This document shows positions 1 to 64,000 of a DNA stretch of 64,000 nucleotides, one piece after another. A program made the position numbers and the translations under genes. The notes beneath the pieces are model-generated. The model saw only the letters and a list, made by a program, of their open reading frames with translations. It did not search any database and had not been told where the DNA came from. Position 1 is the stretch's first letter, and every line of letters begins with the position of its first letter. This DNA is from Crossaster papposus (Eukaryota; Echinodermata; Asteroidea; Velatida; Solasteridae): positions 868,001-932,000 of the forward strand of contig JBAIAA010000078.1 of the NCBI GenBank assembly GCA_037893245.1, read 5' to 3'.

Positions 1-126
1 ACTTGCTAAATGTAAATTACAATATTTTCTTTTACTGTATAATTTTCAGAAATGAATGGGTTTGGGTTTGGTATTTTATAGAAAATTACGTTCCACTGGC
101 CGGTTTAAAGTTTTGACTTAATGAAT

Positions 127-371
127 GCCGCACTCTTAACGGAAAAATCCTGGGTCAGATTGACCCCGAGACGCATCCGAATCTGCTGGAATCTTTTTCT
201 AGGTCGCAAATGGCACTTTTGGGGTCAAAATTAACTAGAAAAGAATCTATTTGACCAGAAAAAGTGTCATTTTTGACCCAACAAGTGTAATTTTCAACCC
301 GGAAAATGAATCGTGCAGATTCGGATGTGTTTCAGGGTCAATCTAACCCAGGAGTGTTTAAAGTGCGCGGT
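127..371. mobile_element. Long-TIR MITE-like element, 245 bp
   Basis: The two ends are inverted copies of about 60 bp. The left arm has GCCGCACTC, TGGGTCAGATTGACCC and GCATCCGAATCTGC; the right arm has the reverse complements GCAGATTCGGATG, GGGTCAATCTAACCCA and GTGCGCGG. The middle carries further GGGTCA/TGACC motifs in both orientations. No coding capacity. The superfamily is not assigned because no clear target-site duplication is visible. Confidence 0.75.
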
Positions 372-2447
372 GGGAGGAAAGAAAAATGCCGTTCAGACGA
401 AACGGGGAAAACATATACACGTCACGGTATTATTGTCAGGTCAGAAAACAAGAATAGGTGGCTGTTCACAGGTTGCAAACAAAATGTGAATTAACTTGTC
501 CGGTTAGTTGGCGGTAGTATTTTGTAAAAGCTGTTTCCGAAACGGTTGGCCGAAACATCGTTGAAAGAATTAATGGTACATTTCTTGAAATTGGCAGCAT
601 AAAATTATATAATCGGCACAATGATTTCTCAAAATGCCTTATTAGACTATTAATTACTTAACTCAAGTAAGTCATTTCAATAATTTGGTAGTTTCATTTG
701 TTCATGTCGGCATTTGTTTTATACGTTACAAAGGTTTGATTTATTCATCAATCGCACTACATACTGCGAGTCCACGGCCCAATCGAGCCAGCATTGTACT
801 ACCGTTAACTATTAACATTTGGAATCGCCACTTGTATTTTTGACTTGATCGGATCTGAGTAACAGTAACAGTTCGCCAACATACTTTCAACACTTACACT
901 CAGCTGCTCCTGTCCTCATTTATGCCCTGATTTACAACATTTTCCTCTCCTTTTTGTTTTCGCTCTGGTGATACACATGTTCGTGCACTTACAATTAAGA
1001 TTATCGTGATAATAGTCTAAGCCCGTTTACCTCAAGCGTAATCACATACAAACAGCTCCCGGTGCAAATTCCCTAAACACCACGGCATTTCGGATGATTT
1101 CATTGATTTATTTTCATCTGGATGAGGGTGTGTTTTATCATGAAGAAATAAGAACGTTCTTATTACTCCATGGTTTTATACAGTACTTCTTGCACAATGT
1201 CCTTGGGTTTGTATAGAGAGAAAACAAGCTAAGTTTTATTTTCATTAAGTTTTGAGAAATCGGCAGGAAAAGCCGGGGCTCAGTAATCGGAAGGCAAAAG
1301 CCAAACACGATCACGTAGTGGCTTGGTATCGTAACCTAAACGGGAAACCCAGAGGGAAATTATTCCATTGAGGCCTGTTTACGAGTGATATAAATAATAT
1401 AAATGATTATATGGGCTTAATGCACACTTACTCCTACCGACGACAAGAAAGGGAGTGTAGGGAGTTACTATCGACGCCGTCTTGCCTGACTGGCGACTGC
1501 AATGGATTTGGGTAAAGTGCACCTCAGATGCAAAAAGATTTGAGACCATATTCACGACGACGCCATTTTTGATCGTGCTCCCTGAATCCATTTTATAAAT
1601 TGTAAACTGTTGAATGCGATGGTACCAGACTATTGTGCGTTTAAGCCTCGCTTTCACGGTGTTTTTTGTTAATGTGGTTTACATTAAATATTAAAGACGT
1701 TTTAATTCCCAAACTGAATACCTCGCTTTTAATATGGCCGACTCATTAATAAAGTATATTTAACAAGTTCGTCAAACCCTCCTGGTATCCGTGTATCATG
1801 AACAAAAAAAGGCGTCTGTGAAACCAGCGAAATTGTATGCTACCCCCTGCTTTCAGTAATTGTCTGTCGCCCTCTAAGCTTTTGACCAATGTTACAATAA
1901 TGCCTTGGCTCATGATCAAATTTGAGCAAAATCTAAATATTGTTGGCTGCAATACCACTTGAAACCAAATGTTCAACACTTTGTTTTAATATTTTCCTCA
2001 TTTAAGGGCAACAGATAACATTTGTTTCTGTCTAAGTTTAATGAACAAACAAAAACAAATTTTACAATTACATTTCGCAAAAGCAAAAAGTATAAAAAAC
2101 ATTTAACAAGCTATTTGGGACGTTAGTTACATTTATTATTAGAACTCCTTGTACGAAACATCGACAAGACAAGAATAATAAGAAGGAAGGGTATCGCTAA
2201 GACAAACAAACTAGTGGCACAATTCAATCGGTAAAAAGCAACAAATCTCTTGCCGATTTGGCTTACATTTTACCATGACATAGTGAAGACTTGTTTAAAC
2301 ATACTTGAAAGTTTAGGGCGATAGGCAATTTCTGAAAGGGATATTGTCCTCAACACAAAGTGTTGTTGTTGTTGTTGCTGTTTTTGTATTTATTTATATT
2401 TTATTTTATAATTTTTTTTTATTTTATAATTTTTTTTATTTTTATAT
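372..2447. other. Unassigned AT-rich DNA
   Basis: No open frame with recognisable similarity, no RNA gene and no clear repeat. Around 2360-2450 it becomes low complexity: a TGT-trinucleotide run followed by T/A-rich stretches. Confidence 0.5.
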
Positions 2448-2448
2448 T

Positions 2449-2567
2449 TGTGTCAAACCAATAATATTTGTAATTTTTGAACAATATATTAGTCAATTTG
2501 ACCAATATTGTACTTAAAATGACCAAAATGATTGGTCAAAAATGACCAATATCATTGGTTAGACACA
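2449..2567. mobile_element. Small palindromic MITE-like element
   Basis: The termini TGTGTCAAACCAATAATATT and AATATCATTGGTTAGACACA pair as inverted repeats. The interior holds repeated TGACCAAT/ATTGGTCA motifs in both orientations. It is non-coding and about 119 bp long. Confidence 0.6.
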
Positions 2568-2847
2568 TTTCTACCAATCTTGGTTGTTTTATTTGTATAG
2601 AGTGTGGTGTTAAACACCCTGTATTATGATACAATAGCTGTAATTTAAAGGAATATCAATTTTAGTAAAGATATTTTCATGTTGCTGACTTTTTTAAGAT
2701 AATTATTTGTTTACATACCCCATTTGCCGCCTGCCTTGAGATGCGCGTATACGACGAATAATCAAGGTGAAGTGTCGCTTGTGTGTACAGTTCATTATAA
2801 TAAAGTAGCAAAGTGTGGCGTCGGTTTTTATTGTAATGGCTCTATAC

Positions 2848-3500
2848 ATTGACTAATCGACTGAAACGTCCATTGCAAAAGCACAAGGAAATGGTTGAGT
2901 AACTATTGGCAACAGACAGAAGATACCGTGTGTTGACTTCAGTATGCTATACGCCACTTGACTAACGACGCGTTATTGACACCGCATCGATCAAAACGAT
3001 TCTAATAAAAATGCCCCAATTATTGTCTTGCAGTGAAACGTGGGGATGCGGCTTGATGAATTATTGGACACGTAGGAGTTTTTCCCCCTTTGAGTAGTTT
3101 GTGCAAGTCGCAGAGCGTCTTTTTCCTATTGACTTTAAAATCATGATGGCGTAAGTAATTAATAAATTGAAAGGAAATAATACAACTGGTAAAGACGTAT
3201 TTTAGTTAAGGCATGACGTGCCATTGTACTCGAGATGACACGATTTTAAGAAACAAGGGGCCGCTTGTTGTGGTAACAGAACAGTGTCATTCTTTTGTGT
3301 TGCAAACTGTAGGTGCTCAGTTATTGACGTATACACAAGCCATAAAAATATGCAGCAAAGATAGAGAGCAAACTTTGCTGGATCAGATTACCAATGTCAA
3401 TACGTCATCTTCTGTCTGTTGCCAAGGCAATTGGCTACACAAAAGTTACTCAACCATATCCCTGTGTTTTTGCAATGGACGTTATAGTCGACTAGTCAAT
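2848..3500. mobile_element. Foldback element with about 90-bp arms
   Basis: The segment 2848-2924 (CGACTGAAACGTCCATTGCA, then GGTTGAGTAACT and GGCAACAGACAGAAGAT) is repeated in inverse orientation at 3407-3500, with a short length difference. The roughly 480-bp interior has no recognisable gene. The 98-codon frame across the right arm (3213-3509) has no similarity that I recognise. Confidence 0.65.
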
Positions 3501-3510
3501 GTCAATTAAC

Positions 3511-4189
3511 GTCACACGTTGGTACGTTGTAAGCCAGTTCGGTTTTCCAATTGCGCATTTGCACAGCAAGATTCCACGACTTTTCTCTCGGGATAAACGC
3601 GGCAGATAAATACACACAGGGCTACAGGGGAACCGAATCTGCATTTGGTGATTGTTTTTGTTGAAACTTTTATTCAAACAAAAGTTTGGACAGACAAAAA
3701 CGACACTAGAAAACACTTCGCTTTCAAAACGTTTTTTGTTGTTGCTGTTTTTTTAAATTTGCTTTTACTCGCTATGCTTTTGCACGCATACGATGAAATT
3801 CCCCTGCCGCCCCCCCCCCCCCCCCCCCTCAAAAAAAAATATTTATAAATAAAATAAAAATGGTTAAGTTTTGATATGCACATGCGCAGTTAGAATACCG
3901 ATCTGGCTTATTCAACTAAACACGAACGCGCCAAAAGTGAAGTCGTAATTAACAAATTCGTTTAGTACAACACGTATCGTTTCTGAACACGACCGACACA
4001 CGGGAAGTGTATTTGACTGGCAAGGTGGAAATAATTGAACACGTCGAGGAATTCATATAATTATTAGTGCGTGGCGTTTCAAATGGTAGTTGAAAAACAT
4101 ATCATGGCGTATAGTGATTGCAGCCAATTTAACCACCGCGCCATTCTAATTCGTGCGAAATCAAATGCTGTTGATAACTGCCAGACAGT
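3511..4189. other. Unassigned DNA with a poly-C/poly-A tract
   Basis: Contains a C homopolymer of about 18 followed by TC and a run of A at 3811-3838. The short frames on both strands across this tract exist because homopolymers lack stops. No gene seen. Confidence 0.5.
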
Positions 4190-4741
4190 TAAAAACGAAC
4201 GCCGTTTTTGTTGGCTTTTTCCTGGCATCCATGACTGTAAAACTTCGAACATGCCAGTTAAAGGGATCGTACACGTTTGGTAATTAGAACATTGTTTGTT
4301 TCAATCCTATATAGTTATAGATATATACCATAAAACTAACCTGTAAAAATTTCATTTCAAAAGGTGGTAGCGATTTTGAGATGTTGCCGAAAATCTGGAG
4401 CGGTTGTGTCCACGCCGGAAAAAATAATCTGCATTGAATACACAGTCTGAGAAACGTCACTGCAGTAACGCTTCTCAGATTCAATTTTTTGGGGATAAAA
4501 AGTGATATCTCTTTCCATAACCGCAGTACTTCGAAGTGAAAAGTTTCAGAAAATGCATTATACTACCAAAGCTGCTGTACTTCTTACCATGTTCTTACCA
4601 AGTAAGTTTGTATTGCCATTAATTTTTGGAGTAATTACCAAACGTATACGATCCCTTTAAACAATATTCACTATAAATTACAACTCCAAAAATCCACCCA
4701 TTAATGATAGTTCAAGCAATTACCAATGGTGTAAACGACTT
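4190..4741. mobile_element. TTAA-MITE family A copy, interrupted
   Basis: The flanks 4190-4261 (GGCATCCATGACTGTAAAAC, then TTCGAACATGCCAGTTAA) and 4657-4741 (ending CCAATGGTGTAAACGACTTT before TTAA) match, in order, the right half of the family A copy at 12299-12683. The match is broken exactly at an internal TTAA by the element at 4262-4656. The left half of this copy is not recognisable. Confidence 0.75.
4262..4656. mobile_element. TTAA-flanked MITE nested in a family A copy
   Basis: The ends are AGGGATCGTACACGTTTGG and CCAAACGTATACGATCCCT, near-perfect inverted repeats. Both sides are flanked by TTAA (4258-4261 and 4657-4660). The empty version of this TTAA exists in the related element near 12587 (CTCAGTTAAACCGACG). 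TTAA duplication is known for piggyBac and Kolobok transposons; assignment to either is inference. Non-coding, 395 bp. Confidence 0.85.
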
Positions 4742-4745
4742 TTAA

Positions 4746-5857
4746 CTGTGCTCATTTACATGGGCAACCGAGGTTGCATTGAGGCTGACAACAGCTTCAA
4801 AAGCCAAGACAAATTCCCAGATATAATTATAAATAAAATAAATGTTTGACGGTCTATAAAACACGTCTGTAATATACATTTTTATGGGCTATATAGTACT
4901 TCAATATAGTGTTCGTCAATAGCCTAACCATTTTGCGTGTAATGCATATCATTTGGAGTTGGGATGTACCCAATTTGTCTTCCTTTGTGAACAGAGCTTT
5001 AATTGTATTTCTACAAAACGCACAATTTTCATATAGCAGCAACGGGAAACGGCATCCTAATTTATTTAGTTAAACGAAAACAATCACTAAAGCAGGCTTA
5101 GAACCCCATGGTTAAAACTTTGCTTCAGTAAATTGTTTGTCTAACTTTTTATAACGAAGGAAATTTACAGCTTTGGGGAGAAATACCAGTAAAATGTGTT
5201 CATGACGATTACCACTGGACCACCGAGCTTTCTGGGTTTGGGTGACTGGTTCGAATCTGATACAGCAGCGGGTACCACATTGTGAAATTGTATGATACCG
5301 AACATCCATATATCTAATAGATTTTAGTAACAATTTTGTCCCTTTGGGGCACAACGAATTAGTGACGCCGACAACAACGATACTGGCACTACTTTACTAA
5401 TTGAGTTTGGGAACGAGATGGACTTCTGAAGCTCTCATGAACGGGTTGGTGTGTACGGTCCACGGGTGAGAGGAGGAGACGCTAGACCGCGTGGCGGTGA
5501 ACCAGATCGTGTTGGTAACGCAATACTTCATCTCTCTAGGGAAACTGCACAGTAAGCGACGGTACGTATAGATAGACACAATGAAGGTGGTGCCAGCACG
5601 TAACGTGTTGGCATGAGGGGGCTACTAGGCTCGCGTCGCTATAGCGTCCCGTCCTCACGTAAAGTCAATAGATTCATGACGAGACTTCAGCCGTCGCTGA
5701 CTGCGTTCTTGTCAACATTTTGGACCATTCAAATAATTATGTGGACAGAAAAGTAAGAATGTCACATACGCTCTAACAGCGTATCCATGCTTGAAAATGA
5801 ATTGAAACGATCAATAAGAATTCAATTTCTGTACTTCCGAACGAATTTATACGAACT
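4746..5857. other. Unassigned DNA
   Basis: No recognised gene or repeat family. A weak tRNA B-box-like stretch (CTGGTTCGAATC, about 5239-5250) has no convincing A-box or cloverleaf around it. Short frames on the minus strand have no recognisable domains. Confidence 0.45.
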
Positions 5858-6310
5858 GTATACGAACTGTATACGAATATATTCAAATTATAGTATGAGT
5901 CAAAAAGAAAGTGACAGGGAGTAACACCTGAAAAAAGAATTATTGAAATTGGTCCTTGCTATCAACAGCTGTGCTTTTTTTAACCAAAAGACGTCTTTTC
6001 AGTAGCTGTACATGGAATGCTAAACGAACACTTGTCAAGGAAAACATACATTGGTCAACATTCTGATTTCAAAAACAGGCTTGTATACAAACTGTATACG
6101 AATATATTTAAACTATAGTATGAGTCAAAAAGAAAGTGACAGGGAGTAACACCTGAAAAAATAATTATTGAAATTGGTCCTTGCTGTCAACAGCTGTGCT
6201 TTTTTTTTTACCAAAAGACCTCTTTTCAGTAGCTGTACATGGAATGCTAAACGAACACTTGTCAAGGAAAACATACATTGGTCAACATTCTGATTTCAAA
6301 AACAGGCTTG
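5858..6310. repeat. Tandem duplication, about 225 bp x 2
   Basis: Copy 1 (5858-6083) and copy 2 (6083-6310) run nearly base for base from GTATACRAACTGTATACG to TTTCAAAAACAGGCTTG. Differences are a few substitutions and the length of one T-run. The duplicated unit is the left arm of the composite element described next. Confidence 0.95.
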
Positions 6311-6449
6311 GTTTATTCCTGAAAAAAACCCACCACAAAATATGAGAGTAAAATAATATTTCAGTCTTCACTCAAACTTTAAGCATTGTTTGGAGTTCAT
6401 GGATTTGTTTTCATACCGTTCAACTCTGTATTTTAATCTCCTGGTTTAA

Positions 6450-6704
6450 AGGTAGGATACACAATTGTCCAAAGTTTTACAATCATAAATGCCGAGAAGA
6501 GCAAGAAAAACGGCGTTCGTTTTCAACCGGTTGTTCTCAGGTTTCTTTCGCGATCGCCGTTTGAAACAATTACAGGATATCTAGCGCATTTGTTTTAGCT
6601 AGATGGCTACAATCATTATTTACTTTCAAATAAGTAAGATATTTTCTAATAATTCGGTCTAATAATTTGTAGTTTTCAATATCTGCAAATGGTGTATCCT
6701 ACTT
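6450..6704. mobile_element. TTAA-MITE family A, short copy
   Basis: Flanked by TTAA at 6446-6449 and 6705-6708. Internal landmarks shared with the other copies are AATGCCGAGAAGAGCAAG, ACAGGATATCTAGCGCA, TTTACTTTCAAATAAGTAAG and ATATCTGCAAATGGTGTATC. It is 255 bp and lacks the roughly 80-bp terminal block present in the 12299 copy. Non-coding. Confidence 0.85.
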
Positions 6705-7024
6705 TTAAGTATACTTTGACTATGAACGCACGTGTGAAATTTATAGCGCTCACTCAGCTGATTAGCTTCAAAGCATCTTATCATTTCATGGACAGCTCTT
6801 GAAAGGTGGTCTTTTGGTAAAACAGGCACAGCTCTGGATAGCAAGGACCAATTCTTAAATTCTTCAGATTTTACGGGAAAAATAAATACTCCCGTTGACT
6901 TTCTTTTTGACTCACACTGTATTGAATTTGTGGGGCCATTTCCTGCTTTATCACTTTGAAGTACGCATTCTGACGTCTCAGCATCGCATTATGTTTGTAT
7001 ACAGCCCGTTATGTTTAACGATAT

Positions 7025-7160
7025 CACTGTCAACATTATGTTAGTAAAAATCCGGTAAATTAGTCATATGAGGCATCATTGTGACAAACATTAGTCAAAA
7101 GGATGCCTCATTAGGTCTATGACTAATTTACGTTGTTTTGACTAATATATGTTGACAGTG
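7025..7160. mobile_element. Palindromic MITE, 136 bp
   Basis: Almost the whole element folds on itself. CACTGTCAACATTATGTTAG pairs with CTAATATATGTTGACAGTG, and TAAATTAGTCATATGAGGCATC pairs with GATGCCTCATTAGGTCTATGACTAATTTA across a loop of about 20 bp. Non-coding; superfamily not determined. Confidence 0.75.
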
Positions 7161-7538
7161 ACGCCCATAATATACAAGTCTAATGGGAACAGCTTTTAGT
7201 CGCTTTGTAACGTCGACCTAGACATGCACAAAAAGGCGAAGTACATGTATTTATTATCAAAACACAGCAGTGGAACATCGCTGGTGGGGTTTCCGTTGAT
7301 ATTTTGACGACAATGGCGTTATTTATTGTGAAGTATGAATATATGAATACGAAAAGGCACGGGTCCCTGCTCATGATCTGGATAGGAAAAATATCGACAT
7401 ACCCAAATGTACTGCGTCTTTCCTCAAGAAACAAAAATAACAAACCGCGCCTTTCAATTTTCTTAAATAGAATATACAACATTTTCAAACATAAAAACAC
7501 ACTAAAATGACCTAATTATCACCAAATACTTATATTAA

Positions 7539-7975
7539 AGGATTGTTAAGGAATGACAGTCTAAAGCAGCCTGCAAAATCATGGCTGTCGATGTGCTGAC
7601 ATTTTCAAGTAAAATCGTATTACTGTATCAATTTCCAACGCCTAATTTTTCACATTTAGTTATTCTGCATTTGCATTTTCTTTGCAAAATTATTGATTAC
7701 ACACCTGTAAAAAGGTACAAGCCAGCTACAATTGATCTCTGACCTTACATTTTGCAACGTCTATACATTGCTCTGGTTAATCTTAAGTGGGGCCAGGGTA
7801 CCAGACTACAAGAACATGATAGGTTTTCTTGATTTTTCCAGCATCTACGAACCCAAAACGTGAAATAAGTCAGTTTAACAATATTTGCTATAACCCCCCC
7901 CCCCCCCCACAAACAGACCCCTAAATCAATCATTTTTAGAAAATTACAGCAAAGGCAAATGTTGTACGTTCCCTT
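7539..7975. mobile_element. TTAA-MITE family B copy, diverged
   Basis: Begins after TTAA (7535-7538) with AGGATTGTTAAGG. It shares ACAGTCTAAAGCAGCCTGC and GATGTGCTGACATTTTCAAG with the element at 21148, and GACTACAAGAAC plus TTTCCAGCATCTACGAAC with the fragment near 42255. A poly-C tract (about 7892-7909) lies inside. The right boundary (CCCTTTATTAAC, about 7970-7982) is approximate. Confidence 0.5.
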
Positions 7976-8282
7976 TATTAACACAGCTTCGCCACTACTT
8001 GATAATATAAGAACACCTTTAGAGCGGAGTTGATTTCCCGTTACGTATATCATAGCTCTTCTCTCGCTACTATCTAAGTTGTCTCTTTTCGTCCGCTGTT
8101 TTGTATGCCTTTTTTTGTTCAAAGCCTATATAGGCAGGCACGATTCATTTTATTTTATATTCTGCATTTGCCTTCGTCTCTTGTTTGTCCATTCATGTCT
8201 TGTTTTGTTTTTGTTTATGTTGTTCTGGCATGGCAATAAGTCATTGGCTTCTGCCCATGCCGCCATATTGTTGCTTTGTTAA

Positions 8283-8541
8283 AGGTAATTGCTTGAATGG
8301 GTGGATTTGGGGGTTGTATTTAATAGTAAATATCGTTTTACTGACCTATCCGAAGTTTTACAATCATGGATGCCGAGAACAAATCGAGAAAAACGGCGTT
8401 CGTTTTCAGAACAATTACAGGATATCTAGCGCAGTAATTTTGCTGGATGCCTAGAATCATTATTTACCTTCAAATTAGTAAGATATTTCTTAATAATACG
8501 GTAGTTCAATTTTCGATATCTGCAAATAGTGTATCCTGCTT
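8283..8541. mobile_element. TTAA-MITE family A copy
   Basis: Flanked by TTAA at 8279-8282 and 8542-8545. Shares CCGAAGTTTTACAATCATGG, ATTACAGGATATCTAGCGCA and TTCGATATCTGCAAATAG with the copies at 6450 and 12299. It keeps the terminal block GGGTGGATTTGGGGGTTGTA that the 6450 copy lost. Non-coding. Confidence 0.85.
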
Positions 8542-8545
8542 TTAA

Positions 8546-9488
8546 CGTATTATTATTATTATTGATAACCCTAATATTCTTGGATTATTTACAATTCACG
8601 TTAACCTTTTTTTACTTGAATGCTATATTAAACATTTATTCCATTGGTTTAATATTTTATTTCCTGTTTTTTACTCAGTTTCTCATGTTTGGTTGTTGAA
8701 AGAACCAGCAATAGGACCTATATAAATAAATGTATGATGAATAATTGAATAAATGAATGAATGGATTAATTAATAGATGGTGAACGAATGTGATATATGG
8801 GTTTAAAATATCTTTCTCCTGACAACACCGTCATTGTTCGCTATGGTGGGTTTCTCTACTTTGTCGTAATTGTTCTGGGCAAAAGATAATTGGCACGCTT
8901 GTTGGATTTAATCGGGACAACAATCATATACATCAGTTAACGGGGACAAGCCGCTTCATCATATAACGTTATTATAAAGACATCGCTATTTATAGTGTGT
9001 GCCGCTAATTCGTTTTGAGATAATCGTTTGGGCGCCACTGGCGTAACATTATCAAACAAACTGTTCAGACATAATACATGTACTAAAAAACAGGGGCAAA
9101 TATTTAGGTCTTATCAGATTATTTCTATTATCTTCATATTTTTGGCTGCGAAATATATCTGAGGATAACATCAATTGCAGTTGCATCTGTATGGCTAGTT
9201 TAAATGATACCAAGTGCGTATCTTCTGTAGTTGCGTTTATTACAGTTTGTTGTTTATTGAGTTTATCATGGGTTGATGTCACTTAATAAATCCATAACGC
9301 TATCTTTGACAAGATATAGTTGACTAAAATACCTGCACCGTGCAGCTCATTATTACGTTTTGGCTGTAGTGGCAGCTATACTCACCACAAAACTTGGTTG
9401 CCAACAATTGGAATTTATTTCATTCGTTATATTTATATTAGTTGGTGTTTCAGACGGTAAGCACTTAAATGAAGCAACCAAAATGACA
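8546..9488. other. Unassigned AT-rich DNA
   Basis: Low-complexity TTATTATTATTATTG near 8550-8565 and an AATGAATGAATGGATTAATT-type stretch near 8751-8775. Nothing coding is recognised. Confidence 0.45.
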
Positions 9489-9560
9489 ACCCCTAACCCT
9501 AGCCACACTGTGAGGCTATACCCTAACCCTAACTCCAAACCTACCCCTAACCCTTACACT
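9489..9560 (+). repeat. Degenerate telomere-like CCCTAA tract
   Basis: Repeated CCCTAACCCT units spread over about 70 bp match the general animal telomere repeat, imperfectly. Such interstitial tracts are common in genomes and do not imply a chromosome end; single-copy DNA continues on both sides. Confidence 0.7.
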
Positions 9561-9609
9561 AACCAAAGCCGCACGACGATGTCGCAACCAAAGCCGCACG
9601 ACGATGTCG
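9561..9609. repeat. 25-bp tandem duplication
   Basis: AACCAAAGCCGCACGACGAT followed by GTCG occurs twice, 25 bp apart (9561-9584 and 9586-9609), directly after the telomere-like tract. Confidence 0.9.
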
Positions 9610-11399
9610 TTTTGGTTGTAATCGAGCAGTGCCTTCCGTTTCAAACAGAGAAAAAGTGTACAGGGTTCAGGGGTCGAGAGCCCCAAATCAGGTCGGCCAG
9701 AAATAGGAACCAAAAAATAAATAAAGGAAGCCTTAATGTTAGCTAAATGTAAGGGAGTAGTTTGGTGGAAAGCGTCATATTGTAATGGGAATGTTTCTTT
9801 AAAAAAAAAAAAAAATGTTGCCCGCGTTGCACGCTGACACTGACGTGACTTGTTTGAAGGTTTGTGTTCGTAGATGCTAAAAAAACCAAGAAAACAATCG
9901 TTTTCATGTAGTATGGTTTCCAGACCCCACTTAAGATAAAACGGGGCAATTCATAGGCTTCGGGGAATTGTACGGTCAGGGAACCAGTCCAGCTGGCTTG
10001 TACCCGTTTATATCGATTGCTAACAAAATGTGGACTATTATGGTTAATTGGGTTAGTATCTGAAAGAAGCCGGTTTTTTTCAAACGCTGATCGGCCGATC
10101 AGTGTTACAAATTGATATAAAAATACCACTTTTCTTTAAAATGACGGCCCAACAGGTGCCATAATTTTACAGGATGCTTCAGACTGTCATTCACAAACAG
10201 TCCAGTAAATGTATTTTATAATAGTTCAGTTTGAGTTTTTTGTGTGTGAATCATCGTCACATTGCCCCAACCCGCTGTCATTCTATGTCGAACCGAATCG
10301 CACAACAAACAGTCGTGCTATGACCAACAGATCAATGACGCCACGACCAAGTAATCGAAGCGCATTTAGAGTCTAAATAGCACGATCGCAACGCTTGGAG
10401 GTTGGTGGCGAGACAGATTATCAAAATTCCTTTGAGCCACTGTTTTACTCCCTGTGTCGGCATCTGAGACATTTGACTTAAGATATTCAGAGGTGAATGC
10501 TCAAAATTGCTTCCTCTTCAATTGTGTTTTGCCAAAATTGACAGAGATGGTTATTTATTTTCATTTCGCAAAGTATATTATTCCCGTGCCCTACCCTATG
10601 GAGACAATAGATACAATGTGATTGAATACGTCTCCACTATTATAGTGGGTCAGGATGTCTTCACAGGGAATTGGTGTACAAAGTCTATGGAGTATGCCTG
10701 TAAGTATAGAGACGAAGTGGAGAACAATATACCATGTCTCCACAGGGCTGCAAATATTATATTGTGTGTTCGAGAACATGTTTTGGATAAACCGGTACCG
10801 TTAACCAGATGAGCTTCTTCAATAAGGTATTTTATACATGCATAGGCCCTATCTCGCTCCATTGTAAAAAAAAACCAAAACAACAACAATAACAACAACA
10901 CAGAAGCCAGATTTGATAGCTAGTCAACTCATTGTCAACTTACCTGACAATTAACATACAGTAAAGCCTAATGTAGTAACAGTAAATCCTAATGACAGAT
11001 ACTGAAGAGAGTTACAATAATTCGGAAGCAATTATCGGTATACCACTTTTAGTATTGGTATCGTTGTTTGGGAAATCTACGGAGTGACTTGGGAACTAAT
11101 CGAAAGTTGAAACGATCAAATGTTGAAAGCGATATGAGCTGTTAAACCAATGAAATAATTTGTTCCCTTCAATTTCTGTTCTGATTTGATTTTTGTTACA
11201 ACGTTACAAAGTTGACAAAAAAATGTTAAAGGGATTTGCCTATGTTTGAAAAAAATCTGAGATTTCAGATCATAGCTATAATGAGAAGTTGAGAGCATTA
11301 TTGTAAGCACCTGTGGAAGTCAATCGAATTTATTGTAATGTCCTGCCGTGCACGATTATCTGCAGTACAGCAGATTATAGTCTCTCCTTCAATGAGATA
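9610..11399. other. Unassigned DNA
   Basis: No recognisable gene. A small inverted pair (CCCTATGGAGACA at about 10594 and TGTCTCCACAGGG near 10734-10746) bounds about 150 bp and may be a short MITE. A 101-codon frame at 10507-10812 spans it and has no domain that I know. CAACAA-type low complexity near 10875-10902. Confidence 0.4.
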
Positions 11400-12110
11400 A
11401 CAAAACTCTAAAGTAACTGAAATAATTCCAACTCACCTCTCCCTCAAGTCTTCGAGTTTCACGCCGTCCAGTTTTCCCGTGGTCTCTTGTTCTGACTTGG
11501 CAGCACAATTCGTTTATCCTGATTGCTGATATGAGCGTGCAGAGTGTGTGTGTGCGTTGCAATCACGATGCTGTGGCGTTTAGCCATTTATACTTGCCGA
11601 AGTGCCCGCCTACCGCGGCAACTCTTGGCTAGTCATCTCTGTGACGTCCTCTCATGCCCCCCCCCCCCTATTCCTTCCCCCGCGCAGCTCTATCTCTCTT
11701 ATTTTCCAAACGCAGTGACAGGTAATTGAAAGGGATCTCCAAATAGGAAATGAGATCTTTCTGGTGATGAACTTCCCCGCGCGCGCATCGTCTTCTTCCG
11801 CTACGGCGGCGTTGTCCGTCCTCCTTGAATTTGCATATGTCCTCTTCTTGTTAAATTTCACGATTTATTATCTCCAGAAGTGTTTACAGAGTAAGGCTAA
11901 GGTGTGTTTTTTTACTGCGCGTGTTTTGTTTAATATTCATAAGTAGACTACGTGACCAATCAGTGGTGACATGCAAATCGGACAGAAGCGGATGGCTGTT
12001 TTGGCGGTGAGTATGTCTCAACAAGTGGCCAATGAGATTGCGGAATTGCATGTATATACATGCCTGGTGATATAATATGCGCGCATGGTTGTAGGTTTTC
12101 ATATAGAAGA
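11400..12110 (-). promoter_or_regulatory. Candidate GC-rich regulatory block with possible splice donor
   Basis: This block is richer in GC and CpG than its surroundings (for example CCCCGCGCGCGCATCG near 11772). Octamer-like POU motifs ATTTGCAT (about 11829) and ATGCAAAT (about 11970) are present. On the minus strand, a frame from about 11513 down to 11437 encodes a charged peptide ending KLDGVKLEDLRER at a consensus donor GTGAGT (11436-11431). An in-frame stop lies just upstream (11516-11514), and no acceptor or ATG resolves the frame. Its role as a first exon and promoter is a guess. Confidence 0.15.
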
Positions 12111-12298
12111 TGTTTTTCTCCAATTATTGTTTGACGTAAGAAGAAGGTGGGTGCATTATGTGGTACCTTTACAATTATCCCAAATATAACGCAGTCGTCA
12201 TCGATGGTCATTTGTTTTCTTCAAAAAAAGACAAGTTGATGTAAATTATTTAACGTCAATTTAGTTTATGATTCTTACAAATTGAATTGCATATTTAA

Positions 12299-12683
12299 AG
12301 GTAGTATACACCATTTGCAGATATCGAAAATATTTACTACCGAATTATTAATAAATTTCTTACTCATCTGAAAGTAAATAATGATTCTAGGCACCCAACA
12401 AAATTATAGCGCTAGATATCCTGTAATTATTCCGAAAAATATAATTTTATAATGAAAAATTCGCGATCGCCGGACGGCGATCGCGAAAAAACAAAGATAA
12501 CATAAGAATAACTGCTCGACGCCGGTTGAAAAAAACCGCTGTTTTTCGTGCTTTTCTCGGCATCAATGAATCTAAAACTTCGGACAGCTCAGTTAAACCG
12601 ACGATATTTACTATGAAATACAACCCCCCAAATCTACTCATTCATGATAATTAAAGCAATGACCAATGGTGTAAATACTACCT
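12299..12683. mobile_element. TTAA-MITE family A, full reference copy
   Basis: 385 bp flanked by TTAA at 12295-12298 and 12684-12687. Termini AGGTAGTATACACCATT and AATGGTGTAAATACTACCT are inverted repeats. The interior includes a self-complementary CGCGATCGCCGGACGGCGAT block. It carries the uninterrupted TTAA site occupied in the copy at 4190-4741. Non-coding. The TTAA duplications point to piggyBac- or Kolobok-type mobilisation. Confidence 0.9.
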
Positions 12684-12768
12684 TTAAGGTTATATTTGTC
12701 GTCATAAGAAGGTGTGTTGTCTTCCTGCCACAGGACACTGTTTACTGTCAGTATTATTGTTAGAATCA

Positions 12769-13016
12769 GGGCAGTAAGGATGGTATAGCGGTTCTTTCCT
12801 CGCCTTTTACCACTGTGACCCGGGTTCGAACCCCGCCTGGGCCAATATGTGGTTTGGGTTTTCAGTCTCTACCTGAATCCGTGGGTTTTCCCCTGGATAT
12901 TCTTGTTGGGTTTCCCTCCCACGTCTAAAACTGTACCTTCTCCTATTTGTCTTCTCTCTAACATTTTCTTTAGGGTTGCGAACAATCTTTTGAGGGGTCA
13001 TTAGAAATAAATAATA
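12769..13016 (+). mobile_element. tRNA-derived SINE
   Basis: The head resembles a tRNA with an A-box-like TGGTATAGCGGTT (12781-12793) and a perfect B-box GGTTCGAACCC (12823-12833), which together form an RNA polymerase III internal promoter. The anticodon and acceptor arms do not form a convincing tRNA. It is followed by a SINE-like body (CCGTGGGTTTTCCCC, GGGTTTCCCTCCCACG) resembling a motif shared by many invertebrate SINEs, and an AT tail (GAAATAAATAATA). Transcribed RNAs of this kind are moved by LINE machinery; the partner LINE is not identified. Confidence 0.75.
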
Positions 13017-13828
13017 GCCTAATGGTGATGATAATAATAATCATGTGGCCCTGTCGTTCATTTCTGTATCAAAACCAGTCACTGTCTGCTGCACACACAA
13101 GAATGTAACCGACAGAGAAAATAATGACAGAGGTGGACCTCAGAACTATAAGCAAATATAATTGTTCCCTCAATTGTTATACAAATACCCCTCGCTGATG
13201 TTCTGCCTTGAAATGTCATGTTATTGCAGACGTAACTGTAATTATTGCGATTGCAAGCGCAGTCATTATGCGAAATTGACTATGATTCAACGGTGTACCA
13301 TGGCTCCTGTTGTTCACTGCACAAATAATAATAATCCCTGCATTGTTCAAAATATCGACGTATTTTGTAGCCCGTTGTGCCTGTAACTGTCGTGGACTGC
13401 AATATCGGAAAAGTAATTAGGTACGACATATTGGCGCAACCACTATAATTATAGCCAATATTACTACGTTCACCTCTGTTGATCTAAATATGAAAGTGTT
13501 GTTTTTATTTATTTGTATTCAGAAGTGGTGCGCGTTCAATAAATAGCGTGGATATTTGATATTTGGTGGATCTGTACAATATAAGTGAATGTATTCATTC
13601 TAGGGGTTAGCTGGGTTTTGTCCATGATATTGGGGAATTTGTCACAGCAATGGTTGGTTTTTTTCCTTGTTTTTTCTAAAACTGCACCGTAAAAACGTTG
13701 AGTAAAAAATGTTGGGTAAATCCATTTGTCCATTTGACCAATAATTTGTCTCTTTTTATACGAAATGTCTGGTGTTTTATCAACACCCATTTTTTTTTTA
13801 AATGAGCGGTAGGTTTTATTATTCTGAT
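13017..13828. other. Unassigned DNA
   Basis: No gene recognised. The stretch at about 13680-13828 has transposon-like text (ACTGCACCGTAAAAACG) and leads into the tandem repeat at 13829, so the two may be parts of one element. Confidence 0.4.
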
Positions 13829-14092
13829 TGGGTGAAGTGTAATACCCACAATTGATGGGCAATATGTACCAAGTCGTTGGATGATTTTATATTAATGTAT
13901 TACGTAAAGTAGATTACCCAGGAGTTATGGGTGATCTGTATCATGTTGGTTGATTTTATTGTTTTTAATTGAGTGAACTGGATTACTCAGTAGTGATTAG
14001 CAATACCGTGTCGGGTGATTTAACATGTTTTGTTGGATAAAGTAAATTATAGTAGTGATGAGTAATCTGTATCATGTTAGTTGATTTTATAT
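13829..14092 (+). repeat. Degenerate tandem repeat, about 65-80 bp x 4
   Basis: Successive blocks repeat the pattern GGATTACYCAGTAGTGAT, a short GTRATCTGTATCATGT and GTTGATTTTAT; the clearest are near 13908, 13978 and 14044. Units differ by many substitutions and small indels. A short hairpin ATGCGTGTTCAACACGCAT follows at 14095-14113. Confidence 0.6.
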
Positions 14093-14113
14093 GTATGCGT
14101 GTTCAACACGCAT

Positions 14114-15600
14114 TATTATAATGTAGGACAGTGAGGTCCACTATTGACAAACGTCAAATGTTGACTTGTTGAGATTTGTGCATAAAACATATAATTATGT
14201 CTTGCTAAAAAAGTTGAAAGACAAACAAGAGAGGGCCAAAAGCTGTGAGTGTAGACGTTCATGTATCAATGTACGTACGGCCGATGGTTTCGTATTGCTT
14301 GGCCGGCCATCGCAATGCGCTCATGCGTGAAGTTACGTTGCCAGCTGTGTGTTCACGTCACTGAGGTCCGGAGTGCGAATATTGTATTCCCAAACGATAT
14401 CCGGATTGTTGAGCGCCCTCTGCAATATGTTTAATTATACGCAAGCATTATCATATCTAGGTATATAATTCAATAAATTATTGTTATCCGTCGTGCTCTT
14501 GTTAAATACTTGTCGTGGAAACTCGAGGTTAGTGGTTGGAAGCATTGCATTTTGTTTAAGTCTAATTTTATTTTTTCTTAATTTGTGGCTGTGGACGACT
14601 TTTTTTAACGGGAAATAAATTTCAAAATATCATTAGGTTCGAAATTGTTCTTTTTAATTCCGATTCTCATAGCGTACGCTCAACTTAAATGTTGTTAGGG
14701 CACGGACTCGCGAAGTGTACCTAACTAAAGGCAAATATCCCAACATATGAACAAAAAACATTGCCAATTATTTGACAAAACAATGTCCAACACCGGTTGG
14801 GGAATATTTAACCAATAGCTTAACCTGTTGTTATTGAGACCAACATTGGGCAAACAAAATGGACAAAGCATTTAAACAAATTTAAACAGTGTAACAAGCT
14901 AACTTTGAAAGCCGGTAAGCCCTTTCGCAGCCCTTTGTCTCAGATCTAAATATCAGTGGTGAATATATGGGGTGGGGGTGCAACCCCTTCCGTTTAGTAC
15001 GGGCTAATACTACTTCTCCAAAATTGACTCAAAGTTCCTCGAATTTTCTTAGAATTCAGGTTGAAGAATTGTTGAGTTCGAATTTTCCGGAGGCAGGCCA
15101 GTGATAACATGTATTTCATGCTTCTTCGCTGCGATCGTATGAAGGAAAAACAGTTTATTTCTAATGTAAAAACAGATCACACAAAGGGAAGCAAATAACT
15201 TGAATCTTTAGAATTTAATTAACAATATGCAACAGAGTCTACACGGAGCGTCTGAGTGTATGATACATTTTACCTCCCATGAACGTTAACACACACAAAT
15301 CTTGTCAAAAGAAGACATTTCTGTTTTCATATACACATCAGAATTTATTGAAACTGTGATTACATAAGATGATTATTTAATATAGAATTCTCTGTAATAA
15401 GATGTTTGAATTAGAAATATAAGTCATGACCCATGTTCCTCTACTTTGACAACAATTTAGAAATCCATTCACATATAATTTTAAATGAATAATGCAAATT
15501 ACCTAGCCCTAGACAAATATAGTCAAACATGTGAATAAATCTACTATTAATAATGCAAACAATAAATCTCGACCCACCGAGTGAATAATTAAATAGCAAA
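14114..15600. other. Unassigned DNA with one CTCF-like motif
   Basis: GAGCGCCCTCTGCAA (14411-14425) is, on the minus strand, TTGCAGAGGGCGCTC, which fits the CTCF core. No gene is seen. About 14740-14890 is rich in CCAAYA/TTTGNCAA words and may be another decayed element. Confidence 0.35.
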
Positions 15601-16040
15601 TTATGTTCGAATAACACGACTTTACACATCTTCACATGATTATGGTCCTCTAGACCCTTCGGTCGTGGAAGACTACTATATTTTGGCGAAAACAACTCTG
15701 CCATAAAAAAGAATTGGAATAATAAAAAAATAATAGCAAATGTTGTTTGTTTCACAGATCGCATATACCGCTAAAAAATAGCACGACTTCACACGTCTTT
15801 GTCTTCTAGACCCTTTCGGTATCTTCCCGAAATAAAATATAATTTATTGCATTTTTATTAAAATATAAGAATAATTTTGAAATAAGCAAAAATCCAGTAT
15901 CACATATTTTGATCTATAATAATGCATGTACCGTTGTTACCGAAAACAAACGCAACTTCACAGGTCTTGGTTCTCTAGACCCTTCGGGTATCTCCTCGGG
16001 GAACACTAACTCTAGCCTCCATGCTCTTCGGATCCTTCTG
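15601..16040 (+). repeat. Degenerate tandem repeat, about 156-170 bp x 3
   Basis: The block CGACTTCACACGTCTT then CTAGACCCTTCGG recurs with CTAGACCC at 15650, 15806 and 15975. A weaker fourth piece (CTTCGGATCCTTCTGGTATG) lies at about 16026-16045. The spacers are AT-rich and poorly conserved. Confidence 0.65.
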
Positions 16041-16085
16041 GTATGTCCCGAAAATGACAAGTATATAAATTGTTAGGTTTCTTTT

Positions 16086-16676
16086 GTATTTTCGTTCACT
16101 TTTTGTGTAGATTTGCTAAACTATACATTTTTGGAAACGTTAGGATATACCTAACATGAAAACTAATGTTTGCATTTGCTCTTAGGTTCTTTATGGCGGC
16201 CATCTTGGATTTTTTAAATGGCATTTTAATGGCGTCATGATGACGTCACACAATTTAAAAAAATTGTGTGCATATGTCTATGACCCAATAAATATATTAC
16301 AAAAATAATTTTGAATTTATTATGTTCTGTTGATGAGATATGGCTTAAAGGTCCAAAAATGAAACAAAATTATAACAAATCACACGATGACGTCATCATG
16401 ATGTCACTTCAATTTATATCTATAACACATCCCGCCATACCTGCATACCAAGTTTGAACCCAATCGGGCTTATACTTCCAGAGATATAGGGCATTAAAAA
16501 TGGACCTTTAATGTGACACCTAATGACTTTTCATGTGTCACGTCACATTAAAAAAACATTTTTTTTCAAAAAATAACTTAAAACAAACGTAAACATTGGT
16601 TTTCATGTTGAGTATATCCTAACGTTTCCAAAAATGTATAGTTTAGCAAACCTACACACAAAATAAACGAAACTTT
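16086..16676. mobile_element. Foldback MITE carrying a satellite-related core
   Basis: Arms of about 85-95 bp are inverted copies: left TTGCTAAACTATACATTTTT with GGAAACGTTAGGATATAC, right GTATATCCTAACGTTTCC with AAAATGTATAGTTTAGCAA. The core (about 16200-16540) holds TGACGTCATCATGATGTCAC, ATAACACATCCCGCCATACC, then GCATACCAAGTTTGAACC and CCAGAGATA. That is the same block tandemly repeated at 58320-62800. Non-coding. Confidence 0.85.
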
Positions 16677-18559
16677 CAATATGTACAAAAACATGACTAA
16701 AACAGAAAACCTGTAAAATAATTTGAAAAAGATTTGGTATTTATAAGAGTCAAATATATACCCAAATCACACAACTGTGTATACAACTCATCTTAACTCA
16801 GCTGGACATACACAAATTAAAAAACCCAATGAAGTCTGATTTTTTTCTTAATTATTATTATTATTATTACCGCCATCAATCAAGATAAAGCTAGATTGAT
16901 TACTCCTGCGAAATCGGACTATACGCTCACTATGCGTGTTCGATTGAGCACGCATAGCGAGCGTTACGGGTTGCGTAACAATCCATCATTCAACCGAACA
17001 AAACTAAAATGTGTTTTCCTTGAAAACTCTCAAATAGATTAATGTTTTAGCATTGCCAAATGAGATACTTCCCCAGGTAACCGGCTCGGGCGGGTCCGTT
17101 ACTTGGGCCAACCTCGAGTAAGCGCGATAAGTCATGTGAGAGGCAAATCAAACGGTGTCGCGCTTACTAGAGTAAGCACAGGGAAGTAATCTTTATAACG
17201 CGGTATAAGATTCAAATTCACATTCACTGGATTTAGATCCACTTAACCCAGGGTGTGAACTTGAACTGAATGGTGTGAATTTGGAGCATTTGGAAATATT
17301 TTGTTGAAATCGCATCCTGCTAAAGACCGTGTACGCTTTGAATGCAAAACCACTTCATAATTATGAACTCTTTCCTATAGTGTAAGAAGTGAGCGAGCCG
17401 TTTCTCAGTGGACTTTTTTCCGCGGTATACCGCGACGTAACATTTCATTCTCCGTGCAAGAATGTCACAGTTGACTTCCAGACAGAAGTTTACGCGTGGT
17501 CGCGGTACTTCGACTTGTCAGCATCCCTGATGATGACTTACTGCGGCTGAAGGGACATTTTCCGCGACCACTTTCGGCCTGGTACGTTGACAGCGGTACG
17601 TCGACCGCGGTACGTCGATAGGGACAATAGTCTACCGCGCGTTCCCATTGGATTACATTTTGTCATTCCACAGAAAGTCGAGGTACATTAACAACAAAAA
17701 AATCAATAGGAACACGGTTCAAGTAAGAAATTCATGTCGTGACATGTTCTATTATCCTCCAAGAAATCATACAAGTAAAGTTACATATCACCGGGGAAGC
17801 CTTTTCAAGTCGAAATCCTATCATACTATAGGAGAGATAAATTCTATAATAAAAAACAACCCGCGGATTCCAAACCCCTTAATCCTGTCTCATTATTGAC
17901 TGTCACATCTGTACGGTCCTTGAGGACCTCGCTGAGCGTGCCAACTTGGCAAGCTTTTCCTTCTATAACAAAATGGAATGTCAACAATATTCAGAATACA
18001 CAGCAGAGACCTCAAAAAATCGAAGAATACGGCACATGACGTGAATATTTTCGCAGTATCTCAAGTATCCACGAGGTTGCGCGGAGTAGTGGGGAGAAGA
18101 ATGTTTTTTCCCTTTTTTCTTCAGTTGGGTCGGTTTTGATTGATAGTATTTCGAAAGCGCTATGGATGAGGACTTCTGAAGTTTAATACAAGTGCCGTCA
18201 ATTGATTAGAGATAGGCAATCATTTGGAGATGTAAAAATCAATTCTTCTAGCCGATTGGTTTACAGATCACAATGCAAACTTCACACTCGATCTTATCAC
18301 TCGATCGTTTGTTTTTGTGCCTGTCTACTTCCGGCTACGACTTATACCCCGTTCCATCTTGATCTTATAGACCGTGTAAATATCACTAGTTCACGTTCAC
18401 TTTATCTGTGATTGCCTCGGTACCAAACACTCACTAGTCCCGTGTTTGAATTTACCCAACTGTTATCTGCGTTATCGATTAAACGGAAGTTGAGGTAAAC
18501 GAATAAAATTGTATAACAGTCATAAGATATCAGTAATTGAAATGCTTTATTTTCTTTCA
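16677..18559. other. Unassigned DNA with a 19-bp-stem hairpin
   Basis: A hairpin at 16922-16966 pairs ACGCTCACTATGCGTGTTC with GAGCACGCATAGCGAGCGT. The stretch 17400-17640 is rich in CCGCGGTA/GGTACGTCGA words, suggesting another motif-array element. No recognisable coding sequence. Confidence 0.4.
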
Positions 18560-19436
18560 AAATACACATTTAGTACCTTTGATCGAAACGTTGTAGCTCC
18601 TATATAAACAGATTTATAAGACCAGATGTTAAAAATGGGTTTTGGAGAATTTCTAGAGCGAGTAACATTTATAAGTTTACATTAATTTTGTTTGAGTTCA
18701 GCATCATAAGATTTAATTCACACCAAGTGTTTATGTTCTGCAGGTCATTCTGGAGTGCCAGCTCATCGTCCCGATCTTTGACAATCCTTTACAGCCCGGT
18801 ATCATCCGTATACTGTCTCAGGCTAGATTGCACACAAAAAGGGAGATCAAAGATATTGAATAATAAAGGTGCAAGGACTAACCCCTGTGGCACACCAGGA
18901 TGCACTGCAGAGACCAAACGCTATATTAATTTTTGTCTAAACAAAAATTGCATTAATACGTGGAGGTTTGGGCCATTCATCAAACAGCGAAACCAGTTGC
19001 GTAACACACGATCGTTTTGCCCCCCAAAACAATCTGGCAATGAGAAATGATACCCCCTCTACATACATGTGTTTAACAAGATGAGAAAAGACTATTTTTT
19101 CCAAAATGTTACCAACGACTGAGCAAAGATAACATGGGGTCTACGGTCTTAAACAAGGGGACAACATTAGCTAATTTCTAATTTGTAGGACAGAACCAGT
19201 TTCAAGAGACAAATTAAACATTCTGGCTAGATTCTGGGCTAAACTATCGGCAGCCAATTTAAGTAGCATTGGCGAAACATTGTCTGGGCCTGCTGATTTA
19301 TACATGTTAAGACCAAAGAGCAGCTTTTTTACTTCAAACGAGTTAGTGGAGAATCCATTAAGACGAAAAGTACTAGCAATTTCACACAAAATATGTCTGT
19401 TTAACAATTCACACATTCAAGTTTCCGTGTGCATAT
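18560..19436 (-). pseudogene. LINE reverse-transcriptase pseudogene (non-LTR)
   Basis: Read on the minus strand, the pieces appear in the order expected of a non-LTR reverse transcriptase. First comes LNMYKSAGPDNVSP with LLKLAADSLA and FNLSLETG (19416-19190). Next comes GVPQGLVLAPLLFNIFDLP (about 18898-18842), the GxPQGxxLxPLLF motif. Then comes YTDDTGL (about 18812-18792), the catalytic YADD box with Ala changed to Thr, followed by RIVKDRDDELALQNDL and NTWCEL, then VTRSRNSPKPIF. A stop follows the YTDD box and the reading frame shifts between blocks, so the enzyme is dead. The set of motifs fits the Jockey/CR1/L2 group. The endonuclease, C-terminus and 3' end are absent. The plus-strand frame at 18688-19050 is only its shadow. 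Confidence 0.9.
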
Positions 19437-19485
19437 CCATGATGGAATCAGTATGAAAACCTATGTCATAGGTGATTATATGGGG

Positions 19486-19640
19486 TCGCTCGATAGTCCA
19501 AAGGCTTGATAGTCCGAAGGTTCGATAGTCCGAAGGTTCGATAGTCCGAAGGTTCGATAATCCGAAGGTTTGATACTCTGAATCGACGATAAGGTTCGAT
19601 AGTCCGAATCAACAATAATGTTCGGTAGTCCAAATCGACA
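19486..19640 (+). repeat. 16-bp minisatellite
   Basis: GGTTCGATAGTCCGAA repeats about eight to nine times. The first five or six units are nearly perfect; later units (TTCGATAGTCCGAATCAACA) are diverged and spaced. Confidence 0.95.
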
Positions 19641-19876
19641 GTATCGCCGTAATTCTCTTAAGGCGGTGGGCCGCAGCCCGCCTAACTGGAGCAGCCGCGG
19701 ATTTGTGATTGAAATTCTAAAAACAAAATTGACGCATTAAAAAGGACGGATCTAGCCAAATTGCGTATACACATAAAAGGGGGTAGGTAGCTCTTGACAT
19801 TTTGACTATATCGGGCAAAATATATAGAGCTAAAAGAATTGTTCACGTTCAAGGAATTGTTTTGTTGAGATTGACT

Positions 19877-19936
19877 CCCCCCTCCCCTTCCTCCCCCTCC
19901 CCTCCCCCCCCCCTCCCCCCCCCCCCCTCCCCTCCG
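19877..19936 (+). repeat. Poly-pyrimidine (C/T) tract
   Basis: About 60 bp almost entirely C with scattered T. It explains the proline-rich and glycine-rich open frames on the two strands here (19682-20023), which I do not regard as genes. Confidence 0.95.
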
Positions 19937-21143
19937 CGGTCTCAACATATCTGTCTAATTAAAAGTTGTCCGTCATCAGCGGTTTTTGAAGGTGATATGA
20001 AGTTACTTAACCATTTCCCATAGACAGAGAACCCTTATCGTTGTATCTGAACAACCCCGCACCTGCTGAGTGCGTACCACAAGTGCTCCCATTGACATTC
20101 CCTGCTAGCCAATTCCTTAATTCATGAGCAGGTGAGGTGGTCATTAGTTTTACACCTTATCTCTTTTGCAAAGACGCAAACTGTCCGTTTTGGGTCCTTT
20201 TTATTTCACCCTCCGATTTTGTTTTTCATTTACGAGTCCAATAATCGCGCACGGGTCTGGAGTGGACTTGCACAGCGCTTTGATGAAGACAATGTAAATG
20301 TTTCAGATTGAAGTTTTACAGAGGGCACAGGGTAGCGGTTGCGCTTGCAGCCGCTGACTGCGACGAACGAATACGGGCATACATCAATCATTAATGTCCA
20401 TGACGCGACGTTTAATTCCTTACACTCAGGATTATTTACTGTGATCCATCTGCTTCAGCGGCGCTGTTGATCCTGTGAAATGTACATAAAACCACTGATT
20501 GGAAACCAGTCTCTCGTGTTTGTGTATATACAAAGTTGTAAACGGAATATATATTGTTTTGTGATCTGTCCAGAACATTACTTGATTCCTGTACATGTGT
20601 TCGGAAGAGGTGAATATGAGGTGTTCAACTAAAGACCACAATCGGTGTCCTAGTTTTAGTTATTAACGCTGTAGTAGGCCTATTATAATAGTGTATGTTT
20701 TAAGCAGCAAAGGTTCTCCAAAACTAAAAAATGGTTCTTGACAAAAGCCCTGGCGAAGTTTGACCTATATGAATGCTGTATATAGTCTGATAAGGTTTCG
20801 ATTTTGAACCAACTACTAATGATATATATATTTTTTAATGCGTCTCTGTGACGCATTTTTGGACTTCTTTTCTTGTTTTCTTAACAATGACAGCATACAA
20901 GAGTTTATTGTCACCTAATACTACTTTTTTCAGTAAATCTTGCAGTATACAGTACTATTACTACACTGGCCTATGAGAATTGTGTAGTGTTTTGTTGTTA
21001 TTAACGGAATTAGCCTGGCGGCTATGTCATTTTGTTTCTTTATTCCCCATGTTTCTTCAGGGTAAAATAAATCCCATTTCGCCCACCTTCTTTCTTGGGA
21101 TATCCAACCTTAGATGGGTCACTGAAGCAGTAACTTTCTGTTG
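19937..21143. other. Unassigned DNA
   Basis: No gene or known repeat recognised. A small hairpin with a T-run (ATGCGTCTCTGTGACGCAT) lies at about 20838-20856. Confidence 0.4.
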
Positions 21144-21147
21144 TTAA

Positions 21148-21360
21148 AAGGTAGTATAAACCATTTGCAAACTTTAAACAAACTAAACTGCTGATTTTTT
21201 ATATAATACTTTACTTGACTGTTAGTGAATAACAGTCTCAAGCATCCTGTGAAATCACGGCACCTGGTGTGATGTGGTTTTCAAGAATTTCAAATTAGTT
21301 AGTCCACATTTTATTTGCAAAACGGTCACGTATCCGTGAATGGGTAAAAACCAACTAGCC
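21148..21360. mobile_element. TTAA-MITE fragment, family B type
   Basis: Starts after TTAA (21144-21147) with AGGTAGTATAAACCATTTGC, the family A terminus. It then follows the family B interior (ACAGTCTCAAGCATCCTG, GTGTGATGTGGTTTTCAAG) shared with 7539-7630. The far end merges into the next element and cannot be fixed. Confidence 0.55.
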
Positions 21361-21900
21361 TGGTTTCCTAAGCCGATTACAAAAAAAAGACGTGTTTCCG
21401 ATGCTCAAACGGGCTAAAATATTGAACAATCGTAGGGTGACCCCCAGATACTCGGCCGACATCGGAGGGTAAAACACACCTCGGTGGGGGCATCGGAAGA
21501 ACCTAACGCGGAGTTAAATTATTCCGATGACTTGGTAATCGGGAGTTCATCTGAATCAAATCCTACACATTATTGGCCGATGCCTGTTTGATAATCCTTC
21601 ATATCGGTCATCGGTGATTTTGTGGTAGACTTATCTACAGGCCCGAAGGGGATCGCACGATATCTGACGATGACCGGCCGATGTCCCTCCGGCACCCCGT
21701 CCCAAATTGTCCACCTTTATCGACCCATTGTCGTCCGATCATTTTCCGATTATCTTCCGAATATCGCCCGAGGCTCTGTCGAGTCCCGAAAAGAACTTGA
21801 CCACTACAACGATGACCGACGGATTTTCACCGGCCCTGTGACATCTTAGAACCCCACCGATCTGTAGATATCCTCCGGCGGCTCGTTTAAATGTGACTGA
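21361..21900. mobile_element. CCGAT/ATCGG motif-array element
   Basis: About 540 bp in which short variants of CCGAT, CGATG and their complements recur every 10-40 bp in both orientations (for example CATCGGAGGG, CATCGGTGATT, GACCGGCCGATGTC, GTCCGATCATTTTCCGAT). Looks like the interior of a non-autonomous DNA element. Termini are not resolved. The 75-codon frame inside (21622-21849) is not a gene. Confidence 0.5.
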
Positions 21901-22140
21901 GGTAAGCTGGGGGTTGGAAAACGGCCCAAGGTTTAGCTTTCACGTATAATATCAACCAATCAGCAGCTTTGTTAAGATTTTAGCCCCAAATGACGTCACA
22001 CAGAAATGAACATGCCCCCACATATCAGATATTGGTTAGGATATGGCTCGGTTAACCAAGGTATTGTGATACTCATACTAATATACGATTATTATAATTA
22101 TTCCATGTGCAAGATTAGACATATTAAGCAAGGCATGTGA

Positions 22141-22400
22141 CCCCCCCCCCCCCCCCCCTCCCCCCTCTTTGGTGTTGATTAGTGTGTGTTCCTGGAATCT
22201 CAGTTATTATCTAGAGGGGTATGTTGGGGTAACAATACTCTGGAGTGTGTATAGGGTATAATGGACAATACCCTGTTTTGTGTCGGTCCCTGTGTTCCCG
22301 GAATATCAGGAATTTTCTTTCAGTTATCTAGAAGGGACAATTGTGGGTATAATAATAATAATCTGTAGTGTGTACATTGCATATTGTGGGACAAGGTAGT
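22141..22400 (+). repeat. Poly-C tract plus two 115-bp monomers
   Basis: A C-run (about 22141-22158) is followed by two related units. One is near 22166-22280 (TGTGTTCCTGGAATCTCAG, GGGGTAACAATACTCTGGAG, GTGTATAGGGTAT) and the other at 22281-22400 (TGTGTTCCCGGAATATCAGG, GGGTATAATAATAATAATC, GTGTGTACATTGCATATTG). A third copy lies inside the insertion at 40527-40710. Confidence 0.7.
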
Positions 22401-25004
22401 GGGACATGCATAACCGCGGACATTATGACCAACACGTAACAGTTCATACATTGCAGGATTTTGGACGGTGTATACTGTTTCAGTCATCCTCATTTGAAGT
22501 AAATATAAAGAGGCGCTAGAGCAACCGAAATTTGAGCACCAAGCATATCACGTTGCAACCAAAAAAATACAATGTTTATTTAATTAACCTTGGGCGAGCT
22601 AGGCGTTACAGGTTGGGATCTACCTAGGTACTAGGTAGCCCTGAGATTCCTTTCATGGACACGCGATATTTGGTTATACAGCGACCATATCACTTGGGAA
22701 TAAATGCTAACAGGTTCTTTGGGTCTGGGGAGATGGGGGATGATTGGATTTTGTTTTTAAAGTAGTGGACAATATTTTCTTTCACAAAAAGATATGGAGG
22801 GTCTGATCATACGCTTATACCGTGTGAGAGGGGCTGGAGTTTTCATGTTATTAACATTTGGAAAATGTTACCGGTTGGGAATTTTGCTGGATACGAAACA
22901 GAATGATGAAATCTAAGTTAGATCGGACCACCTGTACAAATGGCAGCTCTAATTTTAACTGGGCAAACAAATATATGATTGCTTTTCTTCTTACTCTAAA
23001 AAACTCGGCCAAATAGGATTTTAGGGATAAGTTGGGTTTATATAGGATCGTTCCTGTTTGAATTAGTACACCGGTTGGTAAACCTAATTTGTAAGAATCG
23101 TACAGGTTTTTGATTTGCACGGTCCTTGCATTACTTGTCGTCGTCTGTGCTGTCAGATACAATGAGGGGTTCTGAGAAAATGTCTGAAAAAGTTCTCAAA
23201 ATAAATAAACAAATCAAATCATCCATGATTCATTATTTTGCAGTTTTTTCCACTATGTCATTTGCCCAATTCCATCTCATTTTGCCAGAACGTTTTCATA
23301 TATGTCACACGTACGCCACATTTCCTCTTTTTTAAAAGAGTTTTACCCTGAATCAGAGCAATATTATTGTTCCCATTATATATTTCGGTTTAGGCAATCG
23401 CAATTTACAAGCCTTGGGCTCCGTGTCCAGCCGCGCCGCGAAGCCCCGTGTCCACAATGAACGACAGAGACGCCCCCACCTGATAAATGTTGACGAAACC
23501 GCCCTGTAGGAGTTCACACCAAGGAAAATTGATGGCGGTGGGAGATTGTTCAAATCAGACAAATTAAATCCGTTTTCCTGTCTTAGATGGAACAGCTCCG
23601 CACGTGTATATACGCGGAAGCTATAGTACTGTTTTTTTCTTTCTGTTTGCGCGCGGAATTTGTGTCCAAGCGGTAATTTCCCGACAATACAATCAGCTCG
23701 TAGACAGGGCGAGATGTTGTGAAGAGAGAACTGTAGGGCTCGAGGCTTGAAGTACTCGGATGAAGATGATCGTTTATCATCGTGGATGAGGAGGGTGAGG
23801 ACATCTGACAATGCCTTCCGGGCAACACATGGACGCCAGAGAGCATCAAGATTAACACGCACACACAAAAACCTTCAGCCTTGTACCTGCTCTGGTGCTG
23901 ACTACTCTGTGATTTATGGAAACCGTCCGTTTCTCTTATTCCGTTTGTTGGGTTTAGATGACTCAGACTATAAATCATGAATCGGTGTTGTGCGATACCA
24001 AACATTACCTAACCCGCTGTTTTCCTCTGTCTTGTGTCTCGTAAACTCCTGAATTTCTTTTAAATTGATTTCCCTCCTGTCTGCCAGTAGCTTTTCCCCC
24101 CTTCTATTTAACCATTACAAACAAACTGTGATCCACTTTTTAACGTGAATTGGCGATGGAATTGTTTTACGAGACTTCCATAATTGTGCATCAGTTACCT
24201 TATATATCTCACAATGTATATGCCACAATTAGCTAACTCTAACGCCTTTTCCCTACATACACGATGTTTGTTATGGTAGAGCACGATTTTTCAAAGTAGA
24301 CAAATCTTAACCCTCAGTCCAGCAACGAGCCTCCAAAGGGTGGACAAAAACTATGTGTTTGTTTATATTTTTATTTTTTTTCAGTCAATGGAGCTGTCCT
24401 TTTTTTTCATCTATCCCTAGACCCTGCTGAATGGACTGGGGAAAAAATTCTAACCCAGGAGGTCATTCAGGGGGTGAAACATCCCTTCAAAATAATGGTT
24501 TTGGCCAAAAGCCATAGAGTTGTGCAAACAAATCGAAATCTGATCCCATTGTGTATAGCCGCTGTCAAAAAAAGTCTCTGACATCTATTTGAGCGGCCTT
24601 GGGGTAGATAACAAACACAGCTGTTATCAATCGTGACCCAGACATCCCCTGGGGGGTAGTTAGAGCTGTTGGTCGTTGTTATTTGTACAGTGTGTATCCT
24701 ATTGCTGTTTCATGTCTGTATTGCGCAATACTGATTTCAATGTTTACATGCTTGCAATGGATGTCCTTAAAAAAATACATAAAATAGCCAGAATGTTTAA
24801 ATCTTTGATATGTGTGTCCAGGGTCCTTATATCCATCTGTTCAAACCATTAGAACAAGATTTGGGCCCCCCCAACACAGTTATTTACCCCCCAACATAAA
24901 ATGCCTACCGATGGATCCCCGTTGTGCACCTCTGAAAATTTTTTTAGTTGGTGCAGCCGAGGGTTAATGTACCCATGATGTACCGTAGCAATTCGCACTC
25001 AAAA
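22401..25004. other. Unassigned DNA; longest open frame unassigned
   Basis: Includes a GC-richer block at about 23380-24000 with the longest open frame of the window, on the minus strand (23353-23868, 171 codons), overlapped by a 140-codon frame (23583-24005). Neither contains a domain that I recognise, and there is no signal or membrane pattern to support them. I cannot decide between a host exon and chance. Confidence 0.3.
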
Positions 25005-25740
25005 GTTCAAGGTCAATCGAATTATACGTCTTGTCAATGCGCTATCAAGACGCCGTCAAGATGTGGTACCGCAGTAGTGCGATAGTACCACGACAGTGTT
25101 ACGAATTATTACGATAGAGTTACGACATCGTCAATATTTGTCACGGCGTACTACAAAATGCCAAGATTGTACTACGACGTCACTACGGCGTCAGTACGAT
25201 TTCGCAAGACGCCAGTACGACGTCATACGAATTAACAAGACGCCTGTACGATTTAATTAATCACATGACAACAAAGGCGCAATGGGTGAATATTTTGATG
25301 TTGTCGTTGTCGTCACGATTCTTCGATCCAGGGAAGGAGTTTTTTTTAGCCCAACAAGTAAAGGCCCCTTTTGCGCGTTTTTCTCAAGTTCGGCTTGGTA
25401 GCGTGTGTCTCAAGTTCGGCATGGCAGCGTGTGTGTTATAACTTTCCTACGATGGAAACAAACAAACAAACAAACAAAACGACCAACAAGAGTCACGTGA
25501 TACAAATTACGTTCTTGGTGGCGTCTTAGTGGCGTCTTGTTCAAGTCGTGCTAAGTCGCAGGATCGTAGTGGCATCGTATCAGCAACATAGCGAAGTCTT
25601 TGCTGTTGTGGCCATTACGAATGAGTACGAATGAGTACGAATGAACAAGACGCCGTCACGACATACCAAGACAACATCACGACAATGTCACCTCAACGTT
25701 ACGACTGTCATACGATGCTGCTGCGGTTGACAATACATTT
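25005..25740. mobile_element. TACGAC/AAGACGCC motif-array element
   Basis: Variants of ACGACGTC, AAGACGCCGTCA and TACGAAT recur throughout. Examples are CAAGACGCCGTCAAG near 25049, AACAAGACGCCTGTACG near 25230, ATGAACAAGACGCCGTCACG near 25641, and inverse forms GGCGTCTTAGTGGCGTCTTG near 25520. A central non-array part (about 25270-25470) includes a CAAA repeat. Non-coding; ends unclear. Confidence 0.5.
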
Positions 25741-25784
25741 TTCGACCACTTCGGTAGAGCAAGATTGATTTTAACATCTTAAAA

Positions 25785-26450
25785 AATCGTGCTCCTCCAC
25801 GGATGCATCACGCTCCACTACGGTGCGCTACGGTGGATCACGATTGACCACGAACGTGTACGACGCCGTTTACGTTTCCTAACGTTTCCTTATGATTCCT
25901 TACGGAAGCGTTGCGATGTGTTAGGTATCAAAAAGAATGTACAGTGATTTCATTACGGAAGCTTAACGGTTCCTTGCGGATACACTGCGGTTCCTTAGTT
26001 TTCTTGCGATCTCTTACGGCGGCGTTGCGGTGCCACAACAGTCCATGCGATTTGTTACGATACATTACGGCGCTGTTACGGAGGCGTTGCGGTGACTGCG
26101 GCGGACCTAGAAAAAAACAAAGCTGTAGCAGTCCGTACTAAACCGTAATAAGCCGCTGTGAATCGGGGATATCCTCAACACCACCGTATTTTCTCCGTAG
26201 GGTTCCGGAAGGAACCCGCACGCAACCGGTACGCAATTGCGAAGGTCCGTAGAGAATCGGGATGTGAACCGTGACGTTACCGTCATGTTCCCGTTACGCA
26301 GCCGTAATAAATCGTAAGAACCGTTTGTACCAACGTAACCACAACATTATCTCCAGGGTGTTCACGATTTTGCTCAAAAATCTCAACGCTGCCGTAGAAA
26401 GAACATCCATGGACGTCCGTAGACGTCCGTAAAAAAAACCACATTTGTTG
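25785..26450. mobile_element. TTACGG/CCGTAA motif-array element
   Basis: The left half carries TTACGG/TTGCGG words (CCTTACGGAAGCGTTGCG, CTTACGGCGGCGTTGCGG, GTTACGGAGGCGTTGCGG). The right half carries the complements (AACCGTAATAAGCCG, GTTACGCAGCCGTAATAA, GTCCGTAGACGTCCGTAA). The orientation switch near 26100 makes the whole element a degenerate palindrome. Confidence 0.55.
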
Positions 26451-27200
26451 GTGTGAGGTGGCCTTTAGCAAACATCGTGTATGTGGGAACGGGGCATAAC
26501 AGGTTAATTATTTGGTAACCCGCTTACGATGTTGACACTTGTTGTTTCAAACGAAAAAACAAACATACAACTGATAATGAAAGAGAACAAACAACGTTTT
26601 TATGAAGCCTAAAACTCAGGTTAGCAACCAATCGGCAAACAATGGCTTCCAGAACGCTCCACTAGTCGGAAGCTCCTGCAATAATCACAGTAATGACGCA
26701 TTTCACCGAGCGGGATTTTGTTTTCTCTCGCGAATGATGTATTTATCTTTTCTTGACATTTCGAAAATCAAATCCCTTTGCACCGCAAATAATAATTGAC
26801 CTGTACACGCGGCTCGTAATGCAAGGACGATTTCAGTAAATCTGTTTTGCCCTTGGCTGGAATTGACGATGTATGTTTATGATTTCCTCGGCCCACAGAG
26901 ATGAGTCCTTTCTCTATGCTCGCCCGAAGTGATCTCCATGCTCGCCCGAGGTGATCTCTCTTTTGTTTTCCTCCTCTGTTTGATTAAAACCCAATCAATA
27001 AAACTCCCCTCTCTTCCCTTCCCGCTGTCTAATTTTTAAGACGAGGAGGGTTTGAAAAGTGGGAGGTTTCCCTGGCAACGTTTTTGCAGCTGCCAACAGA
27101 TTTCGTTATGACTGTTTGTCTCCCTAAAGGGGATCTATGCGGCGCGAAATCACACTCAAAAGGTTATTACTATCAGATGCCTTTGGTCATACTAAATAAT
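26451..27200. promoter_or_regulatory. Unassigned DNA with an X-box-like motif
   Basis: GTTTCCCTGGCAAC (27067-27080) fits the RFX X-box pattern. Nearby are TTGATTAAAACCCAATCAAT (about 26979) and a 23-bp direct repeat ATGCTCGCCCGARGTGATCT at 26917 and 26939. No gene is seen, and the regulatory reading is inference. Confidence 0.2.
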
Positions 27201-27210
27201 AATTGGTGAA

Positions 27211-27229
27211 CGGGGGGGGGGGGGGGGGG
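27211..27229 (+). repeat. Poly-G tract
   Basis: About 19 consecutive G followed by A-rich sequence. It supplies stop-free glycine or proline codons to frames on both strands. Confidence 0.95.
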
Positions 27230-27747
27230 AAATATGAAACTCCGATTCCAAATCTTAGTTTTCTGGTTCTCTTATTCTGGATGATACAGTGGGCCCTTGG
27301 TTTTATTGTAACGCGTTTGTTTATTCTCGGAGTATCTCCGTTGTCAGTTCTTGTTATAATTTCACAGCTCCGAGTTTGCATCTGCGCCATTCAAATTGGA
27401 ATTGAAAAATCTATCTACAACAACTGTCATAACACTACAAACAATTTCAGAGGTTTGGATAGTACAGGCTATGTGACCCACTTTGGTATGTTATTGCTTA
27501 TTTTGTGAGTACGCGTGATAGGTGTGGAGGCAATACCAACCGGCTTTGTTCGCAGGGTTGATGACGTTATTCAAACCCCGTAATCAGTGCCTAGCCCTCA
27601 AGGACACATACAAAACCTCAAACATTGATCTGTAATTTTTGCAAATAACCTTAAATATAATATCAACATTTTCAGAGAATCACAAAAGTTACAACACCAG
27701 GCCGAGGGAGCACAATTATTATTGTTATTATTATTGGTAGTATTCTC

Positions 27748-28014
27748 CAAATGGGCACTTAGGGAGACAATCCCATAGAGATGTACACAAACTAAAAACA
27801 GTCCTAACTTGTTTACCCTAACCCTTTTCTCTAAGATCTTCGAGATTTATGCTATTTAGACCAAAATCTGTCGTTCTAAGACAAAACTAACTCCCAAATA
27901 TTGTTTTTTAGGGTAGCTAGACACTTAGGGAGACACTGAAATGTCTCCCTAAGTGCCACTGTCTCCTTATTACCTAAAAACTTACGCTAATTTGTCTCCC
28001 CAAGTGCCTATTTG
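27748..28014. mobile_element. TIR MITE with GGGAGACA motif
   Basis: 22-bp termini CAAATGGGCACTTAGGGAGACA and its near-exact complement (27993-28014, one or two mismatches). Two further inward-facing copies (CACTTAGGGAGACA and TGTCTCCCTAAGTGCC) lie at about 27924-27960. Non-coding, 267 bp. A related fragment is at 34480-34560. Confidence 0.8.
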
Positions 28015-28320
28015 ACTATTAGTATTATTGGTTTATTAAAAACTGTTAAACATTGCAGCCAAAAAGGCTGAATCGTGTTTAAAATCCATTCGAGTAAAAC
28101 AAAAAATGTAAAAATCCGGCAAAGATTATATACATGTGATAGGCCTACACATTCAAATGTGGATTAAAATAAATATGCTAATTATCTTTCTTCTTTTTTA
28201 TCATAATAATACAAATCGGAAAACCATAGCACACCTTAACAATATTTATAAATATATATACATGCATATAAAAAGTATAAAAATAAAAATATATACATTT
28301 AATTTATTTTAAAATATATG

Positions 28321-29199
28321 ATGCTAGGTTCCAACTGTCGTGCGACCCGTTACGAACGCCACGATTGGCGTTTCGTTGCTGATCGTGGAATTTGTGTTTC
28401 CTTTTCTGAAATTTCACGTTTGGATACGAGTTGATGCGAGTCGATACGTTCTGGTACGATTAGGTGCGCTTGAAGGCGATATAGTCACGATTGGTCAATT
28501 TCAGGTGACACGATCTATCACGATCTGGTCTCCCGTTCAGATACGATCAGATACGTTGTGATAAAATTGTCCCGATTGAGTCCCCGATTGGGTCCCGATC
28601 TGACACGATCAGCGAGATCGGGGTCCCCGATTTGGGACAATCTGGAACGTGGAGATACGTTCCGATCCGATACGTACGTTCCGATACGATCATCACAAAC
28701 CGATGCGCTCTGTTGCGATCAGATATGATTGTGGTCGCGATGTCTTTCACGATCGGGATGGAGAGAGATCACGATTTGAGCCCCGATTGGACCCCGACGG
28801 GTATATATACAGCCCGACTGACCATGGACTTCATTGTTTCTTGAACTTCTACAGAGTGAAAACTACAACCCAAAATCAAATCGCAGCGCATCTCAACAGA
28901 GATGCGCTGTCCAAGGTTGATCCCGATCACCACGATTTGAAAGCACGATTAGATGCGACCTGTCGCGCTTTGTTACGATCCATTACGATCTGATGCGATG
29001 ATCACGACTAAAAGTCAATCGTGTTGATCGTAGACAATTGTTGAACCGTCCAAAAATCTTCTACGATCAACACGATTGCCACGACTGACCTCAAGGTCTG
29101 ATAAGGTCTGATAAGGTCTGATAGGATCACCACGATTACTCTACGATTAAGACTACGATTTCAATCATGGCGCGAATCGTGATAGTGGGAACCTAGCAT
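28321..29199. mobile_element. ACGATC motif-array element with TIRs, 879 bp
   Basis: Ends ATGCTAGGTTCC and GGAACCTAGCAT are perfect inverted repeats. Almost the whole interior is variants of ACGATC, ACGATT and GATCGT. Examples are CACGATCTATCACGATCTGG, ACGTTCCGATACGATCATC, CTACGATCAACACGATTGCC, and the triple tandem AAGGTCTGATAAGGTCTGAT near 29092. No coding capacity; frames at 28340-28993 lack recognisable domains. A non-autonomous DNA transposon is the best reading. Confidence 0.8.
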
Positions 29200-29326
29200 A
29201 AAGGTATACAAACTCAAGAGGGACATTGGGGGTCCACGATTGCCGGTGTTTACATTGTATGGGTGGGTGTGTCAATCGGTGAGTTTGTTTTTGATTGAAA
29301 CAGGGTACTTATAATTTGTATTTGTT

Positions 29327-29485
29327 TACTTAAATTACAAAATGAGGATTAGTGTTTGGGTTAAGGTATAATATAGGGTATATTTGGTCGTAATTTTAAC
29401 CCAGGAAATTAATTGTAGTCAATATTGGAGCATTTTGAAAAACGTGCTCGACTTTGTAATCATTTTGTACACGAGAACAAAGATG
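29327..29485. repeat. Dispersed repeat C, copy 1
   Basis: The stretch with TTAGTGTTTGGGTTAAGG, TATAATATAGGGTATATTTG, AACGTGCTCGACTTTGTAAT and TTTTGTACACGAGAACAAAG is present in inverse orientation at 48221-48397, about 80 percent alike by eye. Non-coding. Confidence 0.8.
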
Positions 29486-29708
29486 ACCAATGACGCGAAT
29501 GCTACAGATTACTCCAGTCATGCAGTGCTTGCATATACCCCACGCGAACCTCCGGTAATTTTTGCTGTCACTGATTAGTGGTGTGGTATCATGTGACAGG
29601 ATCTCATGAATATGTAATAGGATACCATTTTGGAATAGACTGTGTGTAAGTCTCGCGCACAAAGGTCACGATTGAACTGCCCGTGACCCACATAGCTGCC
29701 GTGTATAG

Positions 29709-29815
29709 AACTTTTACGTGAGGTTGGTTTTGTTTTTGATAATACTTTGTCTTTACGAAGATCTGAACCATGAAACGGCCATAAATATGGATAATTAATT
29801 ACATTTTATTTTACA
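29709..29815. repeat. Dispersed repeat D, copy 1
   Basis: AACTTTTACGTGAGGTTG, AATACTTTGTCTTTACG and GATCTGAACCATGAAACGGC match in inverse orientation the segment 46745-46852. Repeats C and D are both inverted between the two loci. Confidence 0.8.
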
Positions 29816-32080
29816 ATAATATAAAAACATGCGCGACAGTCTTAATTATTAAAGAAAAGGAGACAAAAACGTTTGACCCAAGCGTACAAGTTGCAGCGTG
29901 CATTTTGGCTCATTTTCGGGAAGAGAAAGCCCAACCCCCAAAATCCATGTACTGCATGTCACTGCGCTGACGTGTGCGGACGTAGCAGAATATACAAATT
30001 TCCATAAAGATATGGCTAAAAGCGCCTTATATTGCATGTGGTCCACGCTTTAGAATAACTAGCTCGTGAACGAGAAAACAATAAAGATGATGTACGTATG
30101 ACCTAAATAGATTTTTTTGTTTCATTTTCTATAATTTTATATATCGTTAAAAATTGAAATGAAAAATATTATTTATAAAAGTTGTTATCTACATTGTAGT
30201 AAAAAGAACAACGTCAAAACAAATTATTTCAAGAAAACTACTCGCTTTACACGTTGAAGCTCCTATTCGATGTGCCCGGAAGTTCGGTTTCTCGTAAAGT
30301 CTCGTACGTTCAATTATACCGAACTGATTCTATCCGAGTGTATTATACGTGTGTACAGTTTTACAAGTGAGTTTCTTGGGAATAGCTGTTAATTACGCCC
30401 CGTTGCATTGCAAAATTCGCGGTTGTACGGTTCGTAGACTGAGTTAAGCCGTAGCCCGTGCGTTACCCGCCGTTGGGCTAGCCGGCTGTAGCACTTGGTA
30501 CTTGTTTTTGTATCTAGTTATTCACTTTCCAGAATTAGCACCGTTTTATCCAATCCAAGGAAGTTTTGATGATTTTTTGTTAAAGGTCATATAGTCTCGA
30601 AAAATATAGCGAATATAAATAAACTGTATGTAATACCTGTTCACGTAGTATATTTGGCAGGTATTTACCAAGGCCGAGCACACTTTTACGTTTTAGCTCA
30701 ACAAAAGGCAGTTAGCACGAAATACCGCACTTCTTTTGAAACCCTGTTCGGTTTGTCTTGTTATGCCCGACAAAGCCCGGGAACTATCACCACTAACATC
30801 CAAGTACATGCATGAATTTATGACCCAGGTTTATCTCCAGACGGAAACAAATAACATTAGTGACAAATCCCTTGTGTGTTCGTAGGCACAATACGACGTT
30901 AGGCTTACGACATTTTCTAGACTGTTTAGCACTTAATACACAAATACTAATTTTTGCTCTCTAAAGAGCTATCGCATATAGCTTTCGCCGGCGGTATCTT
31001 GGGCATTCGTGTATTGCCCAGGGAATCGGGTTAATTATGTTATTTAGAAGCGGTTTGGTTCTTAACTGTTATGAGTTTGTACCATTCATGTCCCTTCGGT
31101 TCATGACATTACACATAATATGGTTATGTTTTATTTCTATACTAATGATTCAATTTCAGTTTAAAAGGCTTTGGAATTATATGTATTTTATCGTTTTAAA
31201 CAATTTATGTGTTCAGAATTAAGCTTTATGAATGTTCTTCAAAGGCTATAAAAACAACAACTTTAAAAAACATTTAAAACGTCAGCGATGATATATTTTT
31301 CTCCCGAAACGAGCTTGGCATCTTGGTTCGGTGTGGCTAAAGCTTTTCAGAACGTAAACTATAAATTGTTGTTTTGCCACCTCATAAAACAAATATAAAA
31401 ACAAAAATTGAAGATTTGAGTGTAATATTGTGGTCCCACTTGAATAATAAAATTATTAATTGACTTAATACTAAGACTGAGACAGTAAATTTAGATCAGT
31501 CACCAGCCTTAAAGATGCATCCACGGTTTTTACAGCGGAATACATTCAGAAGCCATCTCGTTATCTCTGGCATTGAACGTGCTTTTTTTCTTTCAGTAAG
31601 AAATACATGAAGCCCTTTTACACAATTCATTTCCTGAGTCATGTGATCAGGTCCTATTGTGCTTTATGTGCATTAAAATAGGCAAGTATTTGCAAGTAAT
31701 ATGAGACTGAAGATAATAGTATATAAGGCGCATTAATTAAATAATCTTCAGAGCAATGTTAACGTCATCACAATGTTAATTCATAACATGTTTAATGTGT
31801 TACAGTTTTAAAGAAATTCCAGGTGTGAAATACCAATACCAATATCACAATAATGTCCTATAATTATTACCTGCACATTATGATACCTTTGGTGATGACA
31901 TCTTGTTTTGAATGTATAACTGTTATAATATATACGCTACACGGTTGTAATTCCAAAAAAAATGGTAGAAATTGTTACTGATTCCAGTAACCAATGTCTA
32001 TTCTGGGTGACTTTATATATCTGTATGCAAATTATGCAAATTAACTTTTTGGTATCATATTCGGTGCGTAAGTGTGACGT
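29816..32080. other. Unassigned AT-rich DNA
   Basis: No gene or known element recognised on either strand. Frames are short and without recognisable domains. Confidence 0.4.
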
Positions 32081-32209
32081 CGTTATACAATTGTTGTCCG
32101 TCGTGACGTAGTCCATCGTGTTTTGTACACCCAAGGAGGAAAATGGCACCCGAGGCGAAACCGATGGTGCCATTTGCCCCCGGGGTGTGCAACAATTGTT
32201 TTGTTATAC
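32081..32209. repeat. Palindromic repeat, about 130 bp
   Basis: GTTATACAATTGTTG and CAACAATTGTTTTGTTATAC bound an inner hairpin that pairs TTGTACACCC-AAGGAGG-AAAATGGCACCC with GGTGCCATTTGCCCCCGGGGTGTGCAA. Because of the symmetry, both strands show a MAPxxxPxVPF reading frame. These are mirror frames, not genes. Confidence 0.7.
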
Positions 32210-33094
32210 CATGGTACATGTACAAACAGATGTTTTATTATACCATGGTATTAAATACAATTAAGAGGCACATGATTTTAGAAAACAAAGTCAGATTCGG
32301 TACTAACGTAACCATGATAACATTAACGTTAACGTACGTGCTCTTGAAATATTCAAACATTGGTCGGTATTTGTCTTCTTGTTCACGCTGCCTTGCTCAA
32401 AATCCAGATTGTTTCCCTTGGATCGACAAAAACACCTCCAAAATGCTTGTTACCACATATAATTATTCCGGTAACAAGCTTTTTGGCGGCCATTTTGAAG
32501 CAGATAAAAAAAAGTAATAACACCAAAAACGCTGTCACCGCTCAGGCTGAACGCTATCACACATTTTTTAACTCTAGTTCGCTATCAACTCAAAAATCGC
32601 TATGAGCATTACTCCTCTCGATCATTTTGATACCGGTGGCTGATTTATTTTTACCGAGGCTGATGGCTTAATACGTCATTGGAAGAACTCTCACTCCCCC
32701 CCCCCAAAAAAAAAAAAAAAAACCACCAAAAACACCAACAAACAAAAAACACAAAAAAACCAACATCCAGAAAGAGACAAAGTCAAACGAATTTGGCTTC
32801 ACTGGTTGATTGTGACAGCAGACATCGATATTCCTTCTCTGTTCGACATGCGGTACATGTAGATAACGTAGGCGCAGTATGTCAAATTACGTCATGGTTT
32901 ACAGCTTATTTACCGCTGACTGACCTGCCTTATTACAGGCGTAGGAATATTGGTCGCGCAGATACACGTTTACGCTTTGCGCTTTAATTTTGTCTTTTTT
33001 AATTTTGTCCTTGTGAAAACAAATCAATCAAATGGTCAAAGCATGAAATTTGACACACAATTATAATACTGGTATGTCATGATAAAACCATTTG
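32210..33094. other. Unassigned DNA with a poly-C/poly-A tract
   Basis: C-run then A-run at 32695-32722 followed by CAAAAACACCAACA-type low complexity. Frames crossing it are artefacts. Confidence 0.45.
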
Positions 33095-33102
33095 GCTACA
33101 GG

Positions 33103-33326
33103 CAGGGATGTAGTCGAGTCCATCACAAGTCCCTGCAAGTCCCTGCAAGTCCATCACAAGTCCTCCAGTTCCAATTCAAATCACAAGCTATTCAAATCAG
33201 CTTTGACAAAAGCATTCCTTTGTCATTGTTCATCCAGTTACTTGTGACTGCCTTTATGAAGGGACTTGTGACTGGCTTCACGAAAGGACTTGTGAAAGGA
33301 CTTGCAGGGACTCGACTACAACCCTG
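33103..33326. mobile_element. hAT-type MITE with 8-bp target duplications
   Basis: 224 bp. Termini CAGGGATGTAGTCGAGTCC and GGGACTCGACTACAACCCTG are inverted repeats. The element is flanked by the identical 8-mer GCTACAGG at 33095-33102 and 33327-33334. CAGGG ends with 8-bp duplications are the hAT-superfamily signature. The interior is made of TCACAAGTCC/GGACTTGTGA and CAAGTCCCTG variants in both orientations. Non-coding. Confidence 0.95.
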
Positions 33327-33334
33327 GCTACAGG

Positions 33335-36300
33335 GCCATCGCGCACTATGAACAATTCTGTCATATTGTGCACCAATCTGCCTTTACTAGTAATAGTATT
33401 AACGAAATTAGGTTGTTTTGTCATACTATTTTTTTCAGGTTGGGGGCCAGGCTGCCTGGCAAGGTTGGATAATCATTGCGCCGGAAGAATTGTTTGTCAA
33501 TATACCGGGTGCATTCAAAAATGCAATAATTCAAGTAGGCCTAATTGCTGCTGGTGTCCACAATTAAATTATGTGTGCTGTTTACTGTCGACACTCGAAA
33601 GTCCGGAGTTCATGTATCAGAATATGGTATTGGTTATTTTAATTGGTTACTGTTTTGACAACGAAAAATACAGTAAAACTGCAATCTCTTTCCCGTCAAT
33701 TTAAACCCCTCTGTGTGTTTTGTTTATCAGTCTTAGATGTGTAAGGGTTCGGGTGAATTGTTAGTTCCCCGTGTAGTACCCCGTAAGCATAACAATTTGA
33801 AGAAAAAAAACAATTTAACGAGTTGTTTACAATTTGTACAACGCAGGCAGTGCGTAGTGTCCTTACGTGAAACATAAAATAGGGCTTGGACTGGCTTGTG
33901 CTTTTAGCATAATACTTGTTGTAAATTTAGTATTATGTTATACAAATTATCAAAACACACATGTTGATTAATTCCTTTGGTTTTCTGGGTACACTTGAAT
34001 CCTAATTAAAAAGGCCTCTTTGTGCGAAAAGCGAATAGATACGGGGAATCGTAATTTAGCCTCTCGTAGCGTCAGACTCGGACGAGAAAGGCTAAACCTT
34101 CATTAGAGCCTAAGCCTAAGCCTCAGTCCGGATCCTGGATCAGTCTGATGTTCCTAAAATCGAAGGATTTCTAAGTGTTGGGGGTTCACTTTCCTTTATA
34201 GTAAACTGTGTTCATAACGGAGGAATCAATAGAATCTGGACCGTCATCAGAGTTTCATGGTGGTAAATTTGTTTTGACAATTGCTATCGGCTAGCTCCTC
34301 CCTGACCTTAGGATACACCTCCCTAACAGGTGTAAGCGGTCGACAACCCAGTTGTCCCGCATCGTTGGATTTACTACAGATGTGTGGAATGTTTTTTTTA
34401 ATCATCTATTTCTGAGGTTTTACGTTTCAAACTAGATTATATAAAATGTAGAAGTATTTTTACAACCACATGTGTACCTTACAGGGAGACATCTAGCGTA
34501 TTTATGCATCAGGGAGACAAGTGGAATTAGAGAGTCATTTCAATGTCTCCCTAATGCCATAGCTCCAATTTAGTTTTACTGTCGCAATAGGCTAGATCGG
34601 TTGCTCGTGGTCCTAAAAATAAATATAACAAATGTCATTGGTGTAAGATAAGGAACAATTAAGTCTTTGGGGAAGTTTCCCTTAGGGGTCATTTTCTGTT
34701 TCAGAGGGAACGGTTTTTGTGGTTTTTTTTCTGATTCTTTTACTTTCGTTTCATGTACTTAAAACCTTCAATGAATTCTGATTTCAGGGAATGGAGCAAT
34801 GCCAATCCGTGTCAGCTCCGAGGCGACATGTTTTTTGTGTGTCAAATACCAAAAAGGTCGTAGAACCCACTTTCTGTGTCTGGGATGTTTTATAGCAGTG
34901 ACTTGCCGTTCTACATTATCACTTTAGCCGTAGGAGGCGATCATCCGTCTTGGGAGGGAGGCAGTCGGGGCGGTGTAAGAACCTTAAGAAGTCAGAGAGA
35001 CTGAGAGAGTCCTGTCGACAAGGTCTGTGATTGTAGAATTGCCGCAAGATGTGATTACCTAATGGGGTTTATATCCTTACATAAAACCCTAATAATATGT
35101 GGGCGGAAGAACATGACTAGAAACTTTTAAATCCGTGTTCTATGGTTGAACCTCAACCGATAAACACCAGGACAATGAATAAACTCTTAGATTTTCGATT
35201 ATTGATTATCGATGGCAACTCGTGAAATCGCCACATTAGAAATAAATAGCAACATCACGATTTGGTACAAAGTTACTTGTCTATTATATTACACCGAATT
35301 CTTAATCATGTCTGTGTGTTATCTGATTAAAATTCGAACTAATGTAGGACTGTGTTTAGTTAAAAAAACTCGATTCAATTGATTTCGATTCTATTCAATT
35401 CGATTCAATTCAATTCGATGCGATCCAATGGCCGATCCGATCCACTAAAATAAGTTAACATCCCAAAAATCGTACTGACGTCGATTTAAATTAAAATTAA
35501 TAAAACACATACAACAAATACACAACAAACTAAACAAAACTAAAACAGAAAAATCGCATAGAAAAAATAAAAATATCGAAATAATTATCCCACTAAATTG
35601 ATAGATATTTCCGTTGCAAAAACCGCCGCATCCATGTAAACATGTACATTTCAGCACCGCTTTCGGATGAAAGACATTTTCTTTGACAGGTGAATTTGGA
35701 AAGATTAATATAATGAGAGCTTTTATTAAATAAGGCTTTCGGTTGTCACATTTGAGAGAATAATATCTATGCAAATATATCGGATCTGAATGGTAAATTT
35801 GACATTGAACGGTTCCAAGCTATTTAAGTCAAAATGTTATCAAATCATCATTGTTTTAAATGATCGTCGTATAGGTATTATGAATTAATGTCACATACAT
35901 CGCCAGCCTCTAGACATTATAGTGTTGCGAGTGTCAGGGGGTTGAAAAGGCTTTTCAAGGAAGCAATTTATTTGTCAGTCTTTCCACCAAATAATGGTAA
36001 AAATGCTATATTTTAACATTTCCAAGCGATACGCTCTTGTATTGATTGTATTGAGACGCGAATCGTTAACGTGACGATCTACTTTACCAAGTTGCTGGTA
36101 CTATTCGGTCGCTGAACGTCTATGCTCCCCTCGTATTTTGGGACTTCTGTTTCTGACGTCATAACTTCGACTGGAAACAGTGGTTCAACGCGCAAAAACG
36201 CACGACTGGGAATTGTTCGTCGTTCACGTAGGCCTAACGTTACAAGCATTTTGAGTAGCAGACGACACACTTGGAACACGACATGATTCTCTTTTCTAAT

Positions 36301-37919
36301 TCAGCGAGTTTGAAGTTGTGGTGCATTAACTTATTTCTCACTATTTGCTCCGCACGATTGCATTTTTTAATTGCTTATTTGTTTTTTAAATACCAACTCA
36401 ACCACTAAAAACTAAAGGAAACATATTTTCGAAATGTGTTTGCAACATGTTCACCTTTCCGCCATCTTTAATTTCAAGTGACGACAAATCCCGACCATCG
36501 GTTAACTTTAGTCGGAACAGTCACATGATCATACCACAACCAAGGTCGCCAAAATGCTCAACCAATGACCGACGACCGAAACAGTTTTTTGTTGCGTCCG
36601 CCAAAACACGAGCCTGATACACGTACAGTCGATCCGTGGAATCAACACGTGCACTAGTGACCCTATTGCCAGTCTATAATGTGTATACTAGTGCCCGATT
36701 TCTGGTGGCCCAGGTCAAGATCAGGTCAAAGTTTGCATTGTGACTATACATGTCATAGTGTGGTGAACTTCCACAAAAGTCTGAAATATAAATGTTGAAT
36801 AGCCTTTAAGGTGGTTCTGGCAATAAAAGCCCAACCATCATTAGAAAAGGTTCCACCCAAAGCCTTGTTTTCCCAACGAAATATGCTGTTCCCTAATAGT
36901 CTCGAGTCATTTCCTGAATCTGACATCTTAACTGTGCTGCAGAAAAAAGAAAAAAAATTGTACACATTTACTTAGGTGTACATGGATAATAATAAGCATA
37001 TATTTTAATGCTCTTTTGGTGACTTATTCAGTATACAACCTTTGTCGTCACGATTATTCCCTTAAGCCACTGCACTAATGGGTATTGTACACTGCACTAT
37101 CTCTCTTGAAAATACATAATCTAAATGACTGAGCTTGAGGCATATCTGTCCACCAATTCAGGATTTGTAAATGTCCTACGATTTATCTTGTGTGCCTTCT
37201 CCAGTGCAGCAATATAACATTTAACGGTGCATCACTAAGACAAAATGCTTTGAAGACGGACCGGCTTGAAGCAAATTATTTATTTGACGATCACAGAGGA
37301 AATTGAGAGAACCCCGAGCGATCTTGACTGCTTAGTTTCTCTATATTTCTGTTTCTCTATGTTGGATTACAATAAATATTGTAACTAAATATACTAAATT
37401 AAACTGATATACCGCAATAATAAAATGTAAAACATTAAACAACTGTGCACCTAAAAATGTACTCTCCCAAATCGATTGTTGGGCCCAGAGACAGATCTCA
37501 GGATTGTTCAAAAGGGGGGGGGGGGGGGGGGGGGGGGAAGAGAACATGTTGTGTATGAAAGTGCGATCGCGTAGCAAGTAGCGATTTTAACATTTTAGAA
37601 CTTAAATTAAAAACAGAGTGACATATTTTAACCTCATTTTATGTTTTTTTTCATTTAGAATTTGCACCAAATGCTTTCCAAATGTAACCCGATCATTAGC
37701 CCAAATAACTAAGACACAAACATAATCACTTTCATTTACACTCTTTCTTGAATGCAATTTTTTTCTCAGAGTGAAACTCCATGACTACGATGCCACCACT
37801 GTCTAACAACTAACACTGATCTTGTAATTTGTAAGAATCCTGTTTTGAAAAGCATATAGGTCTCCTCTCGCTCGCCGTTGCTGCATTTATGAGTTCCAGT
37901 GGCCGGCGTATATAACAGT
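33335..37919. other. Unassigned DNA with minor repeats
   Basis: Includes a decayed relative of the 27748 MITE at 34480-34560 (CAGGGAGACATC, CAATGTCTCCCTAATGCC), GATTCAATTCGATTC low complexity at about 35370-35440, and a poly-G run at 37515-37537. The open frames here (33348, 35445, 36079, 36753) show no domain that I recognise. Confidence 0.4.
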
Positions 37920-38280
37920 AGCGCGCGACAAAACTTGTCTGATAGTCGGGCTGATTGGTGCACAATATGATGAAATTGTTCACTTGATGATAAAAGCCTG
38001 ATACTTGGCACACTGTTGTGTCATGAGACAGATATGTGGCTATAGGGCCATTGCAAATTTGACCTAAATATAGATAGGATAACATGCATGGGTAGCCATT
38101 TTGAAAATTTTGAAAATTGCATGTTATCCTACCTATATATATTTCAAAGGACAAATTTGCAATAGCCCTATACCCAAATATCTTTCTAATGACATACTAT
38201 GATTCTGTGCCAAATTCCATGCCTTTATCATTTGATTTAACTGTTTTCGCCAATCTGTCTGACTATAGATAGGTACAGTG
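37920..38280. mobile_element. Near-palindromic MITE, about 360 bp
   Basis: Arms meet near 38103. ATAGGGCCATTGCAAATTTG and ATAGATAGGATAACATGCA pair with TGCATGTTATCCTACCTATAT and AAATTTGCAATAGCCCTAT. The pairing continues outward, more diverged, through GATGATAAAAGCCTGATACT against its counterpart at about 38200-38235, and GATAGTCGGGCTGATTGG at about 37940. Confidence 0.75.
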
Positions 38281-40050
38281 GTGTGTGATCATGTTTCATG
38301 AGCAATCTTCTTGGGTTACGTTGCCGCCGTTTGAACGCCAATCGCAAATTTACCTTGCAAATTTACCTTGTGGATTATTTGAACCACAGAGCAAGGCCGT
38401 ATTGCAAATCAAATGTGGATTATTAACTGAATAAATTTCAGGTTTTTCTATCTATGACCAGCCGGCAATTGTTGGAAATTCGTTAAAAACCGTATAGCAC
38501 ACGAGTTCTATAATTTCACAGAATGCTGGAAAGTACCCTTCATCCACAGTCAAATAAAACAGTTTTTTAAAATAATAATTCAGTATTTTTTGTTTATGTT
38601 TCAAATGGTTTATATCGTAAAACGGTAACTTTGGCAGTTTTGTGGCAACTTTTTTTAGATCGTTTTATGGATATACATTTTTGTGAGATTTATGAAGTAT
38701 CGCATCAAATCCAGTTTGATATTAGTGTTCAACTCTATCTTGGTCATTTATAAGTAAAACTATAAAATATTAATTATTGGAATGTAGTGCCAAAGTTATA
38801 CCCCTGGGTACCACATTTACCTCATGTATACTACCTTCAAACTTTAATTTATTCTCATTGTATTCTCAGTGTCTCTCTGCATGTTTCTTCAGGCTTTCCA
38901 TCTGCAGTGCCAAGGGCGCTTTTGAGGGATCCATAGTTTTATTACCAGAAAGAAATAATAATAACAATATTTAAATGACTCGGCTAATCCCCATGTCTCT
39001 AAAACAATTAAAATAAATTACAAATATATAAACATAACTAACATGCTACAGACGCTCCGCTAAATTTTGCTTTTCGTTTGTCATTGAAGAAAATACAAGT
39101 AGCACTCTTGGTTCGATAAAATCGTGTTAAAACCCCCAAAACCTTGCCAGAAGAGCGTAGGGAAACTGCGCTGAGTATTTTTTGCTCGGTCTTTTTTGCT
39201 GGAAGTAGGTATAGCGAACGGGGCGCATGTTGAGATTCTACGCATCATTTACGGTACAGTGCAGCTAGCAGATATGCGCAGGTATTATGATCGTGCACGC
39301 AGATGAAGACTGCGTGGACATGGGGAACTATAAAGGCTGACTTCCTGTCCTCGGTTGTATAATAAATTACGGCTTTGCTCGTGGATCTAGTCCTCTTGTT
39401 AACTGGTCCGTGAGGTGGTCATGTCGAAGCATATTCCGGTAGCCGGCTGTGGCCGAATCGAACCGTGACCTGACACGTTGATTGGAACAAGTTTTCCGAC
39501 AAAGTAAACAATGACTCCTAAGACGGTGTTGATGGCAGCCTCGAGCCAAATGTTTCAAATGAATGTGATAACACGCGTTCGTGGCACGTGGACAGAATAA
39601 ACGCAAAACTTGCCTTGACGTCATTTTTGGTAAAGGATAAACAAACCTTTCCACACGTTAGCAACGCACGTCTTTGACACGTGTTGGTCCATTTGTAGCT
39701 TGGATTTTCTTAATATTCTATGGTATGAATCGGCAATTTTAGATAAATAAAATATTCCACAGAACTATATTTCAGAAGCATGTAAAAACTAAATCATGAC
39801 AGTATAGTAATTTAGAAAGGTTTTTGGTATACGCGATACAAAACGAATATAGAGCCCACACGTTTGTTTATCCAATGTCTATCCCACAATTCCGTGCTCC
39901 TGGAATCTCGATCTGGACGTTCGACCATGCACCACGCTGGCTCCTGCCCACCGCCGTTTCTTAAGCGACATACAGTTGTGCGCATGTGTCATTTTCAAAT
40001 CTAGATTAAATAAAATGCATTATTCATGAGTAGTGACCCGCAACAGAGGG
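38281..40050. other. Mostly unassigned DNA
   Basis: Direct repeat GCAAATTTACCTTG x2 near 38345-38371. A 95-codon minus-strand frame (39367-39654) has several Cys/His residues (CHQHRLRSHCLLCRKTC) but no arrangement that I can assign to a zinc-finger family. Confidence 0.35.
39190..39440 (+). promoter_or_regulatory. Possible solo-LTR-like or promoter-like stretch
   Basis: A TATA-like CTATAAAGG (about 39329) is followed about 30 bp later by GTATAATAAATTACGG, a poly-A-signal-like word, and CTTGTTAACTGGT downstream. This spacing resembles retroelement LTRs. No second copy, TG..CA boundary or coding region is seen here. Confidence 0.15.
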
Positions 40051-41229
40051 ACGATAAAAAAACGGAAATTACCAACGAATACTAACATTAAGGGCTTTTC
40101 AATTTTTATCAGTTTATTCATAAGAATATTCGTGATTTAATAAACCCCCAAAACCAAACAAAATTGGTATGACAAGCGCAACGTTTAAACTGAAATACAG
40201 ACGCTCCGTTTCGTTAAGCATTAAGGGAAAGGATGGTTTTCAGGACAAATTTGACAGTGAAGATGACTTTTTCAAAACTCAAAAATTGTTTGTATAAAAA
40301 AGCAGATTGTGATCTCTTTGAATCATGTGTTTTTGTAAGAGCAAACCCAACAAGTGATACAAAAAACTAGGTTTTAATCTTTATTTTTTTCTATCTTTAA
40401 CGGAGTTTTCTGCAACGCGACATTGCGGCCTAGTATGATACCCGTGTAAACAAGTCTCGCATATTGTTTAAGGACACGTTTGGGAATACGCAGTTCTAGA
40501 TTTCGAACCAGAGTGGGCAAATATCATATGTAGCACGATATGTGGCAGAGAAAACCCCCCCTCTTTTGTGTCGACCATTGTGTTCCCGGAATCTCAGGAA
40601 TTCCTTTTAGGTTTCAAGGGGGGATGGGTTAGGTTACAATAGTGTGGAGTACGTATAAAGTATAGGGATAAGAGGGGGGTACCCCTCTGCCACATATCGT
40701 GCTGGGTATAGCAAATATCAGGCTGAATACTGTTTACAATTTTTAATTTGCCGCGTATTCGGCCCGATATTTGCCAACTTAGATTCGAAATCTAGAACCG
40801 CGTATTCCCAAACGAGATGCGTATTCCCATTTGGACGGGTATCATGCTAAACCGCAATGTTGCGTTGCGGAAAACTTCGTTCAAGATTGAAAAAACTAAA
40901 TATTCAAACCTAGTTTTATTTATCACTTGCTGGGTTTGCTCTTTCGAAAACGCATGATTCAAAGTGATCACAATCTGCTTTTTTATATAAACCATTTTTT
41001 GAGTTTGGAAAAAGGCATCTTCACTGTTAAATTTGTCCTGAAAACCATCCTTTCCTTAATGACTAACGAAACGGAGCGTCTGTATTTAAGTTTAAATTTT
41101 GCGCTTGTCATTTCAATTTTGTTTGGTTTGGGGGGTTTATTAAATCACGGTTATTCTTATGAATGAAATCATCAAAATAAAAAAGCCCCTAATGTCAGTA
41201 TTCATCGGTAATTTCCGTTTTTTTATCGT
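40051..41229. mobile_element. Large inverted-repeat element, 1.18 kb
   Basis: The left arm (40051-40516) and right arm (about 40753-41229) are inverted copies of about 470 bp. They begin ACGATAAAAAAACGGAAATT and end with the complement (AATTTCCGTTTTTTTATCGT). Shared internal landmarks are CAGACGCTCCGTTTCGTTA, AAGCAGATTGTGATC, CACTTGCTGGGTTTGCTC and CGTATTCCCAAACG. Similarity looks above 85 percent. No transposase. The frames at 40792-41166 are mirror frames of the arms. Confidence 0.9.
40527..40710. mobile_element. Insertion in the centre of the inverted repeat
   Basis: Bounded by TAGCACGATATGTGGCAGAG and CTCTGCCACATATCGTGCT, an inverted pair. Outside it lies the 10-mer GCAAATATCA on both sides (40517-40526, 40711-40720), which may be a target duplication. 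Inside is a relative of the monomers at 22166-22400 (TGTGTTCCCGGAATCTCAGG, TTACAATAGTGTGGAG). Confidence 0.65.
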
Positions 41230-41259
41230 ACGATTGCATGCATGCAAACCTAATTATCA

Positions 41260-41902
41260 TTTCGGAAAAAACTGAGTCGCCTTGTTTGCAAATTTAAAAC
41301 TATTACGATTTAAAGACCTGTATTACTTAAATTTAGGTAAATTTATTTATAAGTACATGACAAATGCATTACCTGGTTGTTTCAGCTCGTTATTTACGTT
41401 GTCATCTGATATACATTCATATAATACTCGAAGTGTTTCTAGAGCAAATATCTACGTCTGTTACAGTCGAACATCATTGTTTAAAAACAGTCTTATTCAA
41501 CGTGGTGCAAATTACTGGAATAGTCTTAGTGAAAATATTAAAAAATCACCATCACAAGCTATATTTGTCAAAAAACTAAAAAAACTACTTCTTGATGCAT
41601 ACATTCATACTATTTAAAATCTGTAATATACTTTGTATTGTTATGGCTTAGTACCTGCACGCACACTCTTTCTGTTATAAGTCCTTTGTCCTGTCTGTCC
41701 CTTTGTCTGTCCCTAGGTTAGGGCACAAAAGCATTATTGCTTCACCCAAACCTAAATGTTGTCCTTAAGTTATCTAATAAGTATTTATCATAATGTAATA
41801 ATACTATTTAACCTGTAATACTGTAATTCAACTTATTGTAAACACATTGTATATTTCCTTGACCAAGGACAGCGTTGAAATAAATGTACTACTACTACAA
41901 GA
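41260..41902 (+). mobile_element. 5'-truncated LINE, 3' end with UTR and tail
   Basis: The ORF2 tail is followed by about 280 bp of 3' UTR. It ends CAGCGTTGAAATAAATGTAC then a TACTACTAC short tandem tail, a typical 3' end for this LINE group (no long poly-A). The 5' break is about 30 bp after the end of the large inverted repeat at 41229. Confidence 0.75.
41282..41617 (+). pseudogene. LINE ORF2 C-terminal remnant
   Basis: An open 111-codon frame reads LRFKDLYYLNLGKFIYKYM, then LPGCFSSLFTLSSDIHSYNT, RSVSRANIYVCYSRTSLFKN, and GANYWNSLSENIKKSP before a stop. This pattern (L-x-K-F-x-Y, HSYNTR, G-x-x-WNSL, then K-x-LL at the end) is the C-terminal tail after the reverse transcriptase in L2/CR1/Jockey-group elements. 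It lies downstream of the catalytic core, so this piece has no enzyme activity. An in-frame stop precedes it and nothing upstream matches. The copy is therefore 5'-truncated, as is usual for target-primed insertion. Confidence 0.85.
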
Positions 41903-42118
41903 CATTTATTTCTTACCAAAGACTTTAACATAGTTTTTCTCACACTATCCAAACAATATAAAAAAATTGTTTAATATCGCGGGCGGGCGTGAAAATCGGG
42001 GCGGGAAGATTTAAAAACCAAAAAAACAAAGACGCTCCATTCGTGCAAAATAATGGAGCGCTGGGGCGATAGGTGGTGACGTCACGGGTGGAGGTTAAGT
42101 CGGGTAATACCCTCGGTA

Positions 42119-42190
42119 ACGCGCCATTCGTAGGTAATAATGGCCCTCGGGCTTCGCACTCGGGCCATTACTACACACGAATGGCGCGTA
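42119..42190. repeat. Strong hairpin, about 28-bp stem
   Basis: CGCGCCATTCGTAGGTAATAATGGCCC pairs with GGGCCATTACTACACACGAATGGCGCG, and the loop TCGGGCTTCGCACTC also pairs partly. Probably the core of a small MITE (the flanking GTAATACC and GTATACC may belong to it). Confidence 0.8.
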
Positions 42191-42234
42191 TACCTCAAGC
42201 ATTATCCTATACATATCTCCCTGACGTCTGTAAA

Positions 42235-42373
42235 TTGCTCCGTTTTGTTTGAAGGAAGTCAAGTAACTAGACTACAAAAACAGCATTAATGTTCTTGGTA
42301 TTTCCAGCATCTATGAACATCAAACTCTAAAAACAGGTCACCGTCAGCAAAAGCACATTGTGTATACTATACC
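42235..42373. mobile_element. TTAA-MITE fragment related to family B
   Basis: Ends GTGTATACTATACC-TTTAAAG with TTAA at 42374-42377. Shares GACTACAAAAACAGC and TTTCCAGCATCTATGAAC with 7808-7852. The 5' boundary is not clear. Confidence 0.5.
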
Positions 42374-42377
42374 TTTA

Positions 42378-44874
42378 AAGTTGCGCACACTGTAACAAAA
42401 TTGATGTGTAACTTTACAGAAAAACTGCTGGCAACAGAGTTATCATTACTTTATGTTATTTCATTTAACCGTTGATTTGTAAAATGTAACCGCAGACATG
42501 CTTTTGTTATTATTAAAAAATGTTTTAATCGTTAAAAACATACCAATTTATTTGGGCAAAATACAGAGAAACCTTAAAATGCTAAATATCTAATGGCGTC
42601 AATTGTTTCTATTTACAACAATCATTATTTAACTGGTACTTTGTTTTTTACTTTTACAAATATCTGCAAAATTGAAGAAGGCAGGTTCGGCAAAATTACA
42701 TATTTTGCTATTAGTTTTACATGTGTGTATTATATACATTGTATACAGAGTGGCTTCACCATCTGACCCGCTTTGCGAGAGAAAGTGGGGTGCGTAGCCG
42801 CCTCGCCCCATATAGTTAACAGGCGCGGTTTCTCCGCCAACAAGCTGTGCAGGATAGGAAGGCGGGCCATTAAGCGCCCCACCGCCCCGTTTTGCTTTGC
42901 AGGAGCAGCTTCCCTGTCCCATATTTTGTGTACATTTTTTCAAAGCTTTGTAAGCCCGTCAGAAATCATCGTTTTGTTTTCACCAATGTGCATGCGTCTA
43001 CTTTGCATTGTGTATGAGGTGGTCCGATTGGCCCGTGTACATGTGCATGTGCATGTACATCACGTATGAACAACTGTAAACAAGGATATAGCACTAGCAG
43101 GGATAATTATGTACATATACCAAAATGAGTATAACTTTGCAGATTCTGCTTCTTTTAAAAGCTGTACAAGTTATTATCTGTAAGAGTAAAACAAAAAAAC
43201 ATATTTCTGTAATAAAACAAAATTATAATAAAATGTTATACGTAAAAGCCAACAAAATAATAGCTGTTAACAAAACCAATGCTTTAACAGTGAACGTTTC
43301 TCAAAGTACCATTCACTACACTATTCCTGAAGTTTTTTTTAAAGAAAGATTTGTGTTTTTGTATAGATACTTTAGACAGTATATGTGCTATTCTTTGATG
43401 TTGTCATTTCACTTCTGTCATGTACTCGGGAAGTATGACATCACTGTTTTTTTCGTTTTTTTAATAAACAGCGTCTAATTAACTGTCTTGACTCGTTTCC
43501 TTGTTGTCTTTCTTCTCAGTCTCTCTTGCGTCTTCCACTCCTCTGTTGCTTGGCCAACTTCTGTTCTCTCCGTCATTCTTTCTCCTGTGAGTTTTCCTCA
43601 TCCGTTGCCACTTGACATTTGATATTGAGTGGGTGTAAAAAAACAAATAATAACCACCGCAAAGCCAGAGACAATTTCAAGTTGACGACGTATATTTCCC
43701 AGAAACAGTGCAGTATTGTCAGCTACTGTCTTCGTGCCATCTCTAAGACTAATTTCGGTCTAAATTTATCAAAATTTACCCTGTATTTCCCTTGATTCGT
43801 GTAATTGTAAAATTTCTGCTCAGTATAGGTAATATATTGTTTGTAGAAAACTGTTACCTGCGTCATTTTGTAAAGTGATACTAAGCTTGTTAATCACCGA
43901 TATGTAGAATTGATCTAGCGGTGCTTATGTCTTTATCGGGAAGTAGACTTCCAGTACCTCGGGGAGCTAATATCTCACCCTCAAACCATGTTAGCCTAAA
44001 GCTTTATATTTTGTCAGATTATTTCTTTTCTTTTCAGAATGTTTGCAATAAACCCAAACGGTATCCATTCAGGGACGAAGCTAGCTTTGAGCAAAGTGTG
44101 TTGATATTGAGTGTTATGGGTTGCTTGCTAGTAGGTTCCGAATATCCACAATGCTGCAGCCTGGATATTTCAGGTAGACTGCTGTCTAGTTTTCCATCTA
44201 TTATTTTGACCCCATTTAGTGGTGTTTTAACAATAGTCCATGGCTGAACGATATGTGTGGGCGAGTTTTTTTTATTGAAATAGGGGGCATAGAACAATAG
44301 AGGGCAATAGCGTCCCCTGTTTGGAAAATGTCCCCGATTCCGATTCGTGTACAAAAACATATTGGATGTCCCCCCCCCCCCTCCCCACTCCCCCCCCCCC
44401 CCCCCCCCCAAAAAAAAAAAGGGACAATAGGGGATCTCTGATTGGAGTCGTATACTTACTTGTGTGTGTGTGCTCTTGTATCGTATTATTACCGAGGATC
44501 GAAACACAAACGAAAAAAAAGGAATCCTCGAAGGACGGTTTATTTGTCCCAATTCGGTCCTCGATCGTTTGGGTGAGCGCTAGGTAATGGGGTTAGGGTT
44601 ATAGTACATGAATAAAGTAAAACACAATAGGGGATCCTCGGTCGTTATGTGGTTCACAAATAATGTGGTTGGGGGAGGGGTGCGGAGAGGGGGGGGGGGG
44701 GCAACCCCTCTCTAGATTCACCACTGGCATTAACTTTAATTTAATATAGAAAGAATGCATGACGGAAGGTATTCATTATCATTCATCGTTATACCTAGCA
44801 GAAATCTGCCTGACAAAATAGAAGCAAAAACTGTGGTGGGGTCACGCGCACGTGCTTACCGAACGTCCTCTTAT
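42378..44874. other. Unassigned DNA with homopolymer tracts
   Basis: Contains ATGTGCATGTGCATGTACAT near 43038-43060, poly-C/poly-A at about 44370-44420 and poly-G at about 44690-44702. The 172-codon minus frame at 44034-44552 and the opposite proline-rich frame depend on the homopolymers and are not credible. The 117-codon frame at 43125-43478 has no recognisable domain. Confidence 0.4.
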
Positions 44875-45173
44875 GGCCCTGTCACACCAGAACGTTTTCG
44901 GCCAACGCGTGAGTAGCGCGTTAAAAATAGTTGATACGCTGGCAAACGCTGAACTTCCACAGAAAAAGTCAAGTGGAACCGTGATTTCAGCGTGTCCATA
45001 ACGCGTTGATAACGGGTCCATTGCGTTCACCAGCGCGTGAGTAACGCGTTAGTGACGCGCTCGACCACTCATGAACGACTGCCCAGCGCGTGAGTAGCGC
45101 GTTCCAACGCGCGCCAGCGTACTGCAACGACCACATGATTAGTTGTATAAAAAACCGACGCGCTACTACAGTA
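44875..45173 (+). mobile_element. GCGTGAGTA motif-array element, copy 1
   Basis: Starts GGCCCTGTCACACCAGAACG. Its interior repeats AACGCGTGAGTAGCGCGTT (near 44903) and AGCGCGTGAGTARCGCGTT (near 45034 and 45089), with GCGTT/AACGC words between. It stops where copy 2 starts. Non-coding; the matching right terminus is missing. Confidence 0.65.
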
Positions 45174-45174
45174 A

Positions 45175-45532
45175 TGGCCCTGTCACACCATAACGTTTCA
45201 GGCCAACGCATGAGTAACATGTTGGAATTTCGGCAACACGCGGGTAAACGTTGACCAACGCTAGGCCAGCGTTCGCAACACGCTGAGCGCGTTACCCACA
45301 CGCTGGAACACGCTGTCACACGCTAAGACAAAAATACATTTTTCAACATACCTAAACATTTTAGCGTTTGTCAGCGTGTGACTGCACACGCTGGCGGCGC
45401 GCAGGAAGGTCGTTACTCACGCGTCGAACGCGCTAGGCGATCGTTACCAACCCACTACTCACACGCTGGCGACCCGCTGTCGCATTTTTACTATAAATCA
45501 GTGATGCGTTCCTCACACACTGAATACTACCA
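45175..45532 (+). mobile_element. GCGTGAGTA motif-array element, copy 2
   Basis: Starts GGCCCTGTCACACCATAACG in the same orientation as copy 1. The interior holds AACGCATGAGTAACATGTT and a run of ACACGCT/AGCGTGT words. It is cut at about 45532 by the RTE fragment. Frames at 44842-45319 are artefacts of the motif repeats. Confidence 0.65.
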
Positions 45533-46205
45533 CCAGTGCTTTCAAAATCCTCAAAGGTGTCAGACAGGGCGATCCAATTTCTCCCAAACTCTCCCAAACG
45601 TTTTACAGCATCCTTGGAGGATGTATTCAGAAACCTGGATTGGCAATCGAAAGGAATCGCAATAAATGGGGAACATCTGACTCAATTAAGGTTTGCAGAT
45701 GACATAATGCTTGTCAGTCATGATCCCCGGGAGCTGCAGATAATGATTCATGAGTTGAGTGCAGAGAGTAAAAAGACAGGACTCAAAATGAACATCAAGA
45801 AGACCAAAGTAATGATGAGCAACAAGCTACAAGACAATATGGCACGACAATCGAGAAGGTGAATAGCTACATATACCTTGGTAAAAACAACACTCTTGAA
45901 AACAAAACGGCAGGTGAAGTGCGAAGAAGAATACAGTTAGCTTGGGTGAAATTTGGGAAACTCAGCATCATACTCAGAGACGAGGATCTCCCACTCTCCC
46001 TTAAAAGTCAGATCTTCAACCAATGCATAATTCCGGTGCTATCCTACGGGCCAGAAACCTGGGCAACAACTAAGAAATTGGAAAAGAAACTTAGAGTCAC
46101 ATAAAGAGCAATGGAGAGGATTATGGTAGGAGTTACAAGACAGAACAGGGTCAGAAACGAGGACTTACGAAAGAAACCAAATGCCAGGGACATCATACTT
46201 GGGCT
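45533..46205 (+). pseudogene. RTE-clade LINE reverse-transcriptase remnant
   Basis: The broken frames join into the palm and thumb of an RTE-type reverse transcriptase. The pieces in order are GVRQGDPISPKL (from 45556), LEDVFRNLDWQSKGIAINGE, LRFADDIMLVSHDPRELQ (FADD is the catalytic box), KTGLKMNIKKTKVMM, IYLGKNNTLENK, LKSQIFNQCIIPVLSYGPET, and ERIMVGVTRQNRVRNEDLRK. Frameshifts lie between the first and second blocks and before IYLG, and a stop (46102-46104) splits the last two, so it is non-functional. The endonuclease and N-terminal reverse-transcriptase half are absent. It sits within the motif-array element, which it probably interrupted. RTE membership is judged from GVRQGDPISP and the FADD context. 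Confidence 0.92.
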
Positions 46206-46744
46206 AGATAGACTTATACGTACGTCATTCTATTGTTCTCGTTTATGTGCTAGTCTTTCTAAAAGCTTAGACTACATGCAGCGTAATGGAGTTCGTCGCA
46301 CATTTCGACGTTCGCACACGTCAGCGCACTGAGCTTTACCTTACATACGCACTGTGGACATTCCTTTGTATTCGTGTAGTTAACAAACTTTGACTAAATA
46401 CTCATTTTTCTCGCTTCCCCAAAACAAATTTACCCTCAAATTAGGATTATGGGCCTCTCAGCTGTCCCTTCTATCTTTTCTATATATAACCCTAACCCGT
46501 TTTTCCTCTAGCGCTCTTTTTCGGAAACTGAAAAACGGATTGTGGACGTGTGCAAGTCCACACACCGTAACCTCTTCCCGCATCGTGTGGACCTATATTG
46601 TTCGGAGGTCCACAGTGCGTATGCAAGACTAACTCACACACATGCAGTACACTACAGGGATTTTGTTTGGGCCGGGCTTTGCTCTTCCCGCAATGAATCA
46701 ATCACGTTGCTCAGGTCAAAAATGTTGTTTTCTATTTTTCCTTA
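46206..46744. other. Unassigned DNA
   Basis: Short inverted words (GTGCAAGTCCACACACC, GTGTGGACC, GAGGTCCACAGTGCG at 46549-46621) hint at a further small palindromic element. Nothing coding is recognised. Confidence 0.35.
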
Positions 46745-46852
46745 ATAATATTTAATTAACCATATTCTTTATGGCCGTTTCATGGTTCAGATCTCCGTAA
46801 AAACAAAGTATTATTGAAAACTAGATCAACCACACGTAAAAGTCTTATACCC
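46745..46852. repeat. Dispersed repeat D, copy 2 (inverted)
   Basis: GGCCGTTTCATGGTTCAGAT, CGTAAAAACAAAGTATTATTG and CACACGTAAAAGTC are the complement of 29709-29815. Confidence 0.8.
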
Positions 46853-48220
46853 GTCGGCTCGGTTTTTCCCCGAGGTTTAAACTTGACTTTGGTGCGAGGG
46901 ACTCACACAGTCTATTTCTTGGCAATGGCAGGTGCTGTGCTAATGGAAATTCACCGACAGACTTATAATGTAAGTACTTGCAAGTGAAAATAGATTGCCG
47001 CGTAAACGTTAACTTTAATTTACGAGTTCAAATTTCAATACTGTCCCTGAAATTTAATTTCGGCCACTGGTTTTAGGCTTTATTTTTAACGGTCCTTCTT
47101 CAAAATACAATGACACATGACTACCTAGAATACGGAATAACATTTTGGAGGGGAATTTAAGCCATTCATCTATTTTTAAGATTGTCAATCTGCTGTAAAT
47201 TTGCGAGAGCCACTCGTTCACTGCACAAATAAATGAGGCTGCCATGTTTGTTGGTATTATTATATTTTTCAAGATGGCGTACTCTGATAAAGGTCTGATG
47301 TACTTGAATTTGAATTTTCAAATAACAAAAACTGATTTGAGTGTCTGAGGTCGTATTGCAGTCAGTTTCAATGCCATGGGTTTGAGGAATTACATGTCTT
47401 TGCCCATTCCTGTCACTGCCACAAGCGTACACATTGTGTATAAGCGATGTATTGATCACGCCCACATGTCCCGCAGTCTATTCAATAATGACAGTATTCC
47501 ATCAAAATGTCAGAAACCGTTAGTTCCGGCTTTTGTTCCAGATTACGAACTAAACGGCAAGCCACTATGGGTGGAATTTCTAGTTCAGCATTCATTGTCA
47601 ACTGTTTAATATTCGCCACAAAATAGTTACTCTGTGCATGGAGCATTAACTATATAACATCTTATACTGACTTGTTTTATTGTTTGTTCGTTGGGGGATT
47701 AACCCGCGCATGCGACTCGTATATGCCCCGAAGAAATGGCTATTACTAAACACAGCGGTGGATTTATTGCGAGTTTACCTCGGGGTGATTAGACGCGTGA
47801 TTGCTCGCATGCACCTTGCAGCGATAATTACAGCCAATCCTTCGGTTTAGTGGTAAACATGCTTCCAAGATGTCAATGAATGCAAAAGCATTATTGTTTC
47901 CTTTACCTGTTTGAAGTTGCTTCGGGGAAAGCACAGTATTAAAGGGAATTACGCCCTAAAATTCCAAAAACTGTCATGTTTTGGATTGTTTACTTTTAAT
48001 TTAAACAAATCTGGTCGAAATAAAACCAATGCCCTACCTTTCCCGAGAAAAGAAAAACCGGGTGTTTACACCAGACACGACGAAGTACGCATACGTTTTT
48101 CTTATCGTTTTCAATCAATGTACGATACACGTTATGTCAAACAACTTGTGTATGTCACATCAATGACACACAGCACCAAATGCATGTATTCGCATTTTTG
48201 TATCACAGTGGAGACATGGC
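46853..48220. other. Unassigned DNA
   Basis: No recognisable gene. The frames at 47166-47465 and 47911-48246 (about 100 codons) have no known domain. Confidence 0.4.
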
Positions 48221-48397
48221 TTTGTTCTCGTGTACAAAATGGTTAGAAAGTCGAGCACGTTTCTCAAAATGCTCTCATTTTAACCATAATTGTTTTCCTG
48301 GGTTGAAATTTCGACCCAATATACCCTATATTATACCCTAACCCAAACACTAACCCTAACCCACATCCTAATCCTAGTTTTTCAGTAATTTAAGTAA
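48221..48397. repeat. Dispersed repeat C, copy 2 (inverted)
   Basis: Complement of 29327-29485: CTCGTGTACAAAATGGTTAG, GTCGAGCACGTTTCTCAAAA, ATATACCCTATATTATACCC. It includes a CCCTAACC stretch not fully shared with copy 1. Confidence 0.8.
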
Positions 48398-49890
48398 AAT
48401 CAAAAAATCTAATTCGTGAAATTCCCAGTGGAGACCTATTCATCTATAGAAATTTACCCTCCGGAGACGTTTTGTCTCCATTGTACACATTGTGTTCATG
48501 TCTCCAGGGGGTACCGTATTTCGCACCACAGAATTTAATATGGTTTCTTGCACGTCTGAAAAAGGCGAACCCTTTACGACTGGAATCACGACTATACCCA
48601 AACAGCTCGAGTTCTGGGGGTTGGAAAAGACTGGACCCCGAAAACCGATTGATCGTTTTACACATGAATAACAAAAAAACGCTAAATTTTGGTTGTGTGG
48701 ATGTTTATATCCTACTTTTAAATGCACTTCCCGATTAACATCGTTGGTTTTTTTCTCAAAACGCGTTTTGTAGCCCAATTGGGCGATTCCAGGACGTAAT
48801 ATCTCTTTAAACTCCTGTCACGCTGGGAATATAAACCTAGGAACAGCAGTGTAACGGAAGAAACAACAACAACAAACAATTCAAAAATTGAACAAAAATC
48901 TAAGCAAAACAAAAGCAAAAATAAAAGCAAAAGGTCGGTCATTAAAATCTTTTCTGTTAAATTGTACATTAACTTTCTTTAGTTTTTATGCCTTTGAAAA
49001 TTATAACACAGATGACGTTGATTGTAAAGAATAATTCCCGTCAAATATCTAAATCGCAACACGCCTTCCTAACACTGCAGGCACGTAAAATGTCATCAGA
49101 AACAGAAATCTACGACCAAACAGACTGCGTGCAATTAGGAGACATGTTGCACCATTGTTCACAAATATCAGTGCCTTCACTTGTTGATCCGTCAAAACGG
49201 TTTGTTGACGAAGGTATACCCCGGGCTGCGTGATTTTTTTCCCAGCATGGTAAAAAACAATTATCATAACTGGTGGTATCTAGACCACACTGAATGGAAG
49301 ATAATTATGTTCTCGGAACTTTGCTTTTCCCTAAATTAAATTCATTCCCACAATAAACTTAGAGTCCAAAAAAGTGAATAAAAAGTGAGCATCATCCGAA
49401 TACTGGGCGCTGTGAACCGCTGTGAAGATTTCTGTGGAGGAAACGCACGGCATTCTGGGTAGCGTACCGTGATCTTTCAAATTGCATGAGCGCTTCTGAA
49501 CCGCAGAATTGGTGGCCTCCAGTTAAAATATATCCAATCAGAGCTCAAATGGCACCAGCGGTTCTCAGCGCCCTGTATGATGGGCGGTGGGCAAGAACGA
49601 AGGCGAAAATAGGCCTACAGCAACCTTGTCCAGGGGTGTCGAGCACTACGATCCCACCATTATCTGCTCTCTCAAAATGGTATTGGATTATTAGAAATCT
49701 TAAACAATATGCAAATTAGAAAAAATCTGTGCAACACTTCTACCTGTCTTCTTTGCAATCCCTGGAGTTGATGACCCACAAAATGCTCTTAAATTAACAA
49801 ATATTTTGATGGTTGCAAATTGTGATTTTGCCCGCGTATGCAATTTCGGCATATTCACCGCTCTGCTGCTGCCGTAACTAAACAAAGTTT
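48398..49890. other. Unassigned DNA
   Basis: A GGAGACGTTTTGTCTCC mini-palindrome at 48462-48478 and TTAA-bounded pieces near 48720-48807 suggest small decayed elements. No gene recognised. Confidence 0.35.
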
Positions 49891-51141
49891 TAGTCCAGGC
49901 AAAATACATAATTTTGTTTTGTTGACCTCAAACAAATTGCAACAAATTGTTTTTCACCACAGTGCACTTTTATAAGGTCCCTAGAATTACATACTAAAAG
50001 TCTACAAAAATCCAAGTGGTGGAAATATGTATAATTTGCATAAATCGTTAATCCCTGCCGTGTAATATGTTTATTCCCATATTTGGGTATATATTTTATT
50101 TTTATTTTTTTTTAAGTTTATTCTGGCGATTATACTTAAACATCCTTACTTCAATAACATTTTCTAAAGCAAGTAAGTGACTAAATAATTATGAAAATAT
50201 AGTAATTGTCTAAAATGACTACAATTATACCCTATCATTTGCACGCATTTACCGTGTCTCCAGATATCATCAAGTAGTAAGTATTGAAGTGCTTCAAATT
50301 CACCAAGTTGCTTACTGGCACAGTTATCCCATTAAAACCTTATGGAAAATCATATGAACAATGATAACATTGTGATATTTAGCCCAGCAAACAAAAACTT
50401 GGAAAAAATTATGTGTCCCTAAATTGGGCTAACAAGTAGGTGAAGGGTTGCCTAAGGTGAGAGACTTGAACAAGTTCAAGGAAACCCCCCCAAATTTAAG
50501 ATTGTTGTTGCTTACAATAATCATATCTACGTTAAAATGTATTTTGGGGATTTCCTTGAACTTGTTCAAGTCTTCCATGTTAGGCAACCCTTTAACTACT
50601 TTTCAATAGTTAGCCCAATTTTTTGACACACCATTTTCCCCAAGTTTTTGTTTTCTGGGCTAAATATCACAATGTTATTATTGTTCATATGATTTTTCCT
50701 AAGGTTTTAATATGATAACTGTGCCAGTAAGCAACTTGGTGAATTTGAAGCTCACCAATACTGACTACTTGATGATATCTGGAGACAGTGTAATGTGCGC
50801 ACATTTATAGGGTCACGAAGTTGTCATTTTGGATAATTACTGTGTTCTCATAATTATTCAGTCACTTATATGCTTTAGAAAATGTTATCGAAGTAGGGAT
50901 ATGTAAGTAGAATCACCCAAATAAACTTTTCAAAAAATAAAAATAAAATATATACCCAAATATGGGAATAAACATATTACACAGCAGGGATTAACGATTT
51001 ATGCAAATTAGACATATTTCCACCACTTTGATTTTTGTAGATTTTTAGTATGTAATTCTAGGAACCCTATAGAAGTGCACTGTGGTGAAAAAACAATTTG
51101 TTGCAATTTGTTTGAGGTCAAAACTTATTTTTCCTGGACTA
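49891..51141. mobile_element. Giant near-perfect palindrome, 1.25 kb
   Basis: The two halves are inverted copies of about 600 bp meeting near 50515. TAGTCCAGG (49891) pairs with CCTGGACTA (ends 51141). GACCTCAAACAAATTGCAAC pairs with GTTGCAATTTGTTTGAGGTC. ATATTTGGGTATATATTTTA, CATATGAACAATGATAACAT and GACTTGAACAAGTTCAAGGA all have partners. Similarity is high across the full arm with only small indels. Non-coding foldback element; superfamily unknown. Confidence 0.95.
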
Positions 51142-51269
51142 TTTATATTTCTTTAAATAGAGGGCGCGCCACACAACTAGTGGCCGCAAAACATGTACCA
51201 AACACGTCTCAAAGTAAAATATGTCACGTTCTTTTACCCGACAATATAGTCTGCAACCATTTGTGGTGC

Positions 51270-51400
51270 GCAATTACAGGATATCTAGCACAATCATTTT
51301 TTCTGGATGCCTAGAATAATTATTTTACTTTCAAATAAGGAAGATATTCCTTAATAATTCGGCAGTAAAATTCCATTATGTAGCCTACCTTATAAGCTTA
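51270..51400. mobile_element. TTAA-MITE family A fragment
   Basis: AATTACAGGATATCTAGCAC, GGATGCCTAGAATAATTATT and CTTTCAAATAAGGAAGATAT match the right half of the family A copy at 8283. The terminus is decayed (CCTTATAAGCTTAA). Confidence 0.8.
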
Positions 51401-53030
51401 ATATGTATTATGCTCCCTCTGTACTTCCTCGGTATCCCGGATTGCACACGTTCGAGAAATCATTGATTTCATTTCCACGAAGAAAAAAAAGATGAACAGT
51501 ATTGTAACGCCACAGTCTCATTGTAAAGCGCCCTCAACTTTTGCTCACGATCAGAATTCAATAGCATTTTTGTGTGGAAGTGAGGGCATCCTGTTAACGA
51601 CGTTACTTGACTACAACGATTGGGACACACCTTTAAGTGTCGCTAGAGGGCAGTGTAATACATTTACAGCAAACACCATAATGCTCTTGTACAAGATTAT
51701 TCCGACCTGGTATGTGTTCGAGTGGACAGATCTGTCTGGGAACAGAATTATCATTTTGCAATAAAGGCGCCAAAACGAGGACAAGTGACCTATCACGTAC
51801 ATCACTTTACCTGGTCCTAAAATTCAAAATTTAAAATCGTTAAAGATTTTATTTAAACCCGTAACAGCAATAAAATTGACAAAGATAGCCCACTTCTGTG
51901 ATAATGTACCATTGTATTTATTTATTTGTTTATTTATTATGTATACTGCTTCTGCATGGAACGAGTTCCTCCAATTGTATGCACAATAATTTAGGCAAGT
52001 TCTGGAGGGCCTAAGTCCACCGTCTTTGTTCTTGACGATCTTCATCTACTTTCCACTGAGTGTATAGTCTTGGTTCCAAAATCTTTATGTTTTATGCAGG
52101 TTTGTCAAACAACAGCTCTGGCACAAGCGTGGATCCAGCTGCATTTACGCGTGCGTTCATGTCGGTCTAAAGTGACATTGCTTGTGGTACTTGGACAGAT
52201 AGTTTCATTGGTAAATATTCTCCCTATTTCCCCCTAAGTCAATGGCGAATTAGGATTTTCAAGGAGATTGCTCATGGCTGATGAGGTCATGAAGTGGCAG
52301 ACGCAGAGAGCAAAGGCGTGAAGCAGTGGACTGCAGTTGTAATACACGAAGCATGTTTAACCACCATGGTTTCACTCAAAATCGAAGTTTTTCTTAAACA
52401 GGTAACATTGTCGGGATGATCGTGGTGGTCAGCAAGTGCCGGCACCCCTATCCCAGAAAGTCTTGTTGGCGTTTCTCTGATTTGTTCAGCCAAAGCACGC
52501 AAAAGTCTTAGGCATCTCACCCCCGGCATCTTATTGCCGCGGGCGGCAAAAAGATGAAAGATATGCGTAGGCTATGTCAACTACGTACTTTTTGCCCACT
52601 TACAAAATGGCGTCCGTGCATCCTTGTCGGACCGGGGTCACGTGATAAGTGCGCTCTCTAGTTTCTATAATATAACTCTATAGTCACTAGCACTATTGAC
52701 TAGAACCATTGAATAGAACATTATGTGTCTCCCAATTTAACGTCTTAAAGTTTTACTAGACACTAGGGATGAATCCATTAGTCCTTTTGAGGTATTGCTG
52801 ACACAATAGGAGGGCGCTGTTTGGTTTGGGTAAAGTCTTCTGTATTTACCACAGACATAAATAACCTATAGACGGACAGCAGGGGGCGCCAGAGTGAAAT
52901 GTTGACTTGCGTTACTGTGTGATGACTGCCAAACAGTTTGCCCACGATTTGTAAAAATGGCGGTTATTCCTGGCATAGAGTCGTGAACATTTTCAATCAC
53001 TTCCGCCCACGATTTCATACTTAGTCAGGC
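51401..53030. other. Unassigned DNA with two CTCF-like motifs
   Basis: CGCTAGAGGGCAGTG (51641-51655) and ACAGCAGGGGGCGCC (52876-52890) fit the CTCF core. No gene recognised; frames of 60-90 codons without domains. Confidence 0.35.
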
Positions 53031-53039
53031 GCCGTCGAA

Positions 53040-54735
53040 ATTACGGTAGCCAGTATCCCAGACCAGAGCACCCCCGACACATTATCGAAGCCAGGAGTGG
53101 AACCAACATCTACAAATGGTAAGGGGGCTGCTCAACCCACAAGGCAAGGATCTAAAATAGACATAACAGATGGCATTATCTGCAATCAAAGTTCGGGGGT
53201 TTCTCATTCGCCAATCTTAATGTGAGAAGCCTCATAAACAAATTTGACCATTTTAAGATTGTAATGTCTAGAAATCCATTTGACATCATCGTCTAAATTA
53301 ACGTTTTTGCGACGCCTCAATCTCTGATGATGAGATAACTCTACCAAATTATTTTATTGTCATAAAAGACAGGAACATGCACTGCAAAAACTGTGGTGTT
53401 AAATTGTACACCAATGGTGTAAAATTTGATTATTTCCTGGTGTTTATTTTGGGCAGGGATTTGGGTGTTGAATAACACCAGTTTGAGAATCAAATTTTTT
53501 AACACCAATTTTGGTGTACACCCTGATAGCAAAATTTGCTCGTCATTCTAGCGAAAAGATGTACTGTTTTAACACTATAATTTTGTACATATTAACTGCA
53601 TGGACAAATTACGTAATGAACTATTACCAAGAACTGACTTATTACACATTCATATACAATAATAACCTATTCCTACTGAATACGTACTACACACATAGCC
53701 ATTGCCGTTGTTAGTTTTATACTACGCTTTTTTGTCCACGACGATGTCACAGCTAGTTTTTATGAATAATGTCAAAATTTGAAAACGAATAAAATGTAAC
53801 GCGAATTTTTAACTATGTTTGCACAAAAATCAAAATTCAATCATGGAATCGTTTAAATAATTACATATTATGGTAAAAAAATGAATTTTTGGACTAAATA
53901 CAACAATTTAACATCGACTATTGTTAACATATCGCATAATTCCTTCTCGACCAATCAGAGGGCTTTATTTCACACACGCATGCGCACTAGGTCAAATTTA
54001 ACACCAAAAGTACGTAACACCAGTACTGGATTTGAAACTAATACTTCAAGAATCATTTTACTTCATTTTAACACCAATTTTCATTCCAAAAGATTAAAAA
54101 AACATTGGTGTTAAAATTTTAACACCACAGTTTTTGCAGTGTGGTTGGCGGGGTTGTAATTTACATTCGAGATACCCAAATGTTCTCTCGTCGTGAAGAT
54201 CTCGAAATAGATGTCGAGTCTATAGGTTGAAATTAAGTGTAAACAAAGACAGCCTGTGCTTATCAGTTCTATTTATAGGCCTCCTTCAAGCTCTGTCGAA
54301 TTTATGGGGAAACTGAGTGATATTCTTAATAAGGCCTTATGTTAATGTATATAAATTATTACAAATGGAGTCTTTAATTGTGATGTTTCAGATGAACACG
54401 ATAGTTTTAGTTTCTTCCAAATGGTGCAACTCATGACCCAACACATGTCACTGAATCCAATCAAACTACCACCGATCTCATGTTTAGTTCCCACCCAGAG
54501 CTCATAGAAAGATGGCCGCACTCAGAATTAGTATCAATATTTTGTGTTCCTGTAAATATCCTAGTACGTCTGTAAATATAATGTTTGGATTTTTGTGTAA
54601 ATGTTGTTGTATTTATACGTGGTGTTATTGTATTTAATGATGTATGCAGGGCCCCAATGAAAACCTTTTGTTTAACTGTTTGGGCACACCCTGGGTTGTG
54701 TAAAGAAATGGAATAAATAAATAAATACCTCAAAA
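53040..54735 (+). pseudogene. LINE endonuclease remnant, RT deleted, split by a MITE
   Basis: Translated in order, blocks of an apurinic-type LINE endonuclease appear. These are NLNVRSLINKFDHFK and SRNPFDIIV (53210-53295), DASISDDEITLPNYFIVIKD (53314-53373), then after the MITE VGGVVIYIRDTQMFSRREDL (from about 54142), SIYRPPSSSVEFMGKLSDIL (about 54267-54330), FNCDVSDEHDSFSFF (about 54377-54420) and THVTESNQTTTDLMFSSHPE (about 54442-54503). The order fits the endonuclease of L2/CR1/Jockey-group elements. The reading frame shifts several times and has stops. There is no reverse transcriptase: about 200 bp of 3' UTR-like sequence follows directly, ending GGAATAAATAAATAAATA, so an internal deletion joined the endonuclease to the 3' end. 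The start near 53040 is approximate. Confidence 0.9.
53380..54141. mobile_element. MITE inserted in the LINE endonuclease, 762 bp
   Basis: Termini CACTGCAAAAACTGTGGTGT (53380) and ACACCACAGTTTTTGCAGTG (to 54141) are inverted repeats. The interior has many AACACCA/TGGTGTT copies in both directions. It interrupts the host LINE coding sequence: IVIKDRN lies just before it and VGGVVIYIR just after. The CACTGCAAAA terminus is of a kind often seen in hAT-like MITEs, but I do not see a clean 8-bp duplication. The frames inside are AT-rich and unassigned. Confidence 0.88.
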
Positions 54736-56550
54736 AGGCTAATACTTCATACAATAACACCCGTCATTGTGACGTAAACTAATCCTCATGGGACTCCTCA
54801 GACTCTCACTCGATGACGTCCAGGGACAAGTTTTTGTCCACGATTGTAGTTTAGACAAAGGATGTTCTCATGGACGCTTTACTTTAGATATAAAAGCATT
54901 CCGTTTTACGTACACAACCCTGACATTATATGTTTTCCCGGCGAATTTAAACATAAATTCAATCAATTTAATACCCGGCTCATTCAATTTCATTTGAAAA
55001 TAAATGCTCCGTTGCATCAGCATTCAACAGTCAAAAGGAGTAACTCCATTTCAACAGTTAGTATTCACTGGCCAAATAAGATCATTCAAATTCATGAGGT
55101 CGCAAAGATTATTCACTTTCTTATAAGCCAGCAGCAAGAGGCTGGTCAGCCATTCATGTTCATCAATTGGCAAACATGTTCAAATGTTCACATTCAAATT
55201 CGTTTCTATGGTACGTGCTTTCTGATGTCGTATGTGCCTATATAAAGGCAGACATTTTGAGGAGAATAAATTTTCACACTTATTCTGCGTTAACACCTTT
55301 TAAGTAGAGCAAATTTGAACGAAAAGATGGCTGCCGTAGACAGTATAATTGAATGTCGGCCAAATAAGTCTTGAAAAGAGTGTGAAAAGGTACAACCACA
55401 GCCAAACGTGCATTGCGAGATACCTAGCAGTACCTACAGTGAACATTGAAGATTAAATAAACAGATAGAAAGAAACGATTAAAAGAAATATACATATAAA
55501 ACAAAAAAAGACCTCTGGAAAAATCTACATACAAAAAAACAACATTTTTGTTTTGTTAATTTTATAACGACCCCCTGATAATTTAAGCTTTTGTTTCTTA
55601 AAAACATTTGTTTAGTTGATAATTTGCAATGGTCCGAACATTAGCAGAAATAAAGAAGAAATCATAAAGACCAGTGCAAACGATCACAAGGCTGTATAGC
55701 GACAGATTTACAGATTTACCGACATTCTTCTAGATGCAGGGTACAAGCTGTAATTTTAATCATGCAAAGCACAAGGAACAATTGTTGCAATTAAAACAAA
55801 ACACATGACGTAAATGAATTGCAAACAACACGAAAACGCATCTAACATGAACAACCCAAGTGCCAGTATATTGCCATACAGCTTCTTCGAATAAACAAAC
55901 CACAACTTAAACGCATAGAAGTTGAAATTCGTTGTCTATTATATATAAACGAACAAGAAAACAAACCCTAGCAACAAATTAATGTGCGCTTCGAAGTCTT
56001 CGGTGCGTCTCTAAATTTGATTTCATCAATTGTACATATGTATCGGAAATTCAACTGAAGAATGGTGAAAATGTAGTCTTGAATGCCTATAAATGAAATA
56101 GAATGACGGACTCGAGCCTGAATGAAAAGAACGAAATCATGCGTGCACAAACACGAAACTGAATGCAATAGTAGCTAAAAATTGTGATGAAATTTGCCTG
56201 GAAAACCTATATTATAATTCAATATGTGTGGCGCACGGGTCTTCTCGAGTTTTCTGGTAATTCTATACAGGAAATTTATTGAATCGGGTAGCATTACAAA
56301 TAGGGAGAGATCGCTCCCCTGTCAATGTCATTGTTCTTATTCTGTTCGAGTTTCCAAACCATTACTTTCTCATCGAAGAGGTCTGTGATGGGTTGATTTG
56401 ATTTCGACTGTAGTCTGGTTCCCCTGGTCCTTAACTTATACACCAGTGTCACGAGACTATCGGCACGGGTGTGCAGGTCATAATGATGCAAAACAACAAT
56501 ATTTATACCCAGCACGATATGACACCGAGCGACTATTGTTACCTAACGCC
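54736..56550. other. Unassigned AT-rich DNA
   Basis: Frames at 54862-55245 (127 codons) and 55968-56168 have no recognisable domains. No repeat family identified. Confidence 0.4.
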
Positions 56551-56690
56551 CCCCCCCCCCCCCCCCCCACCACCACCACCACCACCACCACCACCACCAC
56601 CACCACTACCACCAAAAATTAATAAATAAATAAAAAATAAAATTAAAATTAAAAAAAATAAAAATTTAAATTAAAAAAATATATATATAA
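56551..56690 (+). repeat. Poly-C, (CAC)n and AT-rich microsatellites
   Basis: A C-run (about 56550-56567) passes into about 13 CAC/CAT-type triplets and then into AAATAAAATTAAA-type sequence leading up to the satellite region. Confidence 0.95.
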
Positions 56691-56900
56691 CTAGACATGT
56701 GTTTGTGGACAAACACAGAGCTGTTTCGATTGTCTAACGTTAATTTCAATATGTGGTGGTCTATGTGTGTGCCAAGTCTGAAGTGGATTGGATTTACACA
56801 AGTGCCAAAGATATATTAGTTGAAAAAAACGTGTACAAATCCTATGGGGAAAATTGTACCTTAGACCTATGAAAAACATACTGCTGCTGAGATACAATTT
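56691..56900 (+). repeat. Isolated monomer of the terminal satellite
   Basis: Carries ACATGTGTTTGTGGACAAAC, ACAGAGCTGTTTCGATTGTC, then GTGCCAAGTCTGAAGTGGAT and ACGTGTACAAATCCTATGGG, matching the blocks at 60255-60420 and later. Confidence 0.9.
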
Positions 56901-56919
56901 ATAATGTTTTAATGCAGGG

Positions 56920-57420
56920 TCAAAGACCTTTGACCCTCACAAAGGGAATTTCCCCTCCTTCTTTGCTCTTGGAATAAATAATAACCCCCATACCCGCCAC
57001 AATAAGTTGAAATTAGCCTCTTAGATTTGTTTTTGTTCATGGTAATTTTCCTGTTATTTTACTAATATGACATTTTAGTAATACGTCTATTTTTGACCTT
57101 TGACCTTTTTCTGTAAGGGGCCAGTAGTTATTCTATGTCATCTTCTTTCATAATCCTGTGCATTTTGACACCAATATCATCTATATACTATATTTTGTTG
57201 CTATAAATATGACATTTTAGTAATAAAATTGTTTTGTGACCTTTGACCTCATTTTCGGAGGTCAGGATTTGGTCCCAAGGGTCAATAATTATTTGATGTC
57301 ATCTTCTATTGTAATTCTGTGCATTTTGACACCAAGATCATCTATATACCATATTTTGTTGCTAAAAAATAATTTTTAGTGATTTGGGCAGGGGTCAATG
57401 ACCTTTGACCTCTAATTAAA
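56920..57420 (+). repeat. Tandem repeat with TGACCTTTGACCT boxes
   Basis: Units of about 143-162 bp repeat TGTGCATTTTGACACCAA, ATCATCTATATACYATATTT and TGTTGCTA. Each unit has TGACCTTTGACCT (57094-57106, 57237-57249, 57399-57411), and a variant lies at 56921-56940. AGGTCAAAGGTCA on the other strand is a DR1 nuclear-receptor site. Confidence 0.85.
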
Positions 57421-57720
57421 AAAATCACCAACCCCTATCCCTCCTTCCTTTTTGTTGGTAGTTGTCCATACCCATACCTACCCAAATCAGTGGAAATTAG
57501 CTTCTTTTAAATTTGTTCACAGATGAACCTTAAGTTAGGGATACTATATATGCACACTGCGAGAAAGAAACGATTGAAATCAACCAAAATCCTACAATGT
57601 TCATCGTGCATAAGTACCAGTGCATGCGGTCGCATGATGTTTGCAAGTACAAACGCCCAATTATTCTGTGCATAATAACCGACAACAAAAACCTAGCTTG
57701 CTGGAACAAAAATCAGGTCA
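57421..57720. other. Spacer between satellite blocks
   Basis: No repeat or gene recognised in this 300 bp apart from a pyrimidine-rich CCCCTATCCCTCCTTCC. Confidence 0.4.
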
Positions 57721-59720
57721 AAATGTATGACCGGTCGTGAAATTGGATGTCAATATTTACGTAGATATTCAAGATTTTTGAGGCAAGTCGTGAAATTTGT
57801 TGCGAATATCGACGTCAAATTTGACGTCAATATTCGCGACTTTTTGGGAAACTCTTGAAATTAGACGTCAATATTGATGTCAATGTTCGCGACCTTGGGA
57901 AAAGTCGTAAAATTTGACGTCAATATTTACGACGATATTCAAGACTTTGGGAGCAAGTCGTAAAATTTGTTGCGAATATCGACGTCAAATTTGACGTAAA
58001 TATTCGCGACTTTCGGAGAAACTCTTAAAATTTGACGTCAATATTGATGTCAATATTGGTGTCAATATTGATGTCAATATTCGCGACTTTGGAGAAAGTC
58101 GTGAAATTTGACGTCAATATTGACGTCAATATTAGCAACTTTTGGGGGAAATAAGTCGTAACATTTGACGTCAATATTGACGTCAATATTAGCAACTTTT
58201 GGGGGAAAGTCATAACATTTGACGTCAATATTGACGTCAATATTCGCGACTTTGGAAAAAGTCGTAACATTTGTTGCAAATATTGATGTCAATATTCACA
58301 CTCTGTGTAGTCCCTCCAAGGCCACCATAATTATGGCTTAAAGGTCACAAAACACAACATTTCATATACAAATCACACGGTGACGTCATCACGACATCAT
58401 CAAAAACTGCTCCTTAAAGGCGACGTCACATGTTCCACAATGTTGTCATCATGACGTCACCTACATTTCGTCTATAACACATCCCAGAATACCTGTATGT
58501 ACCAAGTTTGACCCCAATCGGACATTTATCTATTTACGTAGATATTCAAGATTTTGGAGGTAATTGTCGTGAAATTTGTTGCGAATATCGACGTCAAATT
58601 TGACGTCAATATTCGCGACTTTTGGGGAAACTCTTGAAATTTGACGTCAATATTGACGTCAATATTCGCGACTTTGGGGAAAGTCGTGAATATCGTCGTC
58701 AAATTTTACGTCAATATTTGCAACTTTTTGGGAAACTCTTGAAATTTGACGTCAATATTGATGTCAATGTTCGCGACCTTGGGGAAAGTCGTGAAATTTG
58801 ACGTCAATATTGACGTCAATATTTACGACGATATTCAAGACTTTGGGAGCAAGTGGTGAAATTTGTTGCGAATATCGACGTCAAATTTGACGTAAATATT
58901 CGCGACTTTCGGAGAAACTCTTAAAAATTGACGTCAATATTGACGTCAATATTGGTGTCAATATTGATTTCAATATTCGCTACTTTGGAGAAAGTCGTGA
59001 AATTTGACGTCAATATTGACGTCAATATTCGCGACTTTGGGGAAAGTCGCGAATATTGCCGTCAAATTTTACGTCAATATTTGCAACTTTTTGGGAAACT
59101 CTTGAAATTTGACGTCAATATTGATGTCAATATTCGCGACCTTGGGGAAAGTCGTGAAATTTGACGTCAATATTGACGTCAATATTTACGACGATATTCA
59201 AGACTTTGGGAGCAAGTCGTGAAATTTGTTGCGAATATCGACGTCAAATTTGACGTAAATATTTGCGACTTTCGGAGAAACTCTTATAAATTGACGTCAA
59301 TATTGACGTCAATATTGGTGTCAATATTGATGTCAATATTCGCTACTTTGGAGAAAGTCGTGAAATTTGACGTCAATATTGACATCAATATTAGCAACTT
59401 TTGGGGGAAAGTCATAACATTTGACGTCAATATTGACGACTTTGGGAAAAGTCGTAACATTTGTTGCAAATATTGATGTCAATATTCACACTCTGTGTAG
59501 TCCCTCCAAGGCCACCATAATTATGGCTTAAAGGTCACAAAACACAACATTTCATATACAAATCACACGGTGACGTCATCACAACATCATCAAAAACTGC
59601 TCCTTAAAGGCGACGTCACATGTTCCACAATGTTGTCATCATGACGTCACCTACATTTCGTCCATAACACATCCCAGAATACCTGTATGTACCAAGTTTG
59701 ACCCCAATCGGACATGTACT
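57721..59720 (+). repeat. GTCAATATT minisatellite in higher-order repeat
   Basis: The short unit TTGACGTCAATATTGACGTC/AATATTCGCGACTTTGGG recurs many times at irregular 15-60-bp spacing, mixed with GTGAAATTTGTTGCGAATAT blocks. A larger unit repeats once: CTCTGTGTAGTCCCTCCAAG and the following 220 bp occur at 58301 and again at 59491, a 1,190-bp period. Open frames here (58025-59476) read SILTSNV or DVNIDVN periodically because the repeat lacks stops; they are not genes. Confidence 0.95.
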
Positions 59721-61252
59721 TTCAGAGATAAAGGGTTCCAAAAACTACACCTTTAATGTGACGTCACATGACCAACAATGACGTCATAATTATGTCATCC
59801 TAATTTCGTATATAACTCATCCTGGAATACATGAATACCAAGTTTGACCACAATCGGACCTGTATTTCTAGAGATAGAGGGTCTTAAAAACTGCACCTTT
59901 AATGTGATGTCACATGACCCCTGATGACGTCATCATGACGATTTTCTTCTTGGCCCTACTGGGGATGGTGTTCGAGGTCTGTGCTAAGTCTCAAGTCAAT
60001 TGGATGTACAGAAGTGTCCATTTTAATATTCTGAATAAAAACGTATACAAATCCTATGGGAAAAAACTGTACCTTTAACGTGACGTCACGTGACCACGAA
60101 TGTCGTAATCGTGACAAATTTCTTCTAGGATCATCTGTGGGTGGTGGTCTAAGTGTATGCCAAGTATCAAGTCGATCGGATTTACCAAAGTGCCAAAGTG
60201 CTATGCCAGAACAAAAAACGTGTACAAACCCTATGGAGAAGAGTCTGAAGGAGAACTAGACATGTGTTTGTGGACAAACACAGAGCTGTTTCGATTGTCT
60301 AACGTTATTTTCAATATGTGTGTGTAGTTGTCTATGTGTGTGCTAAGTCTGAAGTCGATTGGATTTACACAAGTGCCAAATATATATTAGTTGAAAAAAC
60401 GTGTACAAATCCTATGGGAAAAATTAAACCTTTAATGTGACGTCACATGATACCCGATGATGACATCATGATGTCATCTTAATTTTTGTCTGTAACACAT
60501 CCTGGAATACTTGCATACCAAGTTTGACCCCAATCGGACATGCACTTCTAGAGATAGAGGGTCTTAAAAACTAAACCTTTAATGTGACGTCACATGACCC
60601 ACGATGACGATCATGATGTCATTTTATTTTTCGTCTATAACACACCCTGGAATACTTGCATACCAAGTTTGACCCCAATCGGACCTGTACTTCCAGAGAT
60701 AGAGGGTCCTAAAAACTGAACCTTTAATGTGACGTCACATGCCCCCCGATGACGTCATCATGACCATTTTCCCCTTGGCCCTCCTGGAGAAGGTGGTCGA
60801 GGTGTGTGCTAAGTTTCAAGTCGATCAAATTTACGAAAGTGTCAAAGTCAATAGTCTGAAGAAAAACGTGTACAAACCCTATGGGGGAAAAAGTTGCACC
60901 TTTAACGTCACGTCACGTGACCTTGAATGACGCAATCGTGCCGAATTTCTTTAAGGGCTATCTGTGGGTGGTGGTGTAAATGTGTGCCAAGTCTCAAGTC
61001 GGTCGGATTTACCAAAGTGTCAAAGTCAATAGTCTGAAGAAAAACGTGTACAAAACCTATGGGGAAAAATTGAACCTTTAATGTGACGTCACGTGACCTT
61101 GAATGACGTAATCGCGACGAATTTCTTCTAGGATCATCTATGGGTGGTGGTCTAAGAGTAGGCCAAGTCTCAAGTCGATCGGATTTACCAAAGTGCCAAA
61201 GTGTATTGTCCGTGTACAAACACTATGGAGAAGAGTCTGAAGGAGAAAAAAA

Positions 61253-61284
<32 letters not shown>

Positions 61285-64000
61285 AATCAGAACGAATACA
61301 ATAGCTGTTTCGGCTGAAGTGCCGAAACAGCTAAAAAGAAAAACTAGAAATGTGTTTGTGGACAAACACAGAGCTGTTTCGCATGTCTTAAATGACTTTC
61401 AATATTTGGGTGGTGGTCTAAGTGTCTGCCAAGTCTAAAGTCGATCGAATTTAGTGCCAAAGATATATTGGTTGAACAAAAACGTGTACAAATCCTATGG
61501 GCAAAATTAAACCTTTAATGTGACGTCACATGACACCCGATGATATCATCACAATGTCATCTTAATTTTCGTCTATAACACATCCCGGAATACCTGAATA
61601 CCAAGTTTGACCCTAATTGGACTTGTACTTCCAGAGATAGAGGGTCTTAAAAACTACACCTTTAATGTGACGTCACATGACCCACGATGATGTCATCATG
61701 ACGTCACCCTGATTTTCGTCTATAACACATCCTGGAATACTTGCATACCAAGTTTGACCCCAATCGGGCCTGTACTTCCAGAGATAGAGGGGCCTAACAA
61801 CTGCACCTTTAATGTGACGTCACATGACCCACGATGACGTCATCATGACGATTTTTTCCTTGGCCCTCCTGGGGATGGTGGTTGAGGTGTGTGCTTAGTC
61901 TGAAGTCGATCAAATTTACGAAAGTGTCAAAGTTAATAGTCTAAAGAAAAACGTGTACAAAACCTATGGGGGAATAATTTGCACATTTAACGTGACGTCA
62001 CGTGACCTTGAAAGACGCAATCGTGCCGAATTTTTTTCAGAAACATCTGGGGCTGGTGTTCTAAGTGTATGCCAAGTTTAAAGTCGGTCGGATTTACCAA
62101 AGTGTCAAAATCAATAGTCTGAAGAAAAACGTGTACAAAACCTATGGGGAAAATTTTACATTTAACATGACGTCACGTGACCTTGAATGACGTAATCGCG
62201 ACGAATTTCTTCTAGGACCGTCCTTGGGTGGTTGTCTAAATGTATGCCAAGTATCAAGTCGATCGGATTTACCAAAGTGTCGAAGTGCTATGCCAGAAAA
62301 AACGTGTACAAATCCTATGGGAAAAAGTCTGAAAGAGGAAAAGAAAAAGCAAAAAAAAAAAAAACTAGAAATGTGTTTGTGGACAAACACAGAGCTGTTT
62401 CGCATGTCTAAAATGACTTTCAATATTTGGGTGGTGGTCTAAGTGTGTGCCAAGTCTAAAGTCGATCGAATTTAGTGCCAAAGATATATTGGTTGAAAAA
62501 AACGTGTACAAATCCTATGGGGAAAATTAAACCTTTAATGTGACGTCACATGACACCCGATGATATCATCACAATGTCATCTTAATATTCGTCTATAACA
62601 CATCCCGGAATACCTGAATACCAAGTTTGACCCTAATTGGACCTGTACTTTCAGAGATAGAGGGTCTTAAAAACTACACCTTTAATGTGACGTCACATGA
62701 CCCACGATGATGTCATCATGACGTCACCTTGGTTGTCGTCTATAACACATCCTGGAATACTTGCATACCAAGTTTGACCCCAATCGGACATGTACTTCTA
62801 GAGATAGAGGGTCCTTAAAACTGAACCTTTAATGTGACGTCACATGACCCACGATGACGTCATTGTTACGATTTTTCCCTTGGCCCTCCTGGGGATGGTG
62901 GGCGAGGTGTGTGCTAAGTCTGAAGTCGATCAAATTTACGAAAGTGTCAAAATCAATAGTCTGAAGAAAAACGTGTACAAACCTTATGGGGAAAAAAATT
63001 GCACCTTTAACGTCACGTCACGTGACCTTGAAAGACGCAATTGTGCCGAATTTCTTTCAGGGACATCTGGGAGAGGGGTTCTAAGTGTATGCCAAGTTTC
63101 AAGTCGGTCGGATTTACCAAAGTGTCAAAGTCAATAGTCTGAAGAAAAACGTGTACAAAACCTATGGGAAAAATTTTACGTTTAACATGACGTCACGTGA
63201 CCTTGAATTACGTAATCGCGACGAATTTCTTCTAGGACCGTCCTTGGGTGATTGTCTAAATGTATGCCAAGTCTCAAGTCGATCGGATTTACCAAAGTGT
63301 CAAAGTGCTATGCCAGAAAAAACGTGTACAAATCCTATGGGAAAAAGTCTGAAAGAGGAAAAGAAAAGGAAACTAGACATGTGTTTGTGGACAAACACAG
63401 AGCTGTTTCGAGTGTCTAAAATTACTTTTAATATGTGTGTGGTGGTCTTTTGTGTGTGCCAAGTCTCAAGTCGATCAGATTTACTAAAGTGTCAACGGCA
63501 ATAGTCTAAAGAAAAACGTGTACAAAACCTATGGGGGAAAATGAAACTTTAACGTGACGCCCCGTGACTTTGAATGACGTAATCGTGCCAAATTTCTTCT
63601 AGGGCCGTATGTGGATGGTGGTCTAAGTGTGTGCCAAGTCTCATGTCGATCGGATTTACTAAAGTGTCAAAGTCAACAGTCTAAACAAAAACGTGTACAA
63701 AACGAATGGGAGAAAAATGTGCACCTTTAATGTGACGTCACGTGACCTTGAATGACGCAATCGTGCCGAATGTCTTTCAGAAACATCTATGGGTGGTGTT
63801 CTAAGTGTATGCCGAGTTTCAAGTCGGTTGGATTTACCAAAGTGTCAAAGTCAAGAGTCTGAAGAAAAACGTGTACAAAACCTATGGGGAAAATTTCACC
63901 TTTAACATGACGTCACGTGACCTTGAATGACGTAATCGGGCCGAATTTCTTCTAGGACCGTCCTTGGGTGGTTTTCTAAATGTATGTCAAGTCTCAAGTC
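59721..64000 (+). repeat. Composite satellite, about 1.0-1.1-kb higher-order unit
   Basis: Two monomer types alternate. Type A (about 142 bp) has ACCTTTAATGTGACGTCACA, ATAACACATCCTGGAATAC, TACCAAGTTTGACCCCAATC and AGAGATAGAGGG. Type B (about 175 bp) has CGTGACGTCACGTGACCTTG, GAATTTCTTCTAGGA, CAAGTCGATCGGATTTACC, AAAGTGTCAAAGTCAATAGT and AACGTGTACAAAACCTATGG. A marker block TGTGTTTGTGGACAAACACA starts each higher-order unit near 60259, 61349, 62369 and 63379. The array runs beyond the window. No protein is encoded; frames up to 139 codons reflect repeat periodicity. Confidence 0.95.
61245..61287 (+). repeat. A-rich tract in the satellite
   Basis: About 40 A with one G and a terminal T, lying just before the higher-order marker block. 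A shorter A-run occupies the same place at about 62349-62364, so it is a structural part of the unit. Confidence 0.9.

Follow-up and report, generated by a model that had tools for sequence, protein, structure and literature searches.

Word-built transposons of Crossaster papposus and the subterminal arrays of Harbinger elements

Why should several transposons lying within 64,000 nucleotides of the Crossaster papposus genome (contig JBAIAA010000078.1, positions 868,001 to 932,000; hereafter the window) each be built of one short word, and why should the word differ from element to element? An earlier note on this DNA proposed that the interiors had grown by duplication of transposase-binding sites, each family tracking its own transposase. 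Our analyses indicate another origin: the words are inherited subterminal arrays and not grown interiors, as is seen for one element at both ends and for a second on its 5' side. The coordinates given below are those of the window, and all features are read on the + strand.

Word excess and the kinds of elements

The claim that motif density exceeds that of shuffled sequence was borne out for six elements. None of 300 dinucleotide shuffles reached the count of the top 5-mer in elements A (CCGAT, n=13), B (TACGA, n=16), C (TACGG, n=16), D (ACGAT, n=23) and E (ACGCG, n=18) or in a short element with hAT-type features (AGTCC, n=9), the borders of B and C being the preliminary ones (24970-25740 and 25780-26496) in this test. 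At k=5, none of 472-516 equal-length segments in the rest of the first 57.6 kb matched these levels. The description as arrays of one short word failed at this length in element F, where TAACA (n=13) was reached in 12/300 shuffles and 12/479 segments and only longer words exceed chance, such as the 7-mer GGTGTTA (n=8; 0/300). The words are short and degenerate: 7-mers are ordinary in A (reached in 16/300 shuffles) and in C (28/300), while the top 6-mer was equalled in 2/300 shuffles and 42/478 segments for B and in 1/300 and 7/494 for A. The words had also been described as lying in both orientations, which is true of C (TACGG 5/2 in the first half, then 0/7; less cleanly mirrored, 6/3 then 2/8, in a longer copy of its family, L049) and of the hAT-type element, but not of D and B, where ACGAT (19/4) and TACGA (15/2) run mostly one way.

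That the elements are transposons is supported, although they are not all of one kind. Three of them, A, D and E, are non-autonomous PIF/Harbinger elements, and B and C probably are as well, judging by their ends and words. Among the marks of this superfamily, a transposase of the DDE_Tnp_4/Plant_tran type is found in the relatives of A, D and E, the 3-bp TTA/TAA target duplication in D, the D partner, a further complete element (L073) and the window copy of B, and the second gene (Myb/SANT/MADF) in the D partner only. The element at 33103..33326 has, in contrast, hAT features, namely a CAGGG..TGTAGTCGAGTCC terminal inverted repeat (TIR) and an 8-bp target duplication, GCTACAGG, at 33095-33102 and 33327-33334 around CAGGG..CCCTG; a partial copy lies in L088 (98.75% over 80 bp). 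Its word CAAGTCC is mirrored between halves, 4/0 in the left and 0/3 in the right. hAT elements are known to carry subterminal repeats, and this one likewise has word copies mirrored toward its two ends; unlike A-E, to which it shows no relation, its word has no CG. Element F (53380..54141; TIR CACTGCAAAAACTGTGGTGTTAAA) is a separate case, assigned neither to Harbinger nor to hAT: its AACACC words are confined to the outer ~150 bp of each end, and 36 of the 40 places scored, out of 2025 first-look candidates and with the window's own copy included, share both ends. Dispersed families are found in the genome for A, D and F.

The arrays at the ends of transposase-coding relatives

Element D (28322..29198), which holds the words CACGAT/ACGATC/GATACG in each arm, is a clean internal-deletion derivative of a two-gene Harbinger present in the same genome. 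Its left arm (28330..28878) matches the 5' subterminal array and the first part of the transposase frame of this partner (90.5% over 550 bp to joined coordinates 631-1171, L085), and its right arm (28880..29192) the 3' subterminal array (87.2% over 321 bp to joined coordinates 5349-5659); in another D copy, L031, the two arms stand at 93.5% and 95.6% to the partner. The partner spans 5.04 kb, with the TIR TGCTACGTTCCCAC at each end, common to the MITE and the partner at both ends, and TTA flanking both sides. It carries a 500-aa transposase frame, whose two pieces (L085 and L089) score 41.4 and 61.3 bits with PF13359 (cut-off 24.8), and on the other strand a second gene, which runs on the minus strand of L089 from 2413-3309 onward and whose product matches PF10545 MADF_DNA_bdg (Myb/SANT-like) at 26.3 bits (cut-off 22) and nothing credible in the PDB. 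D-words number 12, 22 and 7 in overlapping 300-bp windows at the left end of the partner and 6, 14 and 13 at the right end, and 0 in all windows of 1201-5100. Genome copies had been called for to fix ends and target duplications, and for D they did so: TTA stands on either side in 6/8 copies read, the others being L034 (TAA/TTA) and the window copy (TGA/TAA).

Element E (44874..45450) is the 5' arm of a Harbinger element and begins with TTA followed by TGGCCCTGTCACACC, the TTA standing on the single existing side as the right end is not present. Its words (AACGC/ACGCG/ACGCTG) lie in DNA that matches the 5' flank of the Harbinger transposase gene L079 at 94.6% over 298 bp and 90.9% over 274 bp, and its left-end TIR is common to the MITE and this coding relative. 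L079 scores 44.3 bits with PF13359 and L076 41.3 bits, against the same cut-off. A ~300-bp unit that repeats the TIR-like start (45174) is already found in L079. Another locus, L081, was rejected as a partner, its E-words belonging to an inserted E copy.

Element A (21357..21904; CCGAT/ATCGG), a non-autonomous Harbinger-type copy, has in the window an altered or uncertain left terminus, homology with other copies beginning at 21364. Its target duplication is TAA/TAA in L002 and not clear in the remaining copies; a TTAA duplication, hinted at by L011, was rejected as TTAA is not kept in other copies. A related Harbinger transposase lies 4-11 kb from the A array at 19/39 other places, proximity being taken as at most 12 kb from any of 32 transposase places. 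All 19 of these transposases are on the opposite strand and lie inward of the array, with a chance of ~0.0008 per place; two of the 32 places had been added after being seen near A, and the query itself came from one of the 19, so that 16 are free of both. The left-end TIR is common to the MITE and to the transposase-bearing A-type element, which is degraded: its transposase fragment scores 25.5 bits with PF13359 (cut-off 24.8), its right end was looked for and not found, and its pieces gave no Pfam match above cut-off to a second gene (Myb/SANT/MADF).

The elements at 25005 and 25785, previously taken as separate, are not two intact neighbours: copies show a single split element with an inserted piece. 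B extends over 24243-26496 with TAA just beyond each end, and is interrupted twice, by a repeat of 660 bp and by element C; in copy L046 the B parts (about 24243-24308, 24976-25870 and 26464-26496) are collinear without these insertions. The left end (24243..24308; TIR ..TTCCCTACATACACGATG) and the right end (26464..26496; TIR CATCGTGTATGTGGGAACGGGGCA) enclose a body (24976..25870) with the words TACGA(C/T) and AAGACGCC. The 660-bp repeat (24306..24967) is young, with 39 other scored copies 94-98% identical, and stands outside the word-array system. C (about 25870..26463; words TTACGG/TACGGA/TTGCGG, right end ..GGTGTGAGGTGGCC) represents the right-hand part of a longer family of arrays and is bounded on the left by the B/C junction, which is placed to within a few bases. 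For A, D and E, the search for autonomous partners led to transposase-coding relatives with the same word at their ends; it yielded no partner for B, no same-TIR partner for B or C, and for C a sharing of words only, with L087 (cosine 0.53; PF13359 48.2 bits), to which its DNA gives no alignment.

The proposal that the word resembles or extends the terminal repeat is right in that it continues the inner edge of most TIRs. Counted from the end, a loosened word (CCGAT, ACGAT, GCGAT, AACG) begins at base 18-21 at the left ends of A and B, in E and at either end of the D partner, and at about base 33-36 in C; the A right end departs from this, its first loosened word lying only at base 147. The arrays are also common among the Harbinger loci of the genome. 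Word excess was found 5' of the transposase frame in 11/14 loci, or in ten when L081 is set aside for its inserted E copy; two of these ten (L080 and L088) are weak, and three of the 14 (L075, L082 and L083) have no array. L073 is another complete Harbinger (PF13359 100 bits, PF04827 36.4 bits), flanked by TTA duplications and with an array at each end; the MADF domain is established in the D partner only, since the second gene of L073 has no Pfam match.

Another group of transposons, ISL2EU, was considered as a source and rejected. ISL2EU elements are marked by an AT duplication, an HTH_Tnp_4 or THAP domain and a YqaJ gene. The five top PF13359 places are ISL2EU-like (HTH_Tnp_4 in 5/5, THAP in two, an adjacent YqaJ frame in two), and as control loci they have an upstream word array in 0/5; the seven Harbinger proteins scanned have DDE_Tnp_4 without HTH_Tnp_4 or THAP, and D flanks are TTA.

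CG-centred words and what they may do

Each family has its own word in the motif models, in agreement with the earlier note, and the words of A-E have a common CG core and are otherwise family-specific. The flanks of these CG-centred motifs hold 2.1-5.0 bits of information, versus 0.8-1.8 in nulls, and most of the information of the modelled motifs sits no farther than 3-4 bases from the CG, which recurs at 6-11 CG dinucleotides per 100 bp of modelled array. In A, D and E the MITE and its partner share one motif. Among the Harbinger-type families of this single genome about eight motifs were seen, a number of them close to each other. That the words track their own transposase was not supported by comparison between families: across nine array families, word similarity shows no significant correlation with transposase identity (Spearman 0.10, Mantel p 0.30), L081 and the duplicates L076, L084 and L088 (of L079, L085 and L080) having been left out. 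Adding three no-array loci gives 0.41 (p 0.004), but such a comparison does not test the words fairly. A first correlation (r 0.79 for 78 pairs; 0.60 for the 73 pairs with less than 70% identity) was set aside, since near-duplicate loci and L081 had been counted.

Taken as a whole, the explanation we consider likely is that the words are inherited Harbinger subterminal arrays serving as putative sites for a MADF protein. They are, probably also in B and C, the subterminal regions (about 300-1000 bp per end) of an autonomous Harbinger, retained after the coding middle was lost. In such an element, with its DDE transposase and second gene as seen in two whole elements (the D partner and L073), the MADF protein would most likely bind the CG-centred word many times along either end, draw the two ends together and recruit the transposase. 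Since the 5' array reaches the transposase gene, the protein bound there probably also influences transposase transcription. Recognition would require keeping the array, so that it would be what remains in non-autonomous copies, and the words would differ between families because the binding protein and its sites co-evolve, changing together faster than the transposase.

Could the arrays instead serve chiefly to regulate the transposase gene, as a promoter or CpG-island-like DNA to which host factors bind, without direct role in transposition? The 5' array stops at the start of the transposase gene, and CpG observed/expected reaches 1.1-1.7 at the ten loci whose upstream arrays are their own, versus 0.98 in the window (0.99 in the A partner array). 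We nevertheless find this unlikely, as arrays also lie at the end opposite the transposase start (right in the D partner, left in L073), persist in MITEs without the gene, and carry family-specific words, which would be unexpected with one host factor. It may also be asked whether the words are neutral products of replication slippage or segment duplication, decayed and bound by nothing. Real duplications do exist, namely a 31-bp tandem repeat in B, the ~300-bp unit of E and internal repeats of 42 and 65 bp at 72-79% in D, so that duplication explains part of the arrays, and the sites in D are only weakly conserved. When the sites are taken from the partner, non-CpG cells changed at 36/1760 in motifs versus 123/3578 in spacers (cells p 0.005), non-CpG columns at 25/220 versus 77/450 (p 0.052), and partner-to-MITE differences stand at 5/220 versus 31/450 (p 0.011); CpG cells show no difference (28/800 versus 15/463), and random CG-holding words off-site have a mean of 2.4%, little above the motif at 2.0%. 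A first version (non-CpG 30/1648 versus 145/3753) was rejected, as sites defined on the same copies bias the result toward the motif. Many word copies, however, have few bases in common, the 7-mers of A and C are unexceptional, the motif information is concentrated around the CG, and neutral decay of longer units is not expected to preserve one CG-centred core per family, which makes this origin quite improbable. Finally, the words might act as self-complementary sequence, a foldback or small-RNA source, and not as protein sites; D does hold a 31-nt inverted repeat (29016-29078; 87% complementary, 1 nt between arms), and words are mirrored in C and the hAT-type element. The mostly single orientation of the word in D and B disfavours pairing, and we regard this role as very improbable.

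Known systems and significance

In PIF/Harbinger elements the demonstrated binder is, according to the available part of PMC9710019, not the transposase but the second, Myb/MADF-type protein, and the Myb-like protein of zebrafish Harbinger3_DR is reported to recognise a subterminal motif of 9 bp (PMC9710019). The elements described here resemble the Harbinger3_DR type in their DDE_Tnp_4 transposase, separate Myb/MADF gene, TIRs, TTA/TAA duplications and MITEs, as far as the accessible portions of PMC9710019 and PMC4055405 describe it, and differ in their long, dense subterminal arrays, with about eight motifs in one genome. CACTA elements (En/Spm, Tam1, Tgm) likewise have short subterminal motifs, direct and inverted, bound by a TNPA-type second protein; these motifs differ by family, which is thought to parallel the diversity of the binding proteins (PMC2613891, in the part available). 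The likeness lies in repeated short motifs near the ends and a second element-encoded protein, for which binding is here putative; the superfamily and DNA-binding domain are others, and the Harbinger arrays read have a CG-core top word. In Galileo (P superfamily), long repetitive TIRs hold several THAP sites for its own protein, and multiple sites are proposed to lend specificity to a short recognition word (PMC3688188); unlike the arrays here, three sites are described per end in the available part of that source, and the THAP domain lies within the transposase. No description of such word arrays in Harbinger elements was found in the open-licence literature searched.

It is tempting, though only as a tentative possibility, to go further and propose that many Harbinger families of this genome hold private address codes, the MADF protein of each reading its own CG-centred word. 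If so, dozens of copies of the word would stand at either end and in the promoter of the transposase. Word and reader would change far more quickly than the transposase, which would keep families from mobilising one another, and through the obligatory CG, methylation of CpG by the host would control binding as well as transposition and transcription, all at once.

The finding explains a puzzling class of word-built MITEs, and makes the word together with the terminal repeat a route to autonomous partners. In the D partner, a candidate reader gene lies inside the same element as its putative sites, and such natural site arrays are usable for measuring how MADF specificity changes. With similar transposases and different words in a single genome, the way in which co-resident transposon machineries are kept apart becomes testable.

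Word arrays in the window elements

Word counts were set against two null models, 300 dinucleotide shuffles and same-length windows elsewhere in the first 57.6 kb. The density of short words reported in an earlier note was borne out: the 5-mer excess of elements A (21357-21904), B (24243-26496, split), C (25870-26463), D (28322-29198) and E (44874-45450) and of the hAT element (33103-33326) lay above all 300 shuffles and was reached by none of 472-516 same-length windows, while element F (53380-54141) stands out only when longer words are counted. The array words themselves are short: the 7-mers of A and C are unremarkable, and 42 of 478 other windows also reach the top 6-mer of B. Their orientation is non-random, and the description of words running in both orientations holds only in part, for the two halves mirror each other's words in the hAT element and, less sharply, in C, whereas one orientation prevails in B (15/2) and D (19/4). 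The words of F are confined to near its ends. The window has only short open frames, of at most 181 aa counted from stop to stop.

D is a Harbinger element, by its TTA duplications, DDE_Tnp_4 transposase and MADF gene. B probably is too, given its TAA duplication and a TIR that, by eye, shares GTTCCCAC and ACGAT with D, and so probably is C, from its E-like TIR (by eye) and words like those of locus L087; target-duplication classes of the superfamily are described in PMC4482050. None of seven Harbinger proteins scanned carries the HTH_Tnp_4 or THAP domains found in ISL2EU-like loci here. Of these latter, L067 and L071 have open frames with THAP and DDE_Tnp_4, and L069 and L070 open frames with DDE_Tnp_4 beside a YqaJ frame.

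The assembly (1.02 Gb in 1841 contigs, of which C78 carries the window) was searched for further copies, so that the finding could be tested on them. A gave 45 first-look candidates; the copies read have the termini TGCCCCAGTCACATTTCC (left) and TGTGACTG(A/G)GGTA (right), the left one being altered in the window. For D, 42 places were scored among 695 candidates, the window's own counted in: 38 begin at query base 1, all 42 finish within the query's last 7 bases, and 6 of the 8 copies that were read have TTA left and right. B is one element, about 990 bp long in copy L046, interrupted twice in the window, by C and by a young 660-bp repeat (24306-24967) with 39 other scored copies at 94-98% identity. 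C is the right-hand portion of a longer family; its right-end pattern is present in 3 of 19 loci (L046-L064) and is immediately followed by an E-type element in L049 and by a further type with another word in L052.

Several other repeats were noticed. On contig C698, eight scored copies of the 660-bp repeat share one orientation, and several are spaced by about 2.3 kb, like a tandem array. Three D copies stand back to back in alternating orientation at G000:C589:1890356-1892951, and a Harbinger transposase match belonging to the 524-aa group lies about 2.3 kb away. In E ends a TIR-like start recurs 300 bp inward of the first one (L079, 383 and 685; window, 44874 and 45174), as if the terminal unit had been tandemly duplicated. 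Just after the truncated E, 45500-46160 reads, by eye, like part of a retrotransposon reverse transcriptase. At 57734-59463, GACGTCAATATT and TTGACGTCAATA words make up long tandem arrays whose periods range from 52 to 363 bp. Tandem repeats of 145-147 bp and 175 bp, containing AAGTCGATCGGATTTACCAAAGTGTCAAAGTC units, run from 59591 to 64000 and past the window end.

Autonomous partners and the origin of D

The earlier note had thought autonomous partners worth finding; relatives that carry transposase sequence came to light for A, D and E. In longer A-type elements one end holds the CCGAT array of A, and about 4 kb further on lies a Harbinger transposase piece (PF13359, 25.5 bits; cut-off 24.8), with which a genome search listed 151 matches. 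Of these matches, 32 were set against 39 merged A places, namely the first 30 and two added after being noticed near A places; a match lies within 12 kb of 19 A places, each time on the opposite strand and inward, and 16 are left without the two added matches and the query source. L073, a 524-aa relative, is a whole Harbinger: its TIR is AGCCTGGATTACATTTG, TTA flanks it on either side, and each end has a word array. L074 has a Harbinger transposase frame akin to the A partner, and dense minisatellite arrays lie within and beyond this frame (2600-4750).

Fourteen further transposase places were picked from the 151 matches for their open frames, and 2 kb upstream of each was fetched. L079 opens with the TIR and array of E, and L084 and L085 with the array of D. 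Extension of L085 yielded the whole D partner, 5.04 kb long. Each of its ends bears the TIR TGCTACGTTCCCAC, TTA flanks it on either side, and it contains a transposase frame of 500 aa (PF13359) and, on the opposite strand, the gene of a MADF protein. An adjoining array with another word (ACTACG/ACCGTA) occupies L085 1-600, just outside this partner. D copy L031 matches the partner at 622-1171 (93.5%) and 5347-5666 (95.6%) and is without the 4.18 kb between these arms; D-words are dense at both ends of the partner and absent from every 300-bp window of 1201-5100. Taken together, the matching arms, the missing segment and the restriction of words to the ends make D a deletion derivative. Its interior, which had been supposed to have grown as a word array, is thus two subterminal arrays joined by loss of the middle.

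When the sites were taken from the partner, D was somewhat less variable at non-CpG positions of the motif than in spacers, in cells changed (36/1760 vs 123/3578), columns varying (25/220 vs 77/450, p 0.052) and partner-to-MITE differences (5/220 vs 31/450, p 0.011), which weakly supports selection on the words. CpG positions showed no difference (motif 28/800, spacer 15/463), and random CG-holding words in D, used as control, varied nearly as little as the motif.

Arrays and motifs across Harbinger families

Word excess in the 700 bp upstream of the transposase frame was found at 11 of the 14 Harbinger loci; that of L081 comes from an inserted E copy, leaving 10 with an array of their own, two of them weak (L080, z 2.5; L088, z 3.0). 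No array was found in these 700 bp at L075, L082 and L083, and at L077, L078 and L087, where no TIR was located, arrays are placed only as upstream of the frame. The same excess occurred at 0 of 5 ISL2EU-like control loci, and 4 of 69 window tiles of 700 bp exceeded z 3, none with a CG word. Merging by transposase identity reduces the 14 loci to 11 families. Seven of them have an array, three lack one and one is undecided; A and L073 bring the array families to nine.

With a motif model centred on CG, orientation free, flank information came to 2.1-5.0 bits, and composition-matched nulls gave 0.8-1.8. The CG centre is imposed by this model; outside it, CG also occurs in the raw word that ranks first in each of A-E and in the first-ranking 6-mer of all ten own-array loci, and the top words of the hAT element and F have none. 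Window element and partner give the same motif for A (ATCGG), D (CACGATc) and E (aACGCGtT). The C motif, TTACGG, resembles TTACGGATG of L087, the DNA of the two being without alignment; other motifs are TACGat (B), GTACGG (L073), CACGGCG (L077) and CACGcACAA (L086), that of L080 being weak. Within A, D and E, the words of MITE and partner agree, as they would if words tracked their transposase; between families no such link was detected (rho 0.10, Mantel p 0.30, 9 families). The transposase pieces of L079 (E) and L080 are 77% identical and their words only in part alike (cosine 0.47), in line with the much greater divergence reported for Myb-like proteins than for transposases (PMC9179366).

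A possible role for the arrays

It is already known that a second protein can bind subterminal sites, that such sites diverge between families and that MITEs can be deletion derivatives; in the open-licence literature, as far as its available text goes, we found no account of Harbinger ends in which CG-centred arrays are long and dense, with some eight words within a single genome. PIF/Harbinger transposition requires both proteins, and in Harbinger3_DR DNA binding was shown for the Myb-like protein, which recognises a 9-bp subterminal motif (PMC9710019; also PMC2836001, PMC4055405). A MADF gene inside the element, the domain being clearly readable in one element only, and words repeated only at the ends fit many-site loading of the MADF protein. 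In a genome of gigabase size a short word turns up everywhere by chance; specificity would come from having many sites at each end, as has been argued for Galileo (PMC3688188). The CG core also recalls the GC-rich subterminal motifs of CACTA elements, whose methylation is suggested to hinder TNPA-like binding (PMC2613891); for Harbinger we propose that methylation of the CG core may hinder binding in the same manner.
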